DNA of 64,000 bases from Acidobacteriota bacterium (GTDB taxonomy: Bacteria > Acidobacteriota > Terriglobia > Acidiferrales > UBA7541). This document shows, one piece after another, positions 1 to 64,000 of this stretch (the first letter of the stretch is position 1; every line of letters starts with the position of its first letter). The translations under genes and the position numbers were made by a program. The stretch is from the NCBI GenBank assembly GCA_003223325.1, contig QHYS01000163.1, positions 1 through 64,000 of the forward strand, given 5' to 3'. Under the pieces are notes generated by a model that saw only the letters and a program-made list of their open reading frames with translations, was not told the DNA's origin and searched no databases.

Positions 1-214
1 CAAACGAAAAGCAGCGTAACGGTATCTTCCGAATTTTCTTCTCTCTCACCCCCGGTGGCCGACGTGTTTCTCCTTCCCTGTAGCGCCTTCCACACGATTC
101 AAAACTCAACGATGGCTCACACTATCTGAGCGCCCCGGACTGCTGAAAATCCCTTCAAATCGTGGCGGTTTGGCTGGATTTTCACGAATTCGGGTGTTTT
201 GCGACAGAAACTAG

Positions 215-457
215 CTAGAGACCGGCGGCGCGAGACCGAGAGTTGCTGTCGGATAACGGGACTTCTTGGGCTAGAAAGATCTCGCTCGCCGCATAAGGGG
301 CCTCCTTGCGGCAAAGGTGGCAGCGAACGATGGTTATACCCGGGCCGGAATCCGGCTGGTTGATGATCTCGCGGGCCGGGAAGGCAGGAACAAAAGTGCG
401 GGTGCCACAGAAAAGACAAACAACGCGAGCATTTTCGTTTATTGGCTTCTGGGTCAT
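215..457 (-). CDS. Small four-cysteine zinc-ribbon protein
   Basis: An 80-residue protein that I cannot assign to a named family. It carries two CxxC pairs (Cys14/Cys17 and Cys46/Cys49) about 30 residues apart, the layout of a zinc ribbon. The ATG at 457 is preferred over an upstream in-frame start because a GGGAGGG Shine-Dalgarno lies four bases before it. There is no signal peptide or membrane segment, so it should be cytoplasmic. It points the same way as the broken PAP2/PHP pair upstream but is about 160 bp away from it, so it need not belong to that operon. Zinc ribbons of this size occur in many unrelated proteins, and no function is inferred. Confidence 0.6.
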   Translation of the reverse strand: MTQKPINENARVVCLFCGTRTFVPAFPAREIINQPDSGPGITIVRCHLCRKEAPYAASEIFLAQEVPLSDSNSRSRAAGL

Positions 458-614
458 GCGACCCTCCCGACAAGAATTGGAGCTCAAGGGGTCGCGATAA
501 TACAATCCTGATCGAAGCCTGTCTAGAGGATATATCGAGTGAGCTGGGGCATACAACGATCAGCTGACGGCGAAGTTATCTGCTCGATCTATCAATGAGT
601 TGAGACTCCTGTGG

Positions 615-1185
615 CTAAAAACGCACGGCCAGAGGGGAAACTACTTGAGTAAGATTAGAGAAAAAGACCGAGAGATATCCAATGAGGGAGCCCATGAGGG
701 CACCGACAACTATATCGGTAAGGAAATGCATGCCTACGATAATGCGAGACACTGCGACCAAAGCTGCCACCGCCAGCAGGCAAGGCTGGCATTGAGGATA
801 AAAGCTGCCTACCGCCAGTGCGATGGCGAAAGAAGTCATGGCGTGACCGGAGGGAAAGGAAACGGTCTGGCGGCGAAATGACGGCCCAGCAGTGCGGCTC
901 GATCTCACAAGGCCGACGGCGTCGGCTGAACGGCTTCACACGTTGAAAGATCAGGATGGCGACGAGCGCAGAGAGGGCGCCGGCAAAGAAAGCACGGTAG
1001 CGGTTTTGTCCGCCGCAGATGAGTATGAACATACCGAGCGAATACCAGAGCCAGCCATTGCCCAGACGGCTCATTAGCAGTATGAAGATTCTTATGCTTC
1101 GGGGCGCGCGCCAGCGGTGCAGGCGGCGCATCAAACGCAGATCGCGCTGCTCGATGTAACCCAACACGGCCCTGGCTACGGCCAT
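615..1185 (-). pseudogene. PAP2-family phosphatase, frameshifted
   Basis: A type-2 phosphatidic acid phosphatase: an integral-membrane enzyme that removes phosphate from lipid phosphates. All three catalytic signatures are present but split between two frames. The N-terminal frame (ATG at 1185) has membrane segments and KPFSRRRRP (KX6RP). The frame ending at 615 has PSGH (in SFPSGHAM) and SRIIVGMHFLTD (SRX5HX3D). The switch falls at about 855-867, in a CT-rich run; loss of one TC dinucleotide would explain it. The start overlaps the end of the PHP gene by 10 bases, so the two formed one operon. As written only the N-terminal half is made, without PSGH. A base-calling error is possible but would be one of several in this cluster. 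Confidence 0.8.
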
Positions 1186-2065
1186 GCGCAAACCTCCGCG
1201 GGCGGGCTGACACGCGGTTCCATCGACTCGGCGCACCGTCCTGGCGAAGCATTGACGCGGGCACTCCAGCGGCGGGCGAATAGCGCCTCATCGAGGAAAG
1301 TGACCAGGGTAACCACCGGCACGAGCAGGGCGAGTGGGCTGAAGAGCAGGGTCCAGGGGCGCTCTTGAAACATTTTCGCGGTGATACAGAGAACGTCGCG
1401 GGTAATTCGAAAATAACCACCGCTCGTGCCGGAAGTGCGTGCGAGGTTGGCCATGAGTCCGGCGAGGAAGTCCTCTTTGTTGCGCGCGCCGGGAACCTCA
1501 GTGTAAACCGCGCCGAGAGAAGGCAGGACATGAGAGTCGCTTCCGCCCAAACCGCTTTCCCCAGGCGGCGGGCGACTTGTGCGGCTTGCCGGTTATGAAA
1601 GGCGGGCATTTGCCCGCTGTGGGTTTCGAGGGCAGGAACATACCCTTCAACCCAGGCGAAATCGTCCAATGCACGCCGCCCCGTGAGGCTCGAGAAGATG
1701 TGGTTTACGCTGAACAGCAGACGCCGCTCGGTCAGATAAGCCAGCAGGCATACGAAGTCGTCACGGCGGCGCTGGATTTCGATGTGCTGGCGTTCGGTGA
1801 GATCGAACACACCGATGTGCACTGTGGTGCCGCTGGGCATGCGGCAAGAGACCTCTTCGCTGAGGAAGAAATCCGTGTAACGGCGTAAAGACTCGGCCCC
1901 GCCGATGGAATCATGGTCGGTGAGTGTCACCAGATCCATGCCTTTTCTCTTGAGCACGGAGTAGACTTCCCGCGGATCGTTGTAGGATTCGCGGCAAATG
2001 CGCTTCAGCACCGGGACGGTGCACATCCCCGAGTGAATGGTATGAATATGCAGGTCGCATTTCAT
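1176..2065 (-). pseudogene. PHP-domain metal-dependent phosphoesterase, frameshifted
   Basis: A PHP-domain protein of about 296 residues once restored; the family hydrolyses phosphoesters with a cluster of metals. From the ATG at 2065 it reads MKCDLHIHTIHSG (HxH motif), then TDHDS and SVNHIF. The frame then fails at about 1545-1550: the next metal-ligand motif GGSDSHVLP and the C-terminal part lie in another frame. A run of three T where four are expected explains it, a one-base loss. The restored C-terminus has a hydrophobic stretch (LLFSPLALLVPVVTLV), unusual for a soluble PHP enzyme and perhaps a membrane anchor. The end overlaps the PAP2 start. Substrate unknown; the PAP2, glycosyltransferase and lipid-kinase neighbours suggest a lipid-linked phosphoester. 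Confidence 0.75.
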
Positions 2066-2216
2066 CGCATAACACAATAGAATGCGAATGTTACAGGCGT
2101 GAGAATGCCCTAATAAAGTGCAATTAAATACACCGATTGGATAATATCTATTTGCGTAAATCCTACTGTACGAGCAAGTCCAATCCTCCGGACGGCCGTG
2201 CGACAATTGGCAGCCG

Positions 2217-3390
2217 ATGAGGCGCATCGCCCTTGTTTACTTTGACGCGGGCGGAGGCCATCGGAATGCGGCGGTGGCCCTCGAACACCCTGCCCTGGGA
2301 AGTACACCTCGTAAATCTTCAGGTCCTTGATGAGTTCGACATCGTTCGCAGGGTTACCGGACTGCGAATCCAGGACGCTTATAACCGCATGCTGCAAAAC
2401 GGCTGGACGCTTGGCAGCACGCAATTGCTGCGTATCCTGCAGGGCATCATTCGACTCTACCACAGAAAAACAGTGCGATTACTAGACAGGTATTGGCTCC
2501 AGTGGAAACCCGATCTGGTCGCGTCGCTCGTTCCGTACTTCAACCGCGCGCTCTGCGAGAGCCTGCGCGAGGCCTGCCCCGGCAGGCCGTTGGTGACCAT
2601 TCTGACAGATTTCGCAGATTACCCCCCGCATTTCTGGATCGAAAGGCAGGAGCAATTTCTGATCTGCGGCTCTCGGCGTGCAGTCGAACAAGCGCGCGAA
2701 TTGGGCCATGCAAACGAGCGCATCTTTCAAACTTCGGGAATGATCCTGAATCCGCGCTTCTATAGCTGTAGCCCCATCGATCGTGGAGCGGAGCGGATTA
2801 AGCTGGGTCTGGAAGCTGCGCGCACGACGGGATTGGTGCTTTTCGGGGGTCAGGGAGCGCGCAAGAAGATGCTGGAGATCGATCGGCGCCTGAGTGAATC
2901 CGGGCTGCCGATTCAGTTGATCTTGATTTGCGGGAAGAATGGGCGCCTGCCCGCCGAGTTGCGCGCACAAGCGCGGGGGATACCGCGTCTGATCGAAGGG
3001 TTCACTAGCAACGTCCCTTACTACATGCGGCTTGCCGATTTTTTCATCGGCAAACCGGGGCCCGGGAGCATTGCCGAAGCGCTAGCGGTGGGCCTGCCAG
3101 TGATCGTAGACCAGTGATCGTAGAGAGGAATGCGTGGACTTTACCCCAGGAGCGGTATAACGCGCTGGGTACGCGAGAAACAAGTCGGGCTAGTGGTATC
3201 GAATTTCAAGGCAGTGGCTGGCACGGTCGCACAGCTGCTCGAAAAAGAGACGTTTGCGAAGTTTCGGTGCAACGCCAGAAAGATGCGCAATCGCGCTTTG
3301 TTTGAAATCCCGGATGTGCTCTCTCGGATTCTGCGGGAATCTAAAAAAGGGGCTGCCGCCGTGCCTCAAGGTCTCAGCGGAGATTCGTGA
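2217..3390 (+). pseudogene. MGDG-synthase-like glycosyltransferase, three frame breaks
   Basis: A glycosyltransferase of the MurG/monogalactosyldiacylglycerol-synthase type (GT28-like), which would transfer a sugar to a lipid acceptor at the membrane. The ATG at 2217 opens MRRIALVYFDAGGGHRNAA, with the family's GGGH loop. The frame changes at about 2291, apparently by loss of an AC unit, and continues through VTILTDFADYPPHFW and GKPGPGSIAEALAVGLPVIV. A 14-bp tandem duplication at 3097-3124 breaks it again before VERNAWTLPQERYN. A further two-base loss near 3158 precedes WVREKQVGLVV. The last frame stops at 3390, four bases before the lipid kinase start, so the two were translationally linked. 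No full-length product can be made. Lipid glycosylation is inferred from the family resemblance and neighbours. Confidence 0.75.
3097..3124 (+). repeat. 14-bp exact tandem duplication inside the glycosyltransferase
   Basis: The unit CCAGTGATCGTAGA occurs twice head to tail (3097-3110 and 3111-3124). With a single copy the reading frame runs on through the expected family motif PVIVERNAWT. With two copies it shifts and ends in VIVDQ-stop. This is a defined mutational event, unlike a homopolymer slip. Confidence 0.95.
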
Positions 3391-3394
3391 CCGC

Positions 3395-4336
3395 ATGCCA
3401 GATCCAATTCGCGATGCGCTGTTAATTTTCAATCCCACGGCCGGGCGCGCGCGCGGCCGTGGTTTGGCCGCGCTCGAACGCGCACGCAAGGTGCTGGCGC
3501 ACCAAGGAATCGATTCGGAATTGGCGCCCACCGATGGGCCGGGTTCTGGGCCGGAGCTGGCGCGCCGGGCCGTTCGCCAGCGCCGACAGATGGTGATTGT
3601 ATGCGGCGGCGACGGCACCCTGAACGAAGTGGTGAATGGGCTGGCGGGAAGCGTGATTCCCCTGGCTTTGCTGCCGGCAGGCACCGCGAACGTATTCGCC
3701 AAGGAATTAGGTCTCCCTTGGAATATCGAGCGGGCAGCCTCGCTGATCGCCGGCAGCCGGCTGCGGCGCATTGCCCTGGGTCACGTGAGGGCAGCGGAAT
3801 GGGATGAAGTCGGCCGCTATTTTCTGTCGCTTGCAGGCGCCGGGCCCGATGGAGCGGTGGTCCGTGGTGTCGATCAGAAGCTCAAAGACCGTATCGGCAC
3901 AATGGCGTTTTGGCTAGAAGGATTCCGGCAGTTGGGTGTGTACCGCTTCCCTCGATTCCGCGTACGGCTCGAGAATGGAACCTCGGAAGCCACGCTCATC
4001 ATCGCGGGCCGCACGAAGCATTACGCCGGTCCCCTTCGAATCACTACCCACGCCGATCTTTACGGAAATGACTTCGAAGTGCTGCTGTGCACGACCGGCA
4101 GCCGCTTGAAATATTTTTGTTATGTACCACTCCTCCTGGCGGGAGGACTCCGGCGCGCTCGCACGATCCGTTTTTTGAGGGCAACGAAGATCCGTTGCGA
4201 GCCGATCGACGCCGAACCCGCCTGGGTACAAACGGACGGCGAACCGGCAGGGCGCCTCCCGGCCGATTTCCAAATCGTTTCAGACGCACTGACCTTGGCC
4301 GTGCCGCAAAAATCCCCCCAGAAATCCGAAGGCTAG
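3395..4336 (+). CDS. Diacylglycerol/sphingosine-type lipid kinase
   Basis: A 313-residue member of the DAGK catalytic-domain family (DgkB/YegS type), which phosphorylates diacylglycerol or a related lipid with ATP at the inner membrane face. It begins MPDPIRDALLIFNPTAGRA, the first conserved loop, followed by GGDGTLNEVVNGLAG, the nucleotide-binding signature, and LPAGTANVFAKELGLP. The C-terminal half has the expected beta-rich domain (SLAGAGPDGAVV, LYGNDFEVLL, VQTDGEPAG). The ATG at 3395 is four bases after the stop of the broken glycosyltransferase, and a GGAG lies upstream. It is intact, unlike the three lipid-related genes beside it, so it may keep an independent role in diacylglycerol recycling. 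The exact lipid substrate cannot be read from sequence. Confidence 0.88.
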   Translation: MPDPIRDALLIFNPTAGRARGRGLAALERARKVLAHQGIDSELAPTDGPGSGPELARRAVRQRRQMVIVCGGDGTLNEVVNGLAGSVIPLALLPAGTANVFAKELGLPWNIERAASLIAGSRLRRIALGHVRAAEWDEVGRYFLSLAGAGPDGAVVRGVDQKLKDRIGTMAFWLEGFRQLGVYRFPRFRVRLENGTSEATLIIAGRTKHYAGPLRITTHADLYGNDFEVLLCTTGSRLKYFCYVPLLLAGGLRRARTIRFLRATKIRCEPIDAEPAWVQTDGEPAGRLPADFQIVSDALTLAVPQKSPQKSEG

Positions 4337-4729
4337 ACGCGTCCTTTTTCGGGCCGCGAGGGTCACCTGCGGGCAAGCCGCGCGCCCCAACCCGGTGCGA
4401 AGGATGTGGATTGGTGAGGATTGCGCAACTTAATAGCGAAGGGGTCGGGTATAAATCCCCAACTGTCGCCATTGAGGAGGCGCATTAAGCCTGCATTCCC
4501 TGACATTTGCATTTCCGCGCATCGGTCATACTGGCAGGTGTAACGCGATCGCGCGGATTCCGCGCACACCGAAGCGTTTTGGAATGATGCGCAATTGAGC
4601 TATATTCGCTTGTCAAAGAGTGCTGCATTTTGGGGAGCTTGTGAGTTGGAATGAAATCGCTTTGCGAAATCGCTCGACTGGTGAGTAGTAGGTCAGAGCC
4701 GATCCGTGTGGCTCGGGAGATGGAGTGAA
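4337..4729. other. Intergenic region upstream of rmlA
   Basis: About 390 bases without a convincing gene. It should carry the rmlAB promoter. AT-richer tracts lie at about 4428-4460 and 4596-4620, but no -35/-10 pair with good spacing stands out. No terminator hairpin with a T-run is seen after the lipid kinase. Confidence 0.5.
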
Positions 4730-5503
4730 ATGAAAGGCGTGGTGCTTGCAGGCGGTACGGGCAGCCGGCTGAATCCCCTCACACGCGTTACTAACAAACA
4801 CTTGCTCCCTATCTACGACAAGCCCATGGTCTATTACCCCATTCAAACGCTTGTTAACGCTGGAGTCCATGAAATCCTTTTGGTCACTGGCGGCAAGAAT
4901 GCAGGCGACTTCTTGCGGCTTCTGGGTAACGGACGGGATTTTGGTTTGAAGCATCTGAATTACACGTACCAGGAAGGTGAGGGTGGCATTGCGGACGCTT
5001 TGGCCCTAGCCGAACATTTCGCAGACGGCGACTCCATTTGCGTGATCTTGGGCGACAACATTATCGAAAATAATATCTGCCAGGCCGTCGCGAACTTCGC
5101 GAAACAAAAAGAAGGCGCCAAAATTCTCCTGAAGGAAGTTACCGACGCGCAGCGGTTCGGCGTGGCGGAGGTCCGTGGGAACCATGTGGTGGGCATCGAG
5201 GAAAAGCCAAAGCTCCCGAAGTCCAATTACGCGGTGGTAGGCATTTATCTTTACGATGACACCGTGTTCAAGAAGATTCGCCGCTTGAAGCCTTCCGGTC
5301 GTGGGGAACTAGAGATCACCGATGTCAACAATTTCTATATAGAAGAGGGAAAGCTCACCTACGAAGTTCTCGAAGGCTGGTGGACTGATGCCGGCACTTT
5401 CGATTCCCTGCTGCGCGCCAATACTCTGGTGGCGGAAACGGGAGCCAATAAGCCATCCCGGACCGGTGAGGAGCAACTCGCAACCGATCGGGTACTCCGA
5501 TGA
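4730..5503 (+). CDS. rmlA: Glucose-1-phosphate thymidylyltransferase (short RmlA type)
   Basis: Joins glucose-1-phosphate and dTTP to give dTDP-glucose, the first step toward dTDP-rhamnose and related deoxysugars, in the cytoplasm. It opens with the nucleotidyltransferase loop MKGVVLAGGTGSRLNPLT and has LPIYDKPMVYYPI, VILGDNI and VGIEEKPKLPKSNYAVVGIY, all typical of the family. At 257 residues it is the short form, lacking part of the C-terminal helical extension of enterobacterial RmlA. The ATG at 4730 has GGAG a few bases upstream; an in-frame earlier start lacks this. Its stop overlaps the rmlB start (ATGA), so the two are translationally coupled. Confidence 0.93.
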   Translation: MKGVVLAGGTGSRLNPLTRVTNKHLLPIYDKPMVYYPIQTLVNAGVHEILLVTGGKNAGDFLRLLGNGRDFGLKHLNYTYQEGEGGIADALALAEHFADGDSICVILGDNIIENNICQAVANFAKQKEGAKILLKEVTDAQRFGVAEVRGNHVVGIEEKPKLPKSNYAVVGIYLYDDTVFKKIRRLKPSGRGELEITDVNNFYIEEGKLTYEVLEGWWTDAGTFDSLLRANTLVAETGANKPSRTGEEQLATDRVLR

Positions 5504-6534
5504 AAATTCTGGTTACGGGCGGGGCGGGATTTATCGGCTCCAATTTCATCCGCCACGTTCTGGCAGAGCGCAAGGATTACGAGCTCATTAATTACGACAA
5601 GCTGACTTATGCAGGGAATTTGGCCAATCTGGCAGAAGTTGCTGAGGATCCGAACTACACATTTATCAGGGGCGATATCTGCGATGCCGCCACCGTCGAG
5701 GCGGCCATGCGCGGATGCGATGCGGTAATACACTTCGCTGCGGAATCGCACGTGGACCGCAGTATCTATGAACCCGCGCCCGTGATTGACACGAATATCA
5801 AGGGAACATTCACCCTGCTCGAAGTGGCGCGTGCCTTGCGCGTCGAGCGTTTCCTGCATATTTCGACGGACGAAGTTTACGGCGACCTGACGCCCGGCGA
5901 CTTCGCGGATGAAAGTTCACCTTTGCAACCCAGCAGCCCATATTCAGCTTCGAAAGCCGGCGCGGATCTCCTGGTTCTTTCTTACGTGCGGACCTACGCG
6001 CTGCCGGCGGTGATCACCCGCTCCTCAAATAACTACGGCCCGTACCAGTTTCCGGAGAAATTCCTTCCCCTGATGATTACGAATGCGCTCGAGCACAAAC
6101 CACTGCCCATTTACGGCGACGGAAAACAGCAACGCGATTGGTTGCACGTAGAAGATAATTGCCGGGGAATTCTGCGTGTACTCGAAAAGGGGCGGGCCGG
6201 TGAGGTGTACAACATAGGCGGCCTAGATATCGAAGAGAATTTAACCATCGCGCGACGTCTGCTTAATCTGATGAACAGACCGGAATCCCTGCTCAGCTAC
6301 GTGAAAGACCGCCCCGGGCACGATCGGCGTTATGCGCTGCGTTGTGAAAAAATGCGTGTCGAACTTAGCTGGAAGCCAATGATTTTGCTGGAGAACGGTT
6401 TGCGTCAGACGATCGAGTGGTACGCAAACCATACCGCTTGGTTGGCTGATGTGCGCGGAGGCGAATACCGCTCCTACTACGCAAAATACTATGAGAACCG
6501 GGATTCCTCGTTGCGTGACGTTGTGCCCTCCTAA
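5500..6534 (+). CDS. rmlB: dTDP-glucose 4,6-dehydratase
   Basis: Converts dTDP-glucose to dTDP-4-keto-6-deoxyglucose using tightly bound NAD. The 344-residue protein is an extended short-chain dehydrogenase: N-terminal GGAGFIGSNFIRH binds NAD, HFAAESHVDRS follows, STDEVYG supplies the Asp-Glu pair specific to dehydratases, and YSASK gives the YxxxK catalytic pair. SSNNYGPYQFPEK is a further RmlB hallmark. The ATG overlaps the rmlA stop by four bases. rmlC and rmlD do not follow, so the downstream sugar is made with genes elsewhere or is not rhamnose. Full-length and intact. Confidence 0.96.
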   Translation: MKILVTGGAGFIGSNFIRHVLAERKDYELINYDKLTYAGNLANLAEVAEDPNYTFIRGDICDAATVEAAMRGCDAVIHFAAESHVDRSIYEPAPVIDTNIKGTFTLLEVARALRVERFLHISTDEVYGDLTPGDFADESSPLQPSSPYSASKAGADLLVLSYVRTYALPAVITRSSNNYGPYQFPEKFLPLMITNALEHKPLPIYGDGKQQRDWLHVEDNCRGILRVLEKGRAGEVYNIGGLDIEENLTIARRLLNLMNRPESLLSYVKDRPGHDRRYALRCEKMRVELSWKPMILLENGLRQTIEWYANHTAWLADVRGGEYRSYYAKYYENRDSSLRDVVPS

Positions 6535-6636
6535 GTGACCAAAAATCCTCGAAGGAAGCTGAGTCTTCTCTGCGTCGTCCTCAGGATAAGAGAAGGGGGA
6601 GAGAGTTTAAGACACGGCCCTGTGACGGAAGTTACT

Positions 6637-7842
6637 TCAGTCCGAGGCTATAGGCACGTTAGTAGGCTCGTGGGCGGTGTCTGAAGAACGTTTGGCTGGG
6701 AGTCCTGCCTGGCGGATCTTGTAGAGCAGGGCCCGGTAGCTGATGCGCAGGTCGCGCGCGGCTTGTTTACGATTCCAACGATTTGCTTGCAAAGCGCTGA
6801 GGATAATTCTGCTCTCAAGCTCCCGCACAGCTTTGCGTGTCACATTTTTCAAATAGATGGGACCATTGGTGGGGAGTTGGGGTGCGAACGGGACGCGTTC
6901 CCAATTCGCCAGTACCACGGCAATCGTTTCGTCCGACCCCAAGATCACGTACCGCTCCATTAGGTTTTCGAGCTCACGAATATTTCCGGGCCAAGTGTGT
7001 TGCTCAAAGAGCCTCAGCAGGACGGGCGAGATGGGACCGGCCGAACTCTTGTGCCGCTTGCGGAGCCGCTCGTAGAAGTACATGGCAAGTTGCGGAACGT
7101 CCTCGATGCGCAAACGAAGGGCCGGCAGCTCCATCGTCGCCACATTGATCCGGTAGTAGAGATCTGCACGAAACCTGCCGACAGCAATCTCATGCTCCAA
7201 GGGACGGCTCGTGGCACAAATCACGCGGATCTGCACAGTAATGTCTTCCCCGCCGCCGATCCGGGAGAATTGCGCATCCTGCAGGAGTTGAAGCAACTTC
7301 GCCTGAAGCGGCAGATCAATTTCGTCGATGCCATCCAGGAACAGAGTACCCGTGTGGGCCATCTCGACACGGCCCGGCTTGCTTGCGTAGGCACCCGTAA
7401 AGGCCCCCTTTTCATAGCCGAAGAGTTCACTCTCCAATAGAGTGCCGGGAATAGCCGCACAGTTGACACTAACAAACGGACCGGCGGCAACACTTGACCG
7501 CGAATGGATATAACGTGCCAAGACTCCCTTGCCCGTACCACTTTGGCCCTGAATCAGGACCGGCACACTCGCGGCGGCAAATTTTTGGACTTTTTGACGC
7601 AACTCTTGCATGACTGCCGAGCGGCCAAATATCGCTTCCTCCGGCGGGAGGCCTTCCATCCGGAGGGTAAGCGGAACTCTCTGTGTACCTGCCAGCGCCA
7701 CCTCGGTCAACTCCCCACGAAGCAACCAAATCAAACTCGCCCCGCAGGATACAAAGCACATGGAACACCAAACTTGAGCGCCGTGGTGTCGCGCGCGGGG
7801 GACTGCGTTAGATGCCCCAAGATATCTTAAGCTTTGCGTCAT
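6637..7842 (-). CDS. Sigma-54-dependent transcriptional activator (AAA+ plus Fis HTH)
   Basis: A bacterial enhancer-binding protein that opens sigma-54 promoters with ATP. From the ATG at 7842 (401 residues): a short N-terminal part with no receiver, PAS or GAF domain visible, then the AAA+ module with Walker A GQSGTGKG (about 99-106), the sigma-54 contact loop GAFTGA (146-151), Walker B TLFLDGIDEID (about 165-175), and a C-terminal Fis-type helix-turn-helix (about 343-377, RKQAARDLRISYRALLYKI). The start is uncertain: no strong Shine-Dalgarno is seen, and starts at 7761 or 7659 would keep the whole AAA+ domain. Without a sensory domain it may be controlled by its own level or by a partner. 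It diverges from malonyl-CoA decarboxylase; no clear -24/-12 site was seen there. Confidence 0.88.
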   Translation of the reverse strand: MTQSLRYLGASNAVPRARHHGAQVWCSMCFVSCGASLIWLLRGELTEVALAGTQRVPLTLRMEGLPPEEAIFGRSAVMQELRQKVQKFAAASVPVLIQGQSGTGKGVLARYIHSRSSVAAGPFVSVNCAAIPGTLLESELFGYEKGAFTGAYASKPGRVEMAHTGTLFLDGIDEIDLPLQAKLLQLLQDAQFSRIGGGEDITVQIRVICATSRPLEHEIAVGRFRADLYYRINVATMELPALRLRIEDVPQLAMYFYERLRKRHKSSAGPISPVLLRLFEQHTWPGNIRELENLMERYVILGSDETIAVVLANWERVPFAPQLPTNGPIYLKNVTRKAVRELESRIILSALQANRWNRKQAARDLRISYRALLYKIRQAGLPAKRSSDTAHEPTNVPIASD

Positions 7843-8142
7843 CAATGAGCTGCAAATTCTCAACGATATGGCTCTGCGAATTCGCAACAAGGAACTGCCT
7901 TTAGGGAAAAGCTTTGCGTATATTAGGAAAGGCGGTTCCAGCTTTGCTCTCCTGTGCCAAGTCCGGTACTCACATAACTCCGTTGGTCTTATAAATAAGT
8001 CGCCGCAGTCACCGCAAAGATAGAGGGGGTGGCACAACAGATCTCTATCTCATCGATCTCAGTGCTCTCTATCATTGCTCCACCCGATGCAAGGTTCTTG
8101 ACATACTCCCGGAGCCAGCAGTTCATTTATAATTCCACGAAG
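7843..8142. other. Divergent regulatory region
   Basis: About 300 bases between the divergent activator and decarboxylase genes, expected to hold both promoters. A TTGACA (8098-8103) and a TATAAT (8128-8133) occur, but 24 bases apart, too far for a standard sigma-70 promoter. TGGCAC at 8031-8036 lacks the TTGC half of a sigma-54 site. No gene seen. Confidence 0.4.
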
Positions 8143-9507
8143 ATGCCTGGCTTCCTGAGCAATCTCCTCCGCCTGCTGCGTGACCGGCGCGGCACAGATA
8201 TGGATTTTCTCTGTCATCATCTGCTTTCGGAACGGGGCGAAGCTTCGCAGACCGTGCTGGCCCAGGAAATCATTAAGGCCTACAACGTGATGGCCTCAGC
8301 TGAGCGGCGCAACTTTTTTGAGATGCTTTGCCGAAAATTTGGGCCAGACGAAACTGCGGTTCTTAACGCGGCAGCAGCCTACAAACGAATGCCCGACGCG
8401 GCCAATTTCGCGGCGCTTTCCGCCGCTGTGGAGCCGCCACGGCAGGAGTTGCTGCGCCGCATCAACACAGCGGCCCACGGAACTGAAACTTTAGTAGCTA
8501 TGCGAGGACACCTGCTTGAATTAGCGACCGATGGCACCGATCTCCAGCCGCTCGATGCCGATCTGAAGCATCTTTTCAGGTCGTGGTTTAATCGCGGGTT
8601 CTTACGCATGGAGCGTATCACTTGGCATACCTCGGCTTTGACGCTCGAAAAGCTCATGGCTTACGAATCGGTGCATGAGATCAACGGATGGCCGGATTTG
8701 CGCCGGCGCCTCGAAGCAGATCGGAGATGTTTCGCGTTCTTCCATCCGGCGCTGATCGACGAGCCGATCATCTTTGTGGAAGTCGCATTGACGAAGGGGC
8801 TGACCGGCGATCTAGCACCCCTATTGGATATCTTGGAGCCTGTGCTCCCGCCGGAACATGCAGATACCGCGATATTTTATTCCATAAGTAATTGCTTGAG
8901 GGGCCTGCGAGGCATTGCCTTCGGGAATTTTCTGATCAAACAGGTCGTGACCGATCTCGCCGCAGAATTCTCAAATATTAAAACCTATGGCACGCTCTCG
9001 CCGCTTCCTAACCTATCACGAGCATTGCAGAATCAAGCGGATGAACATGGCTTCACCAGCGAACGGCTCTCGCGCCTGCTTGCCGATTATTCCCAAACGT
9101 TGGCCGCCGGGAGCGCAAAGCGTGACTCCGTCGAGGCTTTGTTTGCCATGCTCAAGCAGCCTGTAGTTAATCGAGACGCCCTTGCGAAACCCCTCGAGCG
9201 CATAGCACTCGCCTATCTCACACAAGTGCATCAGAACGGAAGGCTCTACGATCCCGTGGCGACTTTTCACCTCTCCAATGGCGCACGTCTAGCGCGCATC
9301 CACGCGTTTGGAAACCTGCGCCCGTATGGTTTGCAGGCTTCGTTCGGGCTTACCGCCAATTACCTGTATGTTCCGGCCGAGCTCGAGGAGAACCATGAGC
9401 GGTTTGTGCGTGAGGGCGAGATTCGCGTGTCACACGACCTTGAGCGGGAGTATAGAGCCGTGGCAGAAGCATGGCGAGGCGAGCCGCACCGAGGAAAAAG
9501 ACGATAA
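8143..9507 (+). CDS. Malonyl-CoA decarboxylase
   Basis: Decarboxylates malonyl-CoA to acetyl-CoA and CO2, letting the cell use malonate or drain excess malonyl-CoA. The 454-residue product matches the MCD family along its length: an N-terminal helical region, then IDEPIIFVEVALTKGL, FYSISNCLRGLRGIAFGNFL, KTYGTLSPLPNL and DPVATFHLSNGARL. The last two blocks form the acyltransferase-like active site, with the conserved Ser and His. The ATG at 8143 is chosen because the upstream in-frame extension has no family resemblance and covers the promoter region. No targeting signal, so cytoplasmic. No malonyl-CoA synthetase lies beside it, and the divergent activator is the only plausible local regulator. 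Confidence 0.92.
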   Translation: MPGFLSNLLRLLRDRRGTDMDFLCHHLLSERGEASQTVLAQEIIKAYNVMASAERRNFFEMLCRKFGPDETAVLNAAAAYKRMPDAANFAALSAAVEPPRQELLRRINTAAHGTETLVAMRGHLLELATDGTDLQPLDADLKHLFRSWFNRGFLRMERITWHTSALTLEKLMAYESVHEINGWPDLRRRLEADRRCFAFFHPALIDEPIIFVEVALTKGLTGDLAPLLDILEPVLPPEHADTAIFYSISNCLRGLRGIAFGNFLIKQVVTDLAAEFSNIKTYGTLSPLPNLSRALQNQADEHGFTSERLSRLLADYSQTLAAGSAKRDSVEALFAMLKQPVVNRDALAKPLERIALAYLTQVHQNGRLYDPVATFHLSNGARLARIHAFGNLRPYGLQASFGLTANYLYVPAELEENHERFVREGEIRVSHDLEREYRAVAEAWRGEPHRGKRR

Positions 9508-9646
9508 CGATAAAAGTGACAGGCCGAGTCAACGCAACCCATTACCGTGAGGTTCTAGCGGCGTTGACGGCGAAGTCCCTGAGATCAGCCGTTCCTGCGG
9601 AAACCTTTTCGGAGCGCGCACTCTCGCTCGTCGAGTTAGATATGAC

Positions 9647-10981
9647 TTACTTTTCGCTACGGAGCGCCCCGCCATTCTGTGCGGCGAAATCGTCCCGCAC
9701 CACCACGCCGCCCTTCATCACAAATTTGACGCGCTGCATCTCCGTGATATCCTGCAGCGGGTCTCCGGAAACTGCGATGAGATCGGCGAACTTGCCCTTT
9801 TCAATCGTGCCGAGGGTGTCTTCCTTGTGAATGATCTCAGCATTGACTGTGGTTGCCATGCGCAGTGTGTATAGAGGAGTGGCGCCCCAGCGGACGAAGA
9901 TCGGGAACATCTCCCCCTGTACACCGTGCGAGCAGTTGCAGGCCGTGTTGTAAACTCTGCCGGGCGGCGGAGCGGCGCCGCTTCCCCAACCGAGCGTAAC
10001 GCCCGCTGCCAGCATTTTCTTCCAGGTCTGCTCCACGAGTCTCCAGCGGCTGTACGGCGCCCACTGTTTCAGATCTTCAGGTTCATCCTGGCGGTGATCC
10101 AGAATTGTGGTTGTGATGGGCAGGTGTTTTTGTACCAACATCTTGATGTCATCATCGGTCGCAGCAGTGCCATGCTGGATGTCGTCCGCGCCAGCTTCAA
10201 TCGTGACTCTCAAGCCCTCGCCACCGTACGTGTGCGTGGCCACGAACATTCCTTGCCGGTGCGCTTCGTCCACCACCGCCTTCATCTCGTCGAGCGTGAG
10301 CGTGGGCACGTTCACCATTTCTCCGTTCGGCTTGAAGTAAAAGCGTCCCGTCGTAGTGATCTTTACGTGATCCGCGCCGTAATGGGCCAGCTCGCGCACG
10401 CCTGCGCGCAGAGCGCCTGCTCCATTCGCGACGAAGTCTTGTTCCAAGGGCTTGAACTCAAGCGGGTAATAATTATTCCCCGCCATAGTGGGATCCAAAA
10501 GCGGGCCAGCCGGCAAAAGACGTGGACCGCTGACTAGGCTGCTCTCGATCGCTCGCTTCAACTCCACGTCGGCGAAACCCCCGCCATGCGACCCCTGCAC
10601 GACCAACGTTGTGAATCCGGCATTCAGACTCGCCGTCGCCCAATGAAATGCCACCATCATCTGGTGTTGCATATTTCCGACGGCGTCGGTTAGGTGGACG
10701 TGGCCATCGATCAATCCTGGCAGTACAGTCGCGCGGCTCAGGTCAATCACCCTGGCGCCGGACGGGACGGTCACACTCGCCGATGGGCCAACCTGCGTAA
10801 TTTTCTCCCCCTGGATGAGAACCACTTCGTTGTTCAGGATCTGACCCGATTTAGGATCGAACAATCGGCCGGCGCGTACAGCCGTAGTTTCCGGAGCCTG
10901 CGCCTGCGACCACAGGAGCGTCGCAGTGAAAAGAACTCCCAACAGTCCGAGCGCAATTCTAAAGCCTGACCTCGATTGCAT
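9647..10981 (-). CDS. Secreted metal-dependent amidohydrolase (imidazolonepropionase/prolidase-like)
   Basis: A 444-residue amidohydrolase-superfamily enzyme with an N-terminal signal peptide (hydrophobic core ALGLLGVLFTATLLW ending near SQAQA), so it acts outside the cytoplasm. The TIM-barrel motif GLIDGHVHL supplies the first metal-binding HxH; later ligands lie in HVKITT, ATHTYGG and IQHGTA. The C-terminal IEKGKFADLIAVSGDPL is typical of the group that includes Xaa-Pro dipeptidases and imidazolonepropionase-like enzymes. The ATG at 10981 follows a strong AGGAGGT. It is transcribed in line with the large receptor upstream (about 190 bp gap) and may process what that receptor imports. The substrate cannot be told. 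Confidence 0.88.
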   Translation of the reverse strand: MQSRSGFRIALGLLGVLFTATLLWSQAQAPETTAVRAGRLFDPKSGQILNNEVVLIQGEKITQVGPSASVTVPSGARVIDLSRATVLPGLIDGHVHLTDAVGNMQHQMMVAFHWATASLNAGFTTLVVQGSHGGGFADVELKRAIESSLVSGPRLLPAGPLLDPTMAGNNYYPLEFKPLEQDFVANGAGALRAGVRELAHYGADHVKITTTGRFYFKPNGEMVNVPTLTLDEMKAVVDEAHRQGMFVATHTYGGEGLRVTIEAGADDIQHGTAATDDDIKMLVQKHLPITTTILDHRQDEPEDLKQWAPYSRWRLVEQTWKKMLAAGVTLGWGSGAAPPPGRVYNTACNCSHGVQGEMFPIFVRWGATPLYTLRMATTVNAEIIHKEDTLGTIEKGKFADLIAVSGDPLQDITEMQRVKFVMKGGVVVRDDFAAQNGGALRSEK

Positions 10982-11172
10982 AGCAGACCTCCTATTTTTT
11001 TTTCGCACTTCATTTCGCACCGGGAACGATTCCTGAATCGACTGCGCTACGTTTTCCCTCCAGTCGAGTGGAGTCTATCAAATGTGGCCGACTCAAGCAT
11101 TGGCCTCCGCGGGATCTTCTGCCCGTGGGCCCTCGGGCGAAGGGCGCAAGCCATTTTGGGCAGCGCTTTACG

Positions 11173-14100
11173 TTACCAGACGAACTTTAAGGCAAACTGA
11201 ATTTCTCTCGACGGTGTCGACGTTGCGTACTCCTGCAGCTGACCTACGCTGCCTCCGCTTGGCGATCCGTCAGAGCCAAAAATTACAGAATTGCCGTCCC
11301 CGCTGCCCGGCTGGGGCGGCACGAAGCTGGGCCGGTTCAAGATGTTGAACATCTCCGCCCGGAACTGAATGTTGAACACTTCCGAGATCCGCTTGACTGG
11401 GAAGTTCTTGAGGATTGAGAAGTCCAGGTTCACGAGTCTCGGCCCGTAGAGGCTATTGCGGCTGACGTTACCCAGGAGATTCGCGCAAGTGCCAGCGATG
11501 CCCGGGTTGCCCTTCGAGGGATCGAAACCAAATGGTTGGCATTGAGAAGCAATCGCCGGAGTCGACTGGGGTAGCGTGAAACAGTTGGCGTTGATGTACG
11601 TGAGATTGGATGCTTTCCAGTTCGAATTAACAGGGTTACATCCCGGAACGATATTCGGCAGGCCGAACTGGTCGGCGCCCGTATTGCCGAGACCCAAGGG
11701 ATCATCCGAAATGATCGGAGTGGTGGGAACCCCGCTATTGATGGTGAAAATGCCGCCTAGTTCCCATCCGCCGAGGGCCATATTCGCAACCGGTCCTAAC
11801 GACTTGGCCGCGGGGAGAACCCACAAGCCATTGATCGATATGGCGTGCTTAACGTCATAGTCAGAGGGGCCGTAGAACGCCTTCGGCAGGAACCACATCG
11901 GCGAATTGAGACCGTTACCGAAGGAATCGCCAGCGATCGTCTGCGAGTCGTCATCGAGCGACTTACCATAGGTGTAGGCGAACTGAGCCTGGAAGCCGTG
12001 GCTGAACCTCTTCTCGAGATTTACATGGAATCCGTTGTAGTTGGAGGAGGTATTCCAGTAGACGTAGCGAATAACTCCTAAAGCCTTGTTGATCTGCGCA
12101 CTGGTCGCGCCCCCGGCTCCAAAAACGCCTCCCGTGAACCCGGCCGTGCAAGAGGTATCGGTGCTGGCGACGAAACCGCACGGGAAGAGGTAACCCGCAG
12201 GAGTCAGTGTGGGAATGGTCATGTTGCCGTCGTCGCCACGCATCAGCAGGTGCACGCCATGGGAACCAACATATCCTAGCGTTAGCGTTAGAGTTGGATC
12301 TAGCTGGCGCTGGATGTTAAAGTCCCACTGCATAACGTAACTGCGATGAGGATTAGTCTCAATCGTAGAGGCGGCCAGGCGGCTTTGCGTTGAGTTTGCG
12401 AGCAAGGGTTGTCCAACGCCAGCAGCAAACCCGCCTAATTTCGCCAAGCCCGACGCCAAGGCTCCGCCTTTAATGCTCTTGAATATCATGAACGGCGCGG
12501 CTTGATTTTGCTGAAGGAGGAAGTAACCGGGCAGCGGCAACACATCGTAGATACCGAAGCCACCGCGGACCGAAGTCTTGCCATTGCGGAAGGGATCCCA
12601 GGCGAACCCCAGGCGAGGCTCAAAGTCGCGAAGCGTGGGATTCTTGTAGTAAGCACCAACGCTGTCGCAACTGGTGCCCGGCTGCGCAGTGATTCCAAAC
12701 GCAGTTGATGCGTCGAACTGAGTTCCGCATCGCAGGTTCGCGTCGGCAATCGTAGCGGCACTCGGCTCGAAAATATTTACCAGGCTGCCGAACTTGCCCT
12801 GCGCGTCATGCACCACCGTGGCCATTTCGTAGCGCAGACCGAGGTTGAGCGTCAGGTTGGGACGGAAGCGCCAGTCATCCTGAACGTAGGCTGAGAATAT
12901 GGTCTGGCGCATTTCTCTCGGGGTGACCGTGTTCGGCAAACCCGCCTCGAAAGACTTAGGCACACCCGTTAGGAAATTTGTCAGGTTGCTGAACTTCCAG
13001 CGACCCCCTGGGTTCTGGAACGCCGTGGGGTTGTATAGCTCGCGCTCGACGTCGGCGCCAATTTTGATGGAATGGGCTCCATGGATCCAGTTCGCATCGT
13101 CGTAGAATTGGTAAGAGTTCCAGGCGTGCAGATAGTGAGAGCCCGAGTTTACTCCGCCAAACTCGTCGGAACGGTTGTCACTGCTGATCGTCAGCCGTGG
13201 TGCAGTCTGGTTGAGCGTGCTGCCCAAGCTCAAGTCGGCGCCCGCCGGATTGACCGCCTTGGAGCTAAATTGGTTGACTACGTAGTCTCGGTTATAACCA
13301 ATGCGTGCGGCATTCACAAAGCTGGTGCCGAACGTGTGGGTCTCTTCAATCGCGACGGTCTGGCGCCTGGTGTGCGAGTTGGTAATGATCAGGTTCATTT
13401 TGTCGGGCTGCGTGTAATCCGCATCGTCAACCAGATAGGTCCCGAACAAGCTATCCTTGTCGCTAATCCTGTGATCGAGGCGAACAGTGCCGAAATTCTC
13501 CGGCACATCCTGCACGCCAGCGAAGATAAATTTGCCTGTATCAGTCACCGTACCGGCAGTGGCGTGCGGATACAATGCCAGCAAGGCCGCAGAGTAAGGG
13601 TTCACCATGACCGGGCCGGACACCAGGTTCCCGCGGCGCGCCGCGTCCGACGGAACCGTAATCGAAGTCGGAATGCCCTTGGTCTGGCGCAGCCCCTCAT
13701 AATCACCAAAGATGAAAGTCTTGTCCTTGATGATGGGACCGCCTGCCGAGCCGCCAAACTGGTTGCGCCGGAAGGGCGGTTTCGGCTTGCCGGCCCCAAC
13801 GTCAAAGAAATCGTTCGAGTCCAGGGCACTATTCCTGAAGAACTCGTAAGCATCGCCATGGAACGAGTTCGTTCCAGACTTGCTGACCGCGTTTACGACC
13901 CCGCCGGCGGCCCGTCCATACTCCGCTGAAAAGCCACCGGTCAAGACGGAAAACTCCTGAATTGCATCCACACCGAGGACTACGCCGATTACGTCCCCGG
14001 GGGCGGCATTCGCGTAATCCACGACGCTGATGCCGTCAATGCGGTAGTTGTTAAATGTCGTCCTACCGCCCGAGATGGTGTACTCGCTTCCGAAGCCACG

Positions 14101-14661
14101 GTTGCCGCGCGCGGAGGTGTCGTAACTCATCTGGGTCTCGATCTTGTCGACGCCCGGCTGAAGAGTGGCAAGCTGGGTCCAATCGCGCCCGTTCAAGGGC
14201 AGTTCGCGCACGGTTTGCGCTTCCACTTCGCCGCTGAGTGTCGATGAGGTGAGCTGCACAGCCGGCGCCGATTCGGTTACTTGCACCTTTTGCGTGGTCT
14301 CCCCGATTTTCATCGCTATATTGAGCTGCTGCTGAGCCCCTACGGCCAGCTCTATATTCGACTGAATCGCCGTGCTGAATCCCGTGGCCGTGACGGAGAC
14401 CTCATAAGAGCCTGGCAACAAATTAGGAATCGAATAAAAGCCGGCTGAGTCTGTGGTGGCCACACGGGTCACGCCCGTTGCCGTATTCCTGGCAGACACC
14501 TGGGCGTTGGGAACGACTGCACCGGAAGGATCATTGATCGTGCCCGACAAAGTTGCTCCGGCCACTTGGGCACGCACCTGGCTGGCAAAGAAAATGGCTA
14601 TTGCTAAGGCAAACGAAACTAAGGCCAAAACGCGACACTCTCCTGGAAAAACTCTAAGCAT
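11173..14661 (-). CDS. Oar-like TonB-dependent receptor with carboxypeptidase-regulatory-like domain
   Basis: A 1162-residue outer-membrane protein. A signal peptide (LVSFALAIAIFFASQVRAQ) is followed by a carboxypeptidase-regulatory-like beta-sandwich (about residues 35-115, with ATLSGTINDPSGAVVPNAQV and GFYSIPNLLPGSYEV), a plug domain (about 130-245, with RELPLNGRDWTQLATLQPGV and AIQEFSVLTGGFSAEYGRAA), and a beta-barrel ending FALKFVW with a terminal aromatic. This architecture is expanded in Acidobacteriota. The ATG at 14661 is preferred because GGAGGG lies seven bases before it. Ligand unknown; peptides or glycans are usual guesses. The amidohydrolase lies downstream and the sugar dehydrogenase upstream in the same direction, but gaps of about 190 and 330 bp argue against one tight operon. 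Paralogous to the receptor at 42852. Confidence 0.93.
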   Translation of the reverse strand: MLRVFPGECRVLALVSFALAIAIFFASQVRAQVAGATLSGTINDPSGAVVPNAQVSARNTATGVTRVATTDSAGFYSIPNLLPGSYEVSVTATGFSTAIQSNIELAVGAQQQLNIAMKIGETTQKVQVTESAPAVQLTSSTLSGEVEAQTVRELPLNGRDWTQLATLQPGVDKIETQMSYDTSARGNRGFGSEYTISGGRTTFNNYRIDGISVVDYANAAPGDVIGVVLGVDAIQEFSVLTGGFSAEYGRAAGGVVNAVSKSGTNSFHGDAYEFFRNSALDSNDFFDVGAGKPKPPFRRNQFGGSAGGPIIKDKTFIFGDYEGLRQTKGIPTSITVPSDAARRGNLVSGPVMVNPYSAALLALYPHATAGTVTDTGKFIFAGVQDVPENFGTVRLDHRISDKDSLFGTYLVDDADYTQPDKMNLIITNSHTRRQTVAIEETHTFGTSFVNAARIGYNRDYVVNQFSSKAVNPAGADLSLGSTLNQTAPRLTISSDNRSDEFGGVNSGSHYLHAWNSYQFYDDANWIHGAHSIKIGADVERELYNPTAFQNPGGRWKFSNLTNFLTGVPKSFEAGLPNTVTPREMRQTIFSAYVQDDWRFRPNLTLNLGLRYEMATVVHDAQGKFGSLVNIFEPSAATIADANLRCGTQFDASTAFGITAQPGTSCDSVGAYYKNPTLRDFEPRLGFAWDPFRNGKTSVRGGFGIYDVLPLPGYFLLQQNQAAPFMIFKSIKGGALASGLAKLGGFAAGVGQPLLANSTQSRLAASTIETNPHRSYVMQWDFNIQRQLDPTLTLTLGYVGSHGVHLLMRGDDGNMTIPTLTPAGYLFPCGFVASTDTSCTAGFTGGVFGAGGATSAQINKALGVIRYVYWNTSSNYNGFHVNLEKRFSHGFQAQFAYTYGKSLDDDSQTIAGDSFGNGLNSPMWFLPKAFYGPSDYDVKHAISINGLWVLPAAKSLGPVANMALGGWELGGIFTINSGVPTTPIISDDPLGLGNTGADQFGLPNIVPGCNPVNSNWKASNLTYINANCFTLPQSTPAIASQCQPFGFDPSKGNPGIAGTCANLLGNVSRNSLYGPRLVNLDFSILKNFPVKRISEVFNIQFRAEMFNILNRPSFVPPQPGSGDGNSVIFGSDGSPSGGSVGQLQEYATSTPSREIQFALKFVW

Positions 14662-14991
14662 TCGCACACCCTCCGAAGGTCAGAATCCTTACTGGGACGG
14701 TTACCTGTGAACCGATCACCCGATCGTTTTTCAATGACCCCTAAGAAAAAAGAAACACAACACCCAACTCAAAAAGCTCCCTACGATAAGCTAATACGCG
14801 TGCCGGTTTAGCACCCGGACCGCTTCGATGTCAAGCTGCATGAACCGGTAACAACTGCGGAAGGCTTGACCGTAAGGGAAAAGCGAAAGACAGCAGCCCA
14901 ATCCTAAGGGCGCAAACCTTCTTACTCGCAGCCAGGTGGTTCAAAGATTGCATTAACGAGGCTGCTTCATTCACTACGCACTGCGAAGTTG
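14662..14991 (-). other. Intergenic region with possible receptor promoter
   Basis: About 330 bases with no gene. On the minus strand a TTGACA lies at 14829-14834 and the hexamer 18 bases on is TAAACC, a weak -10, so the promoter call is tentative. A/C-rich sequence (about 14745-14775) lies between it and the receptor gene. No operator-like palindrome was recognised. Confidence 0.4.
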
Positions 14992-16791
14992 TTAGCGCGA
15001 CGCAGTCTCCTTCGAAGGCGCCCCGCGCCTCGAAGTCGGAGGCGGAGTGACGACAGCAGTCAATTTTCGGATCATGCCGTCGGATTTGCTCAACACGTAG
15101 AGTTCACCGTCGCCCCCTAAAGCCATGCGGATGTCCGCGCGACCCCCGCCGTAGGCCACACCCTCAGGATCCACTTTGGCTTCGGGATGGGCCGGATCTT
15201 GCGAGCGAGTGGTCGCCCCGCCGTTGCCCGGCAGCACATGGTCCGCAGGTGGCATTCCTCTCCTGCGGGAATACGTTTCAGCGACGATATCGAACATCCG
15301 GCGCTTGGCAGTTTGGCCAGCAGTACCCGTGGGTCCTTTGTAGACAATCTGCAACTCATGAATTTGCGCCTGCTGGTCGCGTTTTCCGTGCGCGGCAATC
15401 ATCTCCCCGAAGTCGGCATAAAAAATCCTGCCGGTGGTCATGTCGTTGAAGATATATTTTCCGCGAAGTTGCGGCATCAGTTTCCCACGGTAGACGAAAC
15501 CGTTGCCAATCGAATCTCCCTCGCGATGACTGTAGACAGCAACCGGGTACAGGGCCGCAACCGGCTCACTGATCCCCTCCACCTGGAGGAGATCTTTTTC
15601 GGGGAAAGGCACCGGCGGGCTCATGAGACTGCCCGTCTTGCCCGCATCGTTTACAAAAAACTGCTCGTTCCCTTCCCGCTCAGCATAACCGTAATTGCCG
15701 CCTTTGGTGATGATGTCGACTTCTTCCCAATAATGCACGCCAATGTCATCCGCGATCAGCGTTTTCGTCTCCACATCCCATTGCAAACGGTGTGGATTGC
15801 GCAAACCGTAGGCATAGATCTCGCCGCGAGCGCCGGTCACGGAGACAAAGGGATTCGGGTCCGACCCGGTGGACGGAATTCTGTATTGGCCATCGGTGCT
15901 GAGCGTGTCTTTCGGGCGCAAGTTGGTGTTCGGAGTGATCCGCAGGATCTTGCCCACCAACGTGTCGAGCCGTTGCGGCAGAGTATGCGAGGGTCCCGGC
16001 GTTTCTCCGGAAGCGCCGTCGCCAATCGAAATATAGAGATTGCCGTAGTCGGCGTCCCCTGGCCGCGCCGACGGGTTAAAAACCAAATCGGCCATAGGGT
16101 GATTGCGATCGTAGCCGGTGCGCAGGATTTCACGCGCCGTACCCTCAAATGTGGAGTTGCGGATATTCGTGTCCGTCCACTCCACGAGCACTGATTCCAG
16201 GTGCGCGGGGCCCGCAGGCGGATTCACCACCGGAGTTGTGGAGTATCCCTTGATATCCAACGCCGAGAGGCGCGCATTTGTGGGGCTGGCCGACCCATCC
16301 AGGTCCGGCTTTTCCGTGTGCACGGTATAGAACTTGCCGTTTTTCGCATAAGCGGGATCAAAGGCAAACGAAACGATGCCGACGGTGTTGCCTAGATCGG
16401 AGGCGAACTTCGGGAAAATTTCCGAGAAATTCAAATACGGCGTGAACTTCTTGGTGCCCTTATCCAGAATGTATAGAGTGGAGCTCTGATCGTCCACGAA
16501 AAAGCGGGAACTCGCCAGTGGTGCGTTTGCCGGCTCCGAGCGTAAGGAAGTCACGCGGCCCAATTGCGCTTTGTAGTCGATTGCGCGCGAAGCCGAACCT
16601 CCGTGCGTCGGACTCGAAATAGGCAGTTCCGCATAATCCTCTAACAAGACTGAGGTGCCGTCCTTGCCGATTTGCGATCGCGAAGGGTACTGCGCGAATA
16701 GGACGGCCGTGCTCGTGACTAGGATGGCGAGCAGCACGAATCCAAAACGAAGTCTTGCAAACCGCTGGGCTATCCTTTGCTCCATTGCCAT
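14992..16791 (-). CDS. Secreted PQQ-type glucose/sorbosone dehydrogenase-like propeller
   Basis: A 599-residue protein of the soluble glucose/sorbosone dehydrogenase (GSDH) superfamily, six-bladed beta-propellers that oxidise sugars with PQQ. After a signal peptide (FGFVLLAILVTSTAVLFAQ) come family blocks: VGIVSFAFDPAYAKNGKFYT, GNLYISIGDGASGETPG, DTLVGKILRI, EIYAYGLRNPHRLQWD and GGNYGYAEREG. The region is longer than in classical GSDH and the catalytic His cannot be assigned with certainty by eye. Start at 16791 because GGAGGG lies upstream; an ATG at 16785 is possible. It would act in the periplasm and hand electrons to a carrier; no cytochrome is adjacent. No PQQ synthesis genes are in the window. 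Confidence 0.85.
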   Translation of the reverse strand: MAMEQRIAQRFARLRFGFVLLAILVTSTAVLFAQYPSRSQIGKDGTSVLLEDYAELPISSPTHGGSASRAIDYKAQLGRVTSLRSEPANAPLASSRFFVDDQSSTLYILDKGTKKFTPYLNFSEIFPKFASDLGNTVGIVSFAFDPAYAKNGKFYTVHTEKPDLDGSASPTNARLSALDIKGYSTTPVVNPPAGPAHLESVLVEWTDTNIRNSTFEGTAREILRTGYDRNHPMADLVFNPSARPGDADYGNLYISIGDGASGETPGPSHTLPQRLDTLVGKILRITPNTNLRPKDTLSTDGQYRIPSTGSDPNPFVSVTGARGEIYAYGLRNPHRLQWDVETKTLIADDIGVHYWEEVDIITKGGNYGYAEREGNEQFFVNDAGKTGSLMSPPVPFPEKDLLQVEGISEPVAALYPVAVYSHREGDSIGNGFVYRGKLMPQLRGKYIFNDMTTGRIFYADFGEMIAAHGKRDQQAQIHELQIVYKGPTGTAGQTAKRRMFDIVAETYSRRRGMPPADHVLPGNGGATTRSQDPAHPEAKVDPEGVAYGGGRADIRMALGGDGELYVLSKSDGMIRKLTAVVTPPPTSRRGAPSKETASR

Positions 16792-16960
16792 GGGGCGACC
16801 CTCCTCTTCCTCGTTTGCCCAGCAGATTAACACACTCGGGAACCCGGCGTGTGGGCATAGGAAATGATCAAGTCCAGGAAGTTCAAACGAAGTTGAAGAG
16901 GCTGGATTCGAGTCCTGAGGTCACTTCATTGCCATTTTCACTGGTCCCGGCTGTGAAGCC

Positions 16961-17695
16961 CTAGGTACTGAACAGCCTGCGCGGTCCCAGCTTCAGCGAT
17001 TCTCGGCGCCTTGGGCCTTCCAGATGCCCCGTGACGTAGAGGTGAATCGCATTTTGATTCTCCGGCGCCAGGCGGATGAATTCCACGGCCAACTGCCTGG
17101 TTCCTTCTTTGCGGATGATCCGCGCAGACTCATTGAGGGAGGCGTCAAACTCTGCAATCTTGAACTCCAACGCCACTTCCTGGCCCACCTCTGCGTCGAT
17201 CGCGGGTTGAAGCAGCATGCCGCTCTCACTGATGTTCAAGCTGCGTAAAGGAAACTGCCGCCCCTTCCAAGTGCAATTGACTTCTGTAAACAGAGGCAAC
17301 CGGGCCGCGTGCCTCTTGCCTTTCCAGTCAGGCAGATCCAGAGCAAGCAGCATCCGGCGCAGGCGATCTGCGGAAATAGGCTTCGTGACAACCAGGTCCG
17401 CACCCTCGCCGAAGGCTCTACGCAAGGTGCCGACGTCGTTCGTGGCGCTGAGCATTACTATGATGGTCTCACGGTTGGGCTTGGAGTTGCGGATTCGGTG
17501 GGCCAATTCAAGTCCGTTGAGTTCGGGCAATCGCATACCCACAAAGGCCACATCAAACCGCTGTGTCTCTCCCCTTTGTCCGGCGGCCTGATAGTCCCCA
17601 AACGGCAGCACGGTATGACCCAAGGGAGTGGCCAGGGACCTCATGAGGTGCGTCGTCTTCGGTTCGTCATCGGTGACCATGATTTTGAGCGACAT
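16961..17695 (-). CDS. Receiver-PilZ protein with degenerate phosphorylation site
   Basis: A 244-residue two-domain protein. Residues 1-120 form a response-regulator receiver fold (VTDDEP acidic pocket, Ser83 in VMLSA, Lys105 in VVTKP). The phospho-acceptor Asp is replaced by Gly53 in FVGMRLPELNG, so classical phosphotransfer is not expected. Residues 125-230 form a PilZ domain with both cyclic-di-GMP signatures intact: R128-x3-R132 and N154-x-S-x2-G159. It therefore probably reads cyclic-di-GMP and uses the receiver as a protein-docking module. The ATG at 17695 has an AGAGG upstream. No signal peptide; monocistronic as far as seen. No kinase or diguanylate cyclase lies nearby. Confidence 0.9.
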   Translation of the reverse strand: MSLKIMVTDDEPKTTHLMRSLATPLGHTVLPFGDYQAAGQRGETQRFDVAFVGMRLPELNGLELAHRIRNSKPNRETIIVMLSATNDVGTLRRAFGEGADLVVTKPISADRLRRMLLALDLPDWKGKRHAARLPLFTEVNCTWKGRQFPLRSLNISESGMLLQPAIDAEVGQEVALEFKIAEFDASLNESARIIRKEGTRQLAVEFIRLAPENQNAIHLYVTGHLEGPRRRESLKLGPRRLFST

Positions 17696-18504
17696 GAATC
17701 TGGCCTCTGTGATTGATTCTCGCCCGGGTATACCCGAGTAAATAGAGAATACGCCCGAGACGGCGCACGGTGTGAAAGACTGGATCAAGAGATGTCTAAA
17801 GCGTGAAGCCTGGGTCGCCTCTTATCCCGTAAGGCGGAGACTCCCGGCGCTGGCTAACTCTGGTGATTGCCTTACGGCAAACGTCGCTACTCGTTCCACT
17901 CGCTTGAAACAGGGTAGAGATTCTACGGGGTCGGGAACTTCGGATGAATCGGAGATGGTTCCCCGGTGCCAAAACCGATATAAACACGAGCGAGTTCGCG
18001 ATTGGCAGGCCCGCAATTGCAAGGGGCCGATGCCCGAGCGCCTGCAGGATTTTTGATGTACGATTGGCGGCGTCACGGATCACTGCCAATAAAGAGTAAG
18101 CCCCCCCGATAATGTTCGCCCGAAAACGGACTGATGCTCACGGATATTTGTCTTCCAGAGGCGTAGATATTGGCCTTATGGAGGATTGCATTCTCTCACC
18201 ACACCGCACTCGTTGGTGTTTGCCTTCCCCGTTCTTCTTAGAACCTTGGGTATATCAGGGAATCTCTCAAAATGTTGTAGTCCCGTTCCATAGCCATCGG
18301 TTAAGCGTAGCATTTTGGCGGGCCGTGGCCAAGCCACGGTCAACCGCCGGCGACCGCTGGGTCGTCTGATCCGCCTATCCAATAGCACACCTGTGCTAAC
18401 TAAGCCGTTACTCTAAGAGCTCTTGACCCCATTTCCGGAAGGCGCACAGCGCATCCCCTTCCGTTAGACTTAATAACAGAAGTGTGCCCCTCCGGGAGGT
18501 CAAA
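17696..18504. other. Long intergenic region
   Basis: About 800 bases between divergent genes. The short open frames here lack ribosome sites and recognisable domains. The right end (18483-18504) holds the leader-ORF Shine-Dalgarno GGGAGG, preceded by its complement CCTCC, so a short hairpin could mask it. I recognise no riboswitch or small RNA. Confidence 0.45.
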
Positions 18505-18612
18505 ATGGAAATTCCGGCTCTTGATTGTGCCCCTCCGGATATTTCACGCGCGATTCGTTGGATCGACCAACAGATGCCGACGGCACTGGAGGCGGGTTGC
18601 TCCAGCAGGTGA
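18505..18612 (+). CDS. 35-residue leader ORF coupled to the GT87 gene
   Basis: A short open frame starting MEIPALDCAPPDISRAIRWI, with a strong GGGAGG site seven bases before its ATG. Its TGA at 18610 overlaps the GTG start of the next gene (GTGA), so ribosomes ending here could restart on the membrane glycosyltransferase. Composition is ordinary, with no signal peptide and no run of one codon, so it is not a classical amino-acid attenuator. A 13-bp direct repeat (18483-18495 and 18526-18538) has one copy over the ribosome site and one inside this frame. No homologue is recognised; the call rests on the ribosome site and the coupling. Confidence 0.45.
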   Translation: MEIPALDCAPPDISRAIRWIDQQMPTALEAGCSSR

Positions 18613-19973
18613 GCTTGCATCGCCGTACGTCCTTGATTTTGGCGTTCCTGCTGCTGGTGCATGTCGGCTGGATCGTGTGGAAGTCCGCCACCAACATGCC
18701 GACCATTGATTTCTTGACGTTCTGGAGCGTTTCCCATGCTCTCTCTCGGAGACCGATCGTGAATATCTATTCGCCGGACAGTGAACGCGACATGGCGTCT
18801 TTGGCGGTCACCGAAGCGCGATCGCCAAACGCCTCCGATCTTCAGCGGCAAGCCACCGCGAACGTCACCCAGCTCTACGCTGGCAGGATCGACGCCACCG
18901 GAACGCCGTTTCTTTACACAGCGATCGGATGGCTTTCCTCGGGCAATTTCGGAACGGATCAGAAACGTTTTGTGTTCGTCTGTACGCTGTGTCTGGTCCT
19001 CTCGATGCTGGTCCTCAAGAACGTGTTGCGGTTTTCCGTAGTTGAGATCTTCCTGCTGATCATATTTACCGCCACTTACTACGCGCCGGTCCTTGCGGAC
19101 ATGCAGGTAGGGAACGTAAACGAGATTCAGCTGTTCGCGATCGCCGTGTTCATCTTCTTCACGGCTCGAGCCCAGCCCCTCCTTGCGGGCCTGACCATTG
19201 GCACGGCTACGATGCTCAAGCCGACGCCGGTCATGGTTTTGGCGCTGAGCGTGATCGCCGGGCTCGCCGATCGCGAGTATCGGCAACTCTTACGTATGCT
19301 CGCGGGTTGCTTGATCGCGGCTGCGGCATCCTTCTTGGCGTCGGCGGCCTACTTCCGGAATCCAGCGATCTGGCTCGACTTCCTCCAGAGTTTGCCCAAA
19401 ACGCTCAACGGAGTCTCATATTCGCTACAGAATGGAAACTTCAGTCTCTCTGCGCTCCTTTTTGGCGCGACCGGTGGTGGTTCGGCAGTAATTCTGCTGG
19501 TTCTCCTGGTTGCCTTTTCGTGGCTATTGTTCACAACCCGTCGAGGCGGTGCCTGGCAAGCGCCAAACATGTTGCCGAAGGAGATTGACGGGCCGCGGCG
19601 TATGCACACCGCTTTCGCCGTGGGCGGCGGTGGCTGCGCCATCATGCTGCTATCCAGCCCGCTCGTGTGGCCGCACTACTATCTCCTGCTTTTACCTTTG
19701 TCGCTGTATGTGATGCGGCCGGTCTTTGAAAGCAAAGATGCGTCCTCTCTGCGAGGCATTGGGATTCTGAGCGTGGCGGCCTTAGTGCTACCGTTTGTTC
19801 TGTTCTTGATGTTTTCGTTCCTGACTGAGCTGATCGTGAGCAACAACGCACGGAGCATATGTATCCTGTTCATCCTCGCGACGGTCTCCACCCTGGCGCT
19901 AGCTTCGTATCGCATCTGGCAACAACGGAGAGCGTTGATTGTTTCGAAATCCGATCCCGTAGGGAGCGCCTAG
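18609..19973 (+). CDS. GT87/DUF2029-type polyprenol-dependent membrane glycosyltransferase
   Basis: A 454-residue polytopic membrane protein with about ten hydrophobic segments. It resembles the GT87 (DUF2029, PimE-like) family, GT-C-fold mannosyltransferases that use a polyprenyl-phosphate sugar on the outer face of the inner membrane. Features of the family seen are an early acidic loop after the first helix (PTIDFLTFWSVSHAL), TPFLYTAIGWL, GNVNEIQLFAIA and MLKPTPVMVLALSVIAGL, with LVWPHYYLLLLPLSLYV near the end. The GTG at 18609 is chosen because it overlaps the leader ORF stop and is followed at once by basic residues and the first helix; an upstream TTG would add a poorly conserved stretch. 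The acceptor is unknown. Confidence 0.82.
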   Translation: MSLHRRTSLILAFLLLVHVGWIVWKSATNMPTIDFLTFWSVSHALSRRPIVNIYSPDSERDMASLAVTEARSPNASDLQRQATANVTQLYAGRIDATGTPFLYTAIGWLSSGNFGTDQKRFVFVCTLCLVLSMLVLKNVLRFSVVEIFLLIIFTATYYAPVLADMQVGNVNEIQLFAIAVFIFFTARAQPLLAGLTIGTATMLKPTPVMVLALSVIAGLADREYRQLLRMLAGCLIAAAASFLASAAYFRNPAIWLDFLQSLPKTLNGVSYSLQNGNFSLSALLFGATGGGSAVILLVLLVAFSWLLFTTRRGGAWQAPNMLPKEIDGPRRMHTAFAVGGGGCAIMLLSSPLVWPHYYLLLLPLSLYVMRPVFESKDASSLRGIGILSVAALVLPFVLFLMFSFLTELIVSNNARSICILFILATVSTLALASYRIWQQRRALIVSKSDPVGSA

Positions 19974-20172
19974 CAGCGGCACAAACCAGAACCAGTGCAT
20001 CCGCCACCGTGGCGATATCGTCAACGAAATTTGGATTGTGGTATCGTTCGCCGAGGTCAGTCATTTTGACCTCCGGCGCAGCCAATGCAACAAAAAAAAC
20101 ACTAGAAGCCATTGCACAACCCTCCGTAAGACGATCATGAAGCAGGCGATATGAAAGAAGGCTCGGTAGATT

Positions 20173-20247
20173 TCAGCGGTCGTAGCACACCACCAGACGG
20201 CGGAAATTTCCCAACCAAGCGAAGGTGCCCTCTACCGTCCAGCGCCG
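20173..20247 (-). pseudogene. IS5-family transposase C-terminal fragment
   Basis: On the minus strand 24 codons read RRWTVEGTFAWLGNFRRL and a few more residues before a stop. This matches the RRWxVExTFAWLxxxRRL block around the catalytic Glu of IS5/IS427-type DDE transposases. The frame upstream of it has no transposase similarity and I see no terminal inverted repeats, so only the last part survives. Next to the tmRNA 3' end, it marks a decayed insertion. Confidence 0.7.
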
Positions 20248-20592
20248 AGCTGCCGCGGAGTCTCGCGCCGCGATTGCGCAGATCCCGTTGACCGCGAGCG
20301 ACACGGAAATCGGCGCGGGCGTTGCTTCGGCGGTCGATCCAATTATCAAAGCCATCGAGCAGCGCCGGCGAAAAGACGATCTCGTTTCAGATGGCTATCT
20401 CGTCCTCCTCTAGCGCAGCGAACACCCATTGCCCGTGCAGCAGTTTGAACAGGAACGAATTTCTGATCGGTGATCTTTAACCCAACTACGTTGAGACGAC
20501 GGAACGAAGTGGGAGAGAAGTACCTGATAGAGATGCTTTCGTCTTATCTCACACGGTACTTTCTGCGCAAAACGCCGCAGGCGCTGTGATAT

Positions 20593-20615
20593 TAACTAAC
20601 TAACTCTAACTAACT
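20593..20615 (+). repeat. TAAC tetranucleotide tract
   Basis: Three TAAC units, a TC interruption, then two more TAAC units, lying just beyond the 3' end of the tmRNA gene. A short simple repeat that could vary in copy number. No coding frame depends on it. Confidence 0.7.
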
Positions 20616-20638
20616 GGGAACAGAGATACTTGTAAAAG

Positions 20639-20991
20639 TGGAGGCGGGGGGAGTCGAACCCCCGTCCGAAAAGCGCTACGGCCCGAAGCCTACATGCTTA
20701 TCGCATTCGATTTGGTTCGCCGGCTGCGCTAGGAACGCGCAAGACGCGCTACCGGCTAGTCCGATTGATCTCGCCGGAAAACCACGGACCGAGGTCCGCC
20801 GGCCAGCCCACTGTGTGACGCCTCGGTCCGAGCCCGTGGGCGAAGCTCGGGGAGACGGGCTACGCTAGGTTTTTCTAGGCAGCCAGAGCCAACTCAGTGT
20901 TGGCAGTTCTGTTTTTCCACCCGGTTGCGGGCAGGTGGCGCCCGGCATGCCTTCGGGTCGCCACAGCTTCCGTCGAAACCGTGTCGCCCCC
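20639..20991 (-). ncRNA. ssrA: tmRNA (transfer-messenger RNA)
   Basis: Rescues stalled ribosomes by acting first as an alanyl-tRNA and then as an mRNA for a degradation tag. The 5' end (20991 downward) reads GGGGGCGACACGGTTTCGAC and pairs with the 3' end CGCCTCC through seven base pairs including a G-U at the third position, the alanine identity pair. The T arm GGGGGTTCGACTCCCCC is intact. CCA is not encoded (ACTT follows), so it is added after processing. The tag frame runs from 20904 to 20875: GCC AAC ACT GAG TTG GCT CTG GCT GCC then TAG, giving ANTELALAA, ending in the usual LAA-type degron. About 353 bases long, one-piece. Confidence 0.95.
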
Positions 20992-21006
20992 GTTGGATTA
21001 TTCTGA

Positions 21007-21036
21007 ATTATACCACCTCAAGGTGGAGGCGTTCAG
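21007..21036 (-). promoter_or_regulatory. Promoter of ssrA
   Basis: On the minus strand a perfect -10 TATAAT occupies 21012-21007, and 18 bases upstream is CTGAAC, a weak -35. The spacer contains the inverted repeat CCACCT-TG-AGGTGG (21013-21026). The 5' end of mature tmRNA lies 16 bases after the -10, consistent with a short leader trimmed by RNase P. Confidence 0.6.
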
Positions 21037-21180
21037 GGCGCCGGTAATCCGCGTCCGTCAAACCGAGCCCAATACGAGTAGCGCCTACCTCGCTACGCCC
21101 TTGTGCTGTCGCTGTTGACAATGCTTTTCCGGCCTCACAATAATGAATGCCGTTATGCATGCAAGCCGGCGAGGGCTTCG

Positions 21181-22095
21181 GTGACGCGAGGCACCAGCGA
21201 AGTGGACAGGGCTGTCTCGCGGACGTTGCGTGAAACGCTGTATACGCTTCAGCGTACCGCGGAAGAGCTGAACCAGGCGCTTAATGACTTGGTTGCAGCC
21301 TGCGGCAGCAACCGTCCCACCAATGCGCTTCCGCCAATTTTGCGAGCCCAGACTGCTGCGGCATCTCTGGCGGCTTCGCTCGAGGTGCTCTCCCGATTCG
21401 TGGCTTCTTGTGCGCCCGCGGCGGCTGACATAGTGGAGGAAGAGGAAACACCTACACCCAGACCCCGCAGCGGTTCCGCAGCCGAGCGCCAAGCGACGCG
21501 ACCCGCACCTTCCATCGAAGAGCCTCCGCCATCTGAACCACCCGGCGAGGATGCCGTGCTCGAGATCGACGACGTATCGCTGGTTCAGGAACCGTTAGCT
21601 AAAGATTTAGCTACCGCTGACGTCGATCCGCGGATAGACTCCCCTTCGGCGCAAACGATTGGGCGGGGTCATGCATCTGACTTGGCTGGGCAGCGCGCCG
21701 CATCGCTCAGAGAGATTTCTGCTGGTCCTGGGGGGCGTCCGGCGGCCAATCCTATAGAGGAGTTGCCGGCTGCAGCGGCGTCGTTTGACATTTCGACGCT
21801 GCAACCGGAGGAGCAGGATTTGCACCGGCGGGCGAATCGCGTCGCCAAGGTTTCCATGCAGGATATTAAAATGCTCCGTCCGAATGAGGTCCGTTTGGGA
21901 CGCGAACATAAAGACATTTGCTTGCGTTTGCGGGATGATATCGAAAAGGCTCACAAAGAATATGACCGGCGTTTTCAGTCGATCCTGGGCCATCCTGTCG
22001 ATTATTTCTACGATTGGATGGTCGAAATTCTGGGCGAGGGAAACCCAGAGAACCTCGGCGAGTATCCCTATCCCTCTCCGGTTTTGCGGCGCTAA
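21181..22095 (+). CDS. Conserved-looking protein of unknown function
   Basis: A 304-residue protein I do not recognise. Residues 1-80 are predicted helical (VDRAVSRTLRETLYTLQRTA and onward) and rich in Ala and Leu. Residues 95-200 are Pro/Ala/Glu-rich and probably disordered. The last 90 residues are compact and look conserved, with RRANRVAKVSMQDIKMLRP, EHKDICLRLRDDIEKAHKEY and HPVDYFYDWMVEILGEGNPE. No signal peptide. The GTG at 21181 has GAGGG just upstream; an ATG at 21121 in the same frame is possible but its extra residues look random. The lytic transglycosylase follows closely, so the two are probably co-transcribed. A scaffold or adaptor role would be a guess from the disordered middle. 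Confidence 0.7.
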   Translation: MTRGTSEVDRAVSRTLRETLYTLQRTAEELNQALNDLVAACGSNRPTNALPPILRAQTAAASLAASLEVLSRFVASCAPAAADIVEEEETPTPRPRSGSAAERQATRPAPSIEEPPPSEPPGEDAVLEIDDVSLVQEPLAKDLATADVDPRIDSPSAQTIGRGHASDLAGQRAASLREISAGPGGRPAANPIEELPAAAASFDISTLQPEEQDLHRRANRVAKVSMQDIKMLRPNEVRLGREHKDICLRLRDDIEKAHKEYDRRFQSILGHPVDYFYDWMVEILGEGNPENLGEYPYPSPVLRR

Positions 22096-22126
22096 TTTGC
22101 TCGCGTTCAAGACGCCACGCGGAGAT

Positions 22127-24505
22127 GTGTCTTCTCTCGCCGCCCCGCGAGAAAGGATCAGTGTCCGCAGATTCTTGGTGCTGCCGATCGTTTTGTTATG
22201 CGCGCTATGCTTCTGCGACTCGAACCCAGGCATAGCGTCGCCGTCAGCGCAACACGCCGTTCAGCAGGCGACGACCCAAAGGCGTCCTGCCGCAAAAAAG
22301 AAGTCCTCCGTGACTCCCACCAGGCCGCCCGTTACTACTTCGCTTGCGGAGCAGCAACTTGAGCGACTGGCACGCGATTTACACGAGCACCCCATGGGAA
22401 CCGCTTACCTGCGGCTGGTGCAGTTTGCGGAAAGCGAAAAGGGTACCGCGATCGGCGCCCGGGCCGCATTGGCTTTGGGATATTACGACTACACACGTGC
22501 GCATTTCACCGAGGCACGGAGCTGGTTCGAGAAGGCCGCTGCTGATCCATTGCTTCCCGATTACGCGATGTTCTGGGAAGCGCAGAACGATCGTGCTGCG
22601 GGAGCCGTGGACATTGCTCTCGTCGAATTGAAGCGGTACCGGCAGCGCTATCCCGATAACGCCATGAGCGATTCAGCCGTGGAGGCTCTGGCGCAAGCGG
22701 CGATTGCCGCGGGCCAGCCTGGCGATGCAGTGGCTGCGCTCCAGGAGTATCCCAAGACAACCGCGAAACCGGCCCTTCTGCTATTGCGCGCCCAAGCCAA
22801 CGAAAAGGCCGCTGTGGCTAGAGGCGAGAAGCCCGTCGCCGCGGCCAACGATTACCTCGACGTCATCTATCGTTTCCCCTTGAGCGATGAGGCGAAAGTT
22901 GCCGTGGAGCGCATTCCTTATCTGCAGGCGATTGTAGGGGAACAGTTTCCAGGCACTCCAGTGGAAACCGAAATTAGCCGCGCCGAAGCGCTCTATGATG
23001 CGCGCCGCTGGCGAGACGTTCGCAAGGCCTACGAAGATCTGCTGTCGAAGCTTCCCGGCGTGCCGCACGATCGTGCCGCGCTACGCCTCGCGCAGGTTCA
23101 GGTGCAATTGGGCGGCGGTGCTGATGCACTTGCGTCCCTGAAGGTCACGGATCCTGAGCTCGATGCGGAACGCATCTACTCGCTTTCGCAGGTGCAGCGC
23201 TCTGCCAAAGTGGAAGCGGAAATGTTTGCCGCCATCGAGCAGGTCGTTTCGACTTATCCCCAAAGCCCCTGGGCGGAAGAGGCGTTGTTCGCGGCTGGCA
23301 ATTATTACTGGTTGAATTTGGATCGCAGCCACGCGGCCGAATATTACCGGAGAATTCTGTCCGCTTTTCCGAGCGGAAAATATGCGTCCATCGCCCTGTG
23401 GCGTATCGCCTGGACGGCATACATGTTGCGGCAGCCCGACGCGGCCAGCCAATTCGAGCGGTATCTGACGAAGTATTCAACGTCACCGCAGGTAGTGAAT
23501 GCGCTTTACTGGCTGGGCCGAAGTGCCGAGCATGCCGGGAATGCTCCCCGCGCGCGCAGCTTCTATCTGGCCGCCGTGGAACGCTTCCCGCAGACGTATT
23601 TTGGCGAAAGGGCCGCCCAGCGCCTGCATGAAATCGGCACACAGCCCACAAGCCCTGCCGAAATCCTCACCGTAATTCCGCCAGTCTCGCCTTTGCCGCC
23701 GCTGGACGGCCCTTTGCCGGCCGCCGCGACCCAGCGCTGGGCGCGCGCTCAGGCGCTGCAAAGCATCGCCTTTGACAGCTCCGCAGAATTGGAACTGCGT
23801 TCGGCTTATTCCGATACGCATGCCGCGGGCCTGCTCCTCGCCATCGCCAAAGCCGCCGAGCAGGCAGGACACTACGGCGCGGGAATCCTTGCTACGCGCC
23901 AAATGGTGACTCAGTTCGAGGCGCGTCGCGTCGATCAGATTCCCGATGAGGCTTTGCATACTGCGTATCCGTTGCCCTATCGCGATTTGATCGAGCGTGA
24001 ATCGTTCCACTACCACCTGGATCCCATGCTCGTCGCCGGACTGATCCGCCAGGAATCGGCTTTTGCCACCGACGCAGTCTCCTATGCCAATGCCGTCGGC
24101 CTGATGCAACTCTGGCCGCCCACGGCCACAAAACTGGCGCACAGCCTCAAATTCAAATACGCGCGAGGGCGCCTCTTCGATCCAGAGTACAATGTGAAAC
24201 TCGGCACGTTGTACTTGTCCGATCTGCTTGCCGCCTACGGCACACCGGAAGCCGCTCTCGCGGCTTACAATGCCGGCGAGAATCACGTCGAGGAGTGGAG
24301 CGCCGGCCAGAATTATCAGGAGACGGCGGAATTTGTTGAATCCATACCCATCACGCAGACGCGCGAATACGTCCAGATCGTGGCCCGCAACGCGCAGCTT
24401 TACCGACAAATCTATCGGCGCGGCCCCGCCACTGTGGCCAAAGCTTCCGATACGCCTTCCGATACGGCTCCCGCATCTCCTTTGCCGGCGGGTGTTCGTC
24501 CATAG
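22127..24505 (+). CDS. Slt70-type soluble lytic murein transglycosylase
   Basis: Cleaves the glycan strands of peptidoglycan with formation of 1,6-anhydromuramic acid, in the periplasm. About 792 residues: an N-terminal export signal (RRFLVLPIVLLCALCF), a long helical solenoid of tetratricopeptide-like repeats (about residues 90-540, such as ALALGYYDYTRAHFTEARSW and EEALFAAGNYYWLNLDRSHA), and a C-terminal SLT domain from about 620. The catalytic Glu is residue 643 in RQESAFATDAVSYANAVGLM; AAYNAGENHVEEW and NAQLYRQIY complete the fold. The start is uncertain: a GTG at 22127 gives a sensible signal peptide, while a TTG at 22097 directly after the previous stop is the alternative. The preceding unknown gene is probably in the same operon. 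Confidence 0.9.
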   Translation: MSSLAAPRERISVRRFLVLPIVLLCALCFCDSNPGIASPSAQHAVQQATTQRRPAAKKKSSVTPTRPPVTTSLAEQQLERLARDLHEHPMGTAYLRLVQFAESEKGTAIGARAALALGYYDYTRAHFTEARSWFEKAAADPLLPDYAMFWEAQNDRAAGAVDIALVELKRYRQRYPDNAMSDSAVEALAQAAIAAGQPGDAVAALQEYPKTTAKPALLLLRAQANEKAAVARGEKPVAAANDYLDVIYRFPLSDEAKVAVERIPYLQAIVGEQFPGTPVETEISRAEALYDARRWRDVRKAYEDLLSKLPGVPHDRAALRLAQVQVQLGGGADALASLKVTDPELDAERIYSLSQVQRSAKVEAEMFAAIEQVVSTYPQSPWAEEALFAAGNYYWLNLDRSHAAEYYRRILSAFPSGKYASIALWRIAWTAYMLRQPDAASQFERYLTKYSTSPQVVNALYWLGRSAEHAGNAPRARSFYLAAVERFPQTYFGERAAQRLHEIGTQPTSPAEILTVIPPVSPLPPLDGPLPAAATQRWARAQALQSIAFDSSAELELRSAYSDTHAAGLLLAIAKAAEQAGHYGAGILATRQMVTQFEARRVDQIPDEALHTAYPLPYRDLIERESFHYHLDPMLVAGLIRQESAFATDAVSYANAVGLMQLWPPTATKLAHSLKFKYARGRLFDPEYNVKLGTLYLSDLLAAYGTPEAALAAYNAGENHVEEWSAGQNYQETAEFVESIPITQTREYVQIVARNAQLYRQIYRRGPATVAKASDTPSDTAPASPLPAGVRP

Positions 24506-24532
24506 ACTCCCTCACCCTTTCGAAAATCAATT

Positions 24533-25747
24533 ATGACCAGTCCCGCTGAAGCCAGACCGACTGCCGACAATATCGCCAAAACGGCGCGATTGATGCTTTC
24601 CGAGAAGGCCGAATACTTCACTGAATCGGTCATTCGGGAGATGACGCGCTTGGCCCTGCAGTACGACGCCGTCAATCTGGCGCAAGGATTCCCAGATTTC
24701 CCGGCCCCTGCAGAAGTTAAGGACGCCGCACGCGCCGCCATCGCCGCCGACGACAATCAGTACGCCATTACGTGGGGAGCGAAACCTTTGCGCGATGCAA
24801 TCGTCGAGAAGTTCGCGCGCACGCGGGGCGTGACTGTCGATCCCGAACGCGAGATCACAGTCTGCTGCGGTTCCACCGAAGCGATGATTTCGTCCCTCAT
24901 GGCCATCATCAATCCCGGTGACGAAGTGGTCATCTTTGAGCCCTTCTACGAAAACTACGGCCCCGACGCCATACTTTCAGGCGCCAGCCCGCGCTTTGTG
25001 CGCCTCCATCCGCCAAATTGGGAATTTGACCGCGCGGAACTCGCGGGCGCCTTTGGCCCCCGCACCAAGGCCATCATTGTGAATACTCCCAATAATCCGA
25101 CCGGCAAGGTCTTTACTCTCGGCGAACTCGAATTTATTTGCGAACTCTGCTTGCGCTGGAACGCCTTTGCCATCACAGACGAAATTTACGAGCACATCAT
25201 CTATGACGGCGCTCGTCACATCTCCATGGCATCCCTTGAAGGCATGCGCGAGCATTCCATTACGATTAACGGCATGTCGAAAACCTATGGGGTTACGGGA
25301 TGGCGAGTCGGATGGGCCATTGCTCCGCCTGGCCCTACCGAAGCCATTCGCAAGGTCCACGACTTTCTCACCGTCGGTGCCGCCGCGCCGCTGCAAGCGG
25401 CCGGCGCCTTCGCCCTCAAACTACCGGATTCCTATTACCAACGCCTGGCCGAAAGTTATCTCGCCAAGCGCGATCGTATGCTGCGCATTCTCGAAGACGC
25501 CGGTTTCGAGTGTTTTCGTCCGCGTGGCGCCTACTACATCATGACGGATATTTCGCGCTTTGGATTCCCCGATGATGTGACCTTCGCGCGCGACATCGTG
25601 CAGAGAATCGGCATCGCCGTAGTTCCGGGATCGAGCTTTTACAATAATGTCGCGGATGGCTCTCATCAGGTGCGCTTCACATTCTGCAAGAAGGAAGAGA
25701 CTCTCGCTGCTGCCGCCGAGCGGCTCTCGCGTTTGCATCCATCCTAA
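24533..25747 (+). CDS. PLP-dependent class I/II aminotransferase (kynurenine aminotransferase-like)
   Basis: A 404-residue fold-type I aminotransferase. NLAQGFPDFPAP near the N-terminus and the block NNPTGKV are typical of the KAT/aspartate aminotransferase subgroup. TDEIYEHIIYDG holds the Asp and Tyr that contact PLP. NGMSKTYGVTGWRVGW carries the Schiff-base Lys250 and the phosphate-binding Arg. HQVRFTFCKKEE near the end includes the carboxylate-binding Arg. The ATG starts 27 bases after the transglycosylase stop. No biosynthetic neighbour narrows the substrate; glutamine, kynurenine and methionine-related keto acids are all used in this subgroup. Cytoplasmic, intact. Confidence 0.92.
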   Translation: MTSPAEARPTADNIAKTARLMLSEKAEYFTESVIREMTRLALQYDAVNLAQGFPDFPAPAEVKDAARAAIAADDNQYAITWGAKPLRDAIVEKFARTRGVTVDPEREITVCCGSTEAMISSLMAIINPGDEVVIFEPFYENYGPDAILSGASPRFVRLHPPNWEFDRAELAGAFGPRTKAIIVNTPNNPTGKVFTLGELEFICELCLRWNAFAITDEIYEHIIYDGARHISMASLEGMREHSITINGMSKTYGVTGWRVGWAIAPPGPTEAIRKVHDFLTVGAAAPLQAAGAFALKLPDSYYQRLAESYLAKRDRMLRILEDAGFECFRPRGAYYIMTDISRFGFPDDVTFARDIVQRIGIAVVPGSSFYNNVADGSHQVRFTFCKKEETLAAAAERLSRLHPS

Positions 25748-25838
25748 TCAAGCTAATCAAGCCGCGCGCCTCAACAAGCCAGCCAGTGATGTGCTAGAAT
25801 CCGCCCCCGCACCAAAAGGAGATCAAGGAGAAGACTCG

Positions 25839-26249
25839 ATGGCCATGGAGTTCGACCTGATTCCTTTCGATACCAGGGTCGAAGAGAACGGTGAGGGAGA
25901 GAAGGTTGACGTCAGTGCGACCTCCACGCGCACTTTTTTCTGCGTTATGGTCATCACCGACCAAATCGAGCAGGAATCTATCGACGTTTCCATCTGGGGC
26001 TCAGCCGATGGCGAGAACTGGGGCGCCCACCCCATTTTGAAGCTGCCACAGCAGTTTTACCGTGGGCAGACGCGCGCCGTTCTCGAGCTGGTTTTGCGGC
26101 CGGAGATAAAATTCATCCGTGCTCGCTGGGAGCTGAATCGCTGGGGCCGTGTCGCCCCGCTCCCGATGTTTCGACTCGGACTTCACCTGCAGGAAGTACC
26201 CGCTATGCCGCAGCAGGTCAGCCCCGCCAGCGTTTCCGCGGGAAGCTAG
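25839..26249 (+). CDS. Small conserved-looking protein of unknown function
   Basis: A 136-residue protein without a recognised family name. It starts MAMEFDLIPFDTRVEENGEG, with GGAG eight bases upstream of the ATG at 25839. Alternating hydrophobic and polar residues (FFCVMVITDQIEQESIDVSI, IKFIRARWELNRWGR) suggest a beta-sandwich. Several Trp residues (SIWGSADGENWGAHP) recall carbohydrate-binding or discoidin-like folds, but this is only an impression. No signal peptide is seen, so it should stay in the cytoplasm. It lies 90 bases after the aminotransferase in the same direction. Function unknown. Confidence 0.72.
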   Translation: MAMEFDLIPFDTRVEENGEGEKVDVSATSTRTFFCVMVITDQIEQESIDVSIWGSADGENWGAHPILKLPQQFYRGQTRAVLELVLRPEIKFIRARWELNRWGRVAPLPMFRLGLHLQEVPAMPQQVSPASVSAGS

Positions 26250-26276
26250 ATCCGCATTCCAGGCGACAGAGCGACT

Positions 26277-27604
26277 TCAGCTAGCGAGATCGAAACTCTG
26301 CAGATAATTTGGCAGCGTTACAGGCCAGTGCAATTCCGACTGCACGGCGGACTCCAGCGCCTTTGCTGCCGCCGGTTCCCCGTGCACCAGGAACAGTTGT
26401 CGGGGTGGCGCAACGGCTCCCGCAAGCCACCGCATCAGTTCGCTGCGACCCGCATGCGCCGAAAATTGCCGGAGGTTTACGACTTCGGCCCGCACGGGAA
26501 CATTTTCCCCGTGAATTTGGACCGATTTCGCTCCTTCCTCTAACTCTCGGCCGTGGGTGCCTTGGGCCTGAAATCCGGCGAGCAGCACGCAATTGCGCGC
26601 GTCCGGCAGGCGCTGTTGCAGGTGATGTAGCACGCGTCCCCCAGTAGCCATGCCGCTCGCCGAGATAATGAGGGCCGGCGTGTGCACGCTATTGATCTGT
26701 TTCGATTGTTCTGGGCTGCGCATCACGTGCAACGCTTGTACCGCGAAAGGCTCTGCCCGAAGGTCATCCGCGTTGAGCTTCAAATCTTCCTGGTGTCGCC
26801 GGTAAATGTCGGTGACGTCTATGGCCATCGGGCTATCCATATAAATCGGCAGCGGGGGGATTCGCTTCTCGCTTTCCAGGCGCCGAATGTAGTAGATCAA
26901 CAGTTGCGTGCGATCCACCGCGAACGCCGGCACAACGATCACTCCGCCACGCTGCGCGACGCGATTGATCACCTCAGCTAACGCCACATCGGGCGGTGGC
27001 GTGCCAGGATGGCTTTCAATAGCACCTGGTCGTAGCGGCCGAGGTCGCCGGAAAAAAGTATGGTCGTATTCTTGGCGCTCTCCGTGATGACCAATTCCAG
27101 GCTCGATGAACCCAGAATATGGCCCGCGTCATGCGAGCGAATGAGAAACTCCGGGCTAATACGGCACTCACCCAGCCGCGGCATGGACGCAAATTTCTTG
27201 AGTGTCGCCACGACTTGGTCCTGCGCATAGAGTGGCAGCGCTGGCTTATGCGAACTGTAGCCGTGCCGTGTCGCGTGTTCGGCATCTTCTTCCATCAAGT
27301 GCGCCGAATCCGGCAGCAGTAGCGCGCAGAGTTCTTGGGTTGTGGCATTCGCAAATATCGGCCCCCGAAAGCCGCCGCTGACTAGCCTTGGCAGATAGCC
27401 AGTGTGGTCCAAATGCGCATGCGTGAGCGCCACAAAATCAATTGTGGCCGGCGCTTGGGGAAGCTTTTGCCAATTGCGCTGGCTTAGTTCGTCGCCGCCT
27501 TGAAATAAGCCGCAATCAATGAGCAAACGCTTTTGATTGACTTCGACTAAATATTTGGAGCCTGTGACAGTTCCTGCCGCGCCTAGAAATGTAATTCGTG
27601 CCAT
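26277..27604 (-). pseudogene. CPSF/RNase-type metallo-beta-lactamase exonuclease, internal deletion
   Basis: The beta-CASP branch of the metallo-beta-lactamase superfamily (YSH1/CPSF-like), nucleases acting on RNA. The first part, from the ATG at 27604, reads MARITFLGAAGTVTGSKYLV, then THAHLDHTGYLPRL (HxHxDH), HDAGHILGSSS and FSGDLGRYDQVLLK. The frame then ends at a stop near 26987. The second part continues in another frame with ALAEVINRVAQRGGVIVVPA, ASGMATGGRVLHHL, QFSAHAGR and LFLVHGEP. Missing between them is the usual segment of about 25 residues holding the DYLLxESTYGDR motif, so a deletion of roughly 70 bases with frame loss has occurred near 26985-27025. The halves are unlikely to be a natural split pair, since no start signal precedes the second. 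Confidence 0.8.
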
Positions 27605-27724
27605 GAGCCGCCTATTGTAATCGCCCGCCGCACCGCTGCAAGGGTCGGCTGCGCGCAACGCAATTGCCAGGGCAACGAAATGCACCTGCGAGCCCGGTTC
27701 ACAAGGGAAAGCAAGAGCAGAGTT

Positions 27725-27800
27725 TGGTGGAGCCGAAGGGATTCGAACCCTCGACCTCCTCGATGCCATCGAGGCGCGCTTCCAACTGCGCCACGGCCCC
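27725..27800 (-). tRNA. tRNA-Ala (anticodon GGC)
   Basis: A 76-base cloverleaf on the minus strand. Acceptor GGGGCCG pairs with CGGCTCC, with the G3-U70 pair that marks alanine tRNAs. The anticodon stem CCTCG/CGAGG closes a loop ATGGCAT, giving anticodon GGC, which reads GCC and GCU. The T loop has GGTTCGAATCC and the 3' CCA is encoded. Confidence 0.95.
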
Positions 27801-27816
27801 ACCGGAAGGATGAATT

Positions 27817-27845
27817 TTTATAACACCCGGTTTGGATAAGGTCAA
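27817..27845 (-). promoter_or_regulatory. Sigma-70 promoter of tRNA-Ala
   Basis: On the minus strand TTGACC (27845-27840) and TATAAA (27822-27817) are separated by 17 bases, and the tRNA begins 16 bases after the -10. A near-consensus vegetative promoter. Confidence 0.8.
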
Positions 27846-27953
27846 ACGTGAAACCGTCCCTGAAGAGACCGGGACCCGGCATTTCGGATTGACTCGAAAG
27901 AGCCGCCGGCGTATGTTTTGCCTCAAATAGCCACAGCAGCCTGGAGACCAAGT

Positions 27954-28655
27954 ATGAGTAAACACGATTCCACTCGCCGCTCCTTTCTGAAGCGCGCAGC
28001 CGTGGGCGCCGGAGCCGTCGCCGGGTCGGGCCTTGTCCCCGACGTTTACGCGCAGGCACTCGACCAGCATAAGGACGATGCCGCAGCAGGCGCGTCGCGT
28101 CCCACCTCGATTCAGCATGGCGCGTTTTTCAATTATGAGCAGGCCGCCACGATTGCGGCGTTCTCCGAACGCCTGATGCCCGGCGCACCCGGCAAGGCCG
28201 GTGCGCGCGATACGGGTGTTCTCAACTACATTGATCTGGCGCTCGCCGGCGCTTATGCCGATCTTCAGGATTTCTACCGGCGCGGGCTCGCTCAGCTCGA
28301 CGCCTACTGCCGCGCGACTTACAAACAACCTTTCGTCCAGCTCGAGCCTGCGCGCCAAGACGAAGTCATCACTGCGCTCGAACAGGGTAAAGCGGCTGGC
28401 TTCAGCTGGCCGACCGCGCCGGAGTTCTTCAACGTCGTTCGCACGCACACCATGGAAGGCATGTTCGCCGACCCGATCTACGGCGGCAACCGCGACTTTG
28501 CGGGCTGGCGCCTAGTGGGCTTCCCCGGCGCTCAAGGCAATTTCACGGCGACGGATTTGCAAAACAAGCAAACCTTCACGCGCGCGCCCATTACCGGCCT
28601 GCAAGCGCAGGCCGGCTTGCAGGCGCAGGCCAAAGTTTCCGGACGGACGGAGTAA
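27954..28655 (+). CDS. Tat-exported small subunit of a GMC dehydrogenase (gluconate 2-dehydrogenase subunit 3 family)
   Basis: A 233-residue partner of the FAD enzyme encoded next. The N-terminus has a twin-arginine signal (TRRSFLKRAAVGAGAVAGSG) followed by a cleavage-like VYAQA, so it crosses the inner membrane folded. The mature part (FFNYEQAATIAAFSERLMPG, YIDLALAGAYADLQDFYRRG, TMEGMFADPIYGGNRDFAGW) matches the gluconate 2-dehydrogenase subunit 3 family. As the large subunit lacks a signal of its own, this subunit probably carries it across. The C-terminus holds a duplicated GLQAQA from an 18-bp repeat. Start at 27954; only four bases separate it from the large subunit gene. Confidence 0.88.
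   Translation: MSKHDSTRRSFLKRAAVGAGAVAGSGLVPDVYAQALDQHKDDAAAGASRPTSIQHGAFFNYEQAATIAAFSERLMPGAPGKAGARDTGVLNYIDLALAGAYADLQDFYRRGLAQLDAYCRATYKQPFVQLEPARQDEVITALEQGKAAGFSWPTAPEFFNVVRTHTMEGMFADPIYGGNRDFAGWRLVGFPGAQGNFTATDLQNKQTFTRAPITGLQAQAGLQAQAKVSGRTE
28596..28631 (+). repeat. Imperfect 18-bp tandem repeat encoding GLQAQA twice
   Basis: Two adjacent 18-base units (28596-28613 and 28614-28631) differ at two positions and encode the same six residues near the C-terminus of the dehydrogenase small subunit. In-frame, so length changes would be tolerated. Confidence 0.85.
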
Positions 28656-28658
28656 TCC

Positions 28659-30380
28659 ATGGCCATCGAAAAAACAGACGTCGTCATCGTAGGCGTGGGC
28701 GCAGTGGGCGGCATCCTCGCCGCCGAACTCGGGAAAGCCGGCATGAAGGTCATCGGCCTGGAGCGAGGTCCGCGCCTCACCACTCAAGATTTCAGCGCGC
28801 TCGATGAATTGCGCTACTTCCAGCGCCAGGAGTTGCGTCCCAATGCCAAGCGCCAGCCGGTCACCTGGCGCCCCAACGCAAAATCCAATGCCAAGCCGCT
28901 GCCGATTCTGAACTACGGCAATCAGGCCGGAGGCGGCACGGTCCACTACGGCGCCCTTTCCTGGCGCTTTCACGAAGACGACTTCCGTGCGCGCTCCCAC
29001 ACCATCGAACGCTATGGCGCCTCGGCGATCCCGGCCGACTCATCGCTCACCGACTGGCCCTTGACTTATGCCGACCTCGAGCCTTTCTACGACCGGGCCG
29101 AATATGAACTCGGCGTCTCCGGCAAAGCGGGCAATCTGCAGGGACGCAAAACCGACGCCGGCAATCCTTTTGAAGCGCCACGGCGTCGCGAATATCCGCT
29201 TCCGGCCTTGCTGCCCGACCAATCGGGCGTCATCTTCACAGCGGCGGCCCAGAAGCTCGGCTATCATCCGTTCTCCTCGCCGCGCGCCATTCTCTCACAG
29301 CCTTATAACGGCCGCGCCGGCTGCACCTACTGCGGTTTCTGCCAGTCCTTCGGCTGTCACATGGCCGCAAAATCCAGCATTCTCGTCACGAAGCTTCCCG
29401 AAGCCGATGCCACCGGCAATTTCAAGCTGCTCACCGGCACGATGGCCTATCGCGTGAATAGCGATAACAGCGGGCGCGTCACGGGCGTCTCATACTACGG
29501 TGCGGACGGCTCCGACAATACGATCGAGGCCGACCTCGTCATCCTCGCCACGTTCATCTACGACAATACGCGGCTGCTTTTGCTTTCTAAAACGGCAAAA
29601 TTCCCCAACGGCTTGGCCAATTCGAGTGGACAACTCGGCGAACACCTGATGGCACACATCGGCGCGCGCGTGTTTGTGGCTTTCGATGATCGCTACGTCA
29701 ATATCTACATGGGACCGAGCGCCCAGAAACATAGCCTCGACGATTTCAACGCCGATAATTTCGACCACGCCGGCATGACATTCATTCGCGGCGCGCAGCT
29801 CTCGGTCACTCCTGCCGACCTCGAAGCCGGCCCCATAGGCGCATCCATCAACATGAATCCGCCGCCCGGAATTCCGCGATGGGGCGCGGCCTATCGCGAC
29901 TTCCTCGCGAAATACTTTGCGCGTTACGCCGCGTTCATCGCACAGACCGAAAACCTGCCGTACGCCGATCAGACCATCGACCTCGACCCGCATGTGCGCG
30001 ATCAGTACGGCATGCCCGCTCCGCGTCTCACCTACGACTGGCGGAGGCCAAACGAAGTGGCGCGTATCGAGTTCCTGCTGAACAAGCTCGAGGAGCTAGG
30101 TCGCGCCTCAGGTGCACAGCATGTCTGGCGTTCCCCGACTGGCTCCGGAGCGCCTGGCGCCCACCACGAGGGCGGCACGCGCATGGGCACCGATCCAAAA
30201 CTTTCGGTCGTGAACCGCTACGGCCAAAGTTGGGATATTCCCAATCTCTTCATTATCGGAAGCTCGACGTTTCCTACGATGAGCGGCTTCAATCCCACAC
30301 TCACCATCCAGGCGCTCGCTTACTGGAGTGCCGATGCCATCGTCAACCGCTATAAGAAAAACCCCGGCGCGCTTGTCTAA
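28659..30380 (+). CDS. GMC-family FAD dehydrogenase, large subunit
   Basis: A 573-residue glucose-methanol-choline oxidoreductase that would oxidise a sugar, sugar acid or alcohol in the periplasm. The FAD-binding GVGAVGGILAAELGKAGMKV lies at the N-terminus. GNQAGGGTVHYGALSWRF, RAGCTYCGFCQSFGC (about residues 219-233) and HHEGGTRMGTDP with NPTLTIQALAYW at the end follow the family order, the last two carrying active-site His and Asn. The clustered cysteines (Cx2Cx2Cx4C) resemble the iron-sulfur-ligand region described for bacterial membrane-linked sugar dehydrogenases of this family; binding here is inferred. It has no signal peptide and probably travels with the Tat-tagged small subunit. The cytochrome c third subunit of such complexes is not adjacent. 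Confidence 0.9.
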   Translation: MAIEKTDVVIVGVGAVGGILAAELGKAGMKVIGLERGPRLTTQDFSALDELRYFQRQELRPNAKRQPVTWRPNAKSNAKPLPILNYGNQAGGGTVHYGALSWRFHEDDFRARSHTIERYGASAIPADSSLTDWPLTYADLEPFYDRAEYELGVSGKAGNLQGRKTDAGNPFEAPRRREYPLPALLPDQSGVIFTAAAQKLGYHPFSSPRAILSQPYNGRAGCTYCGFCQSFGCHMAAKSSILVTKLPEADATGNFKLLTGTMAYRVNSDNSGRVTGVSYYGADGSDNTIEADLVILATFIYDNTRLLLLSKTAKFPNGLANSSGQLGEHLMAHIGARVFVAFDDRYVNIYMGPSAQKHSLDDFNADNFDHAGMTFIRGAQLSVTPADLEAGPIGASINMNPPPGIPRWGAAYRDFLAKYFARYAAFIAQTENLPYADQTIDLDPHVRDQYGMPAPRLTYDWRRPNEVARIEFLLNKLEELGRASGAQHVWRSPTGSGAPGAHHEGGTRMGTDPKLSVVNRYGQSWDIPNLFIIGSSTFPTMSGFNPTLTIQALAYWSADAIVNRYKKNPGALV

Positions 30381-30406
30381 GCCGCCTTATGTGGCGGCTA
30401 CCTTTT
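30380..30406 (+). terminator. Terminator after the GMC dehydrogenase operon
   Basis: A seven-base-pair stem AGCCGCC/GGCGGCT with a six-base loop begins at the stop codon and is followed by ACCTTTT. It fits a modest intrinsic terminator between convergent genes. Confidence 0.65.
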
Positions 30407-30450
30407 AGCCGGGAAGTCACAGATATTTACGTCGTTCTGGGGAGTCCGGA

Positions 30451-31107
30451 CTACAAGGAAACGGTGGAGGACTTCTGGCCGCGTTTGGAAAGGTAAGCAT
30501 GCCAGAAAAGGCGTGCGGCGACGGCGCGCCAGGGTTTCCAGCGTACGCTGAGCGCTTCTAGTTTTTCCGGCGAAGGACGCTGGCGAAGGTGCTTCACTTC
30601 TTGCACGGCGGTGGCGAGAGCCAGATCACCGGCAGGCCAGATGTCCGGGCGGCGGAGGGCGCTCAGGAGATAGATGTCGGCCGTCCAGCGGCCAATGCCC
30701 TTGAAGGTGATGAGCAATTTTCGCGCGGAATCGTCGTGGAGCTCATGGAGCTCGCGAAGATTGAAATAGCGGCGAGCGAGAGATTCGGCGAGGAGACGCG
30801 TGTAGAGAGTTTTTTGGCGGCTGAAGCCAATGCGAAGTAATTCGACGTCGCTGAGCTTCAAGAAGTGTCTTGGAGTAAGGGGACTTGCTGCCGCTTTGAG
30901 GCGTCCGAATGCGGCGCGCGCCGAAGCGAGAGAGACTTGCTGCTCCAATATGATGTAGACGAGCGTGGGAAAACCCGGTTCGCGCACCCACAGAGGTGGC
31001 TGGCCGTAAGTTTTCACAACGGCAGCCAGGTGTTCGTCCCGGCCTGCCAGGAAACGCACGCCTTGCGCGAAAGCCGCCTCGTTCAGAGTAGTTTGGCGAG
31101 TGTGCAC
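30451..31107 (-). CDS. DNA-3-methyladenine glycosylase II (AlkA-like)
   Basis: Removes alkylated bases from DNA, starting base-excision repair. The 218-residue protein is a helix-hairpin-helix-GPD glycosylase: LEQQVSLASARAAFGRLK, then the hairpin LLITFKGIGRWTADIYLLSA, and WPAGDLALATAVQ with the catalytic Asp. It lacks the N-terminal beta domain of E. coli AlkA, as many bacterial homologues do. The start is taken as the GTG at 31107; no clear ribosome site precedes it, so a start a little further downstream is possible. Neighbours on both sides are unrelated, so it is probably its own unit. Cytoplasmic. Confidence 0.88.
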   Translation of the reverse strand: MHTRQTTLNEAAFAQGVRFLAGRDEHLAAVVKTYGQPPLWVREPGFPTLVYIILEQQVSLASARAAFGRLKAAASPLTPRHFLKLSDVELLRIGFSRQKTLYTRLLAESLARRYFNLRELHELHDDSARKLLITFKGIGRWTADIYLLSALRRPDIWPAGDLALATAVQEVKHLRQRPSPEKLEALSVRWKPWRAVAARLFWHAYLSKRGQKSSTVSL

Positions 31108-31247
31108 GGAGCGATTTTGGCAAACTCCACTAAATCAGTTGGCGGCGCGGGGATCAACTGCGCTGCAGCGTTTCCTTGCACTTCGGACTCGCCCAGAACG
31201 TGGCAGCTTGGCCCCGGCTGAACGAATAGCTCCGAAATCGCTGGCGA

Positions 31248-32498
31248 TCACGAAGCTTTTTTGGGCCAGACCACGCCTTGATCTTTCTTTGTTACGGGCG
31301 CCATGCCCTTGTATACGAATTTCTGCACGCGCTGGCCGCGATAGGTTTCCGTGGTGAAGAGGTTGCCCTTGGAATCGGTGGCGATGCTGTGCACGGCGTA
31401 GAACTCGCCGGGCTGGCGTCCGCCGTCGCCGAAGCTGGTTAGGATTTCCAGTGTGTCGCGCAGCATGATGTAGACCTTCTCATTGGAGCCATCGGCGAGA
31501 AAGATATATTTCTGCTGCGGATCTTTGGAGAAGGCAATGTCCCAGACAGAGCCGTCGCCGAGGGTTCGCCTGGCAATGATCGCCTCTTTGACGAATGTTC
31601 CGTCCTTCTTGAACACCTGGATTCGGTCGTTTACACGATCACAGACATATAAGAGGCCGTCGTTCGCGAGTTCGGTACAGTGCACAGGATTGCGGAATTG
31701 CTGCGCGGGCGGCGCATCCGGATTGTAGGGGCCAAGACTCGTATCGTCCGGCTTATGGCCATAGGCTCCCCAATGCCGCTTGTATTTTCCCGTGTCCGCA
31801 TCGAAAACGATCACGCGGTGGTTGCCATAGCCATCCGCGACGTAAAGTTCGTTCGTCTCGCGATCGATAAACATTTTGGCCGGCCCCTTGAGGTTTTCCA
31901 GATCATTGCTGCCTTTGCTCTGACCGGGATGCCCGATTTGCATTAGAAATTTTCCGTCCTGCGTGAATTTCAAGACCATGTTGTCGTTGAAGGGCCCCCC
32001 GCCGGGCTGCGACTCATTTAGGGCGGCGGCCTGCGTGGGCGGAGCAACCTGCGCACCTCGGCCGTTACCGCCGATCCAAACGTTTCCCTTGTAGTCGACG
32101 GTGATTCCGTGATTCGAAACCGGCCAGTCGTAGCCCTGGCCAGGACCGCCCCAGTGCGCTAGGAGATTACCTTCCTCGTCGAATTCGAGAACAGGCGGAG
32201 CCGCCATGCAACACTCTGAGGCAGGCGGATTCGCGGCGAGGTAATTCTCCATTCTTTCGAGTGACCCGCCCCGGTGAATGATCCAGATGTGATCCTGGGC
32301 GTCGACCGAGACTCCGATAGTCATGCCGAGGAGCCAATGGTTCGGCAACGGCTTCGGCCACATGGGATCGACTTCAAAACGCGGGGCCTGTACTCCCGAC
32401 GCCGCCGCGGCGGCTCTCCTCTCGAGCACCGTGGAACCAACGCGGAGCGCGATGAGGAGGGCGAAAAAGGCAGCCCCGATATAGACATTGCGTTTCAT
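31248..32498 (-). CDS. Secreted NHL-repeat beta-propeller protein
   Basis: A 416-residue protein with an N-terminal hydrophobic segment (VYIGAAFFALLIALRVGSTV) that exports or anchors it, then a six-bladed NHL propeller. Repeats are seen as SVDAQDHIWIIHR, ITVDYKGNVWIGG, MFIDRETNELYVADGYGNHR, ELANDGLLYVCDRVNDRIQV and IATDSKGNLFTTETYRGQRV. The family is related to peptidyl-alpha-hydroxyglycine lyases and secreted sugar-binding propellers, but no catalytic signature is clear. Its start overlaps the HupE gene stop (ATGA), so the two are co-translated. This fixed pairing suggests a common role in the envelope, which I cannot name. Confidence 0.82.
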   Translation of the reverse strand: MKRNVYIGAAFFALLIALRVGSTVLERRAAAAASGVQAPRFEVDPMWPKPLPNHWLLGMTIGVSVDAQDHIWIIHRGGSLERMENYLAANPPASECCMAAPPVLEFDEEGNLLAHWGGPGQGYDWPVSNHGITVDYKGNVWIGGNGRGAQVAPPTQAAALNESQPGGGPFNDNMVLKFTQDGKFLMQIGHPGQSKGSNDLENLKGPAKMFIDRETNELYVADGYGNHRVIVFDADTGKYKRHWGAYGHKPDDTSLGPYNPDAPPAQQFRNPVHCTELANDGLLYVCDRVNDRIQVFKKDGTFVKEAIIARRTLGDGSVWDIAFSKDPQQKYIFLADGSNEKVYIMLRDTLEILTSFGDGGRQPGEFYAVHSIATDSKGNLFTTETYRGQRVQKFVYKGMAPVTKKDQGVVWPKKAS

Positions 32499-33943
32499 AT
32501 TTCTCCTCCCGTTTCAGTTTCTAGACCATGCCCTACAGCGTGAACTTGAGGCGTCCCAGTACCCAGCGGGCGGCGTGGAGACGGCTGGCCAAGCGGAAAT
32601 TTCAGTGGCCAGTATTTCGCCACGCACCACACCAGACCTGCGAGAATCAAAATGCCCATGAGCCAATGCATCGCGCTGGCCAGCGTCGCAGCAGTGAGCG
32701 CCGGCCATACGAACGGGAACTGACGCAACCGTTCCCCACGATCAATCATCCAGTGCCAGCCCGTGTGGGCCACGAGCGCCGAGAGGATAATCGTGCCGGT
32801 CCGCTCGGCCACGGCAAATCGGAAGAAAACGTGTAGCAAAGGAATCAGCAACATGAGAACCAGCAATTGCCCCAGCTCTACGCCGATATTGAAGGAAAGA
32901 AGCGAGCTCAACAGATGCGACCCGGCGAATTGTAGCGTCTGGCGCAGGGCGAACGAGAAGCCGAAGCCGTGCACTAGACCGAACCCGAAGGTAATCATCC
33001 AGCGCCGCTGCACACCGATTCCGCCGACGATGTTCTCGAGCGCCATATAGACGATGGACATGGCGATCAGCGTCTCGATCAGCGGCGGGAACCACAAAAA
33101 GTCCGGCGCGACGTTATAAGCGCTAGCGATCAACGTGATCGAATGCGCCACGGTGAAAGAAGTCACCACCGGGATCAACTTGCGCAAGCTGCGGAAGGGG
33201 ATCACTAGACAGAACAGGAATAGCAGGTGGTCGGTACCGTCCAAGATGTGAAAGAAACCGAGCTTGACGAATCGCAGGGCGGCCTGGTGCCAGCGCGGGT
33301 CTAGCCTGACCAAGCCCGGATCGCCGGCGAACTCGAAGGCGCGTACCGCTCCGTCGGGCGGCAAAAAACGCAGCGCCGTGATCACCTGCAAACCGAGCCG
33401 CGCCAGGCCGGGATGAATCGAAAAACGGGAACGGTCCGAGCGAATCGGATACTCCAACAAGACGTCGAGCATGACCTGATTCCAATAAACCTGCGCGTCG
33501 TTCTGCAGCCGAGGACCGGTAACGTGAGCGAACGCCTCGTCATAAGAAGCGAAGGATTTATCGGATTCGAGCGACGCGCGAACGTCAACAATTTGCGGAT
33601 TTGGAAGCTTGGAATCATCGTCGTAGACTTCTATCGCATTCGCAATCCACACGGTTGCCGCCTCGCGCAGGGATGCGTCCACTCGCGCCAAGTCCAAATA
33701 TCCGGGACCGCGCTCGGGAAATTCCGTATCGCGCATGGCCTTCAGAGGTACCCGAAGGAGCAAGTTCAGGTGTTCGCCGGCGGGTTTCACAAAGGCCTGT
33801 ACCGTCACGTCGTTGGGAATATCGTGGGCGACTGCCGCCTGCGGCAGGACGAGAACTAGCGCGGCCAGGAAGGCCGCGGTCCAAAGATGGGGCGCGGTTC
33901 TACGGAATACGGCCGAAGAGGATGTGAACACAGGAGACACCAT
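32495..33943 (-). CDS. HupE/UreJ-2 family membrane protein
   Basis: A 482-residue protein: signal-like N-terminus (WTAAFLAALVLVLPQAAVA), a periplasmic beta-rich domain of about 200 residues (VTVQAFVKPAGEHLNLLLRV), then a C-terminal membrane part of six or more helices. FHILDGTDHLLFLFCLVIPF is the signature of HupE/UreJ proteins, some of which move nickel or cobalt; FGFGLVHGFGFSFALRQ and FNIGVELGQL are two further conserved stretches, with His and Glu that could bind metal. No nickel enzyme is nearby, so metal transport is only a family-based possibility. The first gene of a two-gene unit with the NHL propeller. Confidence 0.85.
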   Translation of the reverse strand: MVSPVFTSSSAVFRRTAPHLWTAAFLAALVLVLPQAAVAHDIPNDVTVQAFVKPAGEHLNLLLRVPLKAMRDTEFPERGPGYLDLARVDASLREAATVWIANAIEVYDDDSKLPNPQIVDVRASLESDKSFASYDEAFAHVTGPRLQNDAQVYWNQVMLDVLLEYPIRSDRSRFSIHPGLARLGLQVITALRFLPPDGAVRAFEFAGDPGLVRLDPRWHQAALRFVKLGFFHILDGTDHLLFLFCLVIPFRSLRKLIPVVTSFTVAHSITLIASAYNVAPDFLWFPPLIETLIAMSIVYMALENIVGGIGVQRRWMITFGFGLVHGFGFSFALRQTLQFAGSHLLSSLLSFNIGVELGQLLVLMLLIPLLHVFFRFAVAERTGTIILSALVAHTGWHWMIDRGERLRQFPFVWPALTAATLASAMHWLMGILILAGLVWCVAKYWPLKFPLGQPSPRRPLGTGTPQVHAVGHGLETETGGEI

Positions 33944-34099
33944 AAGCTCCCTCCTTCGGATTTGCAGCTGACTCTAACATAATTCGGTGCGCGCGCTTAC
34001 TCGCACCTCGTCCGGGCAGTTGGCTACAAGCAGGTCTTGCCGAGCGCTGCCAAAATGCGCACAATGCAGCAGCTGTACAAACGCATTCCGGAGGAGCCC

Positions 34100-34888
34100 A
34101 TGAATATTGCCCGCATAAAAATCGCAAGTCTCGTGTCTTTCATCCTTGCCGGAGCTGCCATGGTCCTGCAGGCCGGCGCGGCGCAAGCTGCGACGAAAAC
34201 CCAGTGGATCGATTACAAGCAGGGCGCCACGGCGCTCTCCGGCTATCTCATCTATGACGACGCCGTTCAAGCCCGGCGTCCCGGCGTGTTGATGATCCAC
34301 GACCGGTCCGGCTTCTCGGCGAACACGCTCAAGGATGCCGAGATGATCGCCAAGCTCGGTTATGTGGTCTTCGCCGAGGACATTTTCGGCAAGGGCATAG
34401 TGCCCAAGGACGTTCCCGAGATGACGAGACTGATCACGATCTACAACACCGACCGTCCGCTGATGCGTGCGCGCGCCTTGGCCGGGCTCGATGCCCTCAA
34501 GGCACAGCCGATGGTCGATCCGACGAAGCTCGCCGGGATCGGCTACTGTTTTGGCGGCACCACTGGGATCGAGCTGATCGAAACGGGCGCGCCGCTCCTC
34601 GGTTTCATCTCGGTGCACGGCTCGTTCAACAACTTCACGCCGGAGGCCGCCAAGAACATCAAGGGCCGCGTCCTCATCCTGCACGGCGCCGAAGATCCGG
34701 TGGCCCCGATGGAGGAGGTCAATGCTGTGGTCTCGCAGTTGCGCGCCGCCAAGGTCAACTTCGAGCTCAACCTCTACAGCGGCACCACGCACGGCTTTAC
34801 GCAGCCGCAGAACCCCTCGGAAGTGCGCGCTGATGAGCAATATAAGGTGGCCATGGCGCGCTTCTTCAAGGATGTCTTGGCGCAATAG
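34100..34888 (+). CDS. Secreted dienelactone hydrolase-family protein
   Basis: A 262-residue alpha/beta-hydrolase of the dienelactone hydrolase family, exported by a signal peptide (KIASLVSFILAGAAMVLQAG ending near AQA). The triad is visible: nucleophile Cys in GYCFGGTTG, Asp in GAEDPVAP and His in GTTHGF. VLMIHDRSGFSANTLKDAEM gives the oxyanion region. Classical family members hydrolyse dienelactone in chlorocatechol breakdown, but secreted ones act on other esters, so the substrate is open. The ATG at 34100 follows GGAGGAG. Diverges from the HupE gene with about 150 bp between. Confidence 0.88.
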   Translation: MNIARIKIASLVSFILAGAAMVLQAGAAQAATKTQWIDYKQGATALSGYLIYDDAVQARRPGVLMIHDRSGFSANTLKDAEMIAKLGYVVFAEDIFGKGIVPKDVPEMTRLITIYNTDRPLMRARALAGLDALKAQPMVDPTKLAGIGYCFGGTTGIELIETGAPLLGFISVHGSFNNFTPEAAKNIKGRVLILHGAEDPVAPMEEVNAVVSQLRAAKVNFELNLYSGTTHGFTQPQNPSEVRADEQYKVAMARFFKDVLAQ

Positions 34889-35018
34889 GAGTCGACTTCT
34901 GGTCTGCGTCCGGGAAGGACGCCCAACATGCCCTCTTGCGGGCAACTTGCGGGCAGCATGGGATTGACAAAGTATGCGGAGCAATGGAATAGTCGCGTCC
35001 AACCGGAGGTTCTCTTCT

Positions 35019-35414
35019 ATGAATACCAAATTCGCTGCACGTTCGATTGCCGCTCTCTTGTTGATTTCCGGCGCGGCCTTCGCACACCACGGCGCGGCGG
35101 GCTATGACTCGAACAAACTAACGACCTTGAAGGGAACTGTGACCGAATTCCGCTTCCAGAATCCTCACGCGCAGATTTTCCTAGATGTGAAGGACTCGTC
35201 GGGCAAGGTCCAAAACTGGATTCTCGAAGCCGTGGGCATAGCCACTTTATCGAGAAGCGGCTGGACGAAGAGCGTCCTCAAACCGGGTGACGAGATCACG
35301 GTCAGCGGGAATCCCGCCAAGAACGCCTCGCCGTCGATGCGTCTCACCAAGGTGGTTTTGGCCAGCGGCAAGGAGCTTGGACTCGAGCGCGGCGAGGATT
35401 ATGCGGGACAATGA
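35019..35414 (+). CDS. DUF6152-type small secreted protein
   Basis: A 131-residue secreted protein. The signal peptide (RSIAALLLISGAAFA) is followed directly by HHGAAGYDSNKLTTLKGTV, a mature start typical of the DUF6152 family, with two His at the new N-terminus that might bind metal. The rest (FRFQNPHAQIFLDVKDSSGK, VLKPGDEITVSGNPAKN) looks like an OB-fold-like beta-barrel. A GGAGG lies nine bases before the ATG at 35019. The gene is followed by another secreted protein with which it probably forms an operon. The function of the family is not known to me. Confidence 0.82.
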   Translation: MNTKFAARSIAALLLISGAAFAHHGAAGYDSNKLTTLKGTVTEFRFQNPHAQIFLDVKDSSGKVQNWILEAVGIATLSRSGWTKSVLKPGDEITVSGNPAKNASPSMRLTKVVLASGKELGLERGEDYAGQ

Positions 35415-35516
35415 GCGCTCCCTCTTCCACCCCATCGCGCGCGAAGACGGCGCGCTGTGCACCCCAGAGTTCGCTGAAACGAAGTGGGGTGGGATGACTC
35501 AAGGGAGGAGGGCGGA

Positions 35517-36335
35517 ATGCGCAAATGGTTGACGGCCTTCGCGTTGCTGGCGGCGCTCGGCTTTACGTGTGGCGTGCTGGGTCAAAGTAATGGCCCGGCG
35601 GCCCGCACGGGAGCGACAAAGGACCCGGCTGGAGGCACGAGGGTTCCGCTGGGCACGAGGCCCGACCTTTCGGGCGTTTGGCGGCGTTCGCGGCGCCCTC
35701 CCAACGACAAGCGCAAGTACACGCTTTACGAGATCGCCTTGACGCTGACGAACGAGGAGCCGCCCATGACGCCATGGGGACTCGAGAAGTTCAAGGCCGC
35801 CAAGCCGAATGTCGGACCTCATGCCGTCACTTTGGCCCAGACGAATGATCCGGTGGCCCAATGTTTCCCTCCGGGAGTGCCTAAAATTTACCTCGTGCGA
35901 GGCGCTCCTTTCGAGATTCTGCAAGCGCCCGGCCGCATGATGATGTACTTTGAATACGACCACTTCGTGCGCGAAATCTTCACCGATGGAAGGCAGCATA
36001 CGGCGGATTTAAATCCTACCTGGATGGGGGAGTCGATCGGCAAGTGGGAGGGGAATACGCTCGTCGTCGATTCCACCGGTTTCAATGAGAAGACCTGGCT
36101 CGATTATGCGGGCCATCCGCACAGCGATCAGCTGCACTTGGTGGAGCGCATACATCGCATGAATCATGACACCCTGGTGGACGACCTCACCATCGAAGAT
36201 CCCAAGGCTTATACCAAACCCTGGGTCTCGCACATGGTCTTTGATCTGAAGCCGGATTGGAAGATTGAGGAAACGATCTGCGAAGACAACGTCAACTTCT
36301 CGAATCTACAAAAAATATCTGAATCCAGCAAGTAG
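35517..36335 (+). CDS. Secreted protein of unknown function paired with DUF6152
   Basis: A 272-residue protein with a signal peptide (WLTAFALLAALGFTCGVLGQ) and no domain I can name. The mature part carries motifs that look conserved: RPDLSGVWRRSRRP, EEPPMTPWGLEKF, CFPPGVPKIYLVRGAPFEIL, YFEYDHFVREIFTDGRQH, PTWMGESIGKWEGNTLVVDS and HSDQLHLVERIHRM. The LSGVW opening, WxG.S.G.WEGNTLVV and xHSDxLHxVER strings recur in secreted proteins annotated only as hypothetical in Acidobacteriota and Proteobacteria. The ATG at 35517 follows GGAGG. About 100 bases after the DUF6152 gene, same strand. A beta-rich ligand-binding or enzyme fold is possible. Confidence 0.75.
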   Translation: MRKWLTAFALLAALGFTCGVLGQSNGPAARTGATKDPAGGTRVPLGTRPDLSGVWRRSRRPPNDKRKYTLYEIALTLTNEEPPMTPWGLEKFKAAKPNVGPHAVTLAQTNDPVAQCFPPGVPKIYLVRGAPFEILQAPGRMMMYFEYDHFVREIFTDGRQHTADLNPTWMGESIGKWEGNTLVVDSTGFNEKTWLDYAGHPHSDQLHLVERIHRMNHDTLVDDLTIEDPKAYTKPWVSHMVFDLKPDWKIEETICEDNVNFSNLQKISESSK

Positions 36336-36367
36336 CTAACGGCACCTGATCGCCACCGCATACAACA

Positions 36368-37384
36368 TCATGCGCGGACCCCCTCGACGATGCTCAGCGG
36401 GCACTTGGTGGGCACGACGCGGGTCAGCTTCAACCCCGCTTTCCTGAACAGCGTCGCGAACTCCTTTTTGGTGCGCTCGCGACCACCGATAATCAGCATT
36501 TGCATATCAACGAGCTTTCCCCGGTCGGGTTCGTTGCCGGGAGGGATGATACTCTCAACGACAAGCACCTTTCCCTTCTGACTCATGACGGCGCGACAGT
36601 TGGCGAGAATCTTGGCGCATTGCTCATCGTTCCAGTCGTGCAGTACGCGCTTTATAATGTAGGCATCACCGTCCTCGGGCACCGCCTCAAGGAAGTCTCC
36701 CGTTTCGATCGTGCAGCGCTCGCCAACGCCTTTCGCCGCGAGTTGCCGGTCCTGCTTGGCGCGCGTGCCGTCGGAGGGCTGATCGAAGAGCACGCCCTTC
36801 AGTTTCGGGTTCGCCCGGAGAATGGTAGCAAGGAGCGTGCCGTGTCCACCGCCCACGTCCACGAGCGTCCGGATTCCGGCGAATTTATTGGCGGCCGCAA
36901 TTGCCGGATTCTCGGTCGAGGACATGCTTGTCATCGACTCGTTGAAGATCGCGAACTCTTCGGGGTGCTTCTCGAGGTACTCGAAGTAGGAGACTCCGTG
37001 GGCTTTGAGAAATGGCACTTCGCCTGTTTTTATTCCGTGGAGCAATTGCGCCCAGGCATCCTCCCGATACCTAAGCGAATGGTGGAGCGCGACGGCGCGT
37101 ATGGAGCCCGGGACGCCCTTCTGAAGAGTGGCGGCGAGCGGAGTTAACTTGAATCGCTTGTCCTGTGTCTCCGCGAACACCCCGAAGCTCGCCAATGTGC
37201 GAAGCAGGCGGTAGAGGGCCGGCGCCTGAACCTCCGCGGCTCTCGCCAACTCTTCGACCGTCCGCGGGCCGTCCTTAAGAAGGTCCGCAAGCTCGAGTTT
37301 CGTGGCGACGAAGATCAGGTGCGACACCCAGCGTCCCGTGATGAGGCCGAACATGACGGCTGGCGGTGACGGCTTCTTGGCCAT
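36368..37384 (-). CDS. SAM-dependent O-methyltransferase (plant COMT/acetylserotonin type)
   Basis: A 338-residue class I methyltransferase of the O-methyltransferase-2 family, which methylates phenolic or other hydroxyl groups of small molecules. An N-terminal winged-helix dimerisation domain (GPRTVEELARAAEVQAPALY, RLLRTLASFGVFAE) precedes the SAM fold. LVDVGGGHGTLLATIL is the SAM-binding loop and LHDWNDEQCAKIL supplies the His-Asp pair used as general base in this family. KGKVLVVESIIPPG follows. Cytoplasmic, with no biosynthetic gene next to it, so the acceptor is unknown. Ends head-on against the secreted protein gene. Confidence 0.9.
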   Translation of the reverse strand: MAKKPSPPAVMFGLITGRWVSHLIFVATKLELADLLKDGPRTVEELARAAEVQAPALYRLLRTLASFGVFAETQDKRFKLTPLAATLQKGVPGSIRAVALHHSLRYREDAWAQLLHGIKTGEVPFLKAHGVSYFEYLEKHPEEFAIFNESMTSMSSTENPAIAAANKFAGIRTLVDVGGGHGTLLATILRANPKLKGVLFDQPSDGTRAKQDRQLAAKGVGERCTIETGDFLEAVPEDGDAYIIKRVLHDWNDEQCAKILANCRAVMSQKGKVLVVESIIPPGNEPDRGKLVDMQMLIIGGRERTKKEFATLFRKAGLKLTRVVPTKCPLSIVEGVRA

Positions 37385-37509
37385 GGGTCTATCCGAGAAG
37401 TAACACTATTTCGATCGGAGACGAGTGTCGTCCGATCCGACTTCGGGGATTCCGGCACACCAAAAGATAGACCGAAATTCAGCGGGCGAAATGATAAACA
37501 ACAGGAGTT

Positions 37510-39420
37510 CTAACGTGAGCGGGCCTGTTCGAGGCGAGCTTGCGCCTTCAGCGACTCTAAATCTTTTTCGGTGCGCAAGGTCATGCGCGCGACTTTGCGC
37601 GCTCGCGAATAGGGAAGAATTACCTGAATTCCGCCGTCTTTTTCGAGCAAAGAAACATAGCGCGTCTCGGCGCCGAGCGTGGGGAAGGGATATTCGACCC
37701 ACTTGGAAGTCTTGGGATCGAATTTCACGACTTCGTCGGCGTTCATAAGATTGATCCACACATTATGGTTGGAGTCTACCTGGGCTTGATAGGGCTGTAG
37801 GGCGTCAGGTCTGGGAAGCGGAATCATAGTCACTTTCAAGGTGTGTGTATCGATTCGCGCGAGACTTCCTCCCCACCAATCGCAAACCCAAACCACATGC
37901 CCATTCTTGTCCGCGCCCATCCTACGGGGTCCTTCCGCCCACGGCATCGCCGTATTCCAAGTGGACCCCGCGGCCGCATAGACCTTACGCTCTTCATCCG
38001 TGGCAAGGTCCATCTGGCCCGGGACGGGAGGGAGCTTGATCTGCGCGACTTTGCCGGACTTGATGTTCGCTTTGCCGATCGTGTCCATATTCATTTGCGC
38101 CCACCAGCCATTGCCGTCGCCATCCGCGGCCAGTCCGTAGGTGTTTCCGATCCCATCGGCGTTTTTGTAGATCGGAGACTTGAACTCGGTAAATTCCTTC
38201 TTGTCCGGGTCGAAGCGCACGGCTCCTGGGCCTGTAGTAGCCCAAACCTTGCCCTTACCATCCACGTCCACTGTTCCCGCCGTGGTGGTGGGGCCGGTCA
38301 TACCGTCGGGCACGGTAAACACCTCGATCTTTTCGGTGCTGGGATCGATTTTGGCCAATCGTCCCTGGCCACCTTCGACGCCTGCGCTCATATTGAACCA
38401 GAGGATTCCTTGCCGATCCCTGGCGAGCCCGTGACCATTCGCGGCCATACCGTGCAATCCGGCGACCTTGAATGTCTTCAGCGCGCCTGTCTTGGCATCT
38501 ACTCTCCCTAAGCTGATGTCGTGATTGGAAACGTTATAGGAAAACCAGATATTGCCCTGCAGATCGGCTTGAGCATCGTGGATGCCGTGGGCGCCACTCA
38601 AACTCGAGGGCGTTCCGAGCGACCAATCGCTTCCGTCGTTGGTGATGTATTCGGTTCCCGATTTTTCGTCTGGGGCGATGGGTACGTCATACTCGGTAAA
38701 GACGGCGCGTGCCGCCTCTCCCGTCGGGCGCGGGCGCAGCTTAAAATTCAGGGCGCTCGACTCCGGCCCGCTAATCCTTGCGAGATAGGCCGCCAATTCC
38801 TTCTCATGAAAGTCGATGACGGGCGCGGGATCGCTTTTGTCCCCCAGATAGCCACCGGCAACATTTACGCGCTTCATCAGATCGAGAATGGCCGTCCAAC
38901 CGGAGGTATCGAAGCGCTCCTGAAGAATGTAGTTGGGCTGGTGACAGCTCGTGCAGCTATTGCGGAAGACTCGCTTCAGGCGGCGATCGTCGGGCGTGGC
39001 GTCTGGCAATGACGCCAGCAACTGGTCGCCGGTCAATTGCCTTTGAAAATCCCTCAGAGGCTTTAAAGCAAAATCCTGATGCCGCGTAGTGGTCAAATTG
39101 ACTCTGGCGCGGGCGGTCGCGAAGGTATCCGCCTGGGCCCAAATTTCGTATTCTCCCAGCGCCAGCGGAGGAAAATAGTAATCGCCTTGCTGATCGGTAA
39201 AGACGCTCGTGGTGATGGTGCGCCCGAGCGCTTTGGCGGAGACGGTCACTCCGCTCATTTTTTCACCGGAGTCTGATTTCACGGCTCCAGCGAGCAAGGC
39301 GCCGCTTTCATCAGCTCCGTAGGTCCAAGAAGCGGCGAAGACCGCAAATGCCATCGTCACAATGGCAAGAGTAAGGACCCCGGCGAGACGTTCCGACGAA
39401 AAAGTTCGCGTATTTCTCAT
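37510..39420 (-). CDS. Secreted fusion: regulatory-like domain, c-type heme site, streptogramin-lyase-like propeller
   Basis: A 636-residue exported protein with three parts. After a signal peptide (VLTLAIVTMAFAVFAASW) comes a carboxypeptidase-regulatory-like beta-sandwich (about 40-118, LLAGAVKSDSGEKMSGVTVS, GDYYFPPLALGEYEI). A single CxxCH heme site follows (NSCTSCHQPNYI, about residue 155), with a Met-containing helix behind it. The remaining 380 residues form a seven-bladed propeller like virginiamycin B lyase (GIHDAQADLQGNIWFSYNVS, GHGLARDRQGILWFNMSAG, VDVDGKGKVWATTGPG, HNVWINLMNADEVVKFDP). Heme attachment and periplasmic context make a redox role more likely than antibiotic cleavage. 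A separate cytochrome c gene lies 40 bases upstream, probably the electron partner. Substrate unknown. Confidence 0.85.
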   Translation of the reverse strand: MRNTRTFSSERLAGVLTLAIVTMAFAVFAASWTYGADESGALLAGAVKSDSGEKMSGVTVSAKALGRTITTSVFTDQQGDYYFPPLALGEYEIWAQADTFATARARVNLTTTRHQDFALKPLRDFQRQLTGDQLLASLPDATPDDRRLKRVFRNSCTSCHQPNYILQERFDTSGWTAILDLMKRVNVAGGYLGDKSDPAPVIDFHEKELAAYLARISGPESSALNFKLRPRPTGEAARAVFTEYDVPIAPDEKSGTEYITNDGSDWSLGTPSSLSGAHGIHDAQADLQGNIWFSYNVSNHDISLGRVDAKTGALKTFKVAGLHGMAANGHGLARDRQGILWFNMSAGVEGGQGRLAKIDPSTEKIEVFTVPDGMTGPTTTAGTVDVDGKGKVWATTGPGAVRFDPDKKEFTEFKSPIYKNADGIGNTYGLAADGDGNGWWAQMNMDTIGKANIKSGKVAQIKLPPVPGQMDLATDEERKVYAAAGSTWNTAMPWAEGPRRMGADKNGHVVWVCDWWGGSLARIDTHTLKVTMIPLPRPDALQPYQAQVDSNHNVWINLMNADEVVKFDPKTSKWVEYPFPTLGAETRYVSLLEKDGGIQVILPYSRARKVARMTLRTEKDLESLKAQARLEQARSR

Positions 39421-39460
39421 GGCGGCTGCTCCTTGAACTTCAATCGACTGATGTCTCTAA

Positions 39461-39835
39461 CTAATCGACTCGATCTTCTCCCTTGGTTTGCGGGCCGCGC
39501 GACGCCGGTTTCGGGACAGTTTCCAAATACTCAACGATAGCACTAATATCGGAGGCTTTGAGCCCGTACCTAAAGCCCGGCATCTTGTCCGATCCTTTTC
39601 CGATGAAATCGCCCATAGCGTCTTCTTTGCCGTTCACGATGTCCCGGTATAAAGAAGGGCCATACATCGGGTTGGTGAGAGTCGCTTGCGTGTGGCAGAC
39701 GCTACAGTTTTGTTGGAAAAGGCGCCGGCCAAGGGTCACCGGATCATAGGGCGGCGAGCTATTGCCGTTCTGTGCCGGAAGCGTAAGTGGGAACAGCAAA
39801 ATCGAAAATAGCAGCACCATCGAGCCGTATTTCAT
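39461..39835 (-). CDS. Class I cytochrome c, small secreted
   Basis: A 124-residue periplasmic cytochrome. The signal peptide (MVLLFSILLFPLTLPAQ) precedes a single heme-binding CSVCH; the distal Met is probably in DKMPGFRYGL, followed by the C-terminal helix DISAIVEYLETV usual in class I cytochromes. It is the first gene of a two-gene unit with the heme/propeller fusion, whose start lies 40 bases downstream. It should carry electrons from that protein, or from another periplasmic dehydrogenase, to the respiratory chain. Confidence 0.9.
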   Translation of the reverse strand: MKYGSMVLLFSILLFPLTLPAQNGNSSPPYDPVTLGRRLFQQNCSVCHTQATLTNPMYGPSLYRDIVNGKEDAMGDFIGKGSDKMPGFRYGLKASDISAIVEYLETVPKPASRGPQTKGEDRVD

Positions 39836-40156
39836 GCAGCGTCACCTACCCAGGACGGCTTATTGCTCTAGAGGACAGCGTTCTTGGGAGTAGGGATACC
39901 AGATTTCTTAGCCGACGGCAATGGGGGCGATTGAGGGCGATTGGCGGGTATCCGGTCAATTTTACTCGTTCCCCGCTTTGGCCTGTCCGATACTTGCTCG
40001 GCGCCGGTAGGTGAGATCCACTGGCGCGCAGCCTATTCGGCTACGCCAGCCTGCATTTTGATACACTTGCGCGCACGCGGGCGCAGAATGAGAACGGCGC
40101 GACTCGGCGAAGTGGCTTCCAAGTCGGAGCCGGTTGACAGATTCAGGAGGTTCATC
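39836..40156. other. Divergent intergenic region
   Basis: About 320 bases between the cytochrome c gene and the metallo-beta-lactamase-fold gene. It must hold both promoters. No -35/-10 pair with standard spacing was convincing. The last 20 bases hold the AGGAGG site of the right-hand gene. No coding frame is credible. Confidence 0.4.
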
Positions 40157-41221
40157 ATGTTGCTACTCTTACTTCTCGCGTTGCTACTCGTCCCGTCCAG
40201 CACGCGGTACGCACAGTCCAAGCCTCTCGATATTTACTGGATCGACGTAGAGGGAGGCGCGGCCACCCTGATTGTCTCGCCTTCCGGAGAGTCGTTCCTC
40301 ATCGATACCGGATGGATGGTCGGCGACCGGGACGCCCAGCGCATCTATGCTGCCACTCAACTCGCCGGAGTGAAAAAGATCGACTATCTGCTCATCAGCC
40401 ATTTCCACGCGGACCATGTGGGCGGACTCGCCGCGTTCTCCAAAATGATGCCCATCGGCAAGTTCTACGACCACGGCGACACCATCGAGAAAGAAAACCA
40501 GCAGTGGCTGGATAGCTACACGACTGCCTCCGCCGGGAGGCGCACCATCGTGAAGCCTGGAGATGAGATCCCGGTGAAGGGGCTTCGTGTGCTGGTGGTC
40601 GCTTCGGATCAAAAAGTTCTGGCCAAGGCGGTCAATGGCGGCAGGCCCAATCCGCTTTGCGCCACCGCGGAACAGAAGGCTCCAATAGGGCTCGAAAATC
40701 AGCGCGTGGCGGGCGTGCTTGTGAGCTACGGCAAATTCAAATACCTGAATCTGATCGATCTCGATTGGGAAAAAGAGATGGAGCTCGCGTGTCCGGTAAA
40801 CAAGCTGGGCATGGTAACCGTATATCAGACAAGCCGCCACGGCGCTTTCGACGGGGCGGGAGCGCCCGCTTTTCTCGACGCCATCAGACCGCAAGTCGTG
40901 GTCGTCAACAACGGGCCGCGCAAGGGGATGGGGCAGGTGGACAACAGCGTTAAATCAATCACGCCTGCCGACCCTGCTCCGTATGAAAAAGTTGCCTACC
41001 TGCGGCTTTCCAAGATACCAGGAATCGAAGGCATCTGGCAGGAACACTTGTCGCTGCTCGATCCGGAGCCCAAGCACAATACTTCGCCAGACATGATCGC
41101 AAACCTCGAGGAAACCGCGGACTGCAAGGGGAATTGGATCAAAGCGTCGGTTCAGACCGACGGCAAATTTACTGTCACCAATAGCCGCAACGGTTTTAGC
41201 AAAAGCTACGTCTCCCGCTAA
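40157..41221 (+). CDS. Secreted metallo-beta-lactamase-fold hydrolase (ComEC C-terminal-like)
   Basis: A 354-residue exported protein. The signal peptide is a run of Leu (MLLLLLLALLLVP) ending near TRYAQ. The metallo-beta-lactamase fold starts at DIYWIDVEGGAATLIVSPSG, with LISHFHADHVGGL giving the HxHxDH zinc site; NLIDLDWEKE and TSRHGAFDG provide later ligands. This resembles the stand-alone relatives of the ComEC C-terminal domain, hydrolases of unknown substrate. AGGAGG lies six bases before the ATG at 40157. It diverges from the cytochrome/propeller unit. Without experiments the substrate remains open; phosphodiester or lactone bonds are usual in the superfamily. Confidence 0.85.
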   Translation: MLLLLLLALLLVPSSTRYAQSKPLDIYWIDVEGGAATLIVSPSGESFLIDTGWMVGDRDAQRIYAATQLAGVKKIDYLLISHFHADHVGGLAAFSKMMPIGKFYDHGDTIEKENQQWLDSYTTASAGRRTIVKPGDEIPVKGLRVLVVASDQKVLAKAVNGGRPNPLCATAEQKAPIGLENQRVAGVLVSYGKFKYLNLIDLDWEKEMELACPVNKLGMVTVYQTSRHGAFDGAGAPAFLDAIRPQVVVVNNGPRKGMGQVDNSVKSITPADPAPYEKVAYLRLSKIPGIEGIWQEHLSLLDPEPKHNTSPDMIANLEETADCKGNWIKASVQTDGKFTVTNSRNGFSKSYVSR

Positions 41222-41564
41222 TCGTACCGCCGCGATAGATCGCCGCGAGGTTGGGGTTCGTCATGACGTTACAACGCTTACGTTGCGCCTGTCGAGAGCC
41301 GGCGAAACCTTGTCGGGTGCGGTCGAGGTCATTTTAATCACGCTCGCGGCCCCGAGGCTGAGTGAAACCGTGGGCCGAGCGGGAATAGGCGGAGTGGGCG
41401 CATGGGCCGCTCCGGGCGTAGCGCACGTAGAAAACGAAATTCTGGTCGCGTCAGATCAGGTCAGGAGATCCGCGCTTCGCGCTAAGGCTCGGGAGAGGTC
41501 GCCAGCTCAGAGTGAGCAATCGCCACTTGAGGTTCCCTGAATTCCCGTACCCGAGCCGTCGGCG
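41222..41564. other. Intergenic region between convergent genes
   Basis: About 340 bases between converging genes. An 85-codon frame (41283-41540, plus strand) starts at TTG without a ribosome site and has no recognisable domain, so I do not call it. No terminator with a T-run was found. Confidence 0.4.
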
Positions 41565-42581
41565 TTAGAGGACTTCGTAGATCTTCACTTCCGCTGCCTT
41601 CTCCTTGTCTCGGGGAGCGGCGACGTAAAGGCGCTTGAGTTGCGGCGCCAAAAAGGCTGTCTTCGCGCGAAAGCCCGTGGGAACTCTGCCCAGTTCTTCG
41701 TAATGATCCGCATCGCGCTCCTGGTACACCACTGTGAAACCTCCGCATGCGACGTAGATGCGTTTACTCTGGGGATCGAAGGCCATGTCGTCCACCATCT
41801 CGGCGGCGGGCAAGGTTGCGACGATTTTTCCCGTATCCGCGTTCAGGATCACAAGGTTCGCCGGTTTGCGCCCGACCACGAAGAGGCGGCGGCTGACATC
41901 GTCGTAAGCCATGGGCGTATTCCCGGTAAGATCGCCGAGCGGCCAACTGGCAAGCTGAGTCTTCTTCTCTCTGTCGAAGACCCCCACCGAATTCTTGTCT
42001 CTCACGTTGGCAAACAGTTTGGAGCCATTTTTTTCGAAGGCCAGAGCTTCGATGTTGCCGGAATCCACTTTGATGTCGCCTACATGCTTGCGAGTGGTCG
42101 TGTCCACGATGCTGATCAGGGAGTATTCCAGCTTCGCGTCTTCGCCGCCCGCCACAACGTAGAGAAGATGGTTCGCCGGGTCGTACACTGAGGAATCCGC
42201 ACCGAGGGCAAGCTTGATCGTGTCGGTCAGAGCGTAGTTGTCGGCATTGAAGATTTTCAGCGTGCCATCGCCTCCGCAAACGACCCAAATCTGTTTGGCT
42301 TCCGGAAGGTACAACATGGAATGAGGCTCATCTACGTCCCGGATTGTGTGGATCAGCTTGTTAGCCTTCAGATCAAAGACCTCAACGACATTGTTCGCTT
42401 CCCCGGTGAGGAAAAGACGGCTGCCCGAGAGGTCGATGGCGAAATGATCAAAGTCGCCAGCCTTGAGGTCCGGCAGCGGGATGCTTTGCAAATAGCGTAA
42501 CGGGGGCTTCTGCTGGGCCAACACAAAGGCCACACAGAAAATCACGCTCGCTGCAGCTAACAATGAAAAGTATCGTTTCAT
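41565..42581 (-). CDS. Secreted YncE-like beta-propeller
   Basis: A 338-residue exported seven-bladed propeller. The signal peptide (FSLLAAASVIFCVAFVLAQ) is followed by repeated YVTN-type blades: FAIDLSGSRLFLTGEANNVV, DEPHSMLYLPEAKQIWVVCG, ADSSVYDPANHLLYVVAGGE, IEALAFEKNGSKLFANVRDK, MAYDDVSRRLFVVGRKPANL and DMAFDPQSKRIYVACGG. The family binds proteins or DNA and includes surface-layer-like and quinoprotein-related forms; no catalytic motif or heme site is seen. Divergent from the large TonB-dependent receptor, with about 270 bases between, so the two may share control. Its role is unknown. Confidence 0.82.
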   Translation of the reverse strand: MKRYFSLLAAASVIFCVAFVLAQQKPPLRYLQSIPLPDLKAGDFDHFAIDLSGSRLFLTGEANNVVEVFDLKANKLIHTIRDVDEPHSMLYLPEAKQIWVVCGGDGTLKIFNADNYALTDTIKLALGADSSVYDPANHLLYVVAGGEDAKLEYSLISIVDTTTRKHVGDIKVDSGNIEALAFEKNGSKLFANVRDKNSVGVFDREKKTQLASWPLGDLTGNTPMAYDDVSRRLFVVGRKPANLVILNADTGKIVATLPAAEMVDDMAFDPQSKRIYVACGGFTVVYQERDADHYEELGRVPTGFRAKTAFLAPQLKRLYVAAPRDKEKAAEVKIYEVL

Positions 42582-42721
42582 CGGTCTCTCCTCAATGTCT
42601 TCTCCTCTCCATCCTCAGCGACGAGCCATTAAAGCGTCTAGCACAACCACCATTGAGAAGCAATTAAGTCCGTCAGTCCGTCAGCCAGGTCATTCCGTGC
42701 GAGTTGTGCGAGTCTTCTAGA

Positions 42722-42750
42722 TTGACTTGCAGCGTGGGGACTCCTATAGT
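42722..42750 (+). promoter_or_regulatory. Sigma-70 promoter upstream of the second TonB-dependent receptor
   Basis: TTGACT (42722-42727) and TATAGT (42745-42750) are separated by 17 bases, 100 bases before the receptor start. Near-consensus. It implies a 5' leader of roughly 95 bases, for which I recognise no riboswitch. Confidence 0.75.
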
Positions 42751-42851
42751 ACCCACCAACCAGGGTCTCATTCCGATATTCGGCTTTTCCAATTGGTTTC
42801 GCGACCGAACGCACTCAGGTGAACTGCGACGCTTCGACTCGGGAGGCAGTT

Positions 42852-45800
42852 ATGTTCTCGAAAATCCGGTCTGAGAAGTTCCTGGTGTCTTTACTCGGCT
42901 TGGTCGCTTTGGTCTTGCTGCCCAAGCTGTTGTCTCCGGCTTACGCCCAGGTAACCGGAGCGACGCTCTCTGGCACGGTGAGCGACCAAAGTGGTGGCGT
43001 TGTTCCTAGTGCCGGCATCTCCATCAAGAACGTGGCTACAGGAGTGACGCGCGCGGTCAAAACGGATACCGCCGGATTCTACTCGGCCCCGAACCTCCTC
43101 CCCGGAAATTATGAAATAACGGCCACCGCGCCGGGATTTTCGTCCCAGGTGCAAAGCGGCGTGGAATTGACCGTCGGGGCGCAACAAGTTCTAAACCTCG
43201 CAATGCAGGTCGGGCAGGTGACGCAGGCTGTTCAGGTAACCGCCGAAGCTCCCACCGTGCAATTGGCTAGCTCGGAAATCAGCGCGGTTGTCAGCGCCAC
43301 CACCGTACGAGAATTGCCCCTTAACGGGCGGAGCTGGACCGATCTAGCAGCGCTCCAACCCGGTGTCAGCGGCGTCAACGCAATCCAGACCGACTTCGCC
43401 GTAGGAGGCGATCGGGGAAACCGAGGTTTTGGAAATCAAATCAGTGTCGCTGGTGATCGGCCAGAACAAAATAACTACCGGCTAGATGGGGTCAGTATCA
43501 ATGATTTCAACAACGCCGCTCCCGGAAGTGTATTGGGCGGCGACTTGGGCGTGGATGCCGTGCAGGAGTTTTCCGTCTTAACGAGCAACGTTTCTGCCGA
43601 GTACGGCAGGACGTCAGGCGGTGTGATAAATGCTATTACGCGCTCCGGGACCAATCAGTTCCATGGAGACGCCTACGAGTTTCTCCGCAACGACGCCCTG
43701 GACGCTCCGAATTTCTTTGAGAATGCGGGCGGCATCAAAAAAGCTTCCTTCAGGCAAAATCAGTTCGGGGTCTCTGCGGGCACCCCCCTCCGGAAGGACA
43801 AACTGTTTATCTTCGGCGATTATGAGGGGATCCGCTACACAAGGGGCATTCCGACCTCGATCTCTGTGCCATCAAACGCGGCGCGCAGCGGCCTGCTTTG
43901 TTCGCTTTGCCCTGCAGGCCAACAGCAACAGGTCGTAGTAGACCCCGCGGCCCAGAAGTACGTTTCTTTCTGGCCCGTTTCTACCAACATTCCGCCCGGC
44001 ACCAACGGCGATGTCGCTTCGTACACCTTCTCTGCTCAACGGGTCGTCACCGAAAACTTTTTCACAATTCGGCTGGACGACAAGATTTCGCAGAAAGACA
44101 GTCTCGCTGCCACCTACCTCTACGACTTTACCCCTTACAGCTCGCCCGACGGCCTGGACGCAGTGTTGGTCGACTCGAACACCCATCGCCAGATTGTAAG
44201 CCTGGAAGAAACTCACACCTTTGGCTCCACACTGGTGAATTCTGCTCGCGCGGGATTTAGCCGTCTATATGAGTTGAATGATAAGGGCGTGGGTGCCATC
44301 AACCCACTAGCCAACGACCCGTCTCTCGCTGCTATACCAGGGCTATTTGCCGCTCATGTGCTTGTCGGCAGCGTTATTGACCAATTTACGGGCGGTATGA
44401 ATGGTAATTCCAATACGATTTATGGCTGGAACTCATTCCAGGGGTACGACGACGCCTTTTGGACGCATGGAACCCACTCTTTGAAATTCGGAGGCGAGGT
44501 GGAGCGAATGCAGCTCAACCGTCTCGGGTACACCGATCCCAGCGGAGTCTTCACCTTCAGTACGATGGTCGATTTTCTCACCAATAACCCGCACAGGTTC
44601 ACTGGGGAAAACCACAGCAGTGTAAGAGAACAGGGACTGCGCCAAACCATTTTTGGCCTGTACACCCAGGACGATTGGCGCTTACGTCCAAACCTGACGG
44701 TGAACCTGGGACTGCGCTGGGAGATGTCCACAGTGATCAACGACAACCGTGGTGGAATCGTGAACCTGATCAATATGACCGACCCCGCTCCCCACTGCGG
44801 GACGCTTATCACGGGCTGCGCCTCTGGCGGTCCCCTGTTTGGGAATTTCACACGCCGTAACTTCGAACCGCGCGTGGGATTTGCCTGGGACCCATTTCAT
44901 ATCGGCAAGACGGCTGTGCGCGGAAGCTTCGGCGTCTTCGATGTCCTGCCGATGGCCTACCAGTATATTGCTTCTGCCACTAAGCAGTTTCCGTTTGTCT
45001 CGTCTGGAGCCGTCAACGCGTGCCAACTCCCGCAAGTACCGCCAGGCTGTCTTGCTCAAGGCTCGTTCTACAGTGGAGCATTTTCACAGCTCACTCCACG
45101 CACCGCAGGATCGAATAACATTGAGCAGTTCCCCCATCGCAGTTACATCATGCAGTGGAACTTCAACGTACAGCGTGAATTGGCCAGGAACTTGACGGCG
45201 ATGGTGGGTTACGTAGGTTCGCGTGGGGTGCACGAACCCTTCCGCGTCGACGATGCCGATATCGTGCTCCCAACAGTGTCGTCGGCCGGGTGGCTCTTTC
45301 CGCAAGTCGACGGCGGCGGGAATCAGTGTATTGCCAATACCCAATGCGCTGCGACAACGGGGAATCAGCCCGCGAAAATCAACGACGGATTTGGCAGCAT
45401 CGGCCGCCTGCACTATGAAGGTAATTCCTCTTACCACGCCCTCGAACTGGCACTTCAAAAAGCGATGAGCCACGGGGTTCAGTTTCAATCTTCGTTCACC
45501 TGGGGCAAGAGCATGGATACCGGCTCGGCGACCGGTCATGGCGACCAATTCTCGAATTCGATCTCGAGCTTGCCTTTTTACGATCTTAGGGCGCTACGTG
45601 CTCGCTCTGACTTCGATGTCAAGCGCACTTTGGTGATCAACCTCACTTGGCAAGTTCCTTCCCCCAAATCAATTTCGGGACCCGCCGCATGGGTCACCAA
45701 CGGTTGGGAGCTAGGCGGGATCTATAAGGTGAGCGATGGGATTCCCTTTACGCCCACCTGGGGAACGGGCGGCGATCCGCAGGGCCTCCTTAACAGCGAC

Positions 45801-46346
45801 GACTGGGCCTTTCCGAATCGACTGACTACTCCGGGTTGCGCAACGCTCACCAATCCCGGAAATCCCAACAACTACATCAAGACCCAGTGTTTCTCTGTTC
45901 CTACGGCGCCTGATATGAATTTTTGGACAGCGAACTGCGACCCGCAGCCACCCAGCCTTGGGTATGGCTTCGACCCACTTAATCCGGCTAACCCTATCTC
46001 TGCTAACATGGGCAACCCTTCTCCTGCTTGGCTGCCGCCGCTGGCATGTTTCAACCTTCGCGGCAATTCCGGCCGCAACATCCTTACCGGCCCGGGCCTG
46101 ATGAACCTGGACTTCTCGGTATTTAAGAACAACTCGATCAAGAGGATTTCGGAAAGCTTCAACGTGCAGTTTCGGGCGGAATTCTTCAATGTTCTGAATC
46201 GCGCGAACTTCGCCTTGCCGTCGGTAGCCCTCTTCCGTACGGACATGTTCGACAGCACCGGAACTCCGTCCCCTACAGCGGGTGTGCTGACCTCGACGGT
46301 AACCCCAGGAAGAGATATCCAGTTCGCGCTGAAGGTGCTTTGGTAG
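42852..46346 (+). CDS. Oar-like TonB-dependent receptor, second copy
   Basis: A 1164-residue outer-membrane protein with the same plan as the receptor at 11173: signal peptide (FLVSLLGLVALVLLPKLLSP), carboxypeptidase-regulatory-like domain (about 35-115, ATLSGTVSDQSGGVVPSAGI, FYSAPNLLPGNYEITA), plug (about 130-250, RELPLNGRSWTDLAALQPGV, AVQEFSVLTSNVSAEYGRTS) and a long barrel ending FALKVLW. The two are clearly paralogous in the N-terminal domains; extracellular loops differ, here with extra Cys pairs (CQLPQVPPGC) that may form disulfides. The ATG at 42852 follows GGGAGG. It stands alone with its own promoter. Ligand unknown. Confidence 0.93.
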   Translation: MFSKIRSEKFLVSLLGLVALVLLPKLLSPAYAQVTGATLSGTVSDQSGGVVPSAGISIKNVATGVTRAVKTDTAGFYSAPNLLPGNYEITATAPGFSSQVQSGVELTVGAQQVLNLAMQVGQVTQAVQVTAEAPTVQLASSEISAVVSATTVRELPLNGRSWTDLAALQPGVSGVNAIQTDFAVGGDRGNRGFGNQISVAGDRPEQNNYRLDGVSINDFNNAAPGSVLGGDLGVDAVQEFSVLTSNVSAEYGRTSGGVINAITRSGTNQFHGDAYEFLRNDALDAPNFFENAGGIKKASFRQNQFGVSAGTPLRKDKLFIFGDYEGIRYTRGIPTSISVPSNAARSGLLCSLCPAGQQQQVVVDPAAQKYVSFWPVSTNIPPGTNGDVASYTFSAQRVVTENFFTIRLDDKISQKDSLAATYLYDFTPYSSPDGLDAVLVDSNTHRQIVSLEETHTFGSTLVNSARAGFSRLYELNDKGVGAINPLANDPSLAAIPGLFAAHVLVGSVIDQFTGGMNGNSNTIYGWNSFQGYDDAFWTHGTHSLKFGGEVERMQLNRLGYTDPSGVFTFSTMVDFLTNNPHRFTGENHSSVREQGLRQTIFGLYTQDDWRLRPNLTVNLGLRWEMSTVINDNRGGIVNLINMTDPAPHCGTLITGCASGGPLFGNFTRRNFEPRVGFAWDPFHIGKTAVRGSFGVFDVLPMAYQYIASATKQFPFVSSGAVNACQLPQVPPGCLAQGSFYSGAFSQLTPRTAGSNNIEQFPHRSYIMQWNFNVQRELARNLTAMVGYVGSRGVHEPFRVDDADIVLPTVSSAGWLFPQVDGGGNQCIANTQCAATTGNQPAKINDGFGSIGRLHYEGNSSYHALELALQKAMSHGVQFQSSFTWGKSMDTGSATGHGDQFSNSISSLPFYDLRALRARSDFDVKRTLVINLTWQVPSPKSISGPAAWVTNGWELGGIYKVSDGIPFTPTWGTGGDPQGLLNSDDWAFPNRLTTPGCATLTNPGNPNNYIKTQCFSVPTAPDMNFWTANCDPQPPSLGYGFDPLNPANPISANMGNPSPAWLPPLACFNLRGNSGRNILTGPGLMNLDFSVFKNNSIKRISESFNVQFRAEFFNVLNRANFALPSVALFRTDMFDSTGTPSPTAGVLTSTVTPGRDIQFALKVLW

Positions 46347-46594
46347 GTTTAAAGAAGCGCAGTGGATCAGGGCGGCCTGTTCACTAAAACTCGTGTGCAC
46401 TGGTTCGTGTGAGTTTTCGTCCGCTAAAAAGGGGCCGTTGCAACCTGTTTGCTGACTGTTAACCGGAAGCAAATGTTAGGGTTGCCTGCCGATTAGCAGG
46501 GGAGTAGCATGAAACTCCGACGGGCTTGCCAGTCCCCTTTGTGAGGTGACGCATCGCATGTCTCAGCAGTAGTACAAAAAAGCATCCGGGGATA

Positions 46595-48616
46595 ATGAAA
46601 ATGGAGCCGCGCAGGCCTATGGAGAAGCTTGTGGCGGCGCTAGGGCTTTCCCTAACTTTCGGAGCCGTGCTTTGCCTGGCGGGATGCGAGGATTCCGCGA
46701 AGAAGAAGGTTGCCACTTATCATCCACCCGTTATTCAAGCGGCTGCAGTCCATCAGGTCAACGTGCCGGCAAAGGCCAAAGCCAATCCGCCGGCAAACGT
46801 GCAGTCCAATCCGCCGGCAAAGGCGGTAGCGAAAATCGGTGCACTGCCGCTGGTGCCGTCACGGGGGCGTACCGCCTTTTTGGTGCTTATGCGGCCGGAT
46901 GCGGTCGACCGGCTTGCCGAACAGGTGAGGGCTCTCTTTACGGCGGGTGAGCAAGAGGCTAAAGCAAACCGCAACGAAGCCGCTAAGCAGGACTACGACC
47001 GCGCGCTCGATCTACTCCTGGCCAGCGGTTTTAATTTTGGCAAAGAACCCCAGCTCTCCGAATTGTTCAACGAGATTATGTCCTCTGTATCTGCGCTGCA
47101 GAACGCTGCGCCGGAGGCCGAAGCGAACGAGACCCGGGAGGCACCGGCCGCCGCACAACAAAGCCAGCCCTCGCCACTCGATCAAATCAACGCGATCACC
47201 TCCCTCTCGGGAGAAGAAGTTCCAGCAACTCCCGGCGACGCCGGTCTGAAGACAAATGCGGAGCGCGAACTGCAGGCCGTGGTGCACGATATGCCGCTGA
47301 CGCTTGCCGATCCCGTACTTTCCTTCCTCAATTTCTTTCAAACGGCGCGCGGCCGAGCCATCGTAGAGAATGGACTGACTCGCGCAGGACGTTACCGCAA
47401 CATGATTCAACGCGTGCTTGCCGAGGAAGGCTTGCCTGGCGACCTCATGTATCTGGCGCAGGCGGAGAGCGCTTTCCATCCGCAAGCTCTTTCCCGGGCG
47501 GGCGCGCGCGGCCTCTGGCAATTCATGTCCTACCGCGGCAAGCAGTATGGCCTAGAGCACAGTTGGTGGGTGGACGAACGCCAGGATCCCGAAAAGGCTA
47601 CGCGTGCTGCGGCCCACCATCTGCGGGATCTATATGACATGTTCGGCGACTGGTACCTGGTGATGGCCGCGTACGATTCCGGGCCGGGGGCCGTGCAACA
47701 TGCCATTGAACGCACTGGGTACGCCGATTTTTGGGAGCTGTACAAGGCGAACGTCCTGCCGCGAGAGACCCGCAACTACGTGCCCATCATCCTGGCGCTG
47801 ACTTTGATCTCCAAGGATCCCGCGCGATACGGAATCGAGTTCGTTCCCGACGAGCCATTGCAAGTGGACCGCGTGCAGCTAGGGCACCCCGCAGATCTGC
47901 GGCTGGTGTCTGAAACCATCGACGTTGACGTGGATACATTGCGCCTGCTTAATCCGCAGTTGCTGCGTCTGGTCACACCTAATGATCCTCGGTTCGTGCT
48001 GCAGATTCCGGCGGGCAAGGCGGAAGCCTTCGAGAAGGGCATGGCCGAGATTCCGCCGGAGAACTGGGTGAACTGGCGGCGGCACCGTGTGGAGGAAGGC
48101 GAGACGCTCAACAGCATCGCGAGGAGATATCGAGTTAGCGTGGCAACGCTGGCGGAGGCGAATGGGTTCGACGCACAGGCTCGCCCCGAGGTGAATACCA
48201 AGCTGATTATTCCCTCAACGTCCCAGGCGCAGCCCACTCTGGGGGCGCTGGTGCGCTACCGTGCGCGTCGTGGCGAAACGGTCGAGAGTGTCGCGGATCA
48301 GTTCAACGTGACCGTCGCGGAATTGAAGAAGTGGAACGGGATGCGCAGCAATCGCCTGGTGGCCGGCATGCGCCTGAGGATCTATCCTGGAGTGACCGGG
48401 CCCACGCCGGTGAAAGCTTCGGCCACCGCTGCGCGACGGGAAGTTGCGGCCAAGGCCGGTCAGCCGGTGACGCACCGCGTGCTGCAAGGCGAGACACTGT
48501 GGTCCATCGCTCAAGCTTATCAGACTACGATCGAAGCCCTGCGCAGCGGGAACCGGTTTCTCTTCAGCAGGCCTCTGCAGGCCGGCGACATTCTGACGAT
48601 CGTTCAATCTCACTGA
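46595..48616 (+). CDS. MltD-like membrane-bound lytic transglycosylase with LysM repeats
   Basis: A 673-residue lipoprotein that cuts peptidoglycan glycan strands. The lipobox LAGC places the lipidated residue at Cys31. Residues 50-90 are a Lys/Pro/Ala linker with a repeated NPPA. The SLT domain (about 265-420) has the catalytic Glu291 in AQAESAFHPQALSRAGARGL and WQFM, then DERQDPEKATRAAAHHLRDL and AAYDSGPGAVQHAI. Three C-terminal LysM domains (about 495-545, 560-605 and 630-672, such as HRVEEGETLNSIARRYRVSV and HRVLQGETLWSIAQAYQTTI) bind peptidoglycan. The order SLT then LysM is that of MltD. An ATG at 46601 is an equally good start. Transcribed alone. Confidence 0.9.
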   Translation: MKMEPRRPMEKLVAALGLSLTFGAVLCLAGCEDSAKKKVATYHPPVIQAAAVHQVNVPAKAKANPPANVQSNPPAKAVAKIGALPLVPSRGRTAFLVLMRPDAVDRLAEQVRALFTAGEQEAKANRNEAAKQDYDRALDLLLASGFNFGKEPQLSELFNEIMSSVSALQNAAPEAEANETREAPAAAQQSQPSPLDQINAITSLSGEEVPATPGDAGLKTNAERELQAVVHDMPLTLADPVLSFLNFFQTARGRAIVENGLTRAGRYRNMIQRVLAEEGLPGDLMYLAQAESAFHPQALSRAGARGLWQFMSYRGKQYGLEHSWWVDERQDPEKATRAAAHHLRDLYDMFGDWYLVMAAYDSGPGAVQHAIERTGYADFWELYKANVLPRETRNYVPIILALTLISKDPARYGIEFVPDEPLQVDRVQLGHPADLRLVSETIDVDVDTLRLLNPQLLRLVTPNDPRFVLQIPAGKAEAFEKGMAEIPPENWVNWRRHRVEEGETLNSIARRYRVSVATLAEANGFDAQARPEVNTKLIIPSTSQAQPTLGALVRYRARRGETVESVADQFNVTVAELKKWNGMRSNRLVAGMRLRIYPGVTGPTPVKASATAARREVAAKAGQPVTHRVLQGETLWSIAQAYQTTIEALRSGNRFLFSRPLQAGDILTIVQSH

Positions 48617-48764
48617 TCAGCGCGCTGTAGTCCGCGCCATTCCTCTGCTTTTTTCTTTTCTCATGCCTCTTGACGAGCGAATCTCAGCCTGAGAGATCAT
48701 TAGCTGCGCCATTTACGTGAAAGGATGCTACTCTGGCGGCAGAGTTCACGGCCGAACAGACGTC

Positions 48765-48794
48765 TTGACAAAAGCTTCGCATTCCGTTTATAAG
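48765..48794 (+). promoter_or_regulatory. Sigma-70 promoter of the histone-like gene
   Basis: A consensus -35 TTGACA (48765-48770) and TATAAG (48789-48794) lie 18 bases apart, about 60 bases before the start codon. A strong vegetative promoter by sequence. Confidence 0.78.
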
Positions 48795-48852
48795 CCGCCG
48801 ATGCCGCGGCGGCGAGGTCGGCCTGAACTCAAAGCGGCTGACCTACGGAGGA

Positions 48853-49155
48853 ATGATGGCCTGGCTACATGATAACGGCGACGAGAACGAATATTCCCAG
48901 TTCGAGGAAGACGAGGCCGGCGAAAAAGACGAGGGCGTGTTAGAAGAGACGGAGGAGGAAGTCACGATCAGCGAGCGCCCGGGAATCCTTGAGGCGCCGG
49001 CATCCGTTCCCAAACCCAAGCCACACAGACCAAGCGCCGCAAGAACCAGGCGCAAGCCGGTGCGAGCGAAGGCGCGGCCCAAGAAGAGAGCCGCCGCCAA
49101 GAAGTCCAGGAAGCGCTCCGCTCGTAAGAGTTCAAGATCTCGCAGGAAGCGCTGA
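48853..49155 (+). CDS. Charge-bipartite histone-like small protein
   Basis: A 100-residue protein with two opposite halves. Residues 1-45 are very acidic (NEYSQFEEDEAGEKDEGVLE). Residues 55-100 are almost only Lys, Arg, Ala, Ser and Pro (RTRRKPVRAKARPKKRAAAK), like the tail of histone H1 or AlgP/Hc1-type bacterial proteins. It should bind nucleic acid or another polyanion by charge, with the acidic part acting as an internal mimic or brake. No fold or signal peptide is seen. GGAGG lies directly before the ATG; the next ATG at 48856 has better spacing. A strong promoter precedes it, so it is probably abundant. Function inferred from composition only. Confidence 0.72.
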   Translation: MMAWLHDNGDENEYSQFEEDEAGEKDEGVLEETEEEVTISERPGILEAPASVPKPKPHRPSAARTRRKPVRAKARPKKRAAAKKSRKRSARKSSRSRRKR

Positions 49156-49439
49156 ACCCAGGCGGGCATTTCTAAGCGTGGTCAGGGCGAAGGTCACCTG
49201 GCCTTACAAGTTCCATTCGACGAGCGAATCTTCGCGGCGGAGCGCGGACTCCCGCCCTCTCCATCGTAGTTGGGCTGTGGAGGCGGTGGCACAGGCCTGT
49301 GCCGCGTTTGGCCCGATCGAGCTGAGAGAATTTGTCGGCAGACCCGGATATCCCCTTGCTGAGCAAAGTGGCGCTCGATGACAAACTCGGAGGAAACACC
49401 AACTAGCGTCATTGATTTCTATCCGACCTTTCACTAAAT

Positions 49440-50831
49440 TTAGATGACACCTTCGCCCCAAGTTTCCAGGCGCTCCTTTGCGCGGCGCATGAACTGGTGG
49501 GCCGTGGCGCCATCCACTACGCGATGATCGTAGCTCAGCGTCAGATAGACCATGGAGCGGATTGCAATGGCATCGTCAATGACTACCGGCCGTTTCTGAA
49601 TCGCTCCGATGCCTAAAATGGCTACGTTGGGCTGATTGATGATGGGCAGGCCCATCAATCCGCCGAACGTGCCAGGGTTGGTGATCGAGAAGGTGCTCTC
49701 CTGAACGTCCTCCGGCTTGAGCTTTTTCGCGCGGGCGCGCTCGGCCAGATCGTTGATTCCTCGCTGCAGTCCGAGGAAATTCTTTTCCTCTGCACGCTTG
49801 AGCACGGGAACGATCAGTCCCCAATCAAGTGCCACCGCAATGCCGATATTGATCTCGCCGTGAAGGACCACGTTCGTGCCCTCCACCGAGGCGTTGACCA
49901 TGGGAAAATCGCGCAAGGCGTCGACGCAGGCACGCACGAAGAAGGGCATAAAGGTGAGCTTCATCTGGTGCTTCTGCTCGAATTCAGCGCGGGCCGCCTC
50001 GCGCACGTGAGCAATGCGAGTCATGTCCGCTTCGTCAATGGAGTAGACGTGGGGTGAAACGCGCTTGGAAAGCACCATGTGCTCCGCGATGCGCTGCCGC
50101 ATCACGCTCATGGGCTGTACTTCGTAGCGGCCGAAATAGATGCGCTCGCGGGGGAGAGCGGATTCGAGAGCGGCATGCTGCGCGGAGGCTGCTTCCGCTG
50201 CGGGCGTTCCGGAAGGCGCGGCAGGGGGCAGCACGGTGCGCCGATCAGTGGCACCTGCAATTGCGGCGAGCACGTCCTTCTTACTGATGCGCCCTCCGGC
50301 TCCCGTGCCCCGTATGGTTCCCAGATCGATTGCGTTTTCCCGCGCCAGGCGGCGCACGAGCGGAGAACTGCGAATGCGTTTGCCGTCAGATGTAACGGTC
50401 TCTTCGTCGGCTTCGTCTGGCGCCGCCTCGGACGCAGTTCTTTCCGAAGCAGGCGGAGGAGCCGGCGCGGGGCGCTGTTCCGGTCTTTGTGAAGGCTGAG
50501 GCCGGGGGGCCTGAGCTTTTGCCGCTGCGGCAGGCCTGACGGTCGTTTCGGAGGGGCGTGTCGCAGCAGGTTTGGCCGCAGGCGGCTGAGCCCCGGGCGC
50601 CTCGATGAGCGCTACGACTGTCTGAATGGGAACGGTCTTGCCTTCTTCCACGCGGATTTCCTTGAGCACGCCGGCGGCGGGCGAAGGAATCTCGGCATCG
50701 ACTTTATCCGTGGAGATTTCAAACAGCGGTTCATCCCGCTCGATTGCATCGCCCGGCTTCTTGAGCCACTTCGTGACGGTGCCCTCGAAGATGCTTTCGC
50801 CCATCTGAGGCATGATGACTTCGACGGCCAT
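49440..50831 (-). CDS. 2-oxoacid dehydrogenase E2 (dihydrolipoamide acyltransferase)
   Basis: The core of a 2-oxoacid dehydrogenase complex, moving the acyl group from lipoate to CoA. 463 residues: one lipoyl domain (1-77) with the lipoylated Lys43 in EISTDKVDAEIPSP, an Ala/Pro linker, a peripheral-subunit-binding domain (about 157-195, SPLVRRLARENAIDLGTIRG), and the catalytic domain, whose YDHRVVDGATA near the C-terminus has the active-site His and Asp. The ATG starts 82 bases after the E1beta stop and it ends the operon. The specificity (pyruvate or branched-chain oxoacids) cannot be settled; the E1alpha/E1beta split and sequence style fit the branched-chain/Gram-positive pyruvate type. Confidence 0.95.
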   Translation of the reverse strand: MAVEVIMPQMGESIFEGTVTKWLKKPGDAIERDEPLFEISTDKVDAEIPSPAAGVLKEIRVEEGKTVPIQTVVALIEAPGAQPPAAKPAATRPSETTVRPAAAAKAQAPRPQPSQRPEQRPAPAPPPASERTASEAAPDEADEETVTSDGKRIRSSPLVRRLARENAIDLGTIRGTGAGGRISKKDVLAAIAGATDRRTVLPPAAPSGTPAAEAASAQHAALESALPRERIYFGRYEVQPMSVMRQRIAEHMVLSKRVSPHVYSIDEADMTRIAHVREAARAEFEQKHQMKLTFMPFFVRACVDALRDFPMVNASVEGTNVVLHGEINIGIAVALDWGLIVPVLKRAEEKNFLGLQRGINDLAERARAKKLKPEDVQESTFSITNPGTFGGLMGLPIINQPNVAILGIGAIQKRPVVIDDAIAIRSMVYLTLSYDHRVVDGATAHQFMRRAKERLETWGEGVI

Positions 50832-50912
50832 AGCCCTCTCCTCTTCTCATTGCCGGGCAGGTTCCTGCCGACGCAGGTGCACCTAAAAGATGCGCTCCAC
50901 CGAGAAATAAGT

Positions 50913-51887
50913 TCAATAGCGGGCCAGATCGCGCGCCGCTTCCGCAATCCGTGCGGCGTTGGGCAAAAAATGCTCCTCCAGCGGAGGAGAAAATGGCACC
51001 GGCGTATCGAGCGAAGTGACCCGGCGAATCGGTCCGTCCAGATCCTCGAACGCAGACTCCGTCACGAGCGCAGCAATCTCTCCGGCGATCCCGCCCGTGC
51101 GCGTGTCTTCGTGCACAACCAGCAGCTTGCTCGTGCGCCTCACGGATTCGATGATGGTTTCCCGATCGAGTGGCAAAAGCGTTCGTAGATCCACGACCTC
51201 GGCTTCGATGCCCTCCCGCGCCAGTTGCTCGGCGGCTTCGAGCGAAGCGTGCACCATGGCGGCGTAGGTGACGATGCTGAGGTCGCGGCCGGGCCTGCGC
51301 ACGATGGCCTGGCCGATGGGCACGGTGTAATCCTTCTCCGGCAGCTCCTCTTTGATGCGCCGGTAGAGAAATTTATGCTCAAAGAAGAGCACGGGATTGT
51401 TGTCACGAATAGCCGATTTGAGCAATCCCTTGGCATCGTAAGCCGTGGCGGGGTAAACCACCTTCAGGCCCGGCGTATGCACGAAGTACATCTCCGGGTT
51501 CGCGGAGTGGAAGGCGCTGCCGTGTACGCCTCCGCCGGCGGGCCCGCGAATGACGATGGGCACCGGAGCACCCCAACGGTAATGAGATTTGGCCACGAAA
51601 TTCGTGATCTGATTAAAGGTGCAAGCGATGAAGTCGATGAACTGCATCTCCGCCACCGGGCGCAAGCCCAGATAGCTCATGCCCACTGCCGCGCCCACGA
51701 TAGCGGTCTCGCTGATGGGAGTGTCGATCACGCGTTCCCAGCCGAAACGCTCCAGCAAACCCGCCGTGGCCTTGAAGGCCCCGCCGTAAACGCCAATGTC
51801 TTCGCCCATCAGCAAGACGGCCGGATCGCGGTCCATCTCCTCGACGAGCGCTTGCCGAATGGCATCTAGATAGGTGACCGGGGGCAT
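50913..51887 (-). CDS. 2-oxoacid dehydrogenase E1 component, beta subunit
   Basis: The transketolase-like beta subunit (324 residues) that with E1alpha decarboxylates a 2-oxoacid on thiamine diphosphate. It opens MPPVTYLDAIRQALVEEMDR, has LMGEDIGVYGGAFKATAGLL with the conserved Glu that activates the cofactor, DTPISETAIVGAAVGMSYLG, and GIEAEVVDLRTLLPLDRETI in the C-terminal domain. The ATG at 51887 is five bases after the E1alpha stop, so the two are coupled; longer in-frame starts would overlap E1alpha heavily. Cytoplasmic, intact. Confidence 0.95.
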   Translation of the reverse strand: MPPVTYLDAIRQALVEEMDRDPAVLLMGEDIGVYGGAFKATAGLLERFGWERVIDTPISETAIVGAAVGMSYLGLRPVAEMQFIDFIACTFNQITNFVAKSHYRWGAPVPIVIRGPAGGGVHGSAFHSANPEMYFVHTPGLKVVYPATAYDAKGLLKSAIRDNNPVLFFEHKFLYRRIKEELPEKDYTVPIGQAIVRRPGRDLSIVTYAAMVHASLEAAEQLAREGIEAEVVDLRTLLPLDRETIIESVRRTSKLLVVHEDTRTGGIAGEIAALVTESAFEDLDGPIRRVTSLDTPVPFSPPLEEHFLPNAARIAEAARDLARY

Positions 51888-51892
51888 GGCTA

Positions 51893-53113
51893 TCACCGTG
51901 CCCTGCGCGAGGCCGGTGCGGTGATTTTTCGTTTGCGGTCGGTGTGCGTCGCGTGCACAATCGCCGACTCGACAGCCGAACCCTGTGGTTGTGTCCGGTC
52001 CGCCGCGGGCGCAGCCCCTGTTTCCATTGCACCAAAATTCTCGATCGTCCATTCCGGCTTGACGCTGGACTTCGGCGGCATGAGCTCGTCCTTGGGGCGG
52101 CGCCACTGGGCTTCGATGATATGGCAACCGTTGCAATAGACGCCCTCTTCGGCGAGTTCCGGGGGAGGAAATGGAGAATTTTCCGCGAACTCAAGATCCG
52201 CAGCCAGTTCGCGCTCGATGCGCGCGTGTATGGCGGCTTTTTCTTTTTCGTCCCACAGCTTGTGCTGATTCAGATAGTTTTCGTAGCGGCTCAAAGGATC
52301 GCGCGCTTTCCAATACTCGAACATCTCTCGCGGCACATATTCAGCGGGATCATGTTGTGCGTGGCCCAGCATGCGCATGTTTTTGGCTTCGATGAGCACG
52401 GGACCATGGCCTTGACGCGCGCTGTCCACGGCTTCTCGCGCGATTCGCAGCACGGCCACGAGGTCGTTACCGTCAACAGTGTAACTGGTGATCCCATAGG
52501 CGCGGGCACGATCGGCAAAGTCACGCAGAGGCGCCTGGCGATTGACAGGAGTGGAGTAGGCCCACTGATTGTTCTCGAGCACAACGACGAGCGGCGCCCG
52601 CTGCACGGCGGCGAAGTTCATGCCCTCGTGAAAGGCGCCCGTAGAAGTGCCGCCATCGCCGATCCAGGTCATGGCCACGATCTTCTGACCCAGATAGCGT
52701 CCGGCCATGGCCACACCGGTCATCACCGGGATTAAGTCGCCCAGCATAGAGATGGGCGAGACCACATGATGCGTCTTCAAATCGCCGAAATGGCAGGTGC
52801 CGTCTTTGCCCTGTGTCGGCGAGGTGACGCGCGCCATATATTGGGTCATAATGTCGCGAGGTTTATAGCCGTGTACGAGCAGCGAACCCACATTGCGAAT
52901 CAGGGGGGCGATCCAGTCGCCTTCGGCAAGGGCGTAAGCAGTGCCTACCGAGGTCGCTTCCTGCCCCAGGCTTCCGTACAGGCCGCCAACAATCTTGTTC
53001 TGCCGGAAGAGACGGACCAGGAGTTCGTCGAGGGAGCGGTTGAGCCGCATGTAGTAGTAGAGTTCGAGCGCTTCCTCGTGTGTCAGCTCCTGGGGCGCAG
53101 GGTCGGACTTCAT
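51893..53113 (-). CDS. 2-oxoacid dehydrogenase E1 component, alpha subunit
   Basis: The thiamine-diphosphate-binding alpha subunit (406 residues). The cofactor motif is complete: GDG at 152-154 and NN at 181-182 (WIGDGGTSTGAFHEGMNFAA and VVLENNQWAYSTP). LYGSLGQEATSVGTAYAL precedes it. The C-terminus carries an extension of about 70 residues rich in Pro, Ala and charged residues (PPKSSVKPEWTIENF onward) that is not needed for catalysis and is unusual. An ARRMLGHAQHD-like phosphorylation loop is represented by RMLGHAQHDPAEY. First gene of the E1alpha-E1beta-E2 run; lipB and the E3 gene lie upstream on the same strand. Confidence 0.94.
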   Translation of the reverse strand: MKSDPAPQELTHEEALELYYYMRLNRSLDELLVRLFRQNKIVGGLYGSLGQEATSVGTAYALAEGDWIAPLIRNVGSLLVHGYKPRDIMTQYMARVTSPTQGKDGTCHFGDLKTHHVVSPISMLGDLIPVMTGVAMAGRYLGQKIVAMTWIGDGGTSTGAFHEGMNFAAVQRAPLVVVLENNQWAYSTPVNRQAPLRDFADRARAYGITSYTVDGNDLVAVLRIAREAVDSARQGHGPVLIEAKNMRMLGHAQHDPAEYVPREMFEYWKARDPLSRYENYLNQHKLWDEKEKAAIHARIERELAADLEFAENSPFPPPELAEEGVYCNGCHIIEAQWRRPKDELMPPKSSVKPEWTIENFGAMETGAAPAADRTQPQGSAVESAIVHATHTDRKRKITAPASRRAR

Positions 53114-53554
53114 GAGTTCTCCTCGATTCGTGGCTTAGCCCGAAAAATTTGAGTCAACTAGTATAGGTAGCCCACTGCGTTTTCGGAGTCCTGTGCACAC
53201 CACAGGCGTTCCAACGCGCGAACCTGAAGGTAGACTCTACGGACCCAACGTCGCCTGCCCCTCCCCTGCTTTCTGCAAGTGCTCTAGCTAGGAGACTTAG
53301 CTTCCCAGTCTTGCAAGCGTCGATGTTACGAGATTTAGCTTCACGCTAGCGCCCGTTCCGAGTCCACAGAAATCAGGCGGACATGCCGCCCGCCCCCGTC
53401 GTGCGAGCTGAAACCTCATCGGAGCCTGCGCAGCTTCGCCCGCAGCACGCCCCACACTTTCACCCAGGGCACGGTCCAGGTTCACGCTCGAGAGGCCCGG
53501 CAAATTCATCCGAAGCGGGCGTATTCCAATTTTACCGCCAACGTCAACCGCAAT
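53114..53554. other. Intergenic region between lipB and the E1alpha gene
   Basis: About 440 bases. Small frames here (for example minus strand 53297-53509) have no ribosome site or domain. The gap separates the E3-lipB pair from E1alpha-E1beta-E2, so a second promoter is likely. A TATACT on the minus strand near 53160-53165 is a possible -10, without a good -35. Confidence 0.4.
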
Positions 53555-54298
53555 TCACGGTGTTGGCGCGCCGACTGGCTCGCCTTCGCTTGCCAACCAG
53601 CCATCCAGTTCGGTGGCCTCCGCAGCGTTCAGCTCGAGCCCAAAAACTTCGCCGAATGCTGCGCTCAAACGCGCAATCGCCTCCGCCGGCGAGACTGAGA
53701 CCCCAAGGAGCTTTTCCAGCGAGGTAGCGCGGCAACCTGCAATGCCGCACGGGGTGATCAGTTCGAAAAAGCGCAGATCGGTAGACACGTTGTAGGCAAA
53801 TCCGTGAGAAGTTACCCAGCGGCTGATGTGCACGCCGATGGCGGCAAGCTTTTCTTCGCGCGGCGAAGCCGCATCGCCTTTATTTCCATCAACCCAAACG
53901 CCCGCGCGCCCCGGAACGCGGAACGCCGGGATGCCGAAGCTGGAAGTTGCGCGGATCATGCACTCCTCGAGCTGCCGCACGTACCATACGACGTCGCGCC
54001 GGATTCCGTTCAGGTCGAGAATGGGATAACCGACGATCTGGCCGGGGCCGTGATAGGTGATATCGCCGCCGCGATTGGAGTGATGAAATTCGACGCACTT
54101 CTGACGCAGAAGATCGTCAGAGACATGCAAGTGCTCGTGTTTACCGTTGCGGCCGAGAGTAATAACGTGGGGATGTTCGCAGAAGAGCACGAGATCGGGC
54201 GCTGCCCCGATTTTTCGAGCCGCGACGAGGCACTGCTGGAGCGCGGCGGCTTCACCGTAAGCGATCTTTCCGAGATCAATTGTCCGGCAACTTTTCAT
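53555..54298 (-). CDS. lipB: Lipoyl(octanoyl) transferase
   Basis: Transfers octanoate from acyl carrier protein to lipoyl domains, the first step in making protein-bound lipoate. 247 residues. RGGDITYHGPGQIVGYP (76-92) is the family signature. Lys150 in EEKLAAIGVHISRWVTSHG and Cys184 in ITPCGIAG are the catalytic pair forming a thioester intermediate. It sits between the E3 gene and the E1/E2 genes, whose E2 lipoyl domain is its natural substrate. lipA, needed to insert sulfur, is not in the window. The end is somewhat longer than E. coli LipB. Confidence 0.96.
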   Translation of the reverse strand: MKSCRTIDLGKIAYGEAAALQQCLVAARKIGAAPDLVLFCEHPHVITLGRNGKHEHLHVSDDLLRQKCVEFHHSNRGGDITYHGPGQIVGYPILDLNGIRRDVVWYVRQLEECMIRATSSFGIPAFRVPGRAGVWVDGNKGDAASPREEKLAAIGVHISRWVTSHGFAYNVSTDLRFFELITPCGIAGCRATSLEKLLGVSVSPAEAIARLSAAFGEVFGLELNAAEATELDGWLASEGEPVGAPTP

Positions 54299-54390
54299 GG
54301 GCAGCAGGGTTTCACGCGCATCGTGTCGCTCTCCTATTACGTTAAGTCAAATGCTTTCGCCGAGGCAACTTCACCGTCTTCTTCCGGACC

Positions 54391-55788
54391 CTAATAGTGG
54401 ATGGCCAGACCTCGCACTGACGCAAAGGCGTCTCCCATTGCTTCCCAGACCGTGGGATGGGCGTGCACCGTGAACAGCATGTCATCGATGGTGGCCTCGA
54501 GTTGCAGGGCCGCCACCGACTCAGCCAGAATTTCGGTAGCCAGCGGCCCGATAATGTGCACGCCGAGAACTTCGCCGGTCGGCTCGTCCGCCACTACTTT
54601 GATGAATCCTTCATGATGATTGAGTATCGAGGCCTTGCTATTCGCCAGGAATGGAAATTTGCCCGTTTTCACAGTGTACCCTGTGTCGCGCGCCTGTTTC
54701 TCGGTGAGCCCGATGGAACCGATCTGCGGTTCGCAGTAGGTGGCGTTGGGAACGCGGCTCCTTTCGAGTACCGGCACCTGCTTTCCCGCTATTCTGCCGA
54801 CGGCGATAATGCCCTCCATGGATGCGGCGTGCGCCAGTTGGGGCATGCCCGCGACGATGTCGCCGATGGCATAAACCTGCGGTTCGGCGGTCTCCATATA
54901 TCGCCCTACGTGTACGAAGCCGCGCTCGAGTTTCGCGCGCGTTTTTTCCAGGCCGACGTTTTGCGTCAAGGGTGCTCTTCCCACCGCGATCAGCACATTG
55001 TCGGCCGGGAGATTTTGCGCCTGGCCGGATTTATCGCGAAAGACCACAGTGGCCCCGGCCACGTCTCTCTTTACGGATTCCACTTTCGCTTCGGTGAAAA
55101 CGCGGATTCCCCGCTTGCGGAATGCCCTCTCCAGCTCCGTGGAAATTTCCTCGTCTTCCAAGGGCACAACGCGCGGAAGCATTTCGAGGATGGTTACTTC
55201 CGAGCCGAAGGAGCGAAAAATGGAGGCGAATTCAACGCCGACCGCACCGGCGCCGACTACCACCAGCGTCTTGGGAACTTCTGGCAGCTTGAGAATGTCG
55301 CGATTGCCAACGATGACTTTGGCGTCGAAGTCGACTCCGGGCAGCGAGCGCGCTTCCGAGCCCGTGGCGAAAAGGATGTGGGCGGCTTCGACGTCCGTGA
55401 TCTTTCCGGCATTCTCGACATGCAAATGATGCGGCCCCGCCCAGCGCCCCCAGCCTTGGATGACCTCGATCTTATTTTTGCGGAAAAGAAACTCGATGCC
55501 CTTTGCGTGTTTATTGACGATGCGCTCTTTACGCGCCAGCATCGCCGGCCAGTTGATTTTGACCTCGGAGACCTCGATGCCAAATTCATTGGCGTGCTTC
55601 AGTGTGTCGTAAAGTTCCGCATGGTAGAGCAGTACCTTGGTGGGGATGCAGCCCACGTGCAGGCATGTGCCGCCGAGGAATCCGTCCTTCTCGATGACCA
55701 GAGTTTTTAAGCCCCATTGGGATGCACGAATGGCTGTGACATATCCGCCGGGTCCGCTGCCGATGATTGCCAAGTCGTATGCAGGCAA
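54391..55788 (-). CDS. lpdA: Dihydrolipoamide dehydrogenase (E3)
   Basis: Reoxidises the dihydrolipoyl group of E2 with NAD, closing the cycle of the 2-oxoacid dehydrogenase complex. 465 residues: FAD-binding IIGSGPGGYVTAIRA, the redox disulfide Cys42/Cys47 in GGTCLHVGCIPTKVLL, the NAD-binding VVVGAGAVGVEFASIF, and the C-terminal HAHPTVWEA with the His-Glu pair of the other subunit's active site. The start is a TTG at 55788, chosen because GGAGG lies seven bases before it and it puts the FAD loop close to the N-terminus as in the family; the next upstream frame start adds unrelated residues. Same strand as lipB, 92 bases apart. Confidence 0.95.
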   Translation of the reverse strand: MPAYDLAIIGSGPGGYVTAIRASQWGLKTLVIEKDGFLGGTCLHVGCIPTKVLLYHAELYDTLKHANEFGIEVSEVKINWPAMLARKERIVNKHAKGIEFLFRKNKIEVIQGWGRWAGPHHLHVENAGKITDVEAAHILFATGSEARSLPGVDFDAKVIVGNRDILKLPEVPKTLVVVGAGAVGVEFASIFRSFGSEVTILEMLPRVVPLEDEEISTELERAFRKRGIRVFTEAKVESVKRDVAGATVVFRDKSGQAQNLPADNVLIAVGRAPLTQNVGLEKTRAKLERGFVHVGRYMETAEPQVYAIGDIVAGMPQLAHAASMEGIIAVGRIAGKQVPVLERSRVPNATYCEPQIGSIGLTEKQARDTGYTVKTGKFPFLANSKASILNHHEGFIKVVADEPTGEVLGVHIIGPLATEILAESVAALQLEATIDDMLFTVHAHPTVWEAMGDAFASVRGLAIHY

Positions 55789-56077
55789 GGGTGAACCTCC
55801 GCCCAATTGTCGCAAGGGTTCTCGCACCGGCGCGCCACGAGCGCAGGATCATACCGGAAAAGGGGCCGCGCCGAGGAGCACGCGCCCCTGCCGGGCGAAT
55901 ACCCGTGAGTACCCAACAAAGTTGAGATTCTAGCAACGGCTATGGAGGCTCGCAACGTGCGGACCGGAAGGCCTAGGCGTAAAACTGCACCGATGACAGG
56001 AAAATTACGGAGACAGGAATCCAAAAAGCCCCGAGTGAATCTTAGTAACGAAATCGATTAAGGCCGATGGGCCTTTC

Positions 56078-56106
56078 TTGACACTCGGAAAGGTGGTACG
56101 TACAAT
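56078..56106 (+). promoter_or_regulatory. Sigma-70 promoter of the DksA/TraR-type gene
   Basis: TTGACA (56078-56083) and TACAAT (56101-56106) lie 17 bases apart. The -10 covers the ATG at 56105, so that codon would lie upstream of the transcript start, and translation should begin at a later ATG. Confidence 0.75.
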
Positions 56107-56152
56107 GACCGTTTTGAATACTGCCGTTAAGATGCACAGTGGGACCGCAAGT

Positions 56153-56506
56153 ATGGATAAGAAGCGCCTCGAATACTACAAGAAAAAGCTGCAAAGCAAG
56201 CGCGAGGAGCTTTTGCGAAGCATTGCACGCACGGAAGAAGAGGGCCGCTCTGCGGACGATGATCCGACCGTAGACCTAGCGGACAAGGCCGCCAACTCCT
56301 ACACCAAGGAGTTCTTGTTCGGCCAGAATAATACGGACCGCACTACGCTGCAGCAGATTGACGGAGCGCTCAATCGCATCCGGAACAACACTTTCGGCAC
56401 CTGTGTGAATTGCGAGACCGAGCTGCAACAGAAGCGCCTTGAAGCGGTTCCCTGGGCCAGCCATTGCACGGTCTGCCAGGAAAAACACGAGCAGGGACTT
56501 CTGTAA
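56153..56506 (+). CDS. DksA/TraR-family zinc-finger protein
   Basis: A 117-residue coiled-coil plus zinc-finger protein of the DksA/TraR family, which enters the RNA polymerase secondary channel. The helical hairpin (MDKKRLEYYKKKLQSKREEL, then an acidic turn EEEGRSADDDPT) has Asp residues at the tip as in DksA. The finger is Cx2C-x~20-Cx2C (CVNCETELQQ and CTVCQEKH). I take the ATG at 56153; starts at 56132 and 56105 are in frame, but the latter lies within the -10 hexamer. It may adjust transcription of rRNA or stress genes with ppGpp. Monocistronic, followed by the broken comF. Confidence 0.85.
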   Translation: MDKKRLEYYKKKLQSKREELLRSIARTEEEGRSADDDPTVDLADKAANSYTKEFLFGQNNTDRTTLQQIDGALNRIRNNTFGTCVNCETELQQKRLEAVPWASHCTVCQEKHEQGLL

Positions 56507-56549
56507 CCTATTTCCGAGAAGCCAGGACGTTAGCGCGGCATCTGTCTCG

Positions 56550-57289
56550 GTATTCTTCCCGGCGCCCTGTCGGCTCCGCCGAGAGGTGTTGGGCACCGCA
56601 GGCCGAATTCCATCTGCAGTTCCTGCCTCGCGTTGCTTCCGGCCCCTGGGTGGCCCCTGCGGACCGCCTTTTGCGTCGCCGGTAGCAGCCGGAACCGGGG
56701 AGTTGCCGCTCTGTCACCTCTGCCGCCGGAGCGTCTTCGTTGCACGCGGTTACGGAGTTATACCGCGACGATGACCGGCGCAGTTATGCTCTTGAAGTAC
56801 CGCGAAGTAACGCCGCTGGCTACGTGGTTCGGGCATTTCTGCAGAAGACTCTGAAGGTAACCGGCAAATGTGCCTAGCCAACATGGTGGTACCCGTGCCG
56901 GCGCACGCCCTGCGGTTGCGGGAACGCGGCGACCATCACGCGGAGCTCATCGCCAACCCGGTGGCACGGTCACTGGGATTGCCGAGCCGGTCTTACCTGC
57001 TGGTGCGCAGCCCCCGTGTCCCGATAAGTTGCGGCTCACCATGAGGAAGCGGTGGCGTAGCGTTCGGGGCGCGTATACGATCCGTCAAGGCCTTAGAGTC
57101 CTCCGAGTTGACAACCTTCGGGTTTTACTGGTAGATGATGTACTAACCACTGGAGCCAAGCTCGATGCGTGTTCGAGAGCCTTGCGAAAGGGCGCAGTGG
57201 CAAAGGTGGTAGCTCTGGCGGTGGCTCGGCCAATCCCGCGCCGGGAAGAGGGCGGTTTCGAGGCGCCGCGCAGGGAGCCAGACGGATGA
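56550..57289 (+). pseudogene. comF: comF-like phosphoribosyltransferase, multiply frameshifted
   Basis: Remnant of ComF, a phosphoribosyltransferase-like protein linked to DNA uptake. Its blocks appear in order but in alternating frames: FPAPCRLRREVLGTAGRIP, then ICSSCLALLPAPGWPL, SPVAAGTGELPLCHLCRRS, LLKYREVTPLATWFG, NMVVPVPAHALRLRERGDHH with RSYLLVRSP, and finally CPDKLRLTMRKRWRSVRGAY with [18 protein letters not shown], the PRPP-binding loop. At least five frame changes are needed, and the second Cys of the first CxxC pair has become Arg. The last frame stops at 57289 overlapping the HNH start (ATGA). A dead gene; competence through ComF is probably lost unless a second copy exists. Confidence 0.85.
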
Positions 57290-57915
57290 ACGCGGACCCA
57301 TCGGACGACGGTGTAAGTAGGCAGGATAAAGCCGTCCTGTCGCTCTCCAATCGCGGACGTCCTCATTTGTTCTCCACGTCGCCCATCCATCGCAAACCTG
57401 CGGTCATGCAGGAGCCGGTGTTGGTATTGAATGCGACCTTCGAGCCCATCAACGTTACGGCGGTACGGCGGGCGATGGTCCTGTTGCTCAAGGGAGTGGC
57501 ACAGGCCGAAGAGCTGAACCATCACGAAGTCCATTCCACTTCGCGCATCATGAAAGTGCCTTCGGTGATTCGCCTGCTGGCCTACCGACACATTCCTCAG
57601 CAAACCCGTGCTCTGTCACGCAAAAATATCCTGCTGCGTGATCGCAACACCTGCCAGTTTTGCGGGGGCGTCTTCCCCGCTTCCGAATTGACGCTGGACC
57701 ACGTCGTGCCTCGTTCACGCGGGGGGCGATCTTCCTGGGAGAATCTGGTGGCTTGCTGTTATCAATGCAATAACCGAAAGGGCGACCGCACCCCTGAAGA
57801 AGCGGGCATAAAACTCGCGAGGCGCCCGCGGCCCTTCACGCTGTACACTTCCCGGCAGCTCATGCGGCTCATCGGGCATCGGGATGAGAAGTGGCGTAAG
57901 TACTTGTTTTACTGA
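57286..57915 (+). CDS. HNH endonuclease-family protein
   Basis: A 209-residue protein with a C-terminal HNH nuclease domain: [40 protein letters not shown] and [12 protein letters not shown] supply two CxxC zinc-holding pairs, the DHV of the active site and the Asn. The N-terminal part begins [20 protein letters not shown], the standard opening of a family of stand-alone bacterial HNH proteins of uncertain role (possibly DNA repair or phage related). The ATG at 57286 is used because it overlaps the ancestral comF stop as ATGA with GGGAG upstream; a start at 57406 would match the family core alone. No methylase partner, so not a restriction enzyme by context. Confidence 0.87.
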
Positions 57916-58356
57916 TTCCCTGCGAACTTCTGATGGGTGCCGTACCAGCGTCAACAAAGTGTGCAACCTCGCGTGGTGTCGGCGCATCAGAATCGGTAAG
58001 ACCACTTCTAGGACACACCCCGGGAAGCAGCTTGCGGCTCTGGCCAAGGCTGCTTCCACTCTTTCCCCGGATCAACGAAGAGGCTGGCGAAGAAATATTG
58101 TTACCAGAACGTAATTACCCGAGAGGAAATGTTCCAGATCAGGGGCGAAAGTCAACGAGGAGATTGTTTCATGGGAAATTTCCGGGCCAGCATTTCGGCG
58201 AGCTGCGCCGAAGCGCGTCACTCTGCGGGCTAGACGCCCGCCTTCACTCGCACTAACTAATACCGATTACGCGGCGCACCAAAGTGCCTTGCGGAGACTA
58301 CAGATCCAACAGAATGGCGCCAGCTTTTTCGCACCGGGGCGATATTCGCGGGTAGT
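57916..58356. other. Intergenic region between convergent genes, with hairpins
   Basis: About 440 bases between converging genes. Two hairpins stand close together: TTCGGCG-AGCTG-CGCCGAA (58194-58212) and GCGGGC-TAGAC-GCCCGC (58225-58241). Neither has a T-run, but they may end transcription from both sides. A 20-codon frame at 58171 with a GGAG site is too short to call. No other gene seen. Confidence 0.45.
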
Positions 58357-58830
58357 CTATTGCAGCTGAAGGCCGGTTATGCGGATCGTTGGATAAGCCT
58401 GGTTCCACTGCACCGGAAGGGTTTCGTATCCGAGCTGAAAATCGCGCCGCTGGTTAGGGGCGAGAGGCACTGCGGTGGGGCTGAAGAGCCGCTGCTTATC
58501 TCTCAAAACCACCTGATTGAAGGGATCATGGAACTCCAGCATGATCTCGATCTGACGAATCGGACGAGGGCCATTATTCAACACCGTCCCGAAGACGAAG
58601 GTCACTTCTTGATTCAGAAAGTTCGCGGCGCGGGCCACCTTCGGCTCCAAAAATTTAATCTGCGGCAGGTAAGCTTGTTCCGTCGGGCCCATGGGCAAGG
58701 GCTGCTCCACGGCTCTCGTCGGCGCCGGGGTCAAGCGTCCCACCAGATAAAAGATGCCGATTAAAAGCAACGCTGCGGCCATCCCAACCAGCAAAACAAT
58801 CGGCGCTCTGCTCTTTTCGTCATCCATCAT
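58357..58830 (-). CDS. Membrane-anchored protein of unknown function
   Basis: A 157-residue protein with one N-terminal membrane helix (APIVLLVGMAAALLLIGIFY, about residues 9-30) and an outside domain of about 110 residues. That domain looks like an immunoglobulin-like beta-sandwich of the FxLYD/DUF2393 kind: VTFVFGTVLNNGPRPIRQIE, FHDPFNQVVLRDKQRLFSPT and LAPNQRRDFQLGYETLPVQW. Such domains are usually extracytoplasmic and of unknown role. It follows the phosphoesterase gene by 21 bases on the same strand, so they are co-transcribed. No catalytic residues are evident. Confidence 0.75.
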   Translation of the reverse strand: MMDDEKSRAPIVLLVGMAAALLLIGIFYLVGRLTPAPTRAVEQPLPMGPTEQAYLPQIKFLEPKVARAANFLNQEVTFVFGTVLNNGPRPIRQIEIMLEFHDPFNQVVLRDKQRLFSPTAVPLAPNQRRDFQLGYETLPVQWNQAYPTIRITGLQLQ

Positions 58831-58851
58831 GTGATCTCTCTCGGCAGGGCC

Positions 58852-59595
58852 TCATCGTCCGAAGGCGAGCCGCAAAACCAGGGCTTCCGGCGCCCCGGCC
58901 TGTTCCATGCGATCCTGCACGGCGGCAATATCGTACGGGACGCGCCAGAATTCCACTCTCCGTTTTTCAATATCTGCGATCGCAAAGGCTGCTCGCGGAT
59001 CACTATCGCGGGGCTGACCTACCGAGCCCGGATTCAGCAGATAACGTTTCTTAGGCTCCACGTTAACGGCGGCAAAACTTGCCCCCGGCATCAGCGATAA
59101 TTCGACGCGCTCGACCCTCGCTCCGTCATACGAGAAACCACCTTGGATATGCGTGTGGCCAAAGAAGGTCACAGGCCGCCGCGACTCCAACAGACCCGGC
59201 AGCGCCTGATCGGCAGCAAAAATGTATTCGTCCTCGTCTTCAACCGCACCATGAACGAAGGCGAACCCATCTATATCAACCGGGCCCCGAGGGAGACTCT
59301 GCAGATACCGCAGGTTCTCAGGAAAGAGCTGGCTGCGAGTCCATTCCACTGCTGCACGTGCCACCGGATTGAAATCCTCGAGATCGGAAATACCACTTAC
59401 AGCTTTGTCATGATTGCCGCGAACGATGGCACTCACGAGAGAACGGATGCGCTCCACGACCTCATTCGGGTCCGGGCCATAGCCGACCACGTCTCCGAGA
59501 CAGACCGCCCGCTCCCAGAGTCCTGCGCAGGCTTGGAGTGCCGCTTCGAGCGCGGTCGCGTTCGCGTGCACGTCGCTACATACCAGCAAGCGCAT
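58852..59595 (-). CDS. Calcineurin-like metallophosphoesterase (YfcE/MJ0936-like)
   Basis: A 247-residue cytoplasmic phosphodiesterase/phosphatase of the calcineurin superfamily. The metal-binding motifs are in order: SDVHANATAL (DxH), LGDVVGYGPDP (GDxxG), VRGNHDKAV (GNHD), FVHGAVEDE and FGHTHIQGG (GHTH). NPGSVGQPRD near the end is typical of the YfcE/MJ0936 branch. Substrates of this branch are unknown in most bacteria; 2',3'-cyclic nucleotides and bis-p-nitrophenyl phosphate are used in vitro. First gene of a two-gene unit with the membrane-anchored protein. Intact. Confidence 0.9.
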   Translation of the reverse strand: MRLLVCSDVHANATALEAALQACAGLWERAVCLGDVVGYGPDPNEVVERIRSLVSAIVRGNHDKAVSGISDLEDFNPVARAAVEWTRSQLFPENLRYLQSLPRGPVDIDGFAFVHGAVEDEDEYIFAADQALPGLLESRRPVTFFGHTHIQGGFSYDGARVERVELSLMPGASFAAVNVEPKKRYLLNPGSVGQPRDSDPRAAFAIADIEKRRVEFWRVPYDIAAVQDRMEQAGAPEALVLRLAFGR

Positions 59596-59708
59596 GGGAA
59601 GATCGCCGAAACGGCAGCGGAAGAGACTGAATTATAGACGAGGGCTAATGGTTAGGCGATGGCAAGTGTGCTGCGACCTTCCTCGCCTAGCGGGAGTTTA
59701 CTGCGCCG

Positions 59709-61289
59709 CTAGCCCCGGTTAAATGTGATGGTGACCTTGATGTGAATGGGAATGGGTTCGCCATTCAGCATAGCCGGTTGGTATTTCCAAAGCCGCAGCG
59801 ATTCGATGGCCGCCTTCTGCAGGAGCGGATTTCCGCTGAGCACGTTCGTGGCGGCGACTTTGCCAGTCGCATCGATGAGTGCATCGATGGTTACATCGCC
59901 TTGTACGTGCTGGGCGCGAGCAAGCGGAGGATAGACCGCCGCAACGGACGATAGTAGCTTGGGCTGTTGCAGCTCCCCGCCGCCTTTCGGGGGCGCTGGC
60001 CGAGCAGGCTCCGCCACAGGCAATGGATTGCGAGCGGCCGTGTTGCTACTGCTCTCGCCGATTACACTGGGTGGTGCATTCGCGTCTGGCGGAAGGAGCG
60101 AAGGAGGCTCGGCGGAATTGAGCTGTGGGGCTGCCTTCAGCTTAGGTGCCGAAATTCTACCGACGTTTATGCTAGGACGGTTAACCGGTGTATTAGGACG
60201 GGTAGTGGGCTCCGGCTGGACAACCACCTTGACCGGTTCCACAGGTGCGCGAATCGGCGCCGGTTGTGCGGGCGGCGTTTCAGCAACGGAGCTCTTGACC
60301 GAGGTACTCGGTGGGAGTTCGAGAGAGGTTGTCTTGGTGGAGGTGGCGACGATTGGCGCTTCCGATTCCGAAGCTGCCGACAGCGGCGCCGGGGCCGTGC
60401 GGGTGGGATTTGGAAGCTCCGGGGCCGCGATCGTGCCTCGGTGCTGCCGCAATAACACCGACCCACCCACGACACCAATCGCCAGCACAACGACCCCAGC
60501 GATGGCCAATACAACGATGCTTTTCGATGTGCTCTTGTTTTGCGGGACTGCAGGTTCGAATGGTTGGAAGCGCGGGCGGCGACGAAAATCGGACGATTGC
60601 TTCTTGGCAGGGGCCGAAGTCAGAGTGTTCTCCGAACCTTGCAATTCTGCAGCTAACGCCTCTACAGGGTCCTCGGAATCCCAGGCAGGTACGTCCGCCA
60701 GCGGGGTGATCCTCGGCAAGGGTGTGGGAGCCGATTTGATCTCCACAGGCGACACTGAAGTTTTCGGCGCTGACTGACTCTCCTGGACCGGCGAGCTTGG
60801 TGTCCTAAAGCCCGGTGAGATAGGCGTGGGCGCGGGCGGCGGCGCCGGGGAGGCAGTGGCGGCCGCCGGTTTTCCTGCGGAATTGCCACGCTCGGGCGAG
60901 GCGCTTTCCTCCCAGAAATCCACGGCCCGCTGCGTAAATTCCAGGTGCACGTAATTCTGAATTCCGGGCTGAGCCTTTATGTTCGTGACACGGCAGATCA
61001 CGTCTGCCCCAGTGCGTTTGTTGGTGAGCACCACCAGCTCGCCGACAGCGACCGTAGCGGAAAGGCGCACAACCGCGCCTTGCGGCAAAACAATTACTGT
61101 GCGCGTCTCTTCATGTACCGGGGGCAGTTTCGCAGAACCCTTCGAAGCGGCAGAATATCGCGAGGCGTGAACGGTAACCGGAATCTCGGTACCAGCCGCG
61201 TTGCCGGGCTGAGATTTTTGGACTTCATTTTTGGCCGGACCCGCAGTGGTGGTTGGTTCCGAAAGGGAGTCCTTCGCAGTACTTGGCAT
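59709..61289 (-). CDS. PilZ-like/TonB fusion energy transducer
   Basis: A 526-residue protein in three parts. The N-terminal 130 residues hold a PilZ-like beta-barrel (TRTVIVLPQGAVVRLSATVA, GELVVLTNKRTGADVICRVT, VHLEFTQRAVDFWEE), without the RxxxR and DxSxxG residues needed for cyclic-di-GMP. After a Pro-rich stretch comes one membrane helix (about 258-280, SIVVLAIAGVVVLAIGVVGG). A periplasmic Pro/Ala linker leads to a TonB C-terminal domain (LLSSVAAVYPPLARAQHVQG, VLSGNPLLQKAAIESLRLWK, YQPAMLNGEPIP). It should pass proton-motive energy to outer-membrane receptors such as the two here, with the PilZ-like part facing the cytoplasm. ExbB and ExbD are not in the window. AAGGA lies eight bases before the ATG. 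Confidence 0.85.
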   Translation of the reverse strand: MPSTAKDSLSEPTTTAGPAKNEVQKSQPGNAAGTEIPVTVHASRYSAASKGSAKLPPVHEETRTVIVLPQGAVVRLSATVAVGELVVLTNKRTGADVICRVTNIKAQPGIQNYVHLEFTQRAVDFWEESASPERGNSAGKPAAATASPAPPPAPTPISPGFRTPSSPVQESQSAPKTSVSPVEIKSAPTPLPRITPLADVPAWDSEDPVEALAAELQGSENTLTSAPAKKQSSDFRRRPRFQPFEPAVPQNKSTSKSIVVLAIAGVVVLAIGVVGGSVLLRQHRGTIAAPELPNPTRTAPAPLSAASESEAPIVATSTKTTSLELPPSTSVKSSVAETPPAQPAPIRAPVEPVKVVVQPEPTTRPNTPVNRPSINVGRISAPKLKAAPQLNSAEPPSLLPPDANAPPSVIGESSSNTAARNPLPVAEPARPAPPKGGGELQQPKLLSSVAAVYPPLARAQHVQGDVTIDALIDATGKVAATNVLSGNPLLQKAAIESLRLWKYQPAMLNGEPIPIHIKVTITFNRG

Positions 61290-61309
61290 CTCGAGGTCCT
61301 TACAGCGCC

Positions 61310-61326
61310 TTAGGCTGGGCGCCTAA
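61310..61326. promoter_or_regulatory. Inverted repeat upstream of the TonB fusion gene
   Basis: TTAGGC-TGGGC-GCCTAA, a perfect six-base inverted repeat with a five-base spacer, centred about 30 bases upstream of the start codon. It could be an operator or an mRNA leader hairpin near the ribosome site. A further palindrome, AGGACGCGTCCT, follows at about 61338-61349. Confidence 0.4.
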
Positions 61327-61496
61327 CTAAACTTGGAGGACGCGTCCTAATTTTCCGATTGAGCCAGACCTAGCGTAATAGTACTTCCGTACTGCCGCCG
61401 CGAATGTAGCAACTGGTACCTCGTGCTGCTATTTGCTGGTCTATCGCAGAAAAAGTATGTCAGCCAGGAGTTCCCCGTACCTCGATAACCAGGAAG

Positions 61497-62603
61497 TTAA
61501 CGAATCAGCATACAGTCCCCATAGCTGTAGAAGCGATAGCCAGAGGCCAGCGCATGGCGATAAGCCGATAGCACGGGATCACGGCCCGCGAATGCGCAAA
61601 CCAGCACCAGCAGCGTGGAGCGAGGCAGATGAAAATTCGTCAGAAGCTGATCGACTAACGCGAATCGGTGACCGGGCCGGATAAAAATGTCGGCGCACGC
61701 CCTTCCCGTCGCTATTGCTTCAGGAGAGCGGCCGGCTGCGACTGACTTGTGCGCGGCATCCTCAAGCGCCCGAACCACAGTCGTGCCGACTGCCAAAATC
61801 GGTCTCCCTTGCTGGCGCGCAGAGGCAATCGCTATCGCAGCATCCTCCGAAATCTCGTACGCTTCGCTGTGCATCACATGACCTTCCAGACTTTCGCTGC
61901 GAATAGGTTGAAATGTTCCCAGACCGATCTCCAACGTTATCTCGGCGATCACAATTCCTTTGCGATGCAATTCCTTCAGAATCGCCGTCGTGAAATGGAG
62001 GCCTGCTGTCGGCGCCGCCACGGCGACGGGCTCTTTCGAGAAAACGGTCTGATAGTATTCTCGATCCGCAGCTTCGTCGGGGCGGCGGATATAGGGCGGC
62101 AAGGGGACATGCCCAATTCTGTTGATGACCTCGCAAACTGCGCCTTCCCTGCTGGTGTGAAATCGAAGTTGGCGAAGGCCATAGTTCCCTCTCCCGACAA
62201 CTTCGGCTTCGAGATCCGCTCCTTCGAAAAAGAGTCGCTCCCCGGTCCTGATTTTTCTTCCCGGGCGGACCAGCGCCTCCCACAGCTCCGAATCAATGCG
62301 GCGCGCAAGCAGGACCTCGATGCGTGACGCCATGAACTCCCTCCGCGCACGGCTATGCTTCCAGGGCCGTTCGGCCCGAATTCCTAAGCGATGGGCAAAG
62401 AGTCTCGCTGGAATGACGCCCGCGTTATTTACGACGAGGAGCTCATTGCCCCTTAGTCGCGAAGGAAGCGCGTAAAAAAAGCAATCTTCCATGCGACCGG
62501 AGTCTCGTTCGAGCAAGAGCATCCGCGCCCCTGCTCGGTCCTGTAGCGGTTGCTGGGCAATGGCCCTTGGCGGGAGAACATAATCGAAATCGGATAGCTG
62601 CAC
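61497..62603 (-). CDS. queA: S-adenosylmethionine:tRNA ribosyltransferase-isomerase
   Basis: Transfers and isomerises the ribosyl part of SAM onto preQ1 in tRNA to make epoxyqueuosine at wobble position 34. The 368-residue protein matches QueA throughout: DFDYVLPPRAIAQQPLQDRA at the start, ELLVVNNAGVIPARL, LPPYIRRPDEAADREYYQTV, VAAPTAGLHFT, EITLEIGLGTFQPIRSE and TNFHLPRSTLLVLVCAFAG. It carries a short insertion (RPWKHSRARREFMASRIEV) between the first strands, seen variably in the family. Transcribed away from hsp20 with 147 bases between. tgt and other queuosine genes are not in the window. Confidence 0.96.
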   Translation of the reverse strand: MQLSDFDYVLPPRAIAQQPLQDRAGARMLLLERDSGRMEDCFFYALPSRLRGNELLVVNNAGVIPARLFAHRLGIRAERPWKHSRARREFMASRIEVLLARRIDSELWEALVRPGRKIRTGERLFFEGADLEAEVVGRGNYGLRQLRFHTSREGAVCEVINRIGHVPLPPYIRRPDEAADREYYQTVFSKEPVAVAAPTAGLHFTTAILKELHRKGIVIAEITLEIGLGTFQPIRSESLEGHVMHSEAYEISEDAAIAIASARQQGRPILAVGTTVVRALEDAAHKSVAAGRSPEAIATGRACADIFIRPGHRFALVDQLLTNFHLPRSTLLVLVCAFAGRDPVLSAYRHALASGYRFYSYGDCMLIR

Positions 62604-62680
62604 TCGGTTAGGATAGCACGAGATATATGTAACTGACTGAATTATAGAAGATTACGAAGATTACGGCCGCATTCAAAGTC

Positions 62681-62710
62681 CTTGACATTATCGCACTCAT
62701 ATTATATGCT
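62681..62710 (+). promoter_or_regulatory. hsp20 promoter with HAIR-like operator
   Basis: TTGACA (62682-62687) and TATGCT (62705-62710) are 17 bases apart, 40 bases before the hsp20 start. Overlapping the -35 is CTTGACA-N7-ACTCATA (62681-62701), which matches 10 of 14 positions of the HspR operator HAIR (CTTGAGT-N7-ACTCAAG) with exact spacing. HspR control of hsp20 and clpB is known in other bacteria; here it is inferred. Confidence 0.55.
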
Positions 62711-62750
62711 CTAGTCGATATAACCCATTACCTATTTGGAGGAGTTGCAC

Positions 62751-63209
62751 ATGAGCATGACTCGTTGGGAACCGTTCCGTGGTTTGAATACTTTGCAAGA
62801 ACAAGTTAACCGGCTATTCGAAGACAGCTTTTCTCGGAGTCGTTCTGGCCATGCCGAATTGGCGAGCTGGGCGCCGGCGGTCGATGTCTACGAAACCGAG
62901 AGTGAGCTTGTGGTGAAGGCGGATCTGCCGGACGTGCAGGAGAAGGACATTGACGTCCGAATGGAGAACAACACTCTAACGATCCGCGGCGAAAGGAAGT
63001 TTAGCAACGAAGTTCAGGACGACAACTACTTGCGTATCGAGCGGGCATACGGCACCTTCACGCGGAGCTTCTCGCTGCCCAACACCGTCAATACCGAGGC
63101 TATTAAGGCCGACTATCGGAACGGTGTGTTGAGCGTGAGCATGCCAAAGCGGGAAGAAACCAAGCCGAAGCAGATCAAGATCAGCGTTTCGGAAAACGGC
63201 AAGAAGTAA
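62751..63209 (+). CDS. Small heat-shock protein (Hsp20/alpha-crystallin)
   Basis: A 152-residue ATP-independent holdase that keeps unfolding proteins soluble. The N-terminal arm is [20 protein letters not shown]. The alpha-crystallin domain runs from about residue 40 to 135 ([31 protein letters not shown]), with [15 protein letters not shown] and the hallmark [11 protein letters not shown] (A/G-x-L). The tail has the I-K-I oligomerisation motif (KQIKISV). The ATG at 62751 follows GGAGGAG. It precedes clpB, with a strong hairpin between them. Such pairs cooperate: Hsp20 holds aggregates and ClpB dissolves them. Confidence 0.96.
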
Positions 63210-63227
63210 TCCAGTAGCGCTGATCAG

Positions 63228-63257
63228 AAAAGGGGCCGGGCACCCGGCCCCTCTTTG
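63228..63257 (+). terminator. Terminator between hsp20 and clpB
   Basis: A GC-rich hairpin GGGGCCGG-GCAC-CCGGCCCC (63232-63251), preceded by AAAA and followed by TCTTT. It lies 20 bases after the hsp20 stop and 50 before clpB, so it should partly separate the two genes and lower clpB expression relative to hsp20. Confidence 0.75.
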
Positions 63258-63300
63258 GTCTAATCTTGAGAGAACATTAGGTGAGAAGGAAGAGAGCACC

Positions 63301-64000
63301 ATGCTGCGATACGACAGATTGACCGTAAAGGCTCAGGAGGCCCTGCAGGAAGCGCAGGACATTGCCGGCAAGGCAGGTCAGCAGCAAATCGAGCCGCTGC
63401 ACCTACTGGCTGCGCTAGTGGCGCAGCACGATGGCGTCGTGCCGCCGCTTCTAAATCGGCTCGGCGTACGCCCGGAGAGTTTGGAGGCAGAGATCAACGA
63501 GCAGCTTGCCCGGCTTCCCAAAGTCAGCGGCGTATCGCAGCAATACCTGGGCAATACGGCCAACGAGGTTCTCGAGGCGGCATTCGACGAGGCGGAGAAG
63601 TTCAAGGACGAATATGTTTCGGCCGAGCACATCGTGCTGGCTATTGCGGCGCGTGTGAAGGATCCCGCAGGCCAATTGCTGGCCCGCCATGGAGCATCGC
63701 GAGAGGCGCTCTTACAGGCGCTCGCTGCTGTGCGCGGCAGCCACCGCGTGACATCACCCACGCCGGAATCGACCTTTCGGGCCTTGGAGCAATATGCTCG
63801 CGATCTCACCGAACTGGCCAGGCGCGGGAAGCTCGATCCGGTTATCGGTCGCGACGTGGAGATTCGTCGCGTGATGCAGATCCTAGCGCGGCGCACCAAG
63901 AACAATCCGGTGCTGATCGGAGAACCGGGCGTGGGCAAGACGGCTGTCGTCGAGGGTCTAGCGCAAAGGATCGTTGCGGGCGATGTGCCCGAAGTTCTCA
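63301..64000 (+). CDS. clpB: ClpB disaggregase, 5' part (runs off the window)
   Basis: The first 233 codons of the Hsp100 chaperone that with DnaK pulls proteins out of aggregates. It starts [20 protein letters not shown] and continues through the ClpN repeats ([40 protein letters not shown]) into the first AAA+ domain: [40 protein letters not shown] with Walker A GEPGVGKT, then [15 protein letters not shown]. The frame is open to the window edge. A GGAAGAG lies upstream of the ATG. Probably shares the heat-shock control region of hsp20 through readthrough past the hairpin, or has its own promoter in the 90-base gap, which I cannot see clearly. Confidence 0.95.

Follow-up and report, generated by a model that had tools for sequence, protein, structure and literature searches.

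A Vgb-type propeller protein with a predicted heme c domain and a conserved cytochrome c partner in Acidobacteriota

Acidobacteriota abound in soils, and for many of the redox proteins that they secrete no role is known. Among the closest described systems to the gene pair analyzed here, quinohemoprotein amine dehydrogenase (QHNDH) combines a propeller and heme c within a single complex, with two hemes in its alpha subunit, and its propeller and heme subunits relay the electrons of the dehydrogenase. In periplasmic dehydrogenases, heme parts such as QHNDH alpha and SorB (the heme subunit of sulfite dehydrogenase) accept the electrons. In the streptogramin (virginiamycin B) lyase Vgb, polar side chains in blades 6 and 7 lie close to where substrate and Mg2+ bind (PMC8916777), and PDB entry 2z2p describes the H270A mutant in its title as catalytically inactive.

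The locus lies on contig C147 of a 6.1 Mb draft genome (G000), within a stretch of 64,000 nucleotides that was analyzed as a whole and is called the window here. The nearest matches that carry a name are MAGs from soil with the label Acidobacteria gp2, at protein identities of 89-90%. An earlier note had described a carboxypeptidase-regulatory-like domain, a heme site, and a virginiamycin-lyase-type propeller in one protein, encoded in the same unit as a class I cytochrome c. Open reading frames and Pfam bear out this domain description and the coordinates of both genes, which together span 37510-39835 on the minus strand; the P0002 gene is upstream of the P0001 gene with 40 bp between them, and the pair is conserved. 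Both N-termini have a hydrophobic stretch that, judged by eye, resembles a signal peptide, and from this appearance both proteins are probably secreted.

Two heme sites and a constant partner

The features of the gene pair outside the propeller are as follows.

37510..39420, minus strand: P0001, heme c-propeller protein, 636 aa
39461..39835, minus strand: P0002, class I cytochrome c, 124 aa, dedicated partner (Pfam and partner conservation)
39064..39291, minus strand: CarboxypepD_reg domain, P0001 residues 44-119 (Pfam PF13620, E 1.1e-11; strands in the model)
38716..39063, minus strand: heme c domain, P0001 residues ~120-235 (profile against the PDB; four helices in the models)
38941..38955, minus strand: CxxCH of P0001, residues 156-160 (27/27 subfamily members examined)
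38875..38877, minus strand: Met182 of P0001, predicted sixth heme ligand (27/27 in the subfamily, 9/10 distant heme-bearing relatives)
39692..39706, minus strand: CxxCH of P0002, residues 44-48 (18/18 partners)
39581..39583, minus strand: Met85 of P0002, presumed sixth heme ligand (Met-Pro in 18/18 partners)

P0001 has three cysteines in total and a single CxxCH. The motif appears in 4 of 20000 residue shuffles of the protein, and its retention in every one of the 27 subfamily members examined (30 genes minus the partly masked L055 and the broken L075 and L085) argues that it is not there by chance. Three Cytochrom_C_asm matches indicate that cytochrome c assembly genes are present in the genome, and together with the CxxCH motifs they suggest that P0001 and P0002 would each carry covalent heme c. 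When 14 heme pieces of related proteins are aligned, only four residues never vary: two Cys, the His, and one Met. The invariance of His160 and Met182 in 27/27 relatives, with the Met 22 residues past the motif His, points to these two residues as the predicted axial heme ligands, and such a ligation would be compatible with electron transfer.

Taken alone, the heme part of P0001 has no significant Pfam match (best E 0.052), and Foldseek with the heme domain alone returns no match at E 0.001. When a profile of the 14 heme pieces (A4) was searched against the PDB, QHNDH alpha came first and second (1jmx_A, 1.1e-7; 1jju_A, 1.3e-7) and SorB third (2blf_B, 1.2e-4). SorB is also the top VIA match of a separate model of the heme domain (pLDDT 73.4), with a modest score (Z 6.6, rmsd 5.3, 77 residues aligned); QHNDH is absent from the VIA matches of this model, which speaks neither for nor against kinship. 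The AlphaFold2 model of full-length P0001, built from 15 sequences, has a mean pLDDT of 82.1 and a pTM of 0.85, and drops below a pLDDT of 50 in the signal region and at residues 162-166, adjoining the heme motif. PF09098, the family of the QHNDH heme domain, has one match genome-wide, on C203, and none at P0001, so kinship with QHNDH is distant; against the 14 heme pieces it matches 5 at E up to 1 (best 0.008), with no match to the P0001 piece.

The profile similarity could be taken to mean that the locus encodes a quinohemoprotein amine dehydrogenase proper, complete with a CTQ gamma subunit. P0001, however, has one heme motif rather than two, is passed over by PF09098, and finds its best propeller matches in Vgb, and we regard this reading as scarcely credible. 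The gamma-subunit family PF08992 also has no match in the genome, although this counts for little because none of 14 controls matched either.

P0002 fits a class I cytochrome c, with its CxxCH toward the N-terminal side, a distal Met, and Pfam matches to Cytochrome_CBB3 (9.7e-12) and Cytochrom_C (8.1e-07). Of the 30 subfamily genes (defined by at least 290 bits with profile A1, with near-identical species pairs included, so that loci are not independent), 28 have a P0002-like cytochrome that is either fused or no more than 1.5 kb upstream, versus 1 of 13 distant relatives. Of the two remaining subfamily genes, L080 has its cytochrome directly downstream, and L077, on a contig of 3.8 kb, has none in view. 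The 13 distant relatives are the 16 lower-scoring rows minus L016_8580, L085_11912, and L085_7528, which do not count as separate genes, and two of the 13 are heme-less; the sole one with a P0002-like cytochrome is L010, as a fusion. The cytochrome profile was built from 18 partners, which match it by construction, and the cytochromes recognized from outside it include those of L009, L031, L038, and the fused L049, L050, L081, and L083.

Where the cytochrome is fused (L049, L050, L081, L083, and the distant L010), it sits at the N-terminus, and a fusion is also present in the broken L085 gene. Separate genes are 10-101 bp apart in the 15 pairs measured. Distances among partners and among propellers correlate at r 0.90 over 17 pairs, with 0/2000 permutations as high; the species tree was not removed, and the correlation is partly due to shared ancestry. 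Within the genome itself, P0002 has two strong matches, on C147 and C73, which each adjoin a P0001-like gene; a third match is weak. Apart from this cytochrome, the P0001 subfamily has no constant partner.

The propeller and its pocket

Five further features belong to the propeller.

37573..38709, minus strand: Vgb-type seven-bladed propeller, P0001 residues 238-616 (2z2n alignment, Foldseek)
38578..38580, minus strand: His281, conserved blade-entry residue (26/27)
38431..38433, minus strand: His330, conserved blade-entry residue (26/27)
37921..37926, minus strand: Arg499-Arg500, PRR motif (R499 27/27; R500 24/27, Lys in three)
37660..37662, minus strand: Arg587, at the place of the Vgb catalytic His270 (Arg in 26/27; His in one, L083)

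The assignment of this part of P0001 to the virginiamycin-lyase type is well borne out by structure. Vgb (2z2n) aligns with residues 238..616 over 291 residues at Z 35.0 and rmsd 2.4 with chain order kept, other propellers follow at Z ~31, and the Foldseek match of the P0001 model to Vgb has an E value of 6.5e-19. Pfam gives Vgb_lyase 51.1 bits, barely over its cut-off of 50, and SGL 31.5 bits.

If P0001 were a streptogramin lyase, that is, an antibiotic-resistance enzyme, then this fold and this Pfam match are what would speak for it, but the residues and the specific profile do not. The catalytic His270 was looked for, and Arg587 stands in its place; the 2z2n alignment itself ends at Thr586/Pro269, and Arg587 pairs with the His of 2qc5. 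Vgb His228, which we take to be a functional residue of Vgb, aligns to Tyr544, which is Tyr in 27/27. NCBIfam Vgb(B) scores 27.8 bits against a cut-off of 600. Because both histidines are replaced, streptogramin lyase function appears unlikely on sequence grounds, in agreement with the view of the earlier note that this is not an antibiotic lyase, and we give a resistance enzyme hardly any chance.

What the subfamily conserves instead is a blade-entry set of His281, His330, Tyr428, Arg499-Arg500, Tyr544, and Arg587, each kept in 24 to 27 of 27 members (five of the ten headless or other rows of the alignment are unrelated neighbor proteins that passed the length filter, one from L102 and four from L103, and were ignored in the counts). 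From the blade pattern, these residues probably line one pocket. The pocket seems, from its residues, to belong to a wider set of propellers, some with heme and some without. Four heme-less relatives, L017 in the same genome, L057 in a Chloroflexi MAG, L102 on a Paraburkholderia plasmid, and L103 on a Methylocystis plasmid, agree with P0001 at eight of the nine propeller positions compared, with Asn in place of Asp562, and no cytochrome gene is called or annotated beside them in the surrounding stretches. Since these relatives share the pocket letters, the chemistry of the pocket need not be redox.

These shared positions favor a reading in which the propeller is a lyase, lactonase, or hydrolase acting on a soil metabolite, while the heme senses redox state or anchors the protein. 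There is precedent in PMC8916777, where Vgb and CylK carry out non-redox chemistry with the same propeller type. A non-redox propeller would, however, leave the conserved second cytochrome and its fusions unexplained, and we think this reading quite improbable.

We recognized no catalytic redox cofactor site in the P0001 propeller. PqqE is over cut-off in the genome that holds the locus, but it is found in 4/15 genomes with a module match (among them G087 and G432, 72-76% complete) versus 13/32 without one, the latter picked by hand. The module and PqqE thus show no association, which gives PQQ as the pocket cofactor no support; PQQ may still serve, because it can be scavenged from outside. 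As a side observation, L073 in genome G122 has a full-length PQQ dehydrogenase gene at 12911-14863, while this genome, listed as 100% complete, has no PqqE at E 1e-90; given the dehydrogenase gene, G122 may take up PQQ.

The reading that we prefer, at about even confidence, is a secreted two-heme module in which the P0001 propeller binds a ligand and its heme c passes electrons to P0002 and then to respiration. The His/Tyr/Arg pocket of the Vgb-type propeller would take up a small ligand, probably acidic or rich in oxygen, and electrons from the bound substrate, or from a cofactor held in the pocket, would move to the His/Met heme c of P0001, from there to P0002, and on to the respiratory chain, with the CarboxypepD_reg domain, a beta-sandwich, perhaps serving as a spacer or for docking. 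Of the steps in this mechanism, computation supports the two heme sites and the partnership between them; the direction of electron flow, and the pocket as the site of oxidation, we infer.

Most likely, then, P0001 either is a periplasmic oxidoreductase itself or forms the cytochrome end of such an enzyme. The earlier suggestion of a periplasmic oxidoreductase holds insofar as a redox role is predicted for P0001 and it has a conserved cytochrome of its own, but not as far as an oxidoreductase in its own right, for which no catalytic center was recognized. A bolder version, which we hold to be unlikely, is a periplasmic heme-c dehydrogenase of a new class, whose propeller would oxidize a small acidic or phenolic soil compound by means of a cofactor or metal in the pocket of His281, His330, Tyr428, Arg499-500, Tyr544, and Arg587, with the QHNDH-like heme domain and the cytochrome c as the wiring to respiration.

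Gene neighborhoods, possible donors, and spread

The strongest rival to the two-heme module with its own ligand is a relay or docking subunit without catalysis of its own, in which the electrons would come from another periplasmic dehydrogenase, held by the propeller, and the two hemes would only conduct them. A His/Met heme fits such a role, as does a heme domain related to QHNDH alpha, and candidate donors are not lacking: a GMC oxidoreductase with Gluconate_2-dh3 about 7 kb off in the window, the same GMC family in the genus mate L030, PQQ dehydrogenase genes in L050, L073, and L074, and a molybdenum oxidoreductase in the neighborhood of L039. None of these candidates is constant across loci, however, and the propeller positions (24 to 27/27) come close to the heme ligands (27/27) in conservation, which a pure scaffold would not need. 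We consider a pure relay somewhat unlikely.

In the neighborhoods compared, no third gene was constant across loci. The window and L030 share nearby genes for a GMC oxidoreductase, an NHL protein, HupE/UreJ_2, a dienelactone hydrolase-like protein, a DUF6152 protein, and a PDLSGVW protein. L038 is flanked by BcrAD and HGD-D genes (benzoyl-CoA-reductase-/hydroxyglutaryl-CoA-dehydratase-like), a LigB dioxygenase, Amidohydro_2, and Zn-ADH, with the BcrAD/HGD-D genes and the LigB and Amidohydro_2 genes at 752-5010 and 12035-15921 on the flanks of the module copy. The neighbors of L033 are SGL, isochorismatase, Ldh_2, and Fe-ADH, and those of L049, L050, and L074 are DUF1592-type cytochromes, DUF1552, and PQQ dehydrogenase genes. 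Several neighbor genes are catabolic, some of them aromatic, but none is constant, and since the neighbors vary between loci, the pair looks like a self-contained module in different settings.

Some features of these surroundings are worth recording in their own right. The Gluconate_2-dh3 and GMC oxidoreductase pair of the window, at 27954-30380, has no adjacent gene with a heme motif. Genes for a DUF1592/1588/1585/1595/1587 protein, DUF1552, and the cytochrome and heme-propeller, fused or paired, stand in a row at L049 3626-9740, L050 3644-9743, and L074 2557-10175, with the PQQ dehydrogenase genes near these rows; the L049 MAG is labelled Acidobacteria and the L050 MAG Vicinamibacteria. An O-methyltransferase gene at 36368-37384, downstream of P0001, is absent there in the genus mates L030 and L031; it is a recent gain or loss and is ruled out as a fixed third gene.

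The DUF6152/PDLSGVW region of the window (35019-36335) belongs to a very large family expansion in this genome, with 100 DUF6152 matches and 149 matches of the PDLSGVW protein (fragments included), many of them side by side by coordinates. With such numbers, one or more matches would fall within 16 kb with a chance of 0.23 for DUF6152 and 0.32 for the PDLSGVW protein, which by eye is near 5/9 heme-propeller loci where about 3 would be expected. We draw no link from either family to the module. The PDLSGVW protein has no Pfam or NCBIfam match at E 0.01, and none of the papers searched names DUF6152.

The earlier note had called for a search of taxonomic spread and linked genes, and in ours the cytochrome is the one constant linked gene. 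At E 1e-80 the gene is present in 7/95 genomes of the order, its own included, and in 2/17 genera; at E 1e-50 it is present in 9/396 genomes of the phylum, again with its own, the 396 having been drawn evenly from a larger group with three candidates per genome scored. A named collection holds 16 loci, in MAGs labelled Acidobacteria, Terriglobia, and Vicinamibacteria plus L047 and L057, most of them on contigs already counted (new are L047, L049, L050, and L057). L047, in a Xanthobacteraceae MAG and so beyond Acidobacteriota, may be a transfer or a binning error. Among 72,556 plasmid records there are 7 matches, none covering more than 80% of the query; four of the seven were inspected, and L101 was not used.

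The architecture is also not unique within its own genome, where heme-propeller relatives occur at no fewer than seven other loci. These are L009-L014 and the frame-broken L016, and they match P0001 in its front part as well as in its propeller. L009 alone is close to P0001 (60%), and an eighth locus, L015, matches over residues 38-245. Frame-broken or truncated heme-propeller genes lie at L016 8580-10018, L085 7528-9785, and L075 9073-9879.

Comparison with known systems

The component families are all known; their combination with a fixed cytochrome partner appears new, and it would be more than a new combination should oxidation turn out to take place in the propeller. Among the matches listed we found no published description of the heme-propeller and cytochrome layout, in a search that covered a minority of subscription papers. 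Lyase and regulatory-like labels hide a subfamily that resembles a module for electron transfer in which the cytochrome partner is fixed, and given this resemblance its transcripts and proteins would more sensibly be interpreted as signs of respiration than of antibiotic resistance. The unit comprises two genes and is small enough for expression and testing.

A 417-aa protein on a Microvirga ossetica plasmid (L100) is like P0001 in its CxxCH, its Met, and eight of nine propeller positions, with Arg for His281. Its CxxCH, however, is only ~40 residues from the start, leaving no room for an N-terminal CarboxypepD_reg domain, and no second heme motif occurs among the genes called in the surrounding 13 kb. 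Vgb (2z2n, 2z2p, 2qc5) shares the seven-bladed propeller of P0001 (Z 35.0, rmsd 2.4, 291 residues), whereas P0001 adds a heme domain and a CarboxypepD_reg domain, has His270 and His228 replaced, and adjoins a cytochrome gene. The resemblance to SorB (2blf_B) is confined to the heme domain (profile 1.2e-4, VIA Z 6.6); P0001 differs in having its propeller in cis, and no molybdenum oxidoreductase is among the window neighbors scanned. QHNDH (1jmx, 1jju) matches the heme-domain profile best (E 1.1e-7), but where it has two hemes in one subunit, P0001 has one heme motif with the second in P0002, a Vgb-type propeller in cis, and a separate class I cytochrome.
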